DNA of 43,265 nt from the NCBI GenBank assembly GCA_944327625.1, contig CALVHL010000014.1, positions 1 to 43,265 on the forward strand, given 5' to 3'. Under the pieces are notes generated by a model. That model searched no databases and was not told the DNA's origin. It saw only the letters and a list, made by a program, of their open reading frames with translations. This DNA is from an uncultured Clostridia bacterium. Lineage in GTDB: Bacteria; Bacillota; Clostridia; Christensenellales; Borkfalkiaceae. Shown piece after piece: positions 1-43,265 of this stretch (within the stretch, counting starts at the first letter, position 1; every line of letters begins with the position of its first letter). The position numbers and the translations under genes are program-made.

Positions 1-602
1 CCCACCTCGGGAAAGAGAAGCAGGTTTTTACGGAGTGGTAGTCTCGGCGGGCTTATGCTATTCCGTCGCGGCAAAGACGGGTTTAGCGTTTTTGTAAACT
101 AAATTTAGCCCTTTTGCCGCTCCTTACAGGTGCACCAACACAGAGGGCTGTCCCGTTTTGGGGCAGCCCTTTGTGTTGCCGCGCGTCATTGATTTGAGAA
201 TCAATGACGCAACGCCCACCTCGGGAAAGAGAAGCAGGTTTTTACGGAGTGGTAGTCTCGGCGGGCTTATGCTATTCCGTCGCGGCAAAGAGGGGTTTAG
301 CGGTTTTGTAAACTAAATTTAGCCTTTTTGCCGCTCCTTACAGGTGCACCAACGCAAAGGGCTGTCCCGTTTTGGGGCAGCCCTTTGTGTTGCCGCGCGT
401 CATTGATTTGAAAATCAATGACGCAACGCCCGCCTCGGGAAAGAGAAGCGGGTTTTTACGGAGTGGTGGTCTCGGCGGGCTTATGCTATTCCGTCGCGGC
501 AAAGAGGGGTTTGACGGGTTTGTAAACTAAATTTAGCCCTTTTGCCGCTCCTTACAGGTGCACCAAAGACAGCCAACCCCGATGACGGGGTTGGCTGTCT
601 TT
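1..602. repeat. three tandem 214-bp copies of a structured intergenic element
   Basis: Units begin at 1, 215 and 429, giving an exact period of 214 bp, with few substitutions in a core of about 138 bp. The core can fold: its start (GCCCRCC) pairs with GGCGGGC about 45 nt later, and GCGGCAAA pairs with TTTTGCCGC. It ends in the 8-bp palindrome GGTGCACC. Units 1 and 2 are each followed by a long hairpin (136-178 and 350-392) and a second hairpin with a 12-bp perfect stem (183-210 and 397-424). Unit 3 ends in a different hairpin. The array may extend left of the window. On the minus strand each core starts GGTGCACCTGTAAGGAGC, which from memory resembles intergenic repeats scattered in gut Clostridia genomes. 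No protein-coding content is convincing. Confidence 0.85.
565..602. terminator. hairpin closing the third repeat unit
   Basis: A perfect 16-bp stem (565-580 with 587-602) has a 6-nt loop. The stem starts with AAA and ends with TTT, a shape that could stop transcription from either side, though there is no separate U-run. It replaces the two hairpins that follow units 1 and 2, so the repeat core appears to be combined with interchangeable hairpins. Confidence 0.45.
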
Positions 603-701
603 GTGTATCAGGTCAAAGGCGGACTGCGTAGCGGCGCAGGATAATTTTTTAAAGAGCGGGCGGCGCATTGCCGAAGTGCGCTTTACGCGGCGGCTTTTAA
701 G

Positions 702-1217
702 TCATTCGCTCCTGTCCGTATTTGTCGCGCTTTCAGCCGCTTCGGCTCGGTTGCTTTCTGCTTTCTCTGTTATCGTAAAGTTTTTCTCTATCCGCCCGAA
801 ATTTTTATCCTCTGCTTTGGTCTTCAGAAATTCAAATACGCAGGTTATTATCGTACCCGCAATCAGGGCGCACGCGATCGGCAATAACATCCAGATGAGG
901 TCCGAAGGGGAGAGCACGAACAATATTATCGTGGCTATGAAACAGAGCAGGTGAAATACATAGTTGCATATTGCCAGCACTACGGTAAGCAAAAACGCTT
1001 CGTTTTTCTTGAATGAGCCGTCGGGATCGCGCCAGGCTACCTTGCACCATTGAGGGATAAAATATTTTGCCTTGTCCGAAAGTCTGACCTTGCGCGCTGT
1101 CGGTTTGATTATTTCAAGATCTTCATTGACGCCGCCTGCGCAGTTGTTCCCGCCGAGCAGGGATATAATGCAGGTAAACAGCATACAGCAAGCCATGAGT
1201 ATGTTTTCCATATTCAT
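702..1217 (-). CDS. small multi-pass membrane protein, unknown function
   Basis: I do not recognise a family. The 171-residue product has an N-terminal hydrophobic stretch (about residues 5-22), then a soluble segment of about 50 residues containing the W-C-K-V-A-W-R-D motif. Two closely spaced membrane helices follow (about 75-100 and 105-130), and the charged tail is rich in Ala, Glu and Ser. The start is the ATG at 1217, preceded by AAGGA about 10 nt upstream; a second ATG lies two codons in. It stands alone on the minus strand behind a plausible sigma-70-type promoter and a GC-rich leader hairpin (about 1265-1282). The gene ends about 100 bp from the repeat array, with no clear terminator of its own. 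Coding status is supported by the ribosome site, promoter and hydrophobic pattern rather than by homology. Confidence 0.7.
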   Translation of the reverse strand: MNMENILMACCMLFTCIISLLGGNNCAGGVNEDLEIIKPTARKVRLSDKAKYFIPQWCKVAWRDPDGSFKKNEAFLLTVVLAICNYVFHLLCFIATIILFVLSPSDLIWMLLPIACALIAGTIITCVFEFLKTKAEDKNFGRIEKNFTITEKAESNRAEAAESATNTDRSE

Positions 1218-1293
1218 AATTGAATAATTCCTTCGCGTGCGGTTGTGCCGCAGCTTTTTATGAGGGGCGGCAAGCGCCGCCCTTGCAGATAAA

Positions 1294-1322
1294 ATATTAT
1301 ACTAAACCTCGCATTTTGTCAA
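1294..1322 (-). promoter_or_regulatory. promoter for the small membrane protein gene
   Basis: On the minus strand TTGACA (1317-1322) is followed after 17 nt by TAATAT (1294-1299). A TATAAT also occurs with a 15-nt spacer. The leader to the ATG at 1217 is about 70 nt and holds a GGGCGGC/GCCGCCC hairpin. Confidence 0.6.
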
Positions 1323-1791
1323 GTGCGCGCCGTTTTCCCTTCGGCGGCAGGTCAGTGCGACAGCCGCGGCAAAGACGGGGGAAGTAAGTCGGGGGAAGTA
1401 AGTCGGGCGGGAAAGACAAAAAACTTGCAGTCGGTCTTGATTTTATCGTCGGGGTGTGATAGTATATTTGTGAAATTTGACCGTTCGCTTCATCATACGG
1501 CGACTGTTTTGCGCGCGGACAGCAGGCAAAACCGATTAAAATAATCGCGGGGGTAATTCGTATGAGTGAATATAAAGGCGATATCCGCTTTATCGGCAAG
1601 CTTTCGTCCGCAAGCAGGTCATAGACGCGGGCGAGTGTTACCATATATTATTTGCCTTGCTCCCCCAAAATTTTTGTTGCCTTGTTGACGGAGGGGACGA
1701 CAGAGGGGCGGGCAATTATTGAAGGTAAAACCGAGCGGCGCGAGCAGGGAAAAGGCGGCAAGTGAATATTTGCCGTCGGGCGAGGTGCGAT
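1323..1791. other. intergenic stretch without a convincing gene
   Basis: It holds a short direct repeat (GGGAAGTAAGTCGGG twice near 1378-1408) and a 20-codon ORF from ATG 1561 with a weak ribosome site. The phrase GGTCAGTGCGA near 1352 recurs near 2657. I see no terminator or RNA gene. The minus-strand ORFs crossing it lack ribosome sites and recognisable domains. Confidence 0.5.
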
Positions 1792-2337
1792 ATGCAAAAA
1801 GACAAAAAACGGGTAAAATTATTCGTTGAATACGCTTACAGTCAGATAATATTGTTACTGCTGTTTGCGGGCGGCATAGGAATGACCATATATCTGCACT
1901 TTCTGCCCTAGTCAACGTTTGCGGCTCAGATAGGTTGCGGCTGCATAGTCTGCATGATCTTCATAATTTCCCTCGTCGGCATCGCGGCAAGTTATCAGAT
2001 TGCGTACCTTAGCGAGGAGGGCATAGCCTTTCATATAGCCTTTTGGAAAGTCAGGTTCATAAGGTGGGGCGAAGTGACTGACATTGCGGTAGAGAATTTG
2101 CCGACTTACCGTTCGCCGATGAGCGATTTTTATAAAAAATGGATAGTCTTTTATACCGCCGAAAGTCAGCGGGCGAAAAACGGCGGCGAGAACAGAAGGG
2201 GAGGGCAATTCCCCGGGCAGATAAAGTATACGCCCAAAAATCTCTCTCTGCTCTGCGATTTTTGCAGGCAGAACGGGCTTGAAAAAATCTTGAATTTTCT
2301 GGAAAGTTCAGCCGAACGGACAGACGGGCAAAGGTGA
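1792..2337 (+). pseudogene. PH-like membrane protein gene interrupted by in-frame TAG
   Basis: From ATG 1792 (GAGGT five nt upstream) 39 codons run to a TAG at 1909-1911. The same frame then stays open for 142 codons to the stop at 2337. Read through, the product would be about 181 residues: a short charged N-terminus, two membrane helices on either side of the stop (about residues 16-38 and 45-62), then a soluble domain. That domain has the pattern of bacterial PH-like membrane proteins (SEEGIAFH, then a strand with IRWGEVTDI, ending in a C-terminal helix CRQNGLEKILNF). The TAG falls in the short loop between the helices, and frame and hydrophobicity continue across it. Either the gene is recently inactivated, the TAG is read as an amino acid, or this is a sequence error. 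An alternative is that only the part from ATG 1954 is translated. Confidence 0.7.
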
Positions 2338-2448
2338 TTACGTCCGTATTTTCAGGCGAGGTTTTTTGCCCGCACGGCGGGCGGGAAGCATAACGCCGAA
2401 AGCGTCAAAGCGGGGGCGGTAAACTATTTTTAATTTCAGATAAAACGG

Positions 2449-2484
2449 GGAAGCGGGCGGACTTAAAAAAGTCCGCCCGCTTCC
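2449..2484. terminator. bidirectional terminator between convergent genes
   Basis: A perfect 16-bp stem with an AAAA loop is followed on the plus strand by TTAATTTAATTA. It lies between the PH-like gene (plus) and the beta-helix lipoprotein gene (minus), which converge here. Confidence 0.7.
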
Positions 2485-2723
2485 TTAATTTAATTATAGA
2501 GGAATTAGTTGTGGTCTGTGTAATATTTAATTTTTCATTCCGCCGTTCCGCCCGTCGAAAACCCGCGTTTGTCTGTCTTAAAGTTGGCTTTATAACCCCT
2601 CAAAACCCTCTTAACTGCCGCATATATGCGGGGCAATCGGTGAGAGAGGGAGGCAGGTCAGTGCGAGCGGGCGGGGCAGGTCAGAGTGAGCAGGACAGTG
2701 CGCGCGCGGCAATTAGTTTATGA
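2485..2723. other. intergenic, no gene seen
   Basis: Downstream of the beta-helix lipoprotein gene. It contains a GCCGCATATATGCGG palindrome near 2617 and G/A-rich near-repeats (GCAGGTCAGTGCGA, GCAGGTCAGAGTGA) at about 2653-2692. The GATATATGCC-type element at 15657-15757 looks related. The overlapping ORFs have no ribosome sites or domains. Confidence 0.4.
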
Positions 2724-4148
2724 TTATCTTCTGCCGAAGCCTGGGGTGTTGCCGGGGATATTGCCGAAGTGGTCGCCGCCCGAGGGCATTCCGCCGGGGT
2801 TGCCTATCGAGGAAGCGGAGCCGACCGTCGTTATCGTCGAAGATATGGTAAACGAGGAGAGCAGGCTGTCGCCGCCGTAGATAGAATAGCTCTCTCCGCT
2901 TACAAATTCGGGGCAGGAGAGTATGACCGACTGACAGCTTCTCGGCGCGGTGAAATACATTATTATATTTCCGTCCGCGTCGCAGAGGTAGAGCGTAGTG
3001 CCCGCCGAAATCGACTGACTTCTCGCGAACGACACGCAGTACTGCGCCGAGTTGGTCGCAGGCGTTTCGACCATTCCAAGCGAGCCCGCGGCGAACACGT
3101 ACCCGCCGTCTATGACTATGCCGCCGTCGGCGTCGAGCGCGGCGTCCGAGTTATTGGACGAGCCCGCGACGTAAGTCTCGCCGCCCGAGATGAGTATAGT
3201 GCCGTTGGAATCGATGCCGTCCCCCTCGGAACCTATGCAGTTTACGGAGATATATCCGCCCGAAATGATGATGTGGCAGTTGTCGTTGGATACGTTGACG
3301 GCGGTGCGCGTGCCATCTGCGGCGTTAATGCCGTCCTCGTAAGAATTTACCTCCGTTCTCCCCCCTGAAATCTCCACCTTTGCCGACTCTATGCCCTCGT
3401 AGCACTTATTTATGAGCATTTCGCCGCCGTTTATCTGCAACAGTTCGTCAGAGTGGACGGCATCGTCCCCCGAACTGAGTGTAATCGTACCGCCCTCTAT
3501 CAGCAGTTTGCCGTTGGAGTGGAGCGCGTCGTCGTACAGCCCGACTTCGGCGTGCAGTCCGTCGCCCTCGGCGGTAACGTCGAGCGTCGCGCCGACTACG
3601 CTTATCGAATTTGCCTTGATGCCGTTCTTGACTGAGCTTATTTCAAGCGAGCCGCTGCCGTTTATTATGAGATCGCCGCTGACGTCGACGGCGTTTTTGG
3701 CGTCGGAGGTATTAGTGTTGGTTATCTCGTTCTGCCCGATGAGGGTAATCGTCAGCCCGCAGGCGCAGTCTATGACCTTCTTGCCGTTTTTGAGCGTTGC
3801 GTCTTTTAGGTAGAGCGTCACGCCCTCGGCGGCAATCTCTATCTTGTCGGCAATCTCGCCCTCGGTGTAGTATGCGCCCGCCTCTGAAATCGTCAGGTTG
3901 CCAAGTTCTTCGGATATTTTTATTGCGCCCTCGGGTATTTCCGTTTCGTCGGAATATGCCGCGCCGCCCGCAATAGCCCCCGATATTTCGGCGGAATATC
4001 CGCTGTCGCTCGCCTCGGGCGTGGAGCTCGCCGTGCCCCCGCCGCCGAGATAATCTCCCGGGTTTACGAATGACGACGCCGACGAACAGCCCGCGAGCAT
4101 TACCGCCGAGAGTGCCAGCGCCGCAATTAAAACTTTCTTTGTCCTCAT
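2724..4148 (-). CDS. Cthe_2159-like beta-helix carbohydrate-binding lipoprotein
   Basis: A 474-residue exported lipoprotein. The signal peptide ends in LAGC with Cys21 as the likely lipidated residue. After a Ser/Gly-rich linker, residues 90-400 form short repeats of the kind ISGG..VNS..DGI and GDDAVHS, typical of the right-handed beta-helix family of Clostridium thermocellum Cthe_2159. That founder binds polygalacturonate and calcium. Asp-rich turns (SGDDAVHS, GDGIDSNG, ALDADGG) could bind calcium. The tail is Gly/Pro-rich. AAGGAG lies 6 nt before ATG 4148. The start is 15 bp after the stop of the HtrA-like gene, so the two are almost certainly co-transcribed. Sugar specificity cannot be read from sequence. 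The family call is fairly secure; the exact ligand is not. Confidence 0.85.
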   Translation of the reverse strand: MRTKKVLIAALALSAVMLAGCSSASSFVNPGDYLGGGGTASSTPEASDSGYSAEISGAIAGGAAYSDETEIPEGAIKISEELGNLTISEAGAYYTEGEIADKIEIAAEGVTLYLKDATLKNGKKVIDCACGLTITLIGQNEITNTNTSDAKNAVDVSGDLIINGSGSLEISSVKNGIKANSISVVGATLDVTAEGDGLHAEVGLYDDALHSNGKLLIEGGTITLSSGDDAVHSDELLQINGGEMLINKCYEGIESAKVEISGGRTEVNSYEDGINAADGTRTAVNVSNDNCHIIISGGYISVNCIGSEGDGIDSNGTILISGGETYVAGSSNNSDAALDADGGIVIDGGYVFAAGSLGMVETPATNSAQYCVSFARSQSISAGTTLYLCDADGNIIMYFTAPRSCQSVILSCPEFVSGESYSIYGGDSLLSSFTISSTITTVGSASSIGNPGGMPSGGDHFGNIPGNTPGFGRR

Positions 4149-4163
4149 TTTATCTCCTTGAAT

Positions 4164-5660
4164 TTACGCAATCGCCACAAAGTCCGCCGCCGTCAGCGTG
4201 CGGGAGGAAGATTGTACCCTTTCGCCGCCGCGCGTTACGATAAAGCCTATCTCGTCGCCGTCGCGCAGGGTGAGAATTATGTCGGATATGTCATAGCTTC
4301 GCGCAATTTCCCGCTCCTCGCCGTTGACGACTATGGCTTCTAAAATATCGCCCGAAACAAGCCCCGCCGCCTCGGCGATAGAGCCGCTCTCGACCGTCTT
4401 TATGACGACGTCCTCGTAGATCTTGCCGTAGCCCGTCGAACTGTCGTAGACATAGCGGGAATTTTTGGTGTCGACGGTTATTCCGCAGACAATCTTATAC
4501 GCACAGCCCGCGTCGTCGCCCTGTTCGTAGCGGTATATGATATTGTCCGCCGTGCCCGTGACTATTTCGAGCGGCACGGCATAGTTTATGTTCTCGTCCG
4601 AGGTGTTGCCCGCGTTGGTTATGCCGATGAGTTCGCCGTCGGCGTTGAACAGCCCGCCGCCAGAGTTGCCCGAATAGAGCGCGGTGTCAATCCTTATCGA
4701 GCGGTAGGAGCGGGCTGTGCCGTCGATATTGAGCGAAATATAGTCGTCTATGACGCTTATTATTCCCTCGGTGACGCTTATGCCCAAGGATTCGGGGTTG
4801 CCTATGGCTATCGCCGCCTCTCCGACGTGATAGCCGTCGGCAAGCGTTACGTCCGTCGCGTCGGGCGAGATCGCCAGAATATCGCTCGTCTTAGCCCGTA
4901 GCACGGCTATGTCCGCCGTAACCGAACCGCCGATGTATTCGAGCGGTATGGCATACTCGCCGTAGTCGTAGACGGTATAGCCGTTCTCGTCCTTTTCGGC
5001 GGTATTCGTCGTCTCGTCTATGGCGGTGGCGGGCTCATCCTCGCTGCCGTACATATAGCCGTATATCTTGCGCGCCGTCTTCGTGCCGCCGTTGTAGGTC
5101 GCGTTGGCGTCTTCGAGGTAGACGACGTGATAGTTGGTCACTATATAGGTATATCCGTCCTCCGACCTGTCCATGTCGTATATTACGGCAGAGCCCGTAT
5201 AGAGCGCCGTATCCGATACCGTTTGCGTCATTCCCGGGCGGAGGGAGAAGTACTCCGACACGACGAATTCGGTGTAGATCTTCATGACCGACGACAGATT
5301 TTTCTGTATTGCCAGCGTCGACGAACTGCCGCCGTAGGAGAGGTATTGCGAGAGGAAATCTTCAAAGGTCATATCCTCGTTGCCCGTGGTCAGTTTGTAC
5401 TGTTCGTATATGTCCTCAATCGAGGCGTCCTCGCCGTCCTTGCCGTCCTCGCCGTTTGTGACGGTGAAGGTGCTCGTCGTGCCGTCGGAATAGGTTATGG
5501 TGTATATGTCCTGCAAGCCGTCGGTGTCCGTCTGATCTATCGAGACGATATATCTCTGCGCCTGGTCGTCGGAGGTCGTCGTACAGCCCGCCGCGACGGT
5601 CGTCGTCGCAATCAGCGCGGTCATAAGCGGAATGAGTAATACTTTTACAGGTTTATTCAT
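4164..5660 (-). CDS. HtrA/DegP-like trypsin-fold serine protease, lipoprotein with PDZ domain
   Basis: I start it at ATG 5660 (498 residues), which has GGGAG 10 nt upstream; the ATG 30 nt earlier has none. The signal peptide ends VAAGC (Cys26). Residues 68-78 are a short collagen-like GEDGKDGED spacer, followed by a YEQY...FEDFL helix. The trypsin fold spans about 120-380 with a visible triad: His178 (TNYHVV), Asp250 (TADIAVL) and Ser333 (GNSGGG). A PDZ domain occupies about 395-490. Such proteases degrade or refold damaged exported proteins; lipid anchoring puts this one outside the membrane. Unlike usual Gram-positive HtrA it has a lipoprotein signal instead of a transmembrane helix. The histidine kinase and regulator genes lie just upstream on the same strand, so control by that system is plausible but not shown. 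Confidence 0.88.
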   Translation of the reverse strand: MNKPVKVLLIPLMTALIATTTVAAGCTTTSDDQAQRYIVSIDQTDTDGLQDIYTITYSDGTTSTFTVTNGEDGKDGEDASIEDIYEQYKLTTGNEDMTFEDFLSQYLSYGGSSSTLAIQKNLSSVMKIYTEFVVSEYFSLRPGMTQTVSDTALYTGSAVIYDMDRSEDGYTYIVTNYHVVYLEDANATYNGGTKTARKIYGYMYGSEDEPATAIDETTNTAEKDENGYTVYDYGEYAIPLEYIGGSVTADIAVLRAKTSDILAISPDATDVTLADGYHVGEAAIAIGNPESLGISVTEGIISVIDDYISLNIDGTARSYRSIRIDTALYSGNSGGGLFNADGELIGITNAGNTSDENINYAVPLEIVTGTADNIIYRYEQGDDAGCAYKIVCGITVDTKNSRYVYDSSTGYGKIYEDVVIKTVESGSIAEAAGLVSGDILEAIVVNGEEREIARSYDISDIILTLRDGDEIGFIVTRGGERVQSSSRTLTAADFVAIA

Positions 5661-5727
5661 AATAAAAAATCTCCCGTGATTGATTTTCATACCGCAATTT
5701 TAGCACCCGAACCTTAAACAAACTAAA

Positions 5728-5752
5728 AACGCATCGGGTTTTCCGATGCGTT
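5728..5752 (-). terminator. terminator after the two-component operon
   Basis: A perfect 10-bp stem AACGCATCGG/CCGATGCGTT with a 5-nt loop is followed on the minus strand by TTTTAGTTTG. It separates the kinase gene from the HtrA-like gene, which therefore probably has its own promoter in about 5665-5727. Confidence 0.8.
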
Positions 5753-5775
5753 CTCATAAAAATTTCGTGTGCGGA

Positions 5776-6966
5776 TTAAAGAATTATCGTGAATATCGCT
5801 GTGCCGTCCTTACATTCCGCCTTTAATTTGCCCTTGTGCGCTTCGACTATCGCGCTCACCACCGACAGTCCTATGCCGTGCCCGCCCGTTCCCGAATTGC
5901 GGGAGGCGTCGCCGCGCGTAAATCTGCCGAACAGCGGCGAGAGGTCGCCGTCCTCTATATACGATGCGCGGTTGCGCGTCTCTATTATTTTCCTGTTGCC
6001 CTCGGCGCGGAGCGTTATACCTATCTCGCCGCCGTCGGTGTATTTGAGGGCGTTGTCGACAAGCAGGGCGACAAGCCGCCTGAGCATTTCCTCGTTGCCC
6101 GTATACGACACGCCGTCCTGAACTTCGGCTTTAAGCGTTACGCCGTTTGCCGCCGCGACTGCGGCGAACGGCTGCACGCTCTCCCTTACCGCGTCGGACA
6201 GGCTGAACTCGAACATTATTATCTTGCTCTGTTCTTCCATTCGCGCGAGGAAGATGAGCTTTTCGGTCAGCGAGGTCAGGCGGGCAATCTGTTCCTTTAT
6301 GCCCTTGGTCCATTCGCTCTCGCCCGACTGCATCTCTATGACCTCGGTATTTGCGCCTATTATCGTCAGCGGCGTCTTTATCTCGTGCCCCGCGTCGGTG
6401 ATAAACTGCTTCTGCTTGCGGTAGCTCTCGGCGACGGGCTTCATTATCCTGCCCGAGAAGATGAGAATGAGTATGAAGACTACCGCGACGCCCGCAATGC
6501 CTATTCCCAGACTTGCGAACAGGAAATCGCGGAAGTTGCTCAGCTCTGCGGAGCAGTCGACGAATATATACATTGTATTATCGCCGCGCAGCGACATTGT
6601 GCCGTACCTGAAATTGCCGTAAAACCCGCCCGTCCTGTTCGCCGAAAACAGCTCTGACGCGCAGGCGACTGCGTCCTCGACGGACACCGAGGCTATGCGG
6701 TTGAGGTTCATGTCGACGACGTAGCCCGTATCCGACATAGTGACGGTGAAATAGCGGGTGGAATAGGGCGTTTCGGGCGAAAAGTTGGGGAACGGCGGCA
6801 CGCCGAACCCGCCGCCGCCCTCTTTGAGTATGTCGATGAGCTCGTCGGCGTTTCTGGTCACGCCTATATAGTTGACGAGGTTGATCGTGCCGAGAATACA
6901 AAAGAGCACCAAGAGCACCGAAGTGACGGCGACGATTATGAACTTTTTACGAACCTTTTTCAGCAT
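5776..6966 (-). CDS. sensor histidine kinase
   Basis: The start is ATG 6966: GGAGG sits 6 nt upstream, inside the end of the regulator gene, and the 20-bp overlap indicates translational coupling. The 396-residue protein has a membrane helix (about 9-34), an extracellular sensor segment of about 115 residues, and a second helix (about 152-172). The HisKA domain carries the phospho-acceptor His194 in DAGHEIKTPL. The HATPase domain shows an N-box with Asn305 (LLVDNALKYT), an F-box-like FGRFTRGDASR and a G2-box GTGGHGIGL. The sensor domain resembles nothing I recognise. There is no HAMP domain. Its output should be the adjacent OmpR-type regulator. The neighbouring HtrA-like protease suggests an envelope-related signal, as inference only. 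Confidence 0.92.
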   Translation of the reverse strand: MLKKVRKKFIIVAVTSVLLVLFCILGTINLVNYIGVTRNADELIDILKEGGGGFGVPPFPNFSPETPYSTRYFTVTMSDTGYVVDMNLNRIASVSVEDAVACASELFSANRTGGFYGNFRYGTMSLRGDNTMYIFVDCSAELSNFRDFLFASLGIGIAGVAVVFILILIFSGRIMKPVAESYRKQKQFITDAGHEIKTPLTIIGANTEVIEMQSGESEWTKGIKEQIARLTSLTEKLIFLARMEEQSKIIMFEFSLSDAVRESVQPFAAVAAANGVTLKAEVQDGVSYTGNEEMLRRLVALLVDNALKYTDGGEIGITLRAEGNRKIIETRNRASYIEDGDLSPLFGRFTRGDASRNSGTGGHGIGLSVVSAIVEAHKGKLKAECKDGTAIFTIIL

Positions 6967-7636
6967 CGTCGGCCTCCAATACATAGCCCGAATTGCGAAT
7001 AGCCCTTATGTTTGCGGAGGCGCCGACGGCGGCAAGCTTCTTGCGGAGGAATGAAACGTAAGTCCACACGACGTTTATTTCCGCCTCGCTGTCAAAGCCC
7101 CATATCTTTTCCATGAACTGTTCGGATGAGATAACCCTGCCGGGCGAGGACATCAGCATTTCCAAAAGCTGAAATTCCTTGCTGCCCAGGCGGACGCTGC
7201 CCTTGGGCGCAGCCAGCTCGAAGGTCATTCGGTTGAGCGTAATGTCGGCAAAAGTCAGGATATTTTCGGAAATATCCCCCCGCCGCCTGAGCATTGCGCG
7301 TATGCGCGCCAGCAGCTCCTTGGTGTCGAACGGCTTGCCGAGGTAGTCGTCCGCGCCGCAGTCCAGCCCCGTAACCCTGTCCTCGACCTCGTTCTTTGCG
7401 GTAAGCAGCAGCACGGGCAAAGTCCTGTTCGTCTTGCGGAACTCTTTAAGGACGCTTATGCCGTCCATTTTTGGCATCATTATGTCGAGTATTGCCCCGT
7501 CATAGTTGCCGTTCATAAGGTAGTCCAGCGCGTCCGCGCCGTCGTAGACCGCGTCTACCGAAAAATGATTGTATTCCAGAATGGCGGTCAACGCCTTTGA
7601 AAGGCTGCGCTCGTCCTCGGCAAGCAATAATCTCAT
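6947..7636 (-). CDS. OmpR/PhoB-family response regulator
   Basis: A 229-residue two-domain regulator. The receiver domain (1-115) has the acidic pair Glu7/Asp8, phospho-acceptor Asp51 (AILDIMMPKMDG), Thr79 and Lys101 (GKPF). The winged-helix DNA-binding domain (about 128-222) contains the VWTYVSFLRKKL recognition helix and the terminal wing typical of OmpR/PhoB. AAAGGAG lies 10 nt before ATG 7636. The gene overlaps the kinase gene by 20 bp and is read first, the usual order for regulator-kinase pairs. Targets are unknown. The HtrA-like and beta-helix lipoprotein genes just downstream are the most obvious candidates. Confidence 0.95.
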   Translation of the reverse strand: MRLLLAEDERSLSKALTAILEYNHFSVDAVYDGADALDYLMNGNYDGAILDIMMPKMDGISVLKEFRKTNRTLPVLLLTAKNEVEDRVTGLDCGADDYLGKPFDTKELLARIRAMLRRRGDISENILTFADITLNRMTFELAAPKGSVRLGSKEFQLLEMLMSSPGRVISSEQFMEKIWGFDSEAEINVVWTYVSFLRKKLAAVGASANIRAIRNSGYVLEADDAEKGS

Positions 7637-7732
7637 CGTCTGTTCGCTCCTTTGAAGTGTGTTCGGGTATATTTTACCGCCTCAACCTGTAACCGACCTT
7701 AAAACCTGCCCGCCCTTTCGTCGTTTTTTAAG

Positions 7733-7765
7733 CGCCTCCGCCGCCGATTGACGGCGGCGGAGGCG
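7733..7765. other. strong GC-rich hairpin between nitroreductase and regulator genes
   Basis: A perfect 13-bp stem (CGCCTCCGCCGCC with its complement) has a 7-nt loop. The T-run (TCGTTTTTTAAG) lies on the plus strand left of the hairpin, so neither strand gives a hairpin followed by U. It may slow transcripts leaving the nitroreductase gene but is not a textbook terminator. Confidence 0.4.
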
Positions 7766-7829
7766 GGAGAGTATGCGCAATAGTCGCGGCATACTATGCC
7801 CTCAAATCGTAAAAATCGCGGGCTTGCGC

Positions 7830-8348
7830 TTATTTTACGCGGTAAACCCAATTAGCCTTGCGCGGTTTGGGCAGGGGCGGCTGTCCGTCGACATAGCCCA
7901 GCGCGACGTGCCCCACGCCGATATAGTCGCCCTCAATGCCGAGGTCTTTAAGCAGCTGTCTGCCGAAGGGGAGTTCCAGCTCCTCCTTGGCGCGGTGTAT
8001 CCAGCACGAGCCCACGCCCAGCGCCCACGCCGCGTTCATCAGGTTGGCTATCACGCAGCTGCCGTCATAGACGGCGGTCGGGCGGTTCTCGGCGGCGACG
8101 AGCAGAATGACGGGCGCGCCGTAGAAGGGATCGGTGCCGGGGCGGCCGCAGATTTCGGCGTTCTCGGCGGCAATTCTGTCGCGCAGTTCGCGGTTGGTCA
8201 CGGCTATTATTATCGGGCTCTGTGCGCCCATGCCCGTCGGGGCGTATTCGCCCGCCTCTAAAATGCGCGCCAACACTTCCTCGTCGACGGCGTCGGGGCG
8301 GAATTTCCTTATGCTTCTTCTCGTCTTCAAAACTTCAAGCGTATCCAT
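7830..8348 (-). CDS. nitroreductase-family FMN oxidoreductase
   Basis: I start at ATG 8348 with GAGG 8 nt upstream (172 residues); a GTG nine bases earlier is the alternative. The N-terminal RRSIRKFRPD motif and the GEYAPTGMGAQSP segment are characteristic of the nitroreductase fold, and the later SCVIANLMNAAWALGVGSCW helix is the conserved dimer and FMN region. These homodimeric flavoproteins reduce nitroaromatics, quinones or flavins with NAD(P)H; the natural substrate here is not predictable. It is a single-gene unit with its own promoter, divergent from the TerD-like gene. The length suits the short members of the family. Confidence 0.9.
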   Translation of the reverse strand: MDTLEVLKTRRSIRKFRPDAVDEEVLARILEAGEYAPTGMGAQSPIIIAVTNRELRDRIAAENAEICGRPGTDPFYGAPVILLVAAENRPTAVYDGSCVIANLMNAAWALGVGSCWIHRAKEELELPFGRQLLKDLGIEGDYIGVGHVALGYVDGQPPLPKPRKANWVYRVK

Positions 8349-8394
8349 ATTTTGCACCTCGTTTCATCGCGCAATGCGCGGTTATTTTTAGGAT

Positions 8395-8423
8395 ATTATA
8401 CCACTTTTTGCGCGGAAATGCAA
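8395..8423 (-). promoter_or_regulatory. promoter of the nitroreductase gene
   Basis: On the minus strand TTGCAT (8418-8423), a 17-nt spacer and TATAAT (8395-8400). It is placed about 40 nt from the start codon and back-to-back with the promoter of the TerD-like gene. Confidence 0.75.
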
Positions 8424-8451
8424 TACGTAGCACATTTTTGCGGGACGGCTA

Positions 8452-8480
8452 TTGACAAACCGCGCAAAATGGCGTATAAT
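8452..8480 (+). promoter_or_regulatory. perfect-consensus promoter of the TerD-like gene
   Basis: TTGACA (8452-8457), exactly 17 nt, then TATAAT (8475-8480). The expected transcription start is about 8487, exactly where the leader hairpin begins. Confidence 0.88.
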
Positions 8481-8486
8481 ATATGC

Positions 8487-8555
8487 GTAAGTATCGGAGC
8501 CGGATCTTATTTCACTTTTGGAAGGTTCAGACCGGCCGGCATACTTACTTTTTTT
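8487..8555 (+). promoter_or_regulatory. leader terminator/attenuator upstream of the TerD-like gene
   Basis: GTAAGTAT (8487-8494) pairs with ATACTTAC (8541-8548), and GCCGG (8499-8503) pairs with CCGGC (8532-8536). The stem encloses a 28-nt loop and is followed directly by seven T (8549-8555). This has the shape of an intrinsic terminator and ends 18 nt before ATG 8574. It lies between a perfect promoter and the ribosome site, so most transcripts could stop as an RNA of about 70 nt unless something prevents folding. I do not recognise a known riboswitch class and see no obvious competing anti-terminator arm. Confidence 0.7.
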
Positions 8556-8573
8556 GTATACGGGGGTAATTAT

Positions 8574-10535
8574 ATGAATTATTTTGATTGCGCCGCAATT
8601 CTCATACCGCGCGGCATGCTGCCCGAACCTCCCGACGCGCCCGACGCAAACGCGGCATATTTCGCCGCAAAACTCTGGAACGGCGCGGGCGTAGTCGTCG
8701 ACAAGCCCGCACTTCTGACGCCGTCCGCCGTCGCCGCCGTCGGGGAATATTTCAATCTCAACGTGCCTGCGTCCTTCTACGCCAACCCGCAGGACACCCG
8801 CAATTTCACCTGCGGCGAACTGCTCACCGAACAGCTCGTCTCCTATTGGCGCGTCGCCTGCGAGGGCGAAACCTCTGACGATCCCGAAACTTTCGGGCGT
8901 ATTCCGCTCTTTGAAAAGACGCAGGGCTATCCTAAGGGCGAGGAAAAGTGCGTAAGAAAACTCACTATGCTCACCCGCGAACAGACGGGGGAGGCGCTCG
9001 GCAGAATTGCCGCCGAATACTGCGCCTATACCCGCCCGTGGTCGTATGACGAGAGGGGCGAATTTGAACAGCTCGCCGAGGGCGGTCTGTACGACGGCAG
9101 GTTTATCTGCTGCGCGGACAACGCCGCCGAAATGCTCGCGAGGACGCGGAATAAGCGCTACGGGGAAATGCTCGACTATAAAGACGTCGTAAAGCTGAGC
9201 ATAAATCTCGTCGGCGAAAGGGCAGAACTGAAATTTTCCAAGGACGAAAGGCAGCTTCTGCACCTTGCGGCGAGCGCCGCCCGCCCCTGCCCGATGAGCA
9301 AGCGGCAGGCCAAATATTTCAATGCCATCATCAAAAAATGCAAAGCGCCCGTCAAGAAGACGGACAATTCTGCAAGCCCCTACGCCGCGGCGCAGCGCCT
9401 CGTGGATGCGGGCGACGTCGTCGGCGCGGCGGAATATCTTAAAGACAAGGGCTCGCTCGCCATGCGCAGTTTGAGGTGGCTTCTCTCCCGCGCGGACGAG
9501 AGCGAGACGGGGCTCATTCTTGCGGCGGCAACCGAGAATGCGACGGCGATAAGCATAATGCAGACGCTCTGGCGTATGAGCATTCCCGACAGCGGCGCGC
9601 GCACTTTCGCGTTTGTATCGAAGGGAAGGCTCGTATGGCATACTGAAACCGAGCGCGAGGTAGCCGTAAGGCACAGCCGACTGAGCGACGCGGTGCGGCG
9701 CAAGGTAAAAAAATATCTGCACGCGCGGCTTGTGCTGTACTATTCGGCAAAGGAGCCGCTCGGCAAAATATACCTCTCGCCCGCGTTCAGAAAGGTATTC
9801 GTGCCCGTAAACACTTCCTCGTCGGGCAAGGGCATAGGCGTTGCGCCCTGCGGCACGAGAATACCGCTCAAGGGCGAAAACGTGCGCGTGTTCTGCTATT
9901 GGAACGACGCTTTCGACATCGACCTTTCGGTGGTACTCGTCGACGACGAGGGCAAGAGCGTGGAATTCGGCTGGTTCAACTATGCAAAAAAGCCGTTCGG
10001 CGACGACCTCGCGGCTTCGGGCGACGCGCGCGGCTCTGATGGGGCGGAATATATCGATATGTCCTGCGACGGGCTGGAAAAGCGCAAGGTCCGCACGGCG
10101 GTCGTCTGCGTCAACGGCTATTACGACGATCTCGACCGCGGCGCTATCTACTGCGGCTATCAGGATAAAAACGACCTCAGAACGCAGGCGTGGGCGCCCG
10201 ACAATATCGCAATGAAGGTACATATCGTCGGCGACAGCAGAATGTTTATTGCTTTTGCTGTCGATTTTGTCACGCGGGAATGTGTAGTGCTCAACACTGT
10301 CCTCGCCTCGTCGCGCGCCGTCGTCGATAAGGGCGCGCTCAACGCTATAGGGCTGTACCTCTCGCCTCAACCGCTCGAAGAATGGAGCATGTACGACCTG
10401 CTCGCCTGCCGCGGCACGCTCGTCGCCAATCCCGAGCAGGCTGACGTGGTATTCTCCGACTTCTATACCGCAAAGGGCGGGCAGGAGGTCGTGCGCAGCT
10501 TCGACATCTCCCGCCTCATCTCCTTTATTCGCTGA
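8574..10535 (+). CDS. TerD-like domain protein, large cytoplasmic protein
   Basis: The start is ATG 8574, with GGGGG 7 nt upstream and downstream of the leader hairpin (653 residues). There is no signal peptide or membrane helix. Residues 1-300 contain no domain I can name. Residues 320-370 are a helical segment (AAQRLVDAGDVVGAAEYL) resembling a TPR-like pair. From about 395 to 610 the pattern matches the TerD family: GTRIPLKG, then FDIDLSVVLVDDEGK and later YIDMS. TerD proteins bind calcium through clustered Asp residues and belong to tellurite/chemical-stress modules. The N-terminal part plus a TerD-like C-terminus resembles stand-alone TerD proteins of Firmicutes rather than a ter operon member, and no other ter gene is here. 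The TerD assignment is likely; its role is inferred. Confidence 0.72.
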   Translation: MNYFDCAAILIPRGMLPEPPDAPDANAAYFAAKLWNGAGVVVDKPALLTPSAVAAVGEYFNLNVPASFYANPQDTRNFTCGELLTEQLVSYWRVACEGETSDDPETFGRIPLFEKTQGYPKGEEKCVRKLTMLTREQTGEALGRIAAEYCAYTRPWSYDERGEFEQLAEGGLYDGRFICCADNAAEMLARTRNKRYGEMLDYKDVVKLSINLVGERAELKFSKDERQLLHLAASAARPCPMSKRQAKYFNAIIKKCKAPVKKTDNSASPYAAAQRLVDAGDVVGAAEYLKDKGSLAMRSLRWLLSRADESETGLILAAATENATAISIMQTLWRMSIPDSGARTFAFVSKGRLVWHTETEREVAVRHSRLSDAVRRKVKKYLHARLVLYYSAKEPLGKIYLSPAFRKVFVPVNTSSSGKGIGVAPCGTRIPLKGENVRVFCYWNDAFDIDLSVVLVDDEGKSVEFGWFNYAKKPFGDDLAASGDARGSDGAEYIDMSCDGLEKRKVRTAVVCVNGYYDDLDRGAIYCGYQDKNDLRTQAWAPDNIAMKVHIVGDSRMFIAFAVDFVTRECVVLNTVLASSRAVVDKGALNAIGLYLSPQPLEEWSMYDLLACRGTLVANPEQADVVFSDFYTAKGGQEVVRSFDISRLISFIR

Positions 10536-10957
10536 CGCTTAACCCGCTTCGCTCGGCGGCGGAGTTGCTTATTTTGCGGGCGGCTTGACCGCCGCCAGAC
10601 GGCAACCCCGACTTAGTGAAGTTTAATACTCGCCAACGGCAACCTCGATTTAGGTGAGGGGAGTAGTCGCCGCATTGCGTGAAACCTATTTAACGAGTGG
10701 TTTGGCTTCCGCATTGCGCGAAACACGCCTGTTTTGCGGGCGGTGTGACAGCCGCCAACGATAACGCAACGATTTTGGGGTAGCGGCTTGCGGCGGTAAA
10801 AATTCTGCCGCATTTCGGGAAGATTTTTACCGAAAAACGCAAAAAAACGAAAATTGGGGCGGCAATATGCCCCGCACAAATGTTTCATGTGGAACTTTAT
10901 GACAATTTTCGCCGCCTGAAAGGTCTGTATTCAAGGTCAGTATTTACGGCGGAAAAA
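10536..10957. other. intergenic with degenerate direct repeats, no gene seen
   Basis: Two imperfect copies of a TTTTGCGGGCGG...GCCGCC segment (about 10573 and 10733) and two copies of CCGCATTGCG(T/C)GAAAC (about 10670 and 10710) suggest a decayed duplication. A 16-bp sequence at 10881-10896 resembles a parS site with two mismatches. A 91-codon minus-strand ORF here lacks a ribosome site and any domain. Confidence 0.45.
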
Positions 10958-10998
10958 CGGGCGGGAAAAACGCCGCGTTCGCCGCGGCTTCCCGCCCG
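10958..10998 (+). terminator. hairpin before the marR promoter
   Basis: CGGGCGGGAA (10958-10967) pairs with TTCCCGCCCG (10989-10998), with an inner GCCGCG/CGCGGC stem. CTCAATTTTGTG follows. It is plausibly the end of transcription from the left; the U-run is weak. Confidence 0.5.
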
Positions 10999-11021
10999 CT
11001 CAATTTTGTGTATAAATTTGC

Positions 11022-11050
11022 TTGACATTGCCGCCTGTCGGCTATAAAAT
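11022..11050 (+). promoter_or_regulatory. promoter of the marR-hydrolase operon
   Basis: TTGACA (11022-11027), a 17-nt spacer, TAAAAT (11045-11050). It sits directly upstream of an inverted repeat. Confidence 0.75.
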
Positions 11051-11057
11051 AAATATC

Positions 11058-11072
11058 GTTCACAAAGTGAAC
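11058..11072. promoter_or_regulatory. probable MarR operator
   Basis: A perfect inverted repeat GTTCAC-AAA-GTGAAC covers the expected transcription start, 8-22 nt after the -10 element. This position and symmetry fit an autoregulatory operator for the MarR protein encoded next. Confidence 0.65.
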
Positions 11073-11097
11073 AAATAATTTAAGGAGGGCGGGCTGT

Positions 11098-11595
11098 ATG
11101 ACTGACAAAAAAATCGACGCCGCCGACGCGGTAGCGGACGGCGAAATGCTCGACGAGAAACTCATTCTTGCGTGGGTGCGGCTGACTGCCGTGATAAAAA
11201 ACGGCAGAATAACCAGCGGACTTGCGTATAACGAGGCGATCGTCATGCTCTTTCTGTACGACGAGTACAAGAGGACGGGAAGCGGCGTTCTGCCGTTTTC
11301 GCGCATAGTTTCGGATACGCGCATGCTCAAATCGCTTGCCAACCGCACGGTCACCGCGCTGGAAGAAAAGGGCTTTGTCGAAAGGCAATACTGCGACGAC
11401 GACAAGCGCGCCGTCAACGTGGCTATCGTTCCCGACCGCATGGAGGAATATCTCAACGTGCACGGACAGTCGCTCGAACTCGCGCGGGCGATAATAAGCG
11501 TGATAGGCGAGCCAGACGCGCAGGTTTTCGTGCGGATAGTCGATAAAATAGTTGCTCATTCCCGTTCTCTCAAACAGACAGGAGAGCAATTTTAA
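11098..11595 (+). CDS. MarR-family transcriptional regulator
   Basis: A 165-residue winged-helix regulator. Residues about 40-120 show the MarR layout: helix AYNEAIVMLFLYDEY, a recognition region RMLKSLANRTVTALEEKGFVER, and a wing CDDDKRAVNVAIV matching the D-x-D-x-R signature. The N- and C-terminal helices should form the dimer interface. AAGGAGGG lies 8 nt before ATG 11098. The stop codon abuts the ATG of the Ntn-hydrolase gene, so the two form one operon, and the inverted repeat in the promoter suggests self-repression. MarR proteins usually release DNA on binding an aromatic or lipophilic ligand, so the paired hydrolase may act on the inducer. This last point is inference. Confidence 0.9.
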   Translation: MTDKKIDAADAVADGEMLDEKLILAWVRLTAVIKNGRITSGLAYNEAIVMLFLYDEYKRTGSGVLPFSRIVSDTRMLKSLANRTVTALEEKGFVERQYCDDDKRAVNVAIVPDRMEEYLNVHGQSLELARAIISVIGEPDAQVFVRIVDKIVAHSRSLKQTGEQF

Positions 11596-12849
11596 ATGAC
11601 TGAAACAAAGACAAAGGGCAGGATGAAGCTGTGGCAGAAGATAGTCGCTATCGTCGTCGCGGTTGTAATCATCATCGTGGCGGCGCTCGGCATAATCGTC
11701 GGCTGCGTATGGGGCAACGAAATTTCCACGGTTGCAAGCATGAAGAAACTCCGCGACCGCAACGACGCGCATAATGACGGCTCGGTCTACACCATGACCG
11801 TCAAGGGCGGCTTCTACTTCGACGAATATCTCGAAGTCGGCGGCTGCAAGAGCGACGGCGAACTCATTTCCTTCATCACCGACCACATAACCAAGGGGCT
11901 CATCGACATGGGACTTAAAGAGTCGGAGATAGCCTGCTCGTCCTTCACCGCTGCAACCGACGACGGCGACAGGCTGTTCGCGCGCAACTATGACTTCGAC
12001 AAGACGAATACCTGCATAGTATTCACCGACGCGGGCAACGGCAGACACGCCACCGTTTCGACCGTCGATCTGCAATTCCTCGGCATTGATCAGGAAAAGG
12101 ACGTCGAGGGCTTTATGGATAAGGTCACCTGCCTTGCCGCGCCCTTTGCGCCCCTCGACGGAATGAACGACGCGGGCGTAAGCTGCGGCATATACATGAC
12201 CTATCAGGGCGGCGGCGAGACGGTTGCCACCGACGTCGACACCGACAAGCCCGACCTGACCTCGACGACTATGCTTCGCCTCATACTCGACTATGCGTCC
12301 AGCGTGGAGGAGGCGGTAGAGCTCGTCGAGCAGTACGACCTGCACGACTCTGCGCAGACTTCCTATCACTATATGGTTGCCGACGCGACGGGCAAGAGCG
12401 CCATTTTAGAGTGGACCAACGGCACGGACAAGACGGACAACGACGGCTCTGCGCGTACGCTCAAAGTCATCTATAACGACGATGACGCGCACATAGGCGA
12501 GCGCGAGGGCGCAAGCGATTTCCAGTGGATAACCAACTTCGTGCTTCAACCCGACTATTACGAGGACGACGCGGAGAAGGCGGGGCTGGACAGATACGAC
12601 AGAATTTATGAGGAGCTGGCAAAGACGGACGGTATTCTGTCCGACGTCGACGCGGCTATGGACATACTTGAAATAGTCGGCCGCAGAGATTGGGACAACG
12701 ACGACGGCAACGGCTGTACCGTTCACAGCGTGGTCTACAACCTGACCGACAAGACGGCGCTCTGGGTGACCAACGAAAATTATGACGATCCCACCGCGGT
12801 GTTTGAAATAGACCTTGCAAAGGGAACGATTACCAATATTGCCGCATAA
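11596..12849 (+). CDS. membrane-anchored choloylglycine hydrolase/penicillin acylase-like Ntn hydrolase
   Basis: A 417-residue protein with an N-terminal membrane helix (about 14-38), then a pro-region and an Ntn-hydrolase domain. The nucleophile is probably Cys114 (ACSSF). Arg130 and Asp133 (ARNYDFD) follow it at +16 and +19, the same spacing as the Cys, Arg and Asp of bile salt hydrolase and penicillin V acylase. GMNDAGVSCGIY, SYHYMVADATGKSAILEW, ITN (Asn314) and TVHSVVYNLTDKTA match further conserved blocks. Because Cys114 is internal, activation would need cleavage before it, as in penicillin acyltransferases. The enzyme should face outward and cleave linear amides, such as conjugated bile acids, N-acyl amino acids or beta-lactam side chains; which one is unknown. 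The gene begins immediately after the marR stop. Confidence 0.85.
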   Translation: MTETKTKGRMKLWQKIVAIVVAVVIIIVAALGIIVGCVWGNEISTVASMKKLRDRNDAHNDGSVYTMTVKGGFYFDEYLEVGGCKSDGELISFITDHITKGLIDMGLKESEIACSSFTAATDDGDRLFARNYDFDKTNTCIVFTDAGNGRHATVSTVDLQFLGIDQEKDVEGFMDKVTCLAAPFAPLDGMNDAGVSCGIYMTYQGGGETVATDVDTDKPDLTSTTMLRLILDYASSVEEAVELVEQYDLHDSAQTSYHYMVADATGKSAILEWTNGTDKTDNDGSARTLKVIYNDDDAHIGEREGASDFQWITNFVLQPDYYEDDAEKAGLDRYDRIYEELAKTDGILSDVDAAMDILEIVGRRDWDNDDGNGCTVHSVVYNLTDKTALWVTNENYDDPTAVFEIDLAKGTITNIAA

Positions 12850-12896
12850 AAAAGCATAATTCAACATAAAAAGAAATAACCCGAAATAATATTAAC

Positions 12897-12926
12897 GCCG
12901 CCCGCGCTTACGTAAGCGCGGGCGGC
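12897..12926 (+). terminator. terminator of the marR-hydrolase operon
   Basis: A 30-bp near-perfect palindrome (GCCGCCCGCGCTTA and its complement) is followed by TTGCCTTTTG, 48 nt past the hydrolase stop. Confidence 0.75.
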
Positions 12927-13109
12927 TTGCCTTTTGTCGGCAGATGACGGGCGCGGCGGCAATATTGCCGCCGCGCCCTGATAATTTCTATGTGAATAAT
13001 GCATGCTTGCGCCGCGTCTGCGCCGTCCTCGGCTCAGGCGGCTTTAATCGCCGTTGCGGGCGGGTTAATCGCCGTTGCTGGTGTTTACGGTTGCCCAAGC
13101 AATGCGGCT
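12927..13109. other. short intergenic with a duplicated GCCGTTGC segment
   Basis: TTTAATCGCCGTTGCGGG and GTTAATCGCCGTTGCTGG lie side by side near 13042-13082. Nothing else is recognised in this stretch between two genes that converge on it. Confidence 0.4.
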
Positions 13110-13490
13110 TTATTCCGCTTCGGAGGGGGTGCGCCGTCTTTTGGGCGCGACGAGATTATAGCTGACGTCTATGAGCACCTTGATCTTCTCGTCGGGCACG
13201 GAGGCGAGGTCGACGGTTATCCAATGCGTCTTGTTCATGTGGTAGGCGGGGTAAATTCCCTCGTCCCGCACGAGCCCCGCGACCATGAACGGCTCGCACT
13301 TGACGTTGAGCGCGGTAATAATCTTGTCGCCCTGCCGCACGTATCTTTCGGGTATCTGCATAATCAGCCCGAACCACTTCCGGCTGTCGGGGCGGCGGAA
13401 TACCTCGTCCGTCGGATCGTCCTTCCACGGCTGTTCCGCCTGCACGCCGTACACTTCTTCTATATGCGCTTTAAGCTGTTCGCGCGTCAT
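13110..13490 (-). CDS. MmcQ/YjbR family protein
   Basis: A 126-residue small cytoplasmic protein with the YjbR/MmcQ (CyaY-like fold) pattern: an N-terminal helix TREQLKAHIEEVYG, then FRRPDSRKWFGLIMQIP, a strand IITALNVKCEPF, and the signature PAYHMNKTHWITVDL followed by the helix VPDEKIKVLIDVSYNLV. The length is typical. Family members are described as double wing/DNA-binding-like, but no clear function is established. ATG 13490 has GGGAGG 6 nt upstream and a dedicated promoter. It is a single-gene unit with no visible functional link to its neighbours. Confidence 0.9.
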   Translation of the reverse strand: MTREQLKAHIEEVYGVQAEQPWKDDPTDEVFRRPDSRKWFGLIMQIPERYVRQGDKIITALNVKCEPFMVAGLVRDEGIYPAYHMNKTHWITVDLASVPDEKIKVLIDVSYNLVAPKRRRTPSEAE

Positions 13491-13524
13491 ATTCTGCCTC
13501 CCCGCCGCATTGTTTTGCCCCTAC

Positions 13525-13553
13525 ATTATACCACCCGCCCGCCCCGTGCGCAA
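13525..13553 (-). promoter_or_regulatory. promoter of the yjbR-like gene
   Basis: On the minus strand TTGCGC (13548-13553), 17 nt, TATAAT (13525-13530). Confidence 0.7.
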
Positions 13554-13581
13554 TGCCCCGAAATAAAATTTTATCTTTCGC

Positions 13582-13610
13582 TTGACAAACGGTGTAATAT
13601 TGTATATAAT
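13582..13610 (+). promoter_or_regulatory. perfect-consensus promoter of the gntR-ABC operon
   Basis: TTGACA (13582-13587), 17 nt, TATAAT (13605-13610), 27 nt before the gntR start codon. The operator palindrome overlaps the -10 element. Confidence 0.88.
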
Positions 13611-13622
13611 CAATATGTACAA
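13600..13622. promoter_or_regulatory. probable GntR operator overlapping the -10 element
   Basis: TTGTA (13600-13604) and TACAA (13618-13622) are inverted half-sites, with further partial symmetry inside. The spacing and position fit autorepression by the YtrA-type GntR regulator, whose known sites are TA-rich inverted repeats over the promoter. Confidence 0.55.
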
Positions 13623-13636
13623 TTGAGGAGCGGAAG

Positions 13637-14065
13637 ATGAATATTTACCTTTCCAACGCCAGCGGCAAGGCGCTTTACGAGCAGATTTACGACAGAATAA
13701 AGACGATGATACTTGACGGCACGCTTAAAGGCGGCGAACCGCTGCCCACCATACGCGGGCTGGCGAAAGATCTGAGGATAAGCGTCATTACTACCTCGCG
13801 CGCCTATGCCGACCTCGAACGCGACGGATATATATATTCGGTAGTCGGCAAGGGCAGTTTCGTCGCCGAACGCAACGCCGATTTCGTGCGCGAAAAAAAT
13901 CTTGCAGAACTTAGACAGAACCTCGCGGCGGCGGCGTTGCTCGCCCGTCGGTGCAACCTCGCCGAGGGGGAGTTTGCCGCACTTTCGGCGGAGGCGTTCG
14001 CGGCAGGCTGCGGCGCGGTCGGGCAGAGCGGCGCGGACGGGCAGAATAAAGAAGAAAATAACTGA
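13637..14065 (+). CDS. GntR-family regulator, YtrA subfamily
   Basis: A 142-residue protein with one GntR winged helix (about 8-77: ALYEQIYDRIKTMILDG, PTIRGLAKDLRIS, TTSRAYADLERDGYI, VVGKGSFVA) and a short helical tail of about 60 residues. The absence of a large effector domain is what marks the YtrA subfamily, which typically controls adjacent ABC exporters. GAGGAG precedes ATG 13637. The tail becomes Ala/Gly-rich (about 95-135). The ATPase gene starts 47 nt after the stop. The regulator should repress its own operon until cell-wall or antibiotic stress, by analogy with Bacillus ytr. Confidence 0.9.
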   Translation: MNIYLSNASGKALYEQIYDRIKTMILDGTLKGGEPLPTIRGLAKDLRISVITTSRAYADLERDGYIYSVVGKGSFVAERNADFVREKNLAELRQNLAAAALLARRCNLAEGEFAALSAEAFAAGCGAVGQSGADGQNKEENN

Positions 14066-14112
14066 CCAGAGATTTGCCGCGCTGTGCGGCGGCTTCTGAG
14101 CGGAGGTTAAGC

Positions 14113-14955
14113 GTGAATAAATTAGAGATAAATTCTTTGGTAAAAACTTACGGCGATTTCAAAGCTGAGGCGAGCTTTGCCGTGCCGTGCGGCTCGGTCG
14201 TCGGGCTTATCGGCGAAAACGGCGCGGGCAAGAGCACGATAATAAAGAGCATACTCGGCATAGTCCGCCCCGACGGCGGCAACATACTCTTTGACGGTAA
14301 GGACATAGAGCGGCTGACGCGGGAGGAGCGGCAGCAGATAGCCTTCGTGCTCGACGACACGGGGCTGCCCGACGAACTGTCGCTTAAAATGCTCGGCTCG
14401 GTGCTGAAAAATATGTACCGCAAATGGGACGAAGGGCGGTATAAACGCCTTATCTCCTCGCTCGCCCTGCCCGAAAATCAGCCGATTAAGGAATTTTCTA
14501 AGGGCATGAAGATGAAGGCGGCAATCGCCGTCGCGCTCTCTTACGAAAGCAAGCTTCTCATCCTCGACGAGCCGACGAGCGGGCTCGATCCCGTCGTGCG
14601 GGATGAGATTTTGGGAATGATCTACGACTATGTGTCGGGCGACGACAGGGCGGCGCTCATCTCCTCGCACATAACTTCCGATCTCGAAAAGCTGTGCGAC
14701 TATATCGTGTACGTACACGAGGGCAAGGTGCTTTTCAGTCAGCCCAAGGACGAACTTTTAGAAAAATTCGGCGTGTACAGCGTCGATAAAAAAATTCTGG
14801 ACGAACTTGACAAGTCGGCGGTCGTCAGGGTGCTTCAAAGGGAGTACCGCACCGAACTTCTCGCCCTGCGCGAGGGTATGCCCGAAGGGTTCGATATGCG
14901 CCCCGCGCGGCTGGACGACATTATGCTCTTTTATTCCAAGGGGGTAACGCTATGA
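14113..14955 (+). CDS. ABC transporter ATP-binding protein (YtrB-like)
   Basis: I start at GTG 14113 with GGAGG 6 nt upstream; an upstream TTG at 14074 lacks a ribosome site. The 280-residue nucleotide-binding protein has Walker A GENGAGKST (34-42), a Q-loop region, a degenerate signature EFSKGMKMK, Walker B LLILDEPTSGLDP and H-loop ISSHI. The C-terminal 60 residues are the extension common in exporter ATPases of this type. It powers the membrane partner encoded next, whose start overlaps its stop by 4 bp. Substrate unknown; YtrA-linked systems often deal with cell-wall antibiotics or peptides. Confidence 0.93.
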   Translation: MNKLEINSLVKTYGDFKAEASFAVPCGSVVGLIGENGAGKSTIIKSILGIVRPDGGNILFDGKDIERLTREERQQIAFVLDDTGLPDELSLKMLGSVLKNMYRKWDEGRYKRLISSLALPENQPIKEFSKGMKMKAAIAVALSYESKLLILDEPTSGLDPVVRDEILGMIYDYVSGDDRAALISSHITSDLEKLCDYIVYVHEGKVLFSQPKDELLEKFGVYSVDKKILDELDKSAVVRVLQREYRTELLALREGMPEGFDMRPARLDDIMLFYSKGVTL

Positions 14956-15551
14956 CGGGGCTTCTCATCAAAGATTTTTATAACCTGCGCAAGCAGATTG
15001 TCTGGTATATCGCAATGATAGTGCTTTTCTGCGCGATCAGCGTATTCGTCCGCAACTCGGCATTCGGGGCGACTATCGGCATACTCGTCGGGGTGAGCCT
15101 CGTCATTACGGCATACGCCTACGAGGAAAAGGACGGGTGGAATAAGTTTGTCGCCGCAAGCGGTACGGGCAGGTACGCGATAGTCGGCGAGAAGTATATA
15201 TTAGGTCTTATTTTCGCCGTGCTCAGCGACGCGGCTTATCTCGTCGCGTTTATACTCATAAGGGAATATTGCGACTGGCTCGACTATATTCTGCCCGTGT
15301 GCATGCAGCTCATAGTGCTCGCCGTCGCCCTGCCCGTAGTCATAAAGTTCGGCACGGAAAAGGGCAGGGTATATATGATTGCCGCGATGGCGATAAGCGT
15401 CGTCGCGCTCATATTCGCGCTTATGTTCGTGCCCGAAAAATGGGGCATAACCCCCGAAATTTTTACCGCCGCGGCCATTCCGCTGTCGCTGGCGGCGGTC
15501 GTCCTCTCGTACTTTATTTCGGTGCGGATATACGGGAAAAAGCAATTTTAA
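14952..15551 (+). CDS. ABC-2 type membrane protein
   Basis: A 199-residue protein with six predicted membrane helices (about 14-32, 36-56, 82-104, 110-130, 140-158, 168-190). The N-terminal GLLIKDFYNLRKQ motif is typical of small ABC-2 permeases next to YtrA-type regulators. The ATGA overlap with the ATPase gene shows translational coupling. It would form the channel, probably as a homodimer, in the membrane. A strong terminator follows 47 nt after the stop, closing a three-gene operon. Confidence 0.88.
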   Translation: MTGLLIKDFYNLRKQIVWYIAMIVLFCAISVFVRNSAFGATIGILVGVSLVITAYAYEEKDGWNKFVAASGTGRYAIVGEKYILGLIFAVLSDAAYLVAFILIREYCDWLDYILPVCMQLIVLAVALPVVIKFGTEKGRVYMIAAMAISVVALIFALMFVPEKWGITPEIFTAAAIPLSLAAVVLSYFISVRIYGKKQF

Positions 15552-15597
15552 AGCGCGTTGAACGCGGCATAGTGCGGGGGCAATCATAAAAATAAAC

Positions 15598-15634
15598 GCG
15601 GGCGGCGATTTTTCGGGGAAAAATCGCCGCCCGC
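15598..15634 (+). terminator. terminator of the gntR-ABC operon
   Basis: A perfect 17-bp stem (GCGGGCGGCGATTTTTC with its complement) with a GGG loop is followed by TTGCCG. The internal run of A/T lies in the stem, so the U-tract is weak, but the stem is exceptionally stable. Confidence 0.7.
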
Positions 15635-15656
15635 TTGCCGTATATGCAGGCAGAAC

Positions 15657-15757
15657 GCCGTTAATTGCGGGATATATGCCGCCCAATCGTCGGCGGGGCG
15701 GAGCAATAAAGGTACGCAAAAATGCCGTTAGTTGCGGGATATATGCCGCCCGATCGT
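15657..15757. repeat. two 34-bp direct repeats
   Basis: GCCGTTAATTGCGGGATATA and onward (15657-15690) recurs at 15724-15757 with two substitutions. The copies are 67 bp apart. Part of the unit (ATATATGC with GCGGG) is also seen near 2617. It is probably a short dispersed intergenic element. Confidence 0.6.
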
Positions 15758-15774
15758 AGGAGGGTGCGGCTATT

Positions 15775-16434
15775 TCACAGCTTTTCCAGCCGCCCCGAGA
15801 GGGCGTAGCTGAAATGTTCGCCGAAGTTGTTGACTATCGAGTGGTCGAAAAGGCGTATGCCGCACTTGGCGCAGACGGCTTTAAGCTTTCTGGTGAACTC
15901 GTCGTCCTCGGCGGAGGGCAGGGCGGGGCAATTTATGTGGTTGTGCGCGAGGTACGCCCCGCGGCAGTCTATGTCCGAGATGAGGGTGAAAAGGTCGGCG
16001 GCGTTCAGGCGTACGAACTGTATATTAGCCGAGGTGAACGGGCGGCTTTTGAGTATTTTGCCCGACCTGCCGACGAGGAAAATTTCTCCGCATTCGTTGT
16101 CGCGCCCTTTAAGCCTCTGCGCGGCAAATTGCGCAAAGCCCTCGCGCGTCAGCGGCGGGGCGTTTCCGCAGAAGTTGTCGGCGACTTGTCGGCACCTGCC
16201 TATGCAGATGAGGTACTGCGCCGCGCGGCGCGGCACTCCCTCGACGGCGAGCACCTCCGCGGCGGGCGCGGTCAGCAGCGCGTCGAGCGAGGGGAAACAT
16301 TCGGCAAGCCTTTCCGCTGCCGCAGCCGCCGCATTTTCGGGCAGCAGGTTAGCGAGCAATATCTCCAATCTCTGCCGCTCGGTCGCCGCCGATTTACTCT
16401 TTTTGAAAAGTTGTAGTCTGTCGCACTCTGCCAT
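15775..16434 (-). CDS. radC: RadC-family JAB/MPN domain protein
   Basis: A 219-residue protein. The N-terminal half (about 20-90) is a helix-hairpin-helix-like region (LEILLANLLP, AVEGVPRRAAQYLI). The C-terminal JAB domain carries the metal site motif H-x-H-x7-S-x2-D as His164, His166, Ser174 and Asp177 (AHNHINCPALPSAED). Usual RadC proteins have HNHPSG at this place, so the Pro-Ser-Gly part is replaced here. Despite the name, a DNA repair role is not established, and metalloprotease or phosphodiesterase activity is only inferred for the family. GGGGGA lies 6 nt before ATG 16434. It diverges from the dNTPase gene. Confidence 0.88.
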   Translation of the reverse strand: MAECDRLQLFKKSKSAATERQRLEILLANLLPENAAAAAAERLAECFPSLDALLTAPAAEVLAVEGVPRRAAQYLICIGRCRQVADNFCGNAPPLTREGFAQFAAQRLKGRDNECGEIFLVGRSGKILKSRPFTSANIQFVRLNAADLFTLISDIDCRGAYLAHNHINCPALPSAEDDEFTRKLKAVCAKCGIRLFDHSIVNNFGEHFSYALSGRLEKL

Positions 16435-16456
16435 AGTAATTCCCCCGACGGATAAA

Positions 16457-16485
16457 GTTTATCACCCGCCCGCCGCGTTTGTCAA
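16457..16485 (-). promoter_or_regulatory. promoter of the radC-like gene
   Basis: On the minus strand TTGACA (16480-16485), 17 nt, ATAAAC (16457-16462), or TAAACT with an 18-nt spacer. The -35 is consensus and the -10 is weak. Confidence 0.55.
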
Positions 16486-16512
16486 TATATGTAGACAATT
16501 TGCCGCCGACTG

Positions 16513-16541
16513 TTGCAAAAAGCGCGTTCGGGCGTTATAAT
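16513..16541 (+). promoter_or_regulatory. promoter of the dNTPase gene
   Basis: TTGCAA (16513-16518), 17 nt, TATAAT (16536-16541), 33 nt before the GTG start. Confidence 0.72.
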
Positions 16542-16574
16542 GTCTGTGCATACCCCTGACGGGAGGATCTGACC

Positions 16575-17786
16575 GTGCAAAAAAAGAAATTTTCCGAGGT
16601 CGCCGCGCGTAACGGCGACAAAAATCTGACCGCGCGCCGCGCTCCGCTGTACGAGCGGGAGGGCGATATACGCTCGCCCTACGCCCGCGACTATACGCGT
16701 ATTCTGCACTCGACGGCATACAGGCGGCTCAAACACAAGACGCAGGTCTTTTTCAATGCCGAAAACGACCACGTCTGCACGCGCATTGAGCACGTCGCCC
16801 ACGTCGAATCGGTGGCGTACACCATGGCGGTGACGCTCGGGCTAAACGAGGAGCTGACCAAGGCGACGGCGTTCGGGCACGACCTCGGCCACGCGCCCTT
16901 CGGACACTACGGCGAGCAGGTGCTCTCCTCGCTGTCCGAAAAATACGCGGGCGAAAAGTTCTGGCACGAAAAGCACGGGCTGAGGATAGTCGACGAGCTC
17001 GAACTGTTGGAGGACGACGCGGGCAGACTGCGCAATCTCGACCTCACCTACGCCGTGCGCGACGGCATAATTTCGCACTGCGGCGAAGTCGACGAGAACG
17101 GCCTGCGCCCGAGGGAGGAGCTTTTAGACCTCTCGACAATAGAGCGCCCGGGGCAGTACGCGCCCGCCACGTGGGAGGGGTGCGTCGTCAAGCTCGCCGA
17201 CAAGGTCGCCTATCTCGGCAGGGATGTCGAGGACGCGCTTAGTTTAGGGCTTTTGGACAGGGACGACCTTGCAAAGCTTTCGCGCATATTCAGCGGCGGC
17301 GGGGCGGTCAATACTACCGTAATAATGCACGACATAATCGTCGACGTCTGCAAGCACAGCTCGCCGCAGGACGGAATAGTCATGAGCGAGGAGTACTTTG
17401 AAAAGCTGACGGCGGTAAAACAATTCAACTATGCGCACATCTATAAGAACCCCCGCTTCAACGCCTTTCAGCGGTACGCTTCGCTCATAATAGAGACGCT
17501 GTACGGCGAACTGTCGGGGGTGTACGGCGACGTATTCGGTAACCTCGCGCGCTTTTCGGAGGTCTATCCCGCGCTCGGCGGCGCGTTCTCGTCGTGGCTG
17601 GCAAAGTACTGTAACCCCGACATATTGCCGCCCCAATTGCGTCAGAACCGCCCCGCGTCGGACAATTTGAAGATATACGGCGACCTGTCGGACGGGCGGG
17701 TATTCGCCCGCGCAATCTGCGACTTCATTGCGGGAATGACCGACGCCTTCGCCATACGCCTGTTTGACGAACAGCTGCGTTTTTAA
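16575..17786 (+). CDS. dgt: dGTP triphosphohydrolase-like HD protein
   Basis: A 403-residue HD-domain protein that should hydrolyse dNTPs to deoxynucleosides and triphosphate. Visible metal ligands are His73 (TRIEH), the pair His102-Asp103 (FGHDLGHAPFGH) and an Asp in DKVAYLGRD. The N-terminal YARDYTRILHSTAYRRLKHKTQVF is the conserved dNTPase signature for base and nucleotide binding. The start is GTG 16575 with GGGAGG about 9 nt upstream. The length fits the shorter dGTPase-like class. It is a stand-alone unit; the divergent radC-like gene gives no functional clue. Such enzymes balance dNTP pools and can limit phage replication; which applies here is not visible. Confidence 0.93.
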   Translation: MQKKKFSEVAARNGDKNLTARRAPLYEREGDIRSPYARDYTRILHSTAYRRLKHKTQVFFNAENDHVCTRIEHVAHVESVAYTMAVTLGLNEELTKATAFGHDLGHAPFGHYGEQVLSSLSEKYAGEKFWHEKHGLRIVDELELLEDDAGRLRNLDLTYAVRDGIISHCGEVDENGLRPREELLDLSTIERPGQYAPATWEGCVVKLADKVAYLGRDVEDALSLGLLDRDDLAKLSRIFSGGGAVNTTVIMHDIIVDVCKHSSPQDGIVMSEEYFEKLTAVKQFNYAHIYKNPRFNAFQRYASLIIETLYGELSGVYGDVFGNLARFSEVYPALGGAFSSWLAKYCNPDILPPQLRQNRPASDNLKIYGDLSDGRVFARAICDFIAGMTDAFAIRLFDEQLRF

Positions 17787-17789
17787 GTC

Positions 17790-17818
17790 TTGACAAACGC
17801 GCGCGGAAGTATTAAAAT
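17790..17818 (+). promoter_or_regulatory. promoter of the DUF2188 gene
   Basis: TTGACA (17790-17795), 17 nt, TAAAAT (17813-17818), starting 3 nt after the dgt stop. Confidence 0.75.
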
Positions 17819-17850
17819 ATAATTAACAAATCTAAGCGAGGAAATAAGTT

Positions 17851-18354
17851 ATGAAATTATCGTATCTGGTAGCTTTACCCGAATGGTTCAACCCCTGGGG
17901 CTGGGTAGGCATCGGCGCTATAATAGTCATTCTGCTCATCATTCTCGTCGCCCTCATCGTAAAGAGCAGGAAGGGTGGCAAGGAAGAAGCCGAGGACGAA
18001 GAACCCGAAGAAACCGCCGAGGCAGAGCCCGCAGTAGAGGAGGAGCCCGCAGAGCCCGAGGAAGAACCCGTCGCGGAAGAGGACGGCGCAGCGGAGGAGA
18101 GCACGACGGCAGAACCCGCCGCAGACAAGGACGCCAAGGCGGCAAAGCCTGCCGTCAAGACCTACCATATCGCAAAGCGCAAGGAGGATAACAGGTGGCA
18201 GGTCAAGGCAGCGGGCGGCGCGAGGGCTATAAAGCTGTTCTTCACGCAGGCGGAGGCGATAGAATACGCCAAGAAACTTGCCGAAAGTCAGGAAGCGCGC
18301 ATTGTCATTCACAAGGAAGACGGCACTTTCAGACGGCTCAACTATAAGAAATAA
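17851..18354 (+). CDS. membrane-anchored DUF2188 domain protein with acidic linker
   Basis: A 167-residue protein in three parts: a short N-terminus with one membrane helix (about 17-36), a Glu/Pro/Ala-rich acidic linker (about 42-105) and a C-terminal DUF2188 domain (about 107-165). The domain pattern is clear: YHIAKRKEDNRWQVKAAGG, then FFTQAEAIEYAKKLAESQ and VIHKEDGTFRRLNYK. DUF2188 has no known function. The small basic domain held on a long acidic tether at the membrane suggests a cytosolic binding role. The ribosome site is GAGGAAATAAGTT before ATG 17851. It is a single-gene unit with its own promoter and terminator. Confidence 0.85.
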   Translation: MKLSYLVALPEWFNPWGWVGIGAIIVILLIILVALIVKSRKGGKEEAEDEEPEETAEAEPAVEEEPAEPEEEPVAEEDGAAEESTTAEPAADKDAKAAKPAVKTYHIAKRKEDNRWQVKAAGGARAIKLFFTQAEAIEYAKKLAESQEARIVIHKEDGTFRRLNYKK

Positions 18355-18372
18355 TGCGCTGAAAGGCGCGGC

Positions 18373-18399
18373 GGCGCACCCCTTTTTTGCGGGTGCGCC
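18373..18399 (+). terminator. terminator after the DUF2188 gene
   Basis: GGCGCACCC/GGGTGCGCC 9-bp stem with a 9-nt loop, followed by CTTTCTTTT. Confidence 0.85.
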
Positions 18400-18420
18400 C
18401 TTTCTTTTAAGTTCGCGCGT

Positions 18421-18449
18421 TTGACGGCGAGCGAAAAAGTTTATATAAT
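18421..18449 (+). promoter_or_regulatory. promoter of the COG0523 GTPase genes
   Basis: TTGACG (18421-18426), 17 nt, TATAAT (18444-18449). I see no Zur-like palindrome around it. Confidence 0.75.
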
Positions 18450-18482
18450 AAGGCAGAATATCATTCAAGGAAGATGACTGAA

Positions 18483-19592
18483 ATGACAAAGATAGACATA
18501 TTTTCGGGCTTTCTCGGCGCGGGTAAGACCACGCTCATCAAAAAGCTCATAAAAGAGGCGTATTCGGGCGAAAAACTCGTCCTAATCGAAAACGAATTCG
18601 GCGAAATAGGCGTGGACGGCGGCTTCATGAAGGAGGCGGGCATAACCGTAAACGAGCTCAACTCCGGCTGTATCTGCTGTTCGCTCGTCGGCGATTTCGC
18701 CAAGGCGCTCAAAAAGGTAGTCGCCGAATATCACCCCGACAGAATACTCATCGAGCCGTCGGGCGTAGGCAAGCTTTCGGACGTCGCGAAAGCCGTCGAA
18801 CGCGCTCAGCTTGACGATTGCAAAATAAATTCCATGACGGCGGTCGTTGACGCCAATAAGTGCAAGATGTATATGAAGAACTTTGGCGAGTTCTTCAACG
18901 ACCAGATAGAAAACGCCGCCTGCATAGTGTTCAGCCATGCCGACGTGGCGGGCGACAAGAAGCTCGCCGCCGCCGTAGAGCTCGTAAGACAGCGCAACGC
19001 CAAGGCGACTGTCGTCACCACCGCGTGGACGGAGCTGGACGGCAAGCGCATACTCGACGCAATGGAGCACAGCGACACGCTCGCCGCCGAGCTCGAAAAG
19101 CTTGAGGACGAGCTCCACGAGCATGAGCACGAGCACGAGCATTGTCACCACGACCACGACGATGACGAGCACGAACACTGCCACCACGACCACGACGATG
19201 ACGAGCACGAGCATTGCCACCACGACCACGATCACGACGAGCACGAACATTGCTGCCACGACCACGATCACGACGAGCACGACCACGAGCACCATCATCA
19301 CCACCACCACGCGGACGAAGTGTTCACGAGCTGGGGCGTCGAGACGTCGGCGAAGTTCACCGAGGAGTGGCTGCGCGGCGCGCTTTCGCAGCTTAGCGAC
19401 GCGGTCAGGTTCGGCACGGTGCTCAGGGCTAAGGGCATAGTTCAGGCAGAGGACGGCGGCTGGATACACTTCGACTATATCCCCGGCGAAACCGACGTGC
19501 GCAGGGGCGGCGCGGACTATACGGGCAGGCTGTGCGTAATCGGCTCTAAGCTCGACGAGGAAGAACTTAAAGAACTTTTCTGCGCGGAATAA
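18483..19592 (+). CDS. COG0523 (CobW/ZNG1-type) GTPase with His-rich metal-binding repeats
   Basis: The 369-residue product is a G3E-family metal chaperone GTPase. Walker A is GFLGAGKTT (9-17), the metal-binding CxCC is Cys63, Cys65, Cys66 (GCICCS), and IEPSGVGK is the switch/Walker B region. Residues 212-276 are a His/Asp/Glu/Cys tract built of 12-residue repeats, and about 280-365 is the CobW C-terminal domain. Family members deliver zinc, cobalt or iron to client enzymes; the His tract suggests storage or capture of zinc or nickel. I start at ATG 18483, since ATG 18474 is only 2 nt from AAGGA; both are possible. A second, divergent COG0523 gene follows 94 nt later, probably in the same operon. 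Confidence 0.92.
   Translation: MTKIDIFSGFLGAGKTTLIKKLIKEAYSGEKLVLIENEFGEIGVDGGFMKEAGITVNELNSGCICCSLVGDFAKALKKVVAEYHPDRILIEPSGVGKLSDVAKAVERAQLDDCKINSMTAVVDANKCKMYMKNFGEFFNDQIENAACIVFSHADVAGDKKLAAAVELVRQRNAKATVVTTAWTELDGKRILDAMEHSDTLAAELEKLEDELHEHEHEHEHCHHDHDDDEHEHCHHDHDDDEHEHCHHDHDHDEHEHCCHDHDHDEHDHEHHHHHHHADEVFTSWGVETSAKFTEEWLRGALSQLSDAVRFGTVLRAKGIVQAEDGGWIHFDYIPGETDVRRGGADYTGRLCVIGSKLDEEELKELFCAE
19116..19310 (+). repeat. 36-bp in-gene tandem repeats encoding a His-rich tract
   Basis: The unit GAGCACGAACACTGCCACCA and onward, 36 nt, encodes EHEHCHHDHDDD. It repeats about four times with small changes (DDD to DHD, CHH to CCH) before a run of His. Copy number may vary between strains by slippage. 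Confidence 0.85.
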
Positions 19593-19686
19593 TCTTCCGC
19601 CGAGGCGTTTTCGCGGGCGGGGGTTAAGGCAAATACTCCGCCTGCGGCGACAAAGGGGCGCGTCCGCTCCCCGAACGGGTAATGAA

Positions 19687-20640
19687 ATGGACGAAATAAA
19701 CGTTTATATCTTTCTCGGCTTTCTCGAATCGGGAAAGACGAAATTCATACAGGAGACGCTCGAAGATCCCCGAATGGAGAACGGCGAGCGCACCCTTCTG
19801 CTCGTCTGCGAGGAGGGCGAGGAGGAATACGCGCCCGAGCGCTTCAAGGTCAAGGACGTGGCGATAGAGTATATCGACGACGAGGACGACCTCAACGCCA
19901 ATACGCTCGAATATCTCGTAAAGAAGCACGGCGCGGAGCGCATAGTCGTCGAATACAACGGGCAATGGCTGCTCGACAAGTTCTTCGAGGCAATGCCCGA
20001 AAGCTTCGTCATAAACCAGATAATGACCTTCTTCGATGCGGCGACGTTCATAAACTATAACCGCAATATGCGCCAGCTCGTCTACGACAAGGTGCAGATG
20101 ACGCAGATGGTCGTGTTCAACCGCTTCAAGGGCGAGTATGAGAAACAGGAATACCACAAGATAATAAGGGGCATATCCCGCCGCCCCGACATAGTCTACG
20201 AATATCTCGGCGGCAAGGCGGAGTTCGACGACATAGAAGATCCCATGCCCTACGACATGGACGCGCCGATAATCGAGATTGCCGACCGCGATTTCGCGCT
20301 TTTCTACCGCGATCTCAGCGAAAAGCCGCAGAACTATATCGGCAAGACGGTCAAATTCAAGGGAATGGCGGCGGTCTCGCGCAAAGTGCCGTCGGGCTAT
20401 ATAGTCATCGGCAGGTACATTATGACCTGTTGCGAGGCGGACATAGCCTACGACGGGTTCGCGCTTCGCACCAACTCGCTCATAAAGGGGGTAGCCACCA
20501 AGGACTGGCTGACCGTAACCGCCAAAGTCGGGTATGAATACAGCGCGGTCTACCGCCAGAAAGGCCCCGTCCTGTCGGCGGTGGAGATCGAGCGCGCCCA
20601 GCCGTTGCCCCGCGACGAAATGGTCGCAACCTTCTATTGA
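19687..20640 (+). CDS. COG0523-like GTPase fused to a YcgQ/DUF1980-like domain
   Basis: A 317-residue protein. Residues 1-185 resemble a CobW-type G domain with Walker A GFLESGKT (11-18) but without the CxCC metal motif, so metal transfer by the usual route is doubtful. Residues about 196-317 (DRDFALFYRDLSEKPQNYIG, VKFKGMAA, VIGRYIMTCCEADIAYDGF) match the C-terminal domain of YcgQ/TIGR03943 (DUF1980) proteins. Those usually sit beside a YcgR permease and a CobW-like GTPase in Firmicutes metal-handling clusters. Here the domain is joined directly to the GTPase and no permease is nearby. The conserved Cys-Cys in MTCCEAD may bind metal. The ribosome site before ATG 19687 is weak, so translation may depend on the upstream gene. 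Confidence 0.8.
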   Translation: MDEINVYIFLGFLESGKTKFIQETLEDPRMENGERTLLLVCEEGEEEYAPERFKVKDVAIEYIDDEDDLNANTLEYLVKKHGAERIVVEYNGQWLLDKFFEAMPESFVINQIMTFFDAATFINYNRNMRQLVYDKVQMTQMVVFNRFKGEYEKQEYHKIIRGISRRPDIVYEYLGGKAEFDDIEDPMPYDMDAPIIEIADRDFALFYRDLSEKPQNYIGKTVKFKGMAAVSRKVPSGYIVIGRYIMTCCEADIAYDGFALRTNSLIKGVATKDWLTVTAKVGYEYSAVYRQKGPVLSAVEIERAQPLPRDEMVATFY

Positions 20641-20762
20641 GGCGGCTCTTTCCCGATTATTTCGCCCCGCGGCTCAATTTAAAGCGGCTTTGGCGGCGAT
20701 TTTTGCCGCCCGCGACTTAAATTTTTGCCGCTCCGTGACTTGATTTACTTAATATATATTGC

Positions 20763-20790
20763 GCGCCCGCACGCACCCGCGTGCGGGCGC
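20763..20790 (+). terminator. hairpin downstream of the GTPase pair
   Basis: A perfect 12-bp stem GCGCCCGCACGC/GCGTGCGGGCGC with a 4-nt loop is followed by ATATCATTTTCGG. The region around it (20641-20900) holds no gene and turns AT-rich. Confidence 0.65.
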
Positions 20791-20908
20791 ATATCATTTT
20801 CGGGTATTTTTTGGCTAACCTTACCATATTTGACAAAACTATAAGCACAGCTTATTGTATCTATAAAAATTATAGAGACAGAAATTTTATAAATTTTAAT
20901 AAAAAGTC

Positions 20909-20937
20909 TTGCAATATTCACCGCTGAGTGATAAGAT
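20909..20937 (+). promoter_or_regulatory. promoter candidate for the collagen-like lipoprotein
   Basis: TTGCAA (20909-20914), 17 nt, TAAGAT (20932-20937). A second candidate is TTGACA (20830-20835) with TATTGT 17 nt later. The leader to ATG 21068 would be more than 100 nt and contains an in-frame AUG that lacks a good ribosome site. Confidence 0.5.
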
Positions 20938-21067
20938 ATATACATATTTGTAATTTATGCGCATATTTATGCAGGGGAAACTGATGAGGGCGCACAAAAT
21001 ACTGAAACAATTTTTAACCATAAGCGGAAACGAAGGTCTGTTTATGAGAGAAAAAAAGGAGAATTAT

Positions 21068-24000
21068 ATGAGTAAAAAGACTAAGTTGTTGATAGCTCTG
21101 CTCTCCGCAACGGCGCTGACCGCAGGTGCATTCGGCATTGCGGGCTGTGCGGAAGAAGCTTACAGCAAGAAGTATTACGAAATGTATCAGAGCTATGTTG
21201 CCGAGGCAGGCGACAGCGCGCTCAGCTATGACGATTGGCTGGACGGCGTTCTCGAAGAAGCCAAGGGACAGCAGGGCGAAAAGGGCGAGGACGGCGAGGA
21301 TGGCGCGGACGGCGCTACCTGGATAAGCGGCGAGGGCGCTCCCGAGGCTGCCGACGGCAAAAACGGCGACTTCTATCTCGATACCGAAAGTTTCACCGTC
21401 TACAACAAGTCGGCTGACACCTGGACGGTGGTCGGCAGCATAAAGGGACAGGACGGCGCGGCAGGCGCAACGGGCGACGGCATTCAGAGCATAGCTTACG
21501 AAAACGGCAAGCTGATAGTCACACTTACAAGCGGCGCTATCAAAGAAGTAGAGCTTCCTGCGGCTATAACTCACGAGCATACTTATGGCGACACCGTTAC
21601 AACGCTTATCGATCCGACGGGTACAAAAGAAGGGCTTGCATATAAGAGCTGCAACGATTGCGACCATATCGAGCTCGTCGTACTCCCCAAGCTTGAATAT
21701 GAAATTACTGTTAACTATAACGGAGCGCCTGTCGCTAATGTCGAAGTTACCGTTTCTGGTGCAGACATCGCCGAAGAGGGATATGTAAAAGCGACCACCG
21801 ACGGTAACGGACTTGTAACCATATCGCCCGCAGAGGCTGGCGAATACACCATAACCGTTGCGGGCTATGTGGTAATCAGCGGAGGCAAGACGTCTGAGGG
21901 TAAGATAGAATATACCGTAGAGGTAGCAAAGCCGCTTGAGGATGGCGCAGACCTCGTTCCCGGCATCTATGCGTCTGACGTAGATCCTTTCACTGCAACG
22001 GAGTTTACTCTTTCGGCAACCGAAGAAGCTGTTATGTACAAGATTTCCTTAGAAGGCAACGCACTCATGGATAGACTTGTCTACAACGATGGCTGGATGG
22101 CTTATGAGCAGTTCGCTATGACGCCCGACGAGAACGGTGTTTACGGCGTGGTTATAGAGGCAGATTCGAGCAGCAGATATGACGTAGCTGTTGATATGGA
22201 CGCAATGTTTGCGGAAAATCCCGATTATGACTATTCCGCTGTACCCGTAGTTGTCACTGTAACTTCTGAGGCTGCGCCCGAAGTCGGCAACGCGCTTCGC
22301 CCCGCATCTATTGATTTGGGTAGCTCCGGCTCTGCAACCGTCAGCGAAGACGGGTGGGCATATTTTTCGCTTAACGTCAGCGACGATTATTATGAAATAA
22401 CCGGCGCCAAGTTAACTTTCGGCGAAGGTATTTATGTCGAGTTCACTCAGACCAATTACGGATATGATGCCAAGACGCCTATCATAGTTACTAGCGGCGA
22501 GGGCTTCGATCTTGCAACCGACGGAAGCAGCTATGGCAGCAGAACTTACTCGTTCAGGGCAAAGGTGACGGATGGTTCTTCGCAGACTATCGAAGTTTCT
22601 ACCGAAGTTTATGTGGCTCCCGGAACTTATGACAATCCCGATACGGCGGTCACGGGCGAAAATACCCTTGACCTCGGAATGGGGCAGTTGTACTACTACA
22701 AGTGGGATGCATCGGCAAGCGGTGACTATGTATTTGAAGTTCAAAACGGCTTCGTTACTATCTATTCGTCCTCTACTTACGCTTATCGCGACTATGTAGG
22801 CGATGTTGAAGAAGGTGGTGTATTCGGTCTGACAACAACGGATGCGACTACATATTATATTAAGGCGGAAGGCAGCGGCGAAGGCCTCAGCTTCACGATC
22901 AGAAACTATAATGAAGCTACTGACCTCGGTAAGGTTCCTACTCATCCCATATCGGTTGAGGACTGGACTACGAGCGAAGGCAACAGCACTTATGCTTATT
23001 CCAATGCAGATATCGCTAACCGTACGAAGCTCTACTTCACGATGACGGCACCCATCGCGGGCAGAATGGTAATCGTCTCCACCGATGACGCAGTAGACGC
23101 CGACGGCAACCCCGTTGCATACAATTGCTCGAACAGCGGAGTTATTTATGAGGAAGGCGATGAGATTACCGTCGAAGTCGTATCCTACAACTCTGTTGAC
23201 GGCTATTACTTCAACATCGAATGGCATGCTCTGAGTGCCGATACAGTTTACAATATCACGCTCAAAGATACCGATGGCGCAGTCGTTGAAGGCGCAGTGC
23301 TTACCGCAACCCCCGACGATGGTTCCGATGCAATAGTGGCAGCGGCTACCGACACAGAAGGCAAGACGACCATCACGCTTGATCCTTCCAAGAGCTATAC
23401 GTTCACAGCACAATTTGTCGATGGCGCAATGTATGATACCTATTCGTGGACTATGGATACGACGAGCGGCAATTATGATTTCGGCGGCGACATTGAAATA
23501 GGAGCGGCAGTTAAGCTCTACGCTCATACGGTCTATCTCTATGATACTGACGGCACGACGCCCATAGTCGGCGCAACCGTAAGCCTCAAACAGGGCAGCA
23601 ACGGTATGTCGGTAGGCGAGGCAGTTACCGACGAAGATGGCAAGGCTGTCATTTATGCGGCTAAGATAACCTCGGGAATGGCGTTCAGCTCGTATTCGGT
23701 TCAGGTAACTTATCCCGAAGGATATGACGGCTATACGGCAAGCGGCTCCATTGCTATGGGTTCGACCGAAGTCAGCATAACCAGCGGTAAAGTCAATGTG
23801 GTCGGAGATGACCACGTGCTTGTAGAAGGAACAAACAAGGTCACCATTGCTAATCCTTACGGCGTAAAGACCGAGTTCACGTTCACCGCAACTGCGGCAG
23901 GTACGTATAACATAGCGCTCCAGAACAATTCGGCAGCCTTCTGGTATCTGTACATTGACGGCGTATCTTACGGCTCGTCGAAAGGTCAGACCGTCGAAGC

Positions 24001-24073
24001 AACCGAAGGTCAGGTAATTACCGTAGGTCTGATGAGCATATCTGCCGTAGATATTGTAATCACCAAGGCTTAA
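21068..24073 (+). CDS. large surface lipoprotein with collagen-like and Ig-like segments
   Basis: I start at ATG 21068, with AAGGAG 6 nt upstream (1001 residues), not the AUG 111 nt earlier. The signal ends GIAGC (Cys27). Then come a helix YYEMYQSYVAEAG...YDDWL, a collagen-like GEKGEDGEDGADG spacer (about 70-85), a GKNGDFYLDTESFTVYNK module and a His/Cys motif (HEHTYG...CNDC, about 175-200). Many beta-sandwich segments follow, including three of the type ITLKDTDGAVVEGAVLTATP that resemble carboxypeptidase-regulatory/SpaA folds. The role is probably adhesion or ligand binding at the surface; no enzyme motif is seen. Codons end in A or T much more often than in neighbouring genes, hinting at transfer or different selection. 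It is a single-gene unit closed by a strong terminator. Confidence 0.85.
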   Translation: MSKKTKLLIALLSATALTAGAFGIAGCAEEAYSKKYYEMYQSYVAEAGDSALSYDDWLDGVLEEAKGQQGEKGEDGEDGADGATWISGEGAPEAADGKNGDFYLDTESFTVYNKSADTWTVVGSIKGQDGAAGATGDGIQSIAYENGKLIVTLTSGAIKEVELPAAITHEHTYGDTVTTLIDPTGTKEGLAYKSCNDCDHIELVVLPKLEYEITVNYNGAPVANVEVTVSGADIAEEGYVKATTDGNGLVTISPAEAGEYTITVAGYVVISGGKTSEGKIEYTVEVAKPLEDGADLVPGIYASDVDPFTATEFTLSATEEAVMYKISLEGNALMDRLVYNDGWMAYEQFAMTPDENGVYGVVIEADSSSRYDVAVDMDAMFAENPDYDYSAVPVVVTVTSEAAPEVGNALRPASIDLGSSGSATVSEDGWAYFSLNVSDDYYEITGAKLTFGEGIYVEFTQTNYGYDAKTPIIVTSGEGFDLATDGSSYGSRTYSFRAKVTDGSSQTIEVSTEVYVAPGTYDNPDTAVTGENTLDLGMGQLYYYKWDASASGDYVFEVQNGFVTIYSSSTYAYRDYVGDVEEGGVFGLTTTDATTYYIKAEGSGEGLSFTIRNYNEATDLGKVPTHPISVEDWTTSEGNSTYAYSNADIANRTKLYFTMTAPIAGRMVIVSTDDAVDADGNPVAYNCSNSGVIYEEGDEITVEVVSYNSVDGYYFNIEWHALSADTVYNITLKDTDGAVVEGAVLTATPDDGSDAIVAAATDTEGKTTITLDPSKSYTFTAQFVDGAMYDTYSWTMDTTSGNYDFGGDIEIGAAVKLYAHTVYLYDTDGTTPIVGATVSLKQGSNGMSVGEAVTDEDGKAVIYAAKITSGMAFSSYSVQVTYPEGYDGYTASGSIAMGSTEVSITSGKVNVVGDDHVLVEGTNKVTIANPYGVKTEFTFTATAAGTYNIALQNNSAAFWYLYIDGVSYGSSKGQTVEATEGQVITVGLMSISAVDIVITKA

Positions 24074-24110
24074 AATTCAATAAACGAACGGACTTTAAAG
24101 TCCGTGGACG

Positions 24111-24149
24111 CCGCCCCGAGGGGAGAAAACCTCTCGGGGCGGTTTTTTT
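24111..24149 (+). terminator. strong intrinsic terminator
   Basis: CCGCCCCGAG (24111-24120) pairs with CTCGGGGCGG (24133-24142) and is followed directly by seven T. It lies 38 nt past the lipoprotein stop. Confidence 0.92.
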
Positions 24150-24166
24150 GCGCTTTTTCACAATTT

Positions 24167-24273
24167 GCGGTAAAATGCGGCTTTTCGTCGTGGAATTGGC
24201 GGGGGTGATAGCGGTAAAATGCGGCTTTTCGTCGTGGAATTGGCGAGGTCTTTGCGGCAAAATGCGGCTTTCG
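24167..24273. repeat. 35-bp direct repeats, two identical copies plus one decayed
   Basis: Identical 35-bp copies occur at 24167-24201 and 24211-24245 (beginning GCGGTAAAATGCGGCTTTTC), 44 bp apart, with a third shortened copy at about 24254-24273. It is too short and few for a CRISPR array, and the spacers are about 9 bp. Confidence 0.8.
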
Positions 24274-24647
24274 CGGGGGAGAAACGGCAAATATCTTTCG
24301 GTTGCGTCATTTTTAACCTTTAATTATTTTTTTAAAATTTTACCGCTTTCTCGCTTTATTGTGGCAAAGTGAAGCGCAGTACACAATATATCGGGTTTTA
24401 TGCATTTAACACCTGCATAATTGCATAAAAATCCCACATAAGTTATACAAAAAATAAATATAAAAAAAATTTATACGAAATATTTGTCGCAAAAGGGCTA
24501 TAATATTTTGCATTATCTTCATTGTTATGCTAAAATTATTTAGTATTAAAAGTATGGGGTATTGTCTGCTAACGGCCATATAAAGTCAATCTTGGCAGAT
24601 TTATACCTGCGACGGCTATTACAGATTCCAAAAACGGAGAAATATAC
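24274..24647. other. AT-rich regulatory region before the surface-protein operon
   Basis: A sharp drop in G+C with A and T runs (about 24310-24480). A promoter candidate is TTGCAT (24508-24513), 17 nt, TAAAAT (24531-24536); a TATAAT at 24499-24504 lacks a well-placed -35. GGAG lies 8 nt before ATG 24648. No gene is seen. The long AT-rich stretch may bind a regulator or act as an UP element. Confidence 0.5.
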
Positions 24648-27600
24648 ATGGGTAAATTCAGAAAATTCATGATAGCGCTCTGTCTCGTCGGCGGCATTTC
24701 CTGCCTTGTCGGCGCGGCTGCCTGTACGGCGACGGAAGAACCGGAATACTATCAGCTCACTTACTCCGGTAAGGGCGTTGATTTCATATTCCAGGATCAG
24801 CTTGACGGTTTTGAGAACGGCGGTTCTGTGCTTGAAGGCGTGGAAGTGCGCTTCACCGTAGCCCTTGGCGAGGGGGCGACGGGTACGCCTGCAATCTTCC
24901 TCAACGACCAGAAGCTCACCCCCGACGCGAACGGGGTGTATTCGTTCATAATGACGGGCGTAAGCAAGCTCACCGCGACGGACGTCAGCATGCTCAGCAC
25001 GCTTACTTTCGACAAGATGCTCACCGAAAAGGACGAGGACGGCAACGAATACGTCAGCGAACTGAGGGTAAAATATTATGACCTCGATGGCAAAGAGCTT
25101 GACGATACAGTCGAAGTGGTGGACGGTCAGTCGTTCAGCTTCAAGGTAAACGTCAGCGTTTACTATGAACAGGATTACAGCGTACTCTTCAATACAGAGG
25201 AACTCTATGCGAGTGACGGCGTGTACACCATACAGAGCATAGACGGCGACGCGACGATAAGCCTTGCGAATGTCGAACTTGAACAGAGCTTCATGCAGAG
25301 GGGCGACGGTTCGGGCACGGCGGATGATCCCTATCTTTTGAAGCGTCCCATCGACCTTTACAATATGGCTGCGCTCGTCAACAGCACATACTATGTCGGC
25401 TATAACATGGCTTACTATAAGCTGGCGGCGGATATCGACATGAAGGGCGAGCAGCTCTATGTCGCGGGCGACGCGTCGAGCAGCACGGCGGTATTCTGCG
25501 GCACTTTCGACGGCGCGGGGCACACTATAAGCAATTTCTACATCACCGACGAAGTCGTCGACCAGGAGACCTTTGACGAGGAATATCTGCCCTACGTCGG
25601 TCTTTTCGGCTATGCCACTGCGTCCAACTACGGTCCCGCGGTCATAAAGGACGTAACATTCAAAGATTATACGGTTGAAATTCATCCCGGCGCTGCGGGC
25701 GCGGGCGCTTACGTCGGCTCGCTCGTCGGATACGGCATAGGCGTGGAGATCTCGGGTTGCACTATGCTTGACGGCGAAGTTGTTGCCGAGGGCGACGACA
25801 ACCAGATGATCTGCATAGGCGGCATTGCGGGCGTATTGCAGGCGGCTTACAGTGACGCGACTCAGCCCCCGCTGACATTCGACAGTTTCGTATATGCCAG
25901 CAGTACTGACATAGAAGTGACGGGCAGCGGCACGCCCCGTTCGTCGGGCGGCATTGTCGGCTACCTCGTTTCGGCAGATACTGACGCGATAGCTTATGTC
26001 GCAGACTGCTACGCACTCGGCATAGTCACGGGAGGTATTCATGCAGGCGGTATAGTCGGCACGCTCGGCACTTTCTCGTCGGTATTCAACAGCTATGCGA
26101 CGGGCGAAGTAATCGCAAATAACTATATAAGCACGCAGGGGCTTGCAGATGATTATAAGGGCGCGTATGCGGGCGGCATCGTCGGCTATTCCGAGAGCGA
26201 CACGGTCATTTCGGGCTGCTATGCGGCTAACAGCGACCTCGAAGCCAAGTCGGTCAGCTCGACGGGCGGAAAGGTGTGGCATGCCACGGGCGAGATACTC
26301 GCAAAGACGCAGGAGGACGGCGAAAGCTCGGTTCTTTCCAGCGCGGCAATTATCAGAAACTGTCTTACCGACGAGAGCAATCTCAGCGGTTCGGACTTTG
26401 CGGACGAGCTCGGCTGGAACTCGGTCGAATGGTCGTTCGGCGGCACATATCCCGCACTCAATGACGTAACCGCACCCGTTTCGAGGGCTATTACCCTGAC
26501 GATTAAGACGACCGACGGCACAACTCAGGTGGTTGCGACCAAGGACGGATATTCGGCTATGTCGCACTGGTACGACGGCGCGCTCGACGAATATCTCGAA
26601 AGCAACGACGGAAAGAGGAGCTGGGGCTATTACTTCGACGCTCAGCTCAAAGACAGGGTGCCTGCGGGCTTCGTTCCCTCCGCGAGCATGACGCTCTATG
26701 TCGGATATGCCGACTATGGCGAAGTTACGGGCAGGTATTATATCGACGCGGCGGGCGCAACGACCGACGACACGGTCGGCACGGGCAGAATAACCGACTT
26801 TGTGCCCGGCAGCGCGTATATCGAACTGGTTGCAGACGGTACGCTCAATTTCCGCTACGGCGGCATGACCTATACTTCGACCTATTATTACGACGGCGAG
26901 ACGGTTTCCATGCCCTACGCGGCAATACTGTCGACGATATTTACCGACGCACGCACGGAGGGAGCGTTCTATAACCTGTCCGCGACGGTCGACGATAACG
27001 GGACGATGACGATAAGCTCGATTGCAAGCCTCGTATCTTCGACTTCGGGCGAAACGACCTACTACGGCGACGTAAACATAACCATAAAGGCGATTAAAGA
27101 GAATACGGATATTGTGTACGGCTCTTATTACGGGCTCAATACTACCTACACATTTGCGCAGGACGGCACGGGCACCAAGGTGAGCGGCAGCGCTTCCGAA
27201 ACCTTTACCTATAAACTCAACGGCGACGGCACTATGACGCTGACTTCGGGCAACGTGCAGACGATTGCGATGGTCAACAGCCTCGGTGAAATAACCAAGA
27301 TAGGCACGATAAACGTCAGCCTGCTCGACGAATTCGCGGGAACGTGGTCGAAGAACGCCAATGCAATGCTTACTGTCAGATTTGACGGGTTGGGCGGCGT
27401 GACCTTCTTCGGCACGACAGGTACCTATACGGTAGAGGACGGCCGCGCGCTCATGACGGTCGGCGGCGACAGCCATGAAGCTTACTTTGACGGCGGTCTG
27501 CTCGTCATCGACGGCGAAACCTATTCGCATGCGGACAGCTTCGCGGGTAAGTGGTTCTTCATGGGCAATAAGGAACAGATTGACCTGCAACTCAACGGCA

Positions 27601-29090
27601 TAGGCGCGGACGGCTACGGCGAGGCGATAATCTCCTATATGGGCGGCGTCGTCGCGGACGTTGCGGCGCAATACGACGTGACGGTAAGCGGAAACGTGAC
27701 CTATATAAGAATATATGTCGGCAACGTGCTCTACGGCGAGCTTTCGCTCTCGTCGGGCGACAAGGGCAACGCGGTGAGCGGTACGTTCTTCTCATTGCAC
27801 TACGACAGCTACTATGCAGAAGTCGGCTTCTATCTCTACGATAACTTCGAGGGAACGTGGACGGGCGTATCGGCAGATTTCGAGAGCGTGACCTTCAACG
27901 GCCGCGGCGCATTCGACGAGCAAGCCACCTCGCAGACCTACGCGTTCTCGGGTACGGCTACGATCAAGGCTGAGGGCAACGTCAGCAGAAGCGCGACCTA
28001 CTCTCTTATCGACGCCTGCAACGGCACGCTCGTTTCAGGCGGCAAGACTTATACGATAGTTTACGACGAACTTACGGGTATTGTCACCGTAAAGTCGGAC
28101 GATAACGACAACCTGCTCGCCCGCAGGGACGGCTGGTACGGCGTAGTTCTCTATGACGAAGCCGGTACAAGCTATACCTTTGACGGCAAAGGATATATCG
28201 GCGGCACGGTCACGCTTTCGGACGGCAGCACTTCGGAATATGTATTCGAGGACGGAATGCCCGTAATCGGCGGCGTTCCCCTGACGGCAGACGGCGAAAG
28301 GTTTGCGCTCGGCTCGCACTCGCTGTCGTTCAACACGGGCTTTGCAAAGGCATGGACGGCAAGCGGCAACAGGGCGGTGGAGATAACCGAGGTCCGCAGC
28401 GACTTCACGGCGACGCTCACCTTCCTCGGCGAACAGTACGTCCTGACCTATAACCCCGCCGACGGCACGCTCGTAAAGTCGGGCGACAGCATTGCCGACA
28501 AGACGGTCGTCAAGTTGCTCGGATCGAGCGAGATGAGTATAAGCGGACTGCTCGACGGCGACGACGCATATATCAACTGCATACTGACTGCCTCGCTCGA
28601 CGGCTGGCAGGGAGAATATACCTCGGCGGACGGCGCAAGCTGGACGTTCGACGGACTGGGCGCGGCGCTGTACGGCAGCGGAAAGGCCGTGCTTTCAAAG
28701 GGCGGCAATACGACCGAATATCAGTACTCGATAGCCGCTAACGGCGCGCCTCAGATAAGCGACGGCAGCACAAAGGTGTTTGTGCTGACCAACACCGACG
28801 ACGGATATGCTTCGGCGGACGGCAAGAAATATGACTTCGTCGCGCCAGACGCGCTCTGCGGTTCGGCGGCGATGGTGCAGTCGGGCGAAGTTATCGTCGA
28901 ATACTTCTTCGACGGCGGCGGCACACTCTACGAAAAGACTTCTGACGGCGCGGTTGCGGCGTACACCTACGCAATAGTTTCCGCCGACGAAGTGACGCTG
29001 ACTGCTCCCGACGGCAAGCAGTACAAGGGAACTCTCGTCAAGACGGCTAACTATTACCGTCTGACGCTCACGGAGCTCACCGAAGCATAA
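24648..29090 (+). CDS. giant GLUG-repeat lipoprotein with a repeated C-terminal beta module
   Basis: 1480 residues. The signal sequence ends GAAAC (Cys26 lipidated). Residues 220-520 show the pattern GTADDPYLL, LYNMAALVN, KLAADIDM, GTFDGAGHTISNFY and then GGIVGY repeats, which is the GLUG/adhesin-type beta-helix. From about 690 to 1480 a divergent module of 70-100 residues recurs about eight times, around cores such as FAGTWSKN, FEGTWTGV, WYGVVLYDEAGTSYTFDGKG and WQGEYTSADGASWTFDGLG. I do not recognise this module; it reads as small beta-barrel or sandwich units. No catalytic motif is visible. It would sit on the outer face of the membrane and bind a polymer or another cell. It is first in the run of genes that continues to the peptide transporter. 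Confidence 0.85.
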   Translation: MGKFRKFMIALCLVGGISCLVGAAACTATEEPEYYQLTYSGKGVDFIFQDQLDGFENGGSVLEGVEVRFTVALGEGATGTPAIFLNDQKLTPDANGVYSFIMTGVSKLTATDVSMLSTLTFDKMLTEKDEDGNEYVSELRVKYYDLDGKELDDTVEVVDGQSFSFKVNVSVYYEQDYSVLFNTEELYASDGVYTIQSIDGDATISLANVELEQSFMQRGDGSGTADDPYLLKRPIDLYNMAALVNSTYYVGYNMAYYKLAADIDMKGEQLYVAGDASSSTAVFCGTFDGAGHTISNFYITDEVVDQETFDEEYLPYVGLFGYATASNYGPAVIKDVTFKDYTVEIHPGAAGAGAYVGSLVGYGIGVEISGCTMLDGEVVAEGDDNQMICIGGIAGVLQAAYSDATQPPLTFDSFVYASSTDIEVTGSGTPRSSGGIVGYLVSADTDAIAYVADCYALGIVTGGIHAGGIVGTLGTFSSVFNSYATGEVIANNYISTQGLADDYKGAYAGGIVGYSESDTVISGCYAANSDLEAKSVSSTGGKVWHATGEILAKTQEDGESSVLSSAAIIRNCLTDESNLSGSDFADELGWNSVEWSFGGTYPALNDVTAPVSRAITLTIKTTDGTTQVVATKDGYSAMSHWYDGALDEYLESNDGKRSWGYYFDAQLKDRVPAGFVPSASMTLYVGYADYGEVTGRYYIDAAGATTDDTVGTGRITDFVPGSAYIELVADGTLNFRYGGMTYTSTYYYDGETVSMPYAAILSTIFTDARTEGAFYNLSATVDDNGTMTISSIASLVSSTSGETTYYGDVNITIKAIKENTDIVYGSYYGLNTTYTFAQDGTGTKVSGSASETFTYKLNGDGTMTLTSGNVQTIAMVNSLGEITKIGTINVSLLDEFAGTWSKNANAMLTVRFDGLGGVTFFGTTGTYTVEDGRALMTVGGDSHEAYFDGGLLVIDGETYSHADSFAGKWFFMGNKEQIDLQLNGIGADGYGEAIISYMGGVVADVAAQYDVTVSGNVTYIRIYVGNVLYGELSLSSGDKGNAVSGTFFSLHYDSYYAEVGFYLYDNFEGTWTGVSADFESVTFNGRGAFDEQATSQTYAFSGTATIKAEGNVSRSATYSLIDACNGTLVSGGKTYTIVYDELTGIVTVKSDDNDNLLARRDGWYGVVLYDEAGTSYTFDGKGYIGGTVTLSDGSTSEYVFEDGMPVIGGVPLTADGERFALGSHSLSFNTGFAKAWTASGNRAVEITEVRSDFTATLTFLGEQYVLTYNPADGTLVKSGDSIADKTVVKLLGSSEMSISGLLDGDDAYINCILTASLDGWQGEYTSADGASWTFDGLGAALYGSGKAVLSKGGNTTEYQYSIAANGAPQISDGSTKVFVLTNTDDGYASADGKKYDFVAPDALCGSAAMVQSGEVIVEYFFDGGGTLYEKTSDGAVAAYTYAIVSADEVTLTAPDGKQYKGTLVKTANYYRLTLTELTEA

Positions 29091-29142
29091 AATGAAGATT
29101 TGCGGATACCGCGCGGCAAAACGCGTCGGCGTCCGTCCCGAT

Positions 29143-29166
29143 TGCCCGCATAAGTCGATGCGGGCA
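29143..29166 (+). other. intercistronic hairpin
   Basis: A perfect 9-bp stem TGCCCGCAT/ATGCGGGCA with a 6-nt loop and no U-run, in the 113-bp gap between the GLUG lipoprotein and the subtilase. It probably stabilises or processes mRNA rather than ending transcription. Confidence 0.45.
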
Positions 29167-29203
29167 TACGGCGCAATCTGAGGGTTGCGTTCAGGAGGTT
29201 TTA

Positions 29204-32200
29204 ATGAGAAACACAAAGAAGATTAGCATATTCCGCAGGTCTGCCTGCGTAGGACTTACCGCGGTAATGGCGACGACCTTCGTCGCAGGACAGGCGTTGG
29301 CGTTTGCCGATGAAGATATCAGCGGGGCTTCGGGTGCGACCGTAAGCTACGAAAACGTCACCGGCGACATCGACCTGACGGACATAAGGCTTGCCAATCT
29401 CGACAAGTCGGTCGTGCTCGAAAACGATACTTCGTCGCTCGATCTGCCCGAATACTGCACGGTAATCGTCACGCTCGACGGCAAGACGCTGACAGAGAGA
29501 GCGGGCGGCGAGACCGTTTCGGAATATATTGCGACGGACGCGGGCAAGGACGCCGTAAAGGCAATAACGAGAGAGCAGAACGCCTTTCTTGCCTCGCTCA
29601 AAAAGGCGGCTATTTCCTACGAGCTGGTCGATACCTATAACGCCGTGCTCAACGCGGTCGCTATAGAGGTAAAGACCGACAGCCTCACGCAGATTAAGGA
29701 GCTGGGCGGCGTAGTCACCGTCTCGGTCTCCCAGACCTACGCCGTACCCGAGGCGGAGAGCGATTCGTCGTCGGGCGCACAGACCAATTACAGCAATATA
29801 TACGAAAACGGCATTTACAATTCTTCCGACCTCGTCGAGGCGGGCTATGACGGTAGCGGAATGACCGTGGCAATACTCGATACGGGTATAGACTATACCC
29901 ACGAGGCGTTCCTCGATATGCCCGAAGAAGTGTCGTTCACCAAGGAATATATCGAAGAAAGAATGGCGACGGATACCTTCAATTCGACCGTCATATCGGG
30001 CGCGACGGCGGACGACGTGTACATCAACGCCAAAATCCCCTACGCCTACGACTATGCGGACAAGGATGCGGACGTATATCCCTCCTATTCCCAGCACGGC
30101 ACGCACGTCGCGGGCATTGTCGGCGGCAAGGCTGACAGCTATTACAACAAGGACGGCGAAATAGTCACCGACGAAAACGGCAACGTCAAGTTCAGGGGCG
30201 TCGCTCCCGAAGCGCAGCTCGTCATCTGCAAGGTATTCACCGACGACCTGTACAGCAACGACCTCGGCGGCGCTGAGACCGAGGATATAATCGCCGCGCT
30301 CGACGACTGCGTCAAACTCGGCGTAGACGTCATCAATATGTCGCTCGGCTCGCGTTCGGGCTTCGCGTCCTCATCGCTCGGCCTCAACGAGAACGACGAC
30401 GAGGGCTATGCGCTCGAAAAGGTCTATTCGGCAATAAGGGAACAGGATATAAGCCTTATCGTTGCGGCAAGCAACGACTATTCGTCGGGCTACGGCTCGG
30501 CGTACGGCACCAACCTCGCCAGCAACCCCGACAGCGGCACGGTCGGTTCGCCTTCGACCTACGGCTCGGCTCTGTCGGTCGCCAGCGTCAACGGCCAGCG
30601 CGTGCCCTATCTGCTTGCAAACGCCACCGTTTCGGGCAATACCGTGACGGGCGGCGACGCCATTTACTATGAAGAATCGCGCAACGAGGACTCGGAGGCT
30701 TACAACTTCTTCGAGGATATTCTCGAAGATATGGACGTCGAGGAGGGACAGCCCGTTACGTTCAAATACGTCGTCGTACCCGGCACGGGCGCGGCGGGCG
30801 ACTATACCTCGACCATAAAGAAGGAACTCGCCGACGACGGCGGCTACGGCAAGGTAATCGCCGTAATAAGGCGCGGCGTTTCCTCATTCAAGGAAAAGAT
30901 TGAAACGGCGATGGAGATGGGCGCCGACGCAGTAATCGTCTATAACAACGTCGCGGGTATGATAAGAATGTCTCTCGAAGACCTCAGAAATCCCGTGCCT
31001 TCCATATCCGTATCCATAGATTCGGGACTGCTTCTGACGGGCTCCGGCACATCGAGGCGCACAACGGGTACGATAACCCTCTGCTCGAGCTATTCGGCAG
31101 GTCCCTTCATGAACGACTATTCGAGCTGGGGCCCCACGCCCGACCTGCAGATCAAGCCCGAAGTCACCTCCCACGGCGGCGAAGTCACTTCGACGGTTGC
31201 GGGCGGCTATGACGAGATGAGCGGCACTTCGATGGCGTCGCCCAACCTCGCGGGCTTCACGGCAATTTTAAGACAGTATCTCAGCAAGGACTGTTCGACG
31301 CTCTATTCCGACAACGTCGGTCTGACCGCGCTCACCAACCAGATACTCATGAGCACGGCTACGCTCGTATATGACCAGAACAAGCTTCCCTATTCGCCCA
31401 GAAAGCAGGGTGCGGGACTTGCTACTCTCGCAAACGCGTTCTCGACGCGCGCATATCTCTACACCAAGACCGAGGACGGCATGGTTATCGATCCCGACGC
31501 AGCGGCAGACGGCAGACCGAAAGCCGAGCTCGGCGAGGACAGGGAGAAGAAGGGCGTATATAACATAGTGTTCTACGTACGCAACTTCGGCGATAAGGAG
31601 CTGACGTTCGGCACGGACAGCTTAGTCATGAGCGAAACGCTTTCGGCGGACGGGCTTTCGGTTGCCGAAAAGGCGCACCTGTTCGACAATACGGTAAAGT
31701 GGAAGGTAGACGGCAAGTCCGTTTCCGAGGGCGGCAGCTTCACGGTTGCGGCGGGCGCTTCCGCCAAGGTGGAAACTACCATAACCCTGTCGGCCTCCGA
31801 CAAGAAATATATCGACGATAACTTCGTCAACGGCATGTACGTAGAGGGGTACATGATACTTGAAGGCAGCGGCGAACAGTGCGACCTCGTACTGCCCTTC
31901 CTGACCTACTACGGCGATTGGACGGCTGCGCCCATGCTCGACTATGACTGCTTCGAGATTGCGGCGTTCGACGCGGACACCTCCTACAAGGACGAAGAAA
32001 GACCGCAGGAAATGGTCTTTGCGACGCAGGCATATTCCTATTTCTACAACGAAAAGTACACCACGGGGCTTGGCTCCTTCTTGTACACGCAGGACGAGGA
32101 CCTCGAACACACCAACCAATACGTGTACACTTCCGAGGAACATACGGCAATCTCGGCGTATAACGAATACGAGGGCGAGACTTCGACGAACAACTATATG

Positions 32201-35200
32201 ACGCTTACGGGCATCAAGGCTCTGTATGCGGGACTTCTGAGAAATGCCGAAATCGTCACCTATACGCTCAAAAACGTCAATACGGGTGAAATTATCCCCG
32301 ACGACGAGGGCAATTACGTCAGAGAGGCTTACCGAATAGGTAAGGCTGCGGCAGGAGGCGGCGCGGCTTCACCTTCGCTCATAGAGCTCGGCCTGAAAAC
32401 GACCGAACTCGGGCTTGAAGCCAACGGCAAATACGAACTGAGTTTCAGCTTCTACTTCGACTATGACGACTATGCGGCAGGCAAGGAAGCGGGAGAGGAC
32501 AACACCTTCACGATGTCCTTCTATATCGACTATGAAGCGCCTGTGCTCGTAGATTCGAGGGTGAGGTTCAGAGACTATAAGGACAGCGCCAACAACGTCA
32601 AACAGCAGGTTTACCTCGACCTCGACGTATACGACAATCATTATCCCCAGGCGATAATGCTCTGCTATGCCGAGGACGAGAACTCCTCCGACTCTGAGGC
32701 GGTGAGCATACAGCTCGCCACCGAGTACGTCACCCCTATACTCAATGCCGAGCGCAATTCGGTGACGACCGTCTCTATCGACATAACCGACATCTATGAG
32801 GAGTACGGCGACAGGCTGTACGTCGAGATAGACGACTATGCTATGAACCACAATGTCTATGCGCTCAATATTGTAAGTTCGGCGACGAGCGTCGCACCCT
32901 CCGACTTCACGATAGCCGAGGGCAGCGAAGTGACGATAGGCGTAAACGAAGCGAAGAAGCTGACCGTAAACAATCTCGGCACGGCGCACATCAACAACCT
33001 TGAATGGAGATCTGACAGAGAGAGCGTCGTATTGGTCAAGGACGGCGAAATCTTCGGCGTAAAAGAGGGTACGACCTACGTCACGGCGATAGGCGGCAAC
33101 AATAAATCACAGCGAATAAAAGTCACGGTAGTCGACAGCGACACGACGCTGTCCATGCCGACGGTAAGCTTCGGCACTATGCTCAACTCTGCCGACGCGC
33201 CCGTCAAGGCGACGGGAACGGTGGAGGTCAACCCCGCGCAGCAATTCAAGCTGTCGCTCGTCGCCGATCCGTGGTACTATGACCTCGATCAGCTCGAATT
33301 TACCTGGGCGAGCACCGATCCGAAGATAGCGTCGGTCGACCAGGAAGGCAACGTGACGGTCTATGAATTCGACGAAGTCAAGACGGTTACGATCACCGCA
33401 ACCTGCACCACCTCGGCGTCCTGTAAGGCGGTAGTAACCCTGCGAGTACTTGAACCGTACACAATACAGAACGGCGTGCTGACAGCCTACCACGGCTGGG
33501 GCGGCGAACTCATCGACGGTCAGAGGGTACTGACCATACCTTCGGACAAGGCGATAACCTCCATAAATGCAGAGGCGTTCAAAGAGAACGAGAACGTCGA
33601 AGTCATCATCATCCCCAAGGGCATAACGACGATAGGCGAAAGGGCGTTCTGGGACTGCACCAACCTCAAAGAGATATACTTCGTCAGTCGCGAAAAGCTG
33701 ACCGTCAAGGAATCTTCTCTTACGCAGATTTCGGCGGACGCGTTTATGGGCTGTACCTCGCTCAGAAAGGTAGACCTCAGCAACTGTAAGGTATTCACGG
33801 TTGCGACGACGGCATTCGCAAATTGCACCGCCCTCGAAGAAGTCGTCAACATGGGCGCGATAGGCACAATGTACGACGGAGTGTTCATGAACTGTACTTC
33901 GCTCCGCTCGGCAGATATTTCGCTTCTCCACATTGCGGGCGCAAACCTGTTCGCGGGCTGTACCTCGCTCGAAGAAGTAATAACCTCCGCGACGACGGCG
34001 ATGGGCGCAAATATGTTCTACGGCTGCACGTCGCTCAAAGAACTGACGATACTCAATCCCACCGTACCCGCAAATGCGTTCTACGGCTGTACTTCGCTTC
34101 AAAGCGTGACCTTCGGCGACGCTTCGTCGACGGCGACTAAGGCGCTGACGATAGGCGCAAACGCCTTCTACGGCTGTTCGTCGCTCTCGACGGTGACTTT
34201 CAACGGCAGCGTTGCCTCGATAGGCGACAAGGCGTTCGCAAACTGCAGCTCGCTCAAAGAAGTCAGCCTGCCCGCAGGCACGACGTCCTTCGGCAGCGAC
34301 GTGTTCGGCGGAACTACCGACGCGACGGTCAGCGGTTCGGGTTATGAACTGACCTCGGACGGCGCGCTCTACCGCGGCACTACGCTCGTGCTCGCTCCGG
34401 CAACGGTAGACGCGGACTTCGCGTTCAGGGCAGGCACGACGGCGATAGGCGACTATGCCTTCTCGGGCAGCACGCTCGTCGGAAGGGACACTTTCGACCT
34501 CGCGGGCATAACCTCGATAGGCAAGGGCGCGTTCTACGGGCTTTCGGGGCTCGCCTCGATCGAGCTTCCCGCGGTTGCCGAGATAGGCGATTACGCATTC
34601 TACGGCACGGGACTTGACGGCATAGTCATTCCCGCAAGCGTCGAAAGGATAGGCGCACGCGCCTTTGACGGCTCTACGATAAAGACCATAACCTTTGCCG
34701 ACGGCTCCAAGCTCGCGGAGATAGGCGATTACGCATTCTACAAGTGCTCGCTGCTCACCTCCGTCAGCCTGCCCGACGGCGTTGCAAAGATAGGCGATCA
34801 GGCGTTCGCATATTGCAGCCAGCTCGTCTCGGCGGAGATTTCCTCCGTAAAGACCATGGGCGAGGGCGCGTTCGCGTACTGCCCCGCGCTTAAAACCGTG
34901 ACCTTCGGTTCGGGCGCGACGGCGACGGGAACTTATACCTTCCTCAGCACGACGTCGAGCTCGCTCAGCTCGGTAACGCTCAGCGACGCAATGACCGAAA
35001 TCGGCGAGGGCGCGTTCGCATACTGCACCTCGCTAAAAACGATAGATCTCAGAAACGTGACGACGATAGGCTCCAACGCCTTTGCCAACAGCGGAATTAA
35101 GACGCTCGCCAACCTCGAAAAGGTAAAGGAAATAGGCAGCACGGCGTTCGCATACTGCACGTCGCTTACGGGCGTCAACCTCAGCGCGGCGACGAGCATA

Positions 35201-36607
35201 TATTCCGAGGCGTTCATCAACAGCTCCTCTCTCGCGAGCGTGACGCTCGGCACGTCGCTCGAAGGCATAGGCGACTATGCGTTCTACGGCACGTCGCTCG
35301 TCAGCGTAAATATTCCCGCAAGCTGCACCTACGTCGGCGCTTCGGCGTTCAACTCGATAACGCCTTTAAGGACGATAACCGTCAGCGCGGGCAATGAGAA
35401 CTACTTTGCCGAAGACGGCGTTCTTTACAGGAACATCGAGGGCGAGGAGGGCTCTTACGAGCTGTGCGCATACCCCAACGCAAGGGTTGCGACGACTTCG
35501 GGCGAGACCATAACCTATACCGTCAAGGAAGGCACGGTGGCAATACAGAAGTTTGCGTTCGCAACCGTTCCCTCGACTTCGATAACCATGGTAATCCTGC
35601 CCTGGACGCTCAAAACGATAGGCGACGGCGCATTCTTCGGAAGCGGCATAACCTCCTACCAGTTCGAGAGCATAGCCGCTCCCACGCTGCTCGAAGGCTA
35701 TTCCGACAGGGATACGACGAGGTATTCGGCAAGCTCGTTCTTCTTCCGCAACTTCGTCGACAGCATAGTCAACTATGTTCCCTATCAGCCTCACACTTCG
35801 GCTTCGGCGGTCAGCACGCTCAGGATACTCTATCCCGAAAACGGCACGGGCTATGACAGCTATATCTTCACCATGTATTTCGGCAACAAGGTATTGCTCG
35901 ACGAAATGCCCGAAGACAGCTCCCGTCAGCTCAAAGAGATGCTCGAAGGCTTCCCCGCCGCGTCCGAAGTTTCCTCGTGGACGACTTCCAACAAGACCTT
36001 GGCGGAAGTTACGGCGTTTGCCGACAGCGTAAAGCAGGCGCACATTCTGTACAACGGACTTACCACAGACTATCAGAGGGAGTTCGTCGGCGAGGACAAT
36101 ATCCTCAAACTCTTTGACATCGAGACGGCGCTCAAACCCGTCAAGGCGGCGTTCGGCATAACCGTATACGTCGACAAGGTGGCGGTGGACGCAAGTTCGA
36201 CGCACAAGACGCAGTACGTCGAGGGCGAAAAGTTCGACCTTACGGGGCTCAAACTTGTTCTTACCTACGACGACTATTCGCAGACGGTCATCGACGCGGT
36301 CGGCAATTTCAAGCTTTCGTCGCTTGACGACAGAGGGCTTATGATATACGATCAGTCCGTGCGCCTCGAAGGCATCGAGATGTACGAGGGACTGAGCGTC
36401 ACCGTCTCCGTCAAGGTAACGGCTTCGGAAGGCGGCTCTACCGAAACCCCGCCCGAAACGGGCAAGCAGGGCTGCAAGGGTGCAGCTGAAAGTTCGGCAA
36501 TACTGGCGGGCGCAGCGCTCGCAGTCGTGGTTGTCGCGCTGACGCTCAGAAAGGCGCGTCGTCTTGCCGTAAATGCGGAAAAGACGGACGGTTCCGATAA
36601 AAAATAA
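29204..36607 (+). CDS. giant surface subtilase (S8) with BspA-like leucine-rich repeats
   Basis: 2467 residues, ATG 29204 with AGGAGG 5 nt upstream. The signal peptide runs to about residue 33 and an I9-like propeptide to about 85-180. The S8 domain carries Asp226 (AILDTGID), His298 (QHGTHVAG), Asn424 (AASND) and Ser676 (SGTSMASP), with a PA insert at about 520-610. A C5a-peptidase-like Fn3 region (about 735-900) and two Ig-like/Big2 segments (about 1224-1420) follow. About twenty BspA/LRR_5 repeats (IGDYAF.., IPASV..) span about 1425-2150, then a further Ig-like segment (about 2321-2400). The C-terminus is ETGKQGCKG, a membrane helix and a basic tail. It should cleave host or dietary proteins at the cell surface. 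All triad residues are present, so it is probably active. Confidence 0.93.
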   Translation: MRNTKKISIFRRSACVGLTAVMATTFVAGQALAFADEDISGASGATVSYENVTGDIDLTDIRLANLDKSVVLENDTSSLDLPEYCTVIVTLDGKTLTERAGGETVSEYIATDAGKDAVKAITREQNAFLASLKKAAISYELVDTYNAVLNAVAIEVKTDSLTQIKELGGVVTVSVSQTYAVPEAESDSSSGAQTNYSNIYENGIYNSSDLVEAGYDGSGMTVAILDTGIDYTHEAFLDMPEEVSFTKEYIEERMATDTFNSTVISGATADDVYINAKIPYAYDYADKDADVYPSYSQHGTHVAGIVGGKADSYYNKDGEIVTDENGNVKFRGVAPEAQLVICKVFTDDLYSNDLGGAETEDIIAALDDCVKLGVDVINMSLGSRSGFASSSLGLNENDDEGYALEKVYSAIREQDISLIVAASNDYSSGYGSAYGTNLASNPDSGTVGSPSTYGSALSVASVNGQRVPYLLANATVSGNTVTGGDAIYYEESRNEDSEAYNFFEDILEDMDVEEGQPVTFKYVVVPGTGAAGDYTSTIKKELADDGGYGKVIAVIRRGVSSFKEKIETAMEMGADAVIVYNNVAGMIRMSLEDLRNPVPSISVSIDSGLLLTGSGTSRRTTGTITLCSSYSAGPFMNDYSSWGPTPDLQIKPEVTSHGGEVTSTVAGGYDEMSGTSMASPNLAGFTAILRQYLSKDCSTLYSDNVGLTALTNQILMSTATLVYDQNKLPYSPRKQGAGLATLANAFSTRAYLYTKTEDGMVIDPDAAADGRPKAELGEDREKKGVYNIVFYVRNFGDKELTFGTDSLVMSETLSADGLSVAEKAHLFDNTVKWKVDGKSVSEGGSFTVAAGASAKVETTITLSASDKKYIDDNFVNGMYVEGYMILEGSGEQCDLVLPFLTYYGDWTAAPMLDYDCFEIAAFDADTSYKDEERPQEMVFATQAYSYFYNEKYTTGLGSFLYTQDEDLEHTNQYVYTSEEHTAISAYNEYEGETSTNNYMTLTGIKALYAGLLRNAEIVTYTLKNVNTGEIIPDDEGNYVREAYRIGKAAAGGGAASPSLIELGLKTTELGLEANGKYELSFSFYFDYDDYAAGKEAGEDNTFTMSFYIDYEAPVLVDSRVRFRDYKDSANNVKQQVYLDLDVYDNHYPQAIMLCYAEDENSSDSEAVSIQLATEYVTPILNAERNSVTTVSIDITDIYEEYGDRLYVEIDDYAMNHNVYALNIVSSATSVAPSDFTIAEGSEVTIGVNEAKKLTVNNLGTAHINNLEWRSDRESVVLVKDGEIFGVKEGTTYVTAIGGNNKSQRIKVTVVDSDTTLSMPTVSFGTMLNSADAPVKATGTVEVNPAQQFKLSLVADPWYYDLDQLEFTWASTDPKIASVDQEGNVTVYEFDEVKTVTITATCTTSASCKAVVTLRVLEPYTIQNGVLTAYHGWGGELIDGQRVLTIPSDKAITSINAEAFKENENVEVIIIPKGITTIGERAFWDCTNLKEIYFVSREKLTVKESSLTQISADAFMGCTSLRKVDLSNCKVFTVATTAFANCTALEEVVNMGAIGTMYDGVFMNCTSLRSADISLLHIAGANLFAGCTSLEEVITSATTAMGANMFYGCTSLKELTILNPTVPANAFYGCTSLQSVTFGDASSTATKALTIGANAFYGCSSLSTVTFNGSVASIGDKAFANCSSLKEVSLPAGTTSFGSDVFGGTTDATVSGSGYELTSDGALYRGTTLVLAPATVDADFAFRAGTTAIGDYAFSGSTLVGRDTFDLAGITSIGKGAFYGLSGLASIELPAVAEIGDYAFYGTGLDGIVIPASVERIGARAFDGSTIKTITFADGSKLAEIGDYAFYKCSLLTSVSLPDGVAKIGDQAFAYCSQLVSAEISSVKTMGEGAFAYCPALKTVTFGSGATATGTYTFLSTTSSSLSSVTLSDAMTEIGEGAFAYCTSLKTIDLRNVTTIGSNAFANSGIKTLANLEKVKEIGSTAFAYCTSLTGVNLSAATSIYSEAFINSSSLASVTLGTSLEGIGDYAFYGTSLVSVNIPASCTYVGASAFNSITPLRTITVSAGNENYFAEDGVLYRNIEGEEGSYELCAYPNARVATTSGETITYTVKEGTVAIQKFAFATVPSTSITMVILPWTLKTIGDGAFFGSGITSYQFESIAAPTLLEGYSDRDTTRYSASSFFFRNFVDSIVNYVPYQPHTSASAVSTLRILYPENGTGYDSYIFTMYFGNKVLLDEMPEDSSRQLKEMLEGFPAASEVSSWTTSNKTLAEVTAFADSVKQAHILYNGLTTDYQREFVGEDNILKLFDIETALKPVKAAFGITVYVDKVAVDASSTHKTQYVEGEKFDLTGLKLVLTYDDYSQTVIDAVGNFKLSSLDDRGLMIYDQSVRLEGIEMYEGLSVTVSVKVTASEGGSTETPPETGKQGCKGAAESSAILAGAALAVVVVALTLRKARRLAVNAEKTDGSDKK

Positions 36608-36627
36608 ACGCTGAGGATTTTACGGCA

Positions 36628-38031
36628 ATGACAAGAAGAATAAAAATCTGGCTGATCGCGCTCTGCACGGCGCTGTGCGCATGCTGCGCCTTTGCGGGCT
36701 GTTCGATAGGCAAGGAGAGCCTCGAAGATATACTCTCGCGATATAACTGCAACGTCACCTATTACGGCAACGGCGGCGACTTCAACGGCTCTAAATCCAT
36801 CTTCGTCAAGGATATATATTTCAACTGCGGCGACGAGGGACAGCCCTTCTTCGACATAGGCGTGAGCGGTGAAACCTATATTCAGCGCTCGGGCTATGAC
36901 CTCGTCGGCTGGTTCCTGCCCGCAAGGTACGAGGACGGCGAGCACGAGGGCGAGGTTATGTACACCTACATTCCCGAGGGCGAGACCGAGGCGGTGCCCG
37001 TCTATCCCGTAACCGACGAAAACGGCGACGTGGTGACCGATACTTCCGGTCGCCGTCCGCTGTTCGCCCGCGAGGGAGTAGACGAGGAAATTCTCGAAAG
37101 CGAAGTCGTGGTTGTTCCGTCCGAAACGCAGGTGACGAGCGAGTATATCTTAAATGCGGGCGACGACATAATTGTCTGCGCCGACTGGGTACTCTCAGCA
37201 CAGCTCGAATATATCCTCGTCTGCGATGAAGACCTTGTCCTGACCGACGGCGAGAAAGAATACCGCAACGGCGACATAATCAAAAGCGTGACGTTCATCG
37301 GCAATTCGATGTCGCCCAGCCCTTCGGAGCCGCTCAAACTTGAAGGCGGCACGTTCGTCAGCACCTATCTCGATCCCGAGTGTACGCAGCAGATCAACCC
37401 CATACAGCGTCCCGAGGAGGGCAACGCGCAGGCGTACAGCTGGTATATCGCGGGCGAGTGGACGCTCGTTACCTCCGACAAGAGCTCCGTCGCCGATATG
37501 TTCGCGGGAATGTACGACGAAGATGCGGCGTTCTATGTGCTCGAAGACATAGACTGTTCCGACATGGGTACTTTCAGCCTCAACACGGCGAGCGACTTGT
37601 TCTCGACCAAAGCCACCATACAGGGCAACGGTCACACCATATCCAACATCACTTTCAGTCAGCAGACTCAGACAGGTCTGATCTATTCGATATTCGGCAC
37701 GGTTGCGGCTCAGGCCAACATAACCGACCTCACGCTCGACGGCGTAACCATAAAAATTACCGCGAGGACGAGCGACGTTTCGGCTTATGCGCTGGCAAGC
37801 AGCGTAGACGCGGCGGCAAAAATAGATAACCTTGTCATAAACGACGTAACGATGTCCATATCCGCAAACGGCAATAAGATAAACAATATCAAATACGACG
37901 AGGAGAGCGGACAGACGGTGGTTTCGGGCGGTTGGCTGTTCGGCGGAGTAGCGAGCGATGAAGAGTTGCTTGAACAGTTCGCGGGCAAACTGACCGTGAC
38001 GGGCGAAAACACCGTAGAGATGGCGGTATAA
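36628..38031 (+). CDS. lipoprotein with a Flg_new-like repeat and a GLUG-like tail
   Basis: 467 residues with signal ending AFAGC (Cys25). Residues about 35-95 (NVTYYGNGGDFNGS...GYDLVGWF) resemble the Listeria-Bacteroides (Flg_new, InlB B-repeat) module, a small beta-grasp-like unit of surface proteins. The C-terminal third (TIQGNGHTISNITF, LTLDGVTI, LVINDVTM) resembles the GLUG-type beta-helix of the 1480-residue protein. No enzyme motif is seen. The gene starts 20 nt after the subtilase stop with a weak ribosome site (GAGG 12 nt upstream), so coupled translation is likely. The next gene, a peptide-binding protein, is 49 nt on. A role as accessory binding protein is inferred from position. 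Confidence 0.8.
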   Translation: MTRRIKIWLIALCTALCACCAFAGCSIGKESLEDILSRYNCNVTYYGNGGDFNGSKSIFVKDIYFNCGDEGQPFFDIGVSGETYIQRSGYDLVGWFLPARYEDGEHEGEVMYTYIPEGETEAVPVYPVTDENGDVVTDTSGRRPLFAREGVDEEILESEVVVVPSETQVTSEYILNAGDDIIVCADWVLSAQLEYILVCDEDLVLTDGEKEYRNGDIIKSVTFIGNSMSPSPSEPLKLEGGTFVSTYLDPECTQQINPIQRPEEGNAQAYSWYIAGEWTLVTSDKSSVADMFAGMYDEDAAFYVLEDIDCSDMGTFSLNTASDLFSTKATIQGNGHTISNITFSQQTQTGLIYSIFGTVAAQANITDLTLDGVTIKITARTSDVSAYALASSVDAAAKIDNLVINDVTMSISANGNKINNIKYDEESGQTVVSGGWLFGGVASDEELLEQFAGKLTVTGENTVEMAV

Positions 38032-38080
38032 CGGGTGACAACCCTTACTAATAGCATAATCCAATAAAGGAGGATTTTCA

Positions 38081-40711
38081 GTGAAAAAGAAATTATTGAC
38101 GAGTATAGTATGCTTTGCAATGTGCGGAGCAATGGTATTCGGCGCAACCGGTTGCAAGAAGACGACGGGCGGCAGAGATCCCGAAACTTCGCCCCTGAAG
38201 CTTGCGATAGGCGCGGTTGACCAGAACTTCAATCCGCTGTTCTATACGGCGGCAAACGACGGCGAAATTGCCAACATGACGCAGGCGTCGCTTGTAACAA
38301 GCAAAATAGAAATGCAGGGCAGCGAGCAGGTTGCAGTACTGGCTTACGGCAATGACCAGCCGACTTTCGCGCTCGACTATATCGAAACCTATTACGATGC
38401 GTCGGGCAAGGCGATAGGCTACGGCAAGGGCGGCACTTCCCTCACGGGCAGTTCGTCCGCCGAAGGTTCGACGACCTACGAATTCGTCATCAAGAAGGGC
38501 GTAAAGGACAGCATGGGCGTAGAGATGAACGTAATGGACGTTCTGTTCAACTTCTATGTGTTGCTCGACCGTTCTTACAGCGGTTCGTCTACAATCTACT
38601 CGACCAAAATCAAGGGCCTGCAGGCTTACAGACAGCAGGATCCCAACGCGATAGAGGGTTCGGAAGGTTCTAACGCAGAATACTACACGGCGGCTCAGGT
38701 GAGAATTGACGAGCTCATCAGCTGGTCCGAGCGCAAGACCGAACTTTCCGAACAGGGCGAAAAGGACCTCGAAAAGGTCAAGGAGTTCTACAAGCAGGAA
38801 CTCACCTCCGACTGGAACAGCGTTCAGACCAGCTGGGTGGAGACGTATAAGGATTACACCTTCACCGAGGAATGGCAGGCGTTCATGTTCGTCGAAGGTC
38901 TCGTGCAGAGGCAGTCGTACACCAACGCGACGGGCGGCACTTCTTACAGACAGGACGAGAACGGCAAGTATATGACGACGCTCGATCCCGATCCTTCGCA
39001 GGGTAACACGGTAGTACACCAGAAACTCATCGATGACATTGCAGAGGTCACGGAGGGCAAGTCCGAGACGGAGGCGCTTGAAGCGAGAAAGAACTACTGC
39101 ATCGACCTGCTCTATGAAAACAACACCATGAGGTCGGGCATAAAGAACATCCTCACGTACAACACGACGGCTACGAGCGCTCTCGACTTTTTCATGGCAG
39201 AGGAGCGTTCGGAAGCAATGAAGACCGAGGACGGCAGCCTCAAAGTTCCCAACATCTCGGGCATTACGGTATATCACTCCGACAAGCTCGAAAACAAGTA
39301 CGACAGCAGCAAGACCGTCGACCTCGGCGAGGACTATGACATTCTCAGAATAGAGATTTCGGGCGTCGACCCCAAGGCAAAGTGGAACTTCGCAATCCCC
39401 GTAACGCCCATGCACTACTATTCCGACGAGGAGCATTACAATGCGGCAATGGCTTCGTACAATAACGACACGGTCTATACCTCGGCAGCCAAGGACTTCG
39501 GCGTAGAGTGCAACGACATCACGTGGTTCGACAGCGTCGTTGCGGCTGACTATAAGAATACCGTTCCCGTCGGTGCGGGCGCTTACAAGGCGGTCAACAA
39601 CAACTATACCGACATAAGCGAAAGCCAGCTTAAAAACGGCACTTCGACCTTCTTCGACAACAACACTACGCGTTTTGCAAGGAATACCAATTTCGAAACT
39701 TTCGGCGATGGCGTTCAGAACGCAATAATCAACAGAGTGCAGATTCAGGTCATCAGTGACGACCAGATTGTAGATTCGCTCAAAACCGGACTTATCGACT
39801 ATGGTACGCCTACGGCTACTTCGACCAACCAGAACGCCGTAAATACGGGTACGCTTAAAAGCATCAAGTACCTTACGGGCGGTTACGGCTATGTCGGCAT
39901 CAACCCCAAGTATGTACCCGACATCGAGGTCAGAGAGGCGATAATGCACGTCTTCAACACTTCGCGTATCATCAACTATTACGGCAAAGACCTTGCAACC
40001 ATAATTTCGAGACCTGTTTCTATGACGTCGTGGGCATATCCCGAAGACGCGGATTACTACGAAATGTGGACGGACGAAGACCAGATAATTGAACACATCG
40101 AAAGTTCGAGAAACTGGGTATATAACGAAGCTACCAAGAAGATGGAGGACAGAAACGGCAACCAGATGAGCCTGACCTTCACGCTTGCGGGCGAAACGAC
40201 CGATCACCCCGCATTCGATATGTTCACAGAAGCGGCGGCAACTCTTGAAAAATGCGGCATCAAGGTAACCGTTACGGCGGACGTAACGGCGCTCAAAAAG
40301 CTGGTTACGGGCGACCTTGCAATATGGGCGGCAGCGTGGTCGTCGAGCATCGATCCCGATCCCTACCAGATCTATTCGGCAGACAGCCAGGCGTCCAGCA
40401 CCAAGAACTGGTATAAGGACGGCATCGTTTCCGACGCTACCGGTACTTTCGAAAAGGAGCAGATAATCGTCGAAGAACTCACCCAGCTCATCGACGACGG
40501 CAGGTCGACGCTCAACCAGACCGAGCGTGAAGAAATATACGCACAGTGCTATGATCTCATAATGGATCTCGCCGTCGAATTCCCCACCTATCAGCGTTAC
40601 GACCTGTTCGTATACGACAGCGCGGTAATCGAAGCAAGTTCGCTCACGCCCAACCCCTCGTATCTGATGGGGCCTACGGCAGAGCTCTGGAAGGTTGCTT
40701 ACGTCAAGTAA
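38081..40711 (+). CDS. oppA: oversized peptide/oligopeptide ABC transporter substrate-binding lipoprotein
   Basis: The start is GTG 38081 with AAAGGAGG 7 nt upstream. The signal ends GATGC (Cys25). At 876 residues it is about 300 longer than usual SBP_bac_5 proteins. The normal fold is visible at the N-terminus (KLAIGAVDQNFNPLF, MGVEMNVMDVLFNFYVLLD) and in the C-terminal half (GAGAYKA, YLTGGYGYVGINPKY, VREAIMHVFNTSRI, LTFTLAGE, WSSSIDPDPYQIY). Between about residues 165 and 430 lies a mainly helical, charged insertion (ERKTELSEQGEKDLEKVKEF). It captures peptides for the OppB/OppC channel encoded next. The insertion may hold unusual ligands or contact surface partners. Substrate class (peptide) comes from family and neighbours. 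Confidence 0.9.
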   Translation: MKKKLLTSIVCFAMCGAMVFGATGCKKTTGGRDPETSPLKLAIGAVDQNFNPLFYTAANDGEIANMTQASLVTSKIEMQGSEQVAVLAYGNDQPTFALDYIETYYDASGKAIGYGKGGTSLTGSSSAEGSTTYEFVIKKGVKDSMGVEMNVMDVLFNFYVLLDRSYSGSSTIYSTKIKGLQAYRQQDPNAIEGSEGSNAEYYTAAQVRIDELISWSERKTELSEQGEKDLEKVKEFYKQELTSDWNSVQTSWVETYKDYTFTEEWQAFMFVEGLVQRQSYTNATGGTSYRQDENGKYMTTLDPDPSQGNTVVHQKLIDDIAEVTEGKSETEALEARKNYCIDLLYENNTMRSGIKNILTYNTTATSALDFFMAEERSEAMKTEDGSLKVPNISGITVYHSDKLENKYDSSKTVDLGEDYDILRIEISGVDPKAKWNFAIPVTPMHYYSDEEHYNAAMASYNNDTVYTSAAKDFGVECNDITWFDSVVAADYKNTVPVGAGAYKAVNNNYTDISESQLKNGTSTFFDNNTTRFARNTNFETFGDGVQNAIINRVQIQVISDDQIVDSLKTGLIDYGTPTATSTNQNAVNTGTLKSIKYLTGGYGYVGINPKYVPDIEVREAIMHVFNTSRIINYYGKDLATIISRPVSMTSWAYPEDADYYEMWTDEDQIIEHIESSRNWVYNEATKKMEDRNGNQMSLTFTLAGETTDHPAFDMFTEAAATLEKCGIKVTVTADVTALKKLVTGDLAIWAAAWSSSIDPDPYQIYSADSQASSTKNWYKDGIVSDATGTFEKEQIIVEELTQLIDDGRSTLNQTEREEIYAQCYDLIMDLAVEFPTYQRYDLFVYDSAVIEASSLTPNPSYLMGPTAELWKVAYVK

Positions 40712-40750
40712 TTTTCTGCTCATAATAAACGGTTAATGTAAATTTTTCGT

Positions 40751-40776
40751 CCCTCTCCCCGAGAGAGGGGGGAGGG
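40751..40776 (+). other. hairpin between the binding protein and permease genes
   Basis: CCCTCTCCCC pairs with GGGGGGAGGG around a 6-nt loop; no U-run follows. Hairpins in this position commonly let the binding protein be made in excess over the permease by protecting the upstream mRNA. Confidence 0.55.
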
Positions 40777-40801
40777 GCGGAAAAGCATTGCGGAGAAGAT
40801 A

Positions 40802-41839
40802 ATGGTTAAGTACATAATTAAAAGACTGCTGCTCTCCATACTCATTCTGTTCGGCGTGTCAGTCATACTGTATGTGTTGCTGCGCTTCATGCCCTCGAAC
40901 TTCATCGAGGACCAGTACATGATCTCGCACGCTCAGGGCGGCGCGTCCGAAGAGCAGATGAAAGCCGACCTCCAGCTCATACTTGCCGAATACGGCCTTG
41001 ACGACGACAGTTTCTGGGGCATAGTAAAGGGCTATTTCATGTGGCTTGGCAAATTTTTGCAGGGCGACATGGGCGAAAGCTTCAAATACGGCAAGAGCGT
41101 GCAGGCGGTCATCGGGCAGTATATGTGGCTGTCTTTCGGCATAAGTTTCGTGGCGCTCATTCTTGAAATGATAATCGCCATCCCCCTCGGCATCAAGTGC
41201 GCGGTAAACCAGTACGGCAAGCTGGACTATGTAGCGACCGTCCTCTGCATGGTCGGCATAGCGTTCCCGTCGTTCTTCCTCGGCAACCTGTTCATAAAGT
41301 GGTTTGCCGTCGATCTCGGCTGGTTCCCCGTTCAGGGTATGACTACGGAGGTCATAACCGAGGTAATTGACGGCGAGGCAGTGATAACCGTTTCAAGTTT
41401 CTTCAACTATATTTTTGACTATATCCGCTGCCTCATTCTGCCGATGTCGGTCATGGTAATTCTGTCGATAGGCGGACTTATGAGATATACCCGTACCAAC
41501 ACGCTCGAAGTGCTCAACGCCGACTATATCAGAACGGCGCGCGCCAAGGGACTTTCGGAGGGTAAGGTCGTATATAAGCATGTATTCCGCAACACCATGA
41601 TTCCTCTCGTAACCCAGCTTTCGTTCACGCTTCCGTCGCTGTTCGGCGGCGCTATGATAACCGAGCAGATATTCAGTCTGCCCGGCATAGGTCAGATAGC
41701 GTACAACGGAATGCTTGCGGGCGACATATTCCTCGCAATGGGCTATAATATGTTCATTGCGGTGCTGACCGTCATCGGCGTACTGTTTGCAGACATAATG
41801 TATGCCGTCGTCGATCCCAGGGTTAAGCTTGTCGGATAA
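40802..41839 (+). CDS. oppB: oligopeptide ABC transporter permease OppB
   Basis: 345 residues with an N-terminal helix (IIKRLLLSILILFGVSVILYVL), the OppB-type extracellular loop, and five further helices. The cytoplasmic EAA loop is ADYIRTARAKGLSEGKVVYKH, the contact for the ATPases. The FFLGNLFIKWF and LPGIGQIAYNGM segments are typical of DppB/OppB. GGAG lies 6 nt before ATG 40802. OppC starts 10 nt after its stop. It forms half of the membrane channel. Confidence 0.95.
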   Translation: MVKYIIKRLLLSILILFGVSVILYVLLRFMPSNFIEDQYMISHAQGGASEEQMKADLQLILAEYGLDDDSFWGIVKGYFMWLGKFLQGDMGESFKYGKSVQAVIGQYMWLSFGISFVALILEMIIAIPLGIKCAVNQYGKLDYVATVLCMVGIAFPSFFLGNLFIKWFAVDLGWFPVQGMTTEVITEVIDGEAVITVSSFFNYIFDYIRCLILPMSVMVILSIGGLMRYTRTNTLEVLNADYIRTARAKGLSEGKVVYKHVFRNTMIPLVTQLSFTLPSLFGGAMITEQIFSLPGIGQIAYNGMLAGDIFLAMGYNMFIAVLTVIGVLFADIMYAVVDPRVKLVG

Positions 41840-41849
41840 GGAGAAAGGT

Positions 41850-42941
41850 ATGGAAGAAAAAGAAAAAATTGCTCAGCCCGCCGAAGAAAATGCGGCGGAG
41901 GCAAAGAGCAACTTCAACGACAATCTGCACGGCGAAAGCCTTGCCGACAGGACAAAGGTACTCTCGCCCTGGGCGACGGTCATGAAGCGGTTTTTCCGCT
42001 CCAAACTGTCCGTCATCGGTCTCGTGACTATAATTTTCCTCTTTCTCTTCTCGTTCGTCGGCCCGCTGTTCTCGCCGTGGGCGGCAAACGGAGGAAAGGT
42101 CATAGACTATAACCCCGCGCTCATAATCGACCAATATTCCTATCCCACGATAGAATATACAGTAAACGGCGTAAAATACAGCGCAATGGATCTCACCATA
42201 ACCGCTCCCGACTTCGTAAGACTGGGCGGCATAAGCTGGTCGCACTGGCTGGGTACGGACGCAAGCGGCTATGACGTTCTTACGCGCCTCATGCTCGGCG
42301 GCAGAATTTCGCTGACGATAGGCTTCGTAGTCGTCATACTCGAAACTGTGATAGGCGTAGTGCTCGGCGGGCTTGCTGGCTATTTCGGCAAGTGGGTGGA
42401 TAACCTCATAATGCGTATAGTCGACATTTTAAGCTGTATTCCCACCCTGCCCATAATGCTCATACTCTCCGTCATCTTCACGGAAAGCGGGCTGGGCGGC
42501 AGCATATCCAAACTCTACTATATGATGATATTCCTCTGCGCGATAGGCTGGACGGGTACGGCAAGACTTGTAAGAGGTCAGATACTTACACTCAGAGAGC
42601 AGGAATTCATGCTCGCCGCCAAGGCTTCGGGGCTTTCGACGGGCTCAAAGATATTCAAACACCTCATGCCTAACGTAGTGCCTCAGCTCATCGTGTCCAT
42701 GACCTTAGGTCTCGGCAGCGTCATACTCATGGAGGCGACGCTCGGCTTCCTCAACCTCGGCGCGCCGCTCGGCACGGCGACGTGGGGCAACCTCATAAAC
42801 CTTGCAAGCACTTCGGAATACAGAGAATACTATCCCAACCTGTGGATAGGCGCAGGTATCTGCATAACGCTTGCAATACTCGCGTTCAACTTTGTCGGCG
42901 ACGGTCTGAGGGACGCCTTCGATCCCAAGATGAAGAGGTAA
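41850..42941 (+). CDS. oppC: oligopeptide ABC transporter permease OppC
   Basis: I start at ATG 41850 with AAGGAG 6 nt upstream (363 residues); an upstream in-frame start would overlap oppB and lacks a ribosome site. It has a charged N-terminal tail of about 45 residues, one membrane helix (about 52-72), and an extracellular segment ending in the OppC signature [20 protein letters not shown]. Five more helices follow, with EAA loop [19 protein letters not shown]. It pairs with OppB to form the translocation pore. The next gene, the ATPase, begins 4 nt after its stop. Confidence 0.95.
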
Positions 42942-42945
42942 AAGT

Positions 42946-43265
42946 ATGGCGGATAAGAAACATTACATAAGCCGTTCGGAATCGCGCGCGATAGCAAAGG
43001 AAAATTCCAGGGCGATAAAGCACTTTGAAAAGATGAAAAAGCGCAAGTGCAAGCCCGAAGAATATACCGCGGTCATGCAGGACGACAACAATATCGTCGA
43101 ATTCGACGACCTGCACACCTATTTCTTCTCGGACGCGGGCACAGTTAAGGCGGTCAACGGCGTAAGCTTTTCCATACCCGCTGGCTCGACGGTCGGCGTC
43201 GTCGGCGAATCGGGCTGCGGCAAGAGCGTCACTTCGCTCTCCCTCATGCAGCTCGTTCAGGCGCC
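42946..43265 (+). CDS. oppD: oligopeptide ABC transporter ATPase OppD, N-terminal part
   Basis: The gene opens at ATG 42946 and runs off the window after 106 codons. After a basic, helical extension of about 50 residues ([19 protein letters not shown]) not usual for OppD, the ABC domain begins ([20 protein letters not shown]). Walker A is GESGCGKS at about residues 88-95. OppD-type proteins hydrolyse ATP for peptide import, normally with OppF, which should lie just outside the window. Confidence 0.93.

Follow-up and report, generated by a model that had tools for sequence, protein, structure and literature searches.

A putative protein-utilization locus in uncultured Clostridia that joins a giant S8 protease gene to genes for an oligopeptide importer

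Results

The window analyzed here is the whole of contig CALVHL010000014.1 (43265 bases), which belongs to a 1.83-Mb genome of an uncultured Clostridia bacterium that is 96.9% complete. Six complete genes and the start of a seventh, oppD, run in the same direction on the + strand from 24648 to 43265, separated in gene order by gaps of 113, 20, 49, 90, 10 and 4 nt. This layout of ORFs agrees with an earlier note on this DNA, which had described a one-directional run with gaps of 4-113 nt. Gene identities were assigned by searches of Pfam, NCBIfam and the PDB, and the matches support the composition that the note had proposed, namely lipoproteins, a giant subtilase, a peptide-binding protein and Opp permeases.

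Gene 1 (lipo1; 24648-29090, + strand) encodes a predicted lipoprotein of 1480 residues with a lipobox-like AAAC, a GLUG-like region (E = 0.0079, below the cut-off) and repeated beta-rich units. Its homolog lies upstream of the protease gene in all 12 genus relatives examined, split over two frames in one of them (L167). Gene 3 (lipo3; 36628-38031, + strand) encodes a second predicted lipoprotein, of 467 residues, and its predicted fold of two InlB B-repeat-like parts and a beta-helix would fit, rather than prove, a binder. Repeats that resemble the lipo1 units by eye also occur in the OppB proteins of five other loci (L101, L106, L111, L120 and L068), which are encoded by frames of 484-597 aa and carry a beta-rich insert behind the first helix.

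Between the two lipoprotein genes lies gene 2 (SUBT; 29204-36607, + strand), which encodes a 2467-aa S8 protease. Its layout runs from an N-terminal signal through an S8 domain with a PA insert, fn3_5, a Big_2-like stretch and BspA-type LRR to a C-terminal hydrophobic stretch; PA (2.6e-08) and fn3_5 (1e-07) score above the Pfam cut-offs and Big_2 below. SUBT thus has the PA insert plus fn3_5 that mark S8 cell-envelope proteinases (C5a peptidase/PrtP-like), and its PDB matches are C5a peptidase, SpyCEP and cell envelope proteinase A. The catalytic Asp-His-Asn-Ser set is intact, with D226, H298, N424 and S676 invariant in alignments of 14 and 33 sequences (the window's included). The S8-PA-fn3_5 core is also shared with the LPXTG-anchored serine peptidase of SGO_0316/SGO_0317 (NF040553, aligned at residues 113-921), but SUBT scores 204 bits against a curated cut-off of 1400 for that family, and it differs from NF040553, C5a peptidase and SpyCEP in its added BspA LRR block and in an anchoring that looks different. 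No LPXTG-like match was found in the window's SUBT, the nearest being PPETG at residue 2416 in the tail; among 68 distinct tails of relatives, one has an LPXTG-like match and 63 have a hydrophobic stretch. Some members of the wider S8 cell-envelope proteinase family lack an LPXTG anchor. By pattern, Gly-Cys stands ahead of the hydrophobic tail in the window's SUBT and in 27 of the 68 relatives' tails (e.g. L052, L055, L057, L065, L085 and L091), and this pair might be a sorting signal.

Gene 4 (38081-40711, + strand) encodes the putative peptide-binding protein (SBP), a lipoprotein of the SBP_bac_5 family that has 876 residues, including a long extra stretch, and exceeds AppA by about 360 residues. 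It is followed by the permease genes oppB (40802-41839, + strand; 345 aa, BPD_transp_1 6.3e-34) and oppC (41850-42941, + strand; BPD_transp_1 1.7e-35, OppC_N 2.8e-12). The oppC frame is open from 41802, but 41850 is the likelier start, since 41802 falls inside oppB and AAGGAGAAAGGT precedes 41850. The frame of the seventh gene, oppD (42946-43265, + strand; ABC_tran 3.9e-06), is open up to the contig end, and oppD is incomplete in the window because the contig stops inside the gene; the part present is 71-95% identical to oppD of genus relatives over about 100 residues. The set that defines an Opp/App importer, an SBP_bac_5 binder, two permeases and two ATPases in one run, was found, the binder, oppB, oppC and partial oppD in the window and complete oppD and oppF in genus relatives. 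Among NCBIfam models the Opp4 family scored best, although all three proteins remained below the curated cut-offs for Opp4 membership (SBP/Opp4A 77 bits against 650, OppB/Opp4B 225 against 450, OppC/Opp4C 304 against 350).

AppA with a bound nonapeptide ranked first against the SBP model in Foldseek, profile and VIA comparisons. Proteins with the family-5 binder fold also handle nickel, sugars and opines, so the case for peptide specificity is this best match together with linkage to the protease; on this footing the predicted ligand would be a peptide. Within its own genome this gene gave the only SBP_bac_5 match, and no PTR2/POT-type transporter was found there. Because of these two results, the importer of the run is plausibly the main peptide route of the cell, as far as the SBP_bac_5 and POT families searched are concerned. 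No match to oligo_HPY, the OppD/F tail domain, was found in the genome either, which fits because the contig breaks inside oppD.

In relatives, the gene directly 3' of oppF encodes a product some 70-106 residues long whose start is basic and which has one C-terminal hydrophobic helix and the motif DDGR[TV]IAxM, which in the genus reads LDTxTTFADMN (examples at L030:2355-2606, - strand; L118:17483-17779, + strand; L157:16204-16449, + strand). It is missing from the window because the contig ends first. After near-identical loci and three loci without room had been dropped, a profile placed the gene 3' of oppF in 80 of 94 distinct loci and ahead of gene 3 in two; three more loci have it as well, L138 and L148 3' of oppF and L109 ahead of gene 3, and it was not found in the other nine. 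None of nine representatives scored above the cut-off of any Pfam or NCBIfam family. In a sample of 291 genomes of the class, matches at E<=0.01 occurred in 61. The strong ones (at least 49 bits) came from 22 genomes, all within the 28 that encode the long SBP, and in 20 they lay less than 9 kb from the SBP gene; the weak ones came from 39 further genomes, some of them near ordinary opp genes in other families (e.g. G398, G437 and G334). Adjacency to the ATPase gene suggests that the small protein is an accessory of the importer.

Upstream of the run, a strong intrinsic terminator follows the preceding gene (24110-24143, + strand; a stem of 14 pairs, 11 of them G-C, followed by TTTTTT) and is likely the 5' boundary of the transcription unit. 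Terminator-like sites within 600 nt 5' of gene 1 were found in five of 12 genus relatives (L166, L167, L170, L175 and L177) and in none of the other seven. The earlier note had seen no strong terminator inside the run, and indeed no intrinsic terminator was found in the window's six gaps, though two of them fold strongly, a feature absent from the note: the lipo1-SUBT gap at -51.5 kcal/mol, with a hairpin that no T-run follows, and the SBP-oppB gap at -42.3 kcal/mol. The latter contains an 18-pair hairpin (40743-40784, + strand), again with no T-run 3' of it, which could possibly serve as an mRNA stabilizer or an expression step. In the gaps of genus relatives, one terminator-like site was found in 133 junctions (seven junction types at 19 loci each). 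The terminator-poor gaps of the window and of genus relatives are consistent with a single transcript for the whole run.

Between the terminator and gene 1 lies a 44-bp tandem repeat of 2.4 copies (24167-24271). The gene upstream of the run (20957-24073) is lipoprotein-like, with a short collagen-like stretch, GEKGEDGEDG; its homolog precedes gene 1 in four of 12 relatives, and in the window the strong terminator separates it from the run. Elsewhere in the window, at 2724-6984 (- strand), are one-directional genes for Cthe_2159-like carbohydrate-binding proteins, a trypsin-like protease and a histidine kinase, with a gene of the choloylglycine hydrolase family further on (11596-12849, + strand).

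Used as a query, gene 3 gave matches at E<=0.001 in 36 of 61 genomes, and 20 of these loci were compared. The order lipo1-SUBT-lipo3-SBP-oppB-oppC-oppD-oppF was found in 18 of the 20 genus loci, the other two (L032 and L039) being cut by contig ends. This conserved order excludes a chance grouping. BLAST missed gene 3 in L049, and a profile found it in the counterpart record, L119. Many neighboring frames in the genus overlap by 4-11 nt or lie 2-30 nt apart, with some gaps of 60-183 nt. The genus can do without the system: in the family sample, three of its 19 members, all with 95% complete genomes, have neither SBP nor protease.

Profiles of the SBP and of the protease were run over the same 151 genomes of the family. 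Once weak rows had been dropped (G092, G095, G116 and G122 of 88 for the SBP; G072 and G142 of 79 for the protease), 84 genomes were SBP-positive and 77 protease-positive. The SBP was present in all 77 protease genomes and occurred alone in seven; 67 had neither. The two genes lay within 15 kb on the same strand in 63 of the 77, with the protease 5' in 54 and 3' in 10, G190 having both arrangements. The earlier note had named missing synteny as the result that would speak against its reading; synteny proved to be conserved in the genus and in the family alike. In the other 14 genomes the pair was unlinked in the assembly; for G013 the apparent cause is a contig break within oppC (L070, L071). 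In G145 the SBP and protease genes lie 231 kb apart on one contig, and in G145, G151 and G109 a lipo1-like gene stands beside the protease while lipo3-SBP-oppBCDF stand together elsewhere (L052-L057). In 79 of 84 family genomes gene 3 is the immediate 5' neighbor of the SBP gene, and four of 85 lipo3-like rows above 94 bits (lower rows having been dropped) are away from any SBP.

A scan of named genomes gave 588 loci, the best 80 of which were examined. All 80 are from MAGs, labeled mostly Clostridia or Clostridiales (including Candidatus Coproplasma avicola, Scatosoma and Gallimonas), with some records labeled, as deposited, Oscillospiraceae, Erysipelotrichaceae or Acholeplasmatales. Many titles name animal gut sites (roe deer, sheep, goat, cattle) and many give no source. 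Among these best 80, the protease is 5' in 56 and 3' in seven, with none within the fetched stretch in 17, and in 78 gene 3 immediately precedes the SBP gene.

In the 291 genomes sampled across the class, the long SBP scored strongly (at least 150 bits) in 28 and protease-like sequences (E<=1e-20) occurred in 38. Outside the family the two were found together in three genomes of this sample (G233, G326 and G393), on different contigs. We compared 14 long-SBP loci from other families: the SBP gene is followed by opp genes in 13, L156 being cut by the contig start; a gene 3 homolog lies 3' of oppF in four, and no such protease was found within the fetched stretch of any.

Discussion

The reading that we favor, and hold with good confidence, is that these genes form an operon with which the cell feeds on extracellular protein: the cluster probably enables it to retain such protein, cleave it and take it up. 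The giant S8 protease would cross the membrane and remain anchored there by its C-terminal segment, exposing the LRR and beta-rich parts on the outer side. The two lipoproteins, for which we infer a protein-binding role, would hold protein, or the protease itself, at the cell surface, and the protease would release oligopeptides from the protein so held. The oversized OppA-type lipoprotein would then capture these oligopeptides, and OppBCDF, with the small membrane protein encoded beside oppF in relatives, would import them for intracellular peptidases. Several results count against this reading: the unlinked pairs in 14 of 77 family genomes, the 17 of 80 named loci with no protease in the fetched stretch, the three genus genomes with neither gene, the long SBPs of other families with no protease beside them, the lipo3-like rows away from any SBP, the nine loci where the small gene was not found and the weak matches to the small protein in 39 further genomes.

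The nearest solved relatives of SUBT, C5a peptidase and the chemokine protease SpyCEP, raise the alternative that the protease targets surface proteins of a host or competitor and that peptide import is a mere by-product. The animal gut samples named for many of the best 80 of 588 loci agree with this, as do the B-repeats, LRRs and beta-helices, which are found in adhesins. Nevertheless, we consider it unlikely: a cell envelope proteinase (31mr) is among the same PDB matches, co-inheritance with the Opp importer and lipo3 points to uptake, and we know of no host-factor protease of this S8 family in one run with opp. It is more improbable still that the importer carries a cargo other than peptides while the protease serves only to mature or trim surface proteins of the cell itself, given the first rank of peptide-bound AppA, the lack of any sugar-cutting Pfam domain within the run and the lack of any protease genome without the SBP in the family sample. 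Opp systems do import signaling peptides in Gram-positives, and PDB entry 8are shows OppA of B. subtilis with a peptide derived from PhrE, but a loop in which Opp takes back up a secreted signal processed by the protease is very improbable, as no response regulator was found among the run's ORFs of at least 100 aa and a 2467-aa LRR protease with two lipoproteins would be an unlikely design for it.

Feeding on extracellular protein has a clear functional precedent in the PrtP-Opp system of lactic acid bacteria, in which a surface S8 cell-envelope proteinase makes oligopeptides and OppABCDF imports them; the proteases are related, and lactococcal OppA shares the binder fold of the SBP. According to PMC2827410, prtP/prtM/pcp and pepO2/pepF2/oppABCDF2 of L. 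lactis SK11 lie on different plasmids; PrtP is described in PMC6365430 as peptidoglycan-bound, with a maturase, PrtM, and other Lactococcus papers give the same division of labor between protease and importer (PMC6365430, PMC3138775). Here, in contrast, protease and importer genes stand in a single run with those of two lipoproteins, the protease bears LRR, the binder is lengthened, relatives add a small membrane protein, and the protease tails seldom have LPXTG. The importer itself most resembles Opp4/App, OppB, OppC and the SBP scoring best with Opp4B, Opp4C and Opp4A and the SBP model with AppA, but it departs from them in its scores below the cut-offs and in the length of its binder.

A second comparison is with the polysaccharide utilization loci (SusC/SusD) of Bacteroidota, which bring together surface binders, a degrading enzyme and an importer. 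The run differs from these in having no SusC/SusD domain by Pfam, in ABC import and in a substrate class that would be protein, not glycan; a "utilization locus for protein" is an analogy. In open-licence papers, as represented by titles and the starts of abstracts, no description of such a locus was found, an absence that is weak evidence. The earlier note's remark that it knew of no described system so composed fits this result as far as the locus itself goes, but not as regards function, for which PrtP with Opp is the precedent. We rate surface proteolysis coupled to peptide import as known in kind; what sets this case apart is the single run, with its LRR protease, lengthened binder and pair of lipoproteins, and also the small membrane protein of relatives. 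For the last, the string DDGRTIADM was found in no paper, and titles and abstract starts held nothing specific on oppF with a small membrane protein or on Coproplasma; a small membrane protein beside oppF is a new candidate part of Opp importers.

A broader proposal is more tentative, and we judge it slightly more apt to fail than to hold: that this is a dedicated, widespread protein-utilization locus of Clostridia, a Gram-positive counterpart of polysaccharide utilization loci, whose protease and Opp modules are separable but kept in the same genomes and whose importer has the small single-helix membrane protein (DDGR[TV]IAxM) as a standard part. Protein degradation by gut bacteria is far less mapped, in species and genes, than glycan breakdown. 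A recognizable cluster would let metagenomes reveal candidate protein-feeding lineages of uncultured Clostridia, as polysaccharide utilization loci do for glycans.

In a quick tree of SBP sequences, a strongly supported branch separates 102 rows, among which all the protease-linked loci fall, from the 14 loci of other families. At least three changes on supported branches are required to account for the proteases that lie 3'. With uneven sampling, it seems that the importer is older and that the protease became linked to it within one part of the tree and has since changed place more than once. G190 carries two versions of the system (L061 and L062), with the protease 5' in one and 3' in the other, in different parts of the tree. 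Three loci from MAGs labeled Acholeplasmatales (L116, L121 and L136) group with loci of the window's family, possibly through transfer or because the MAGs are mislabeled.
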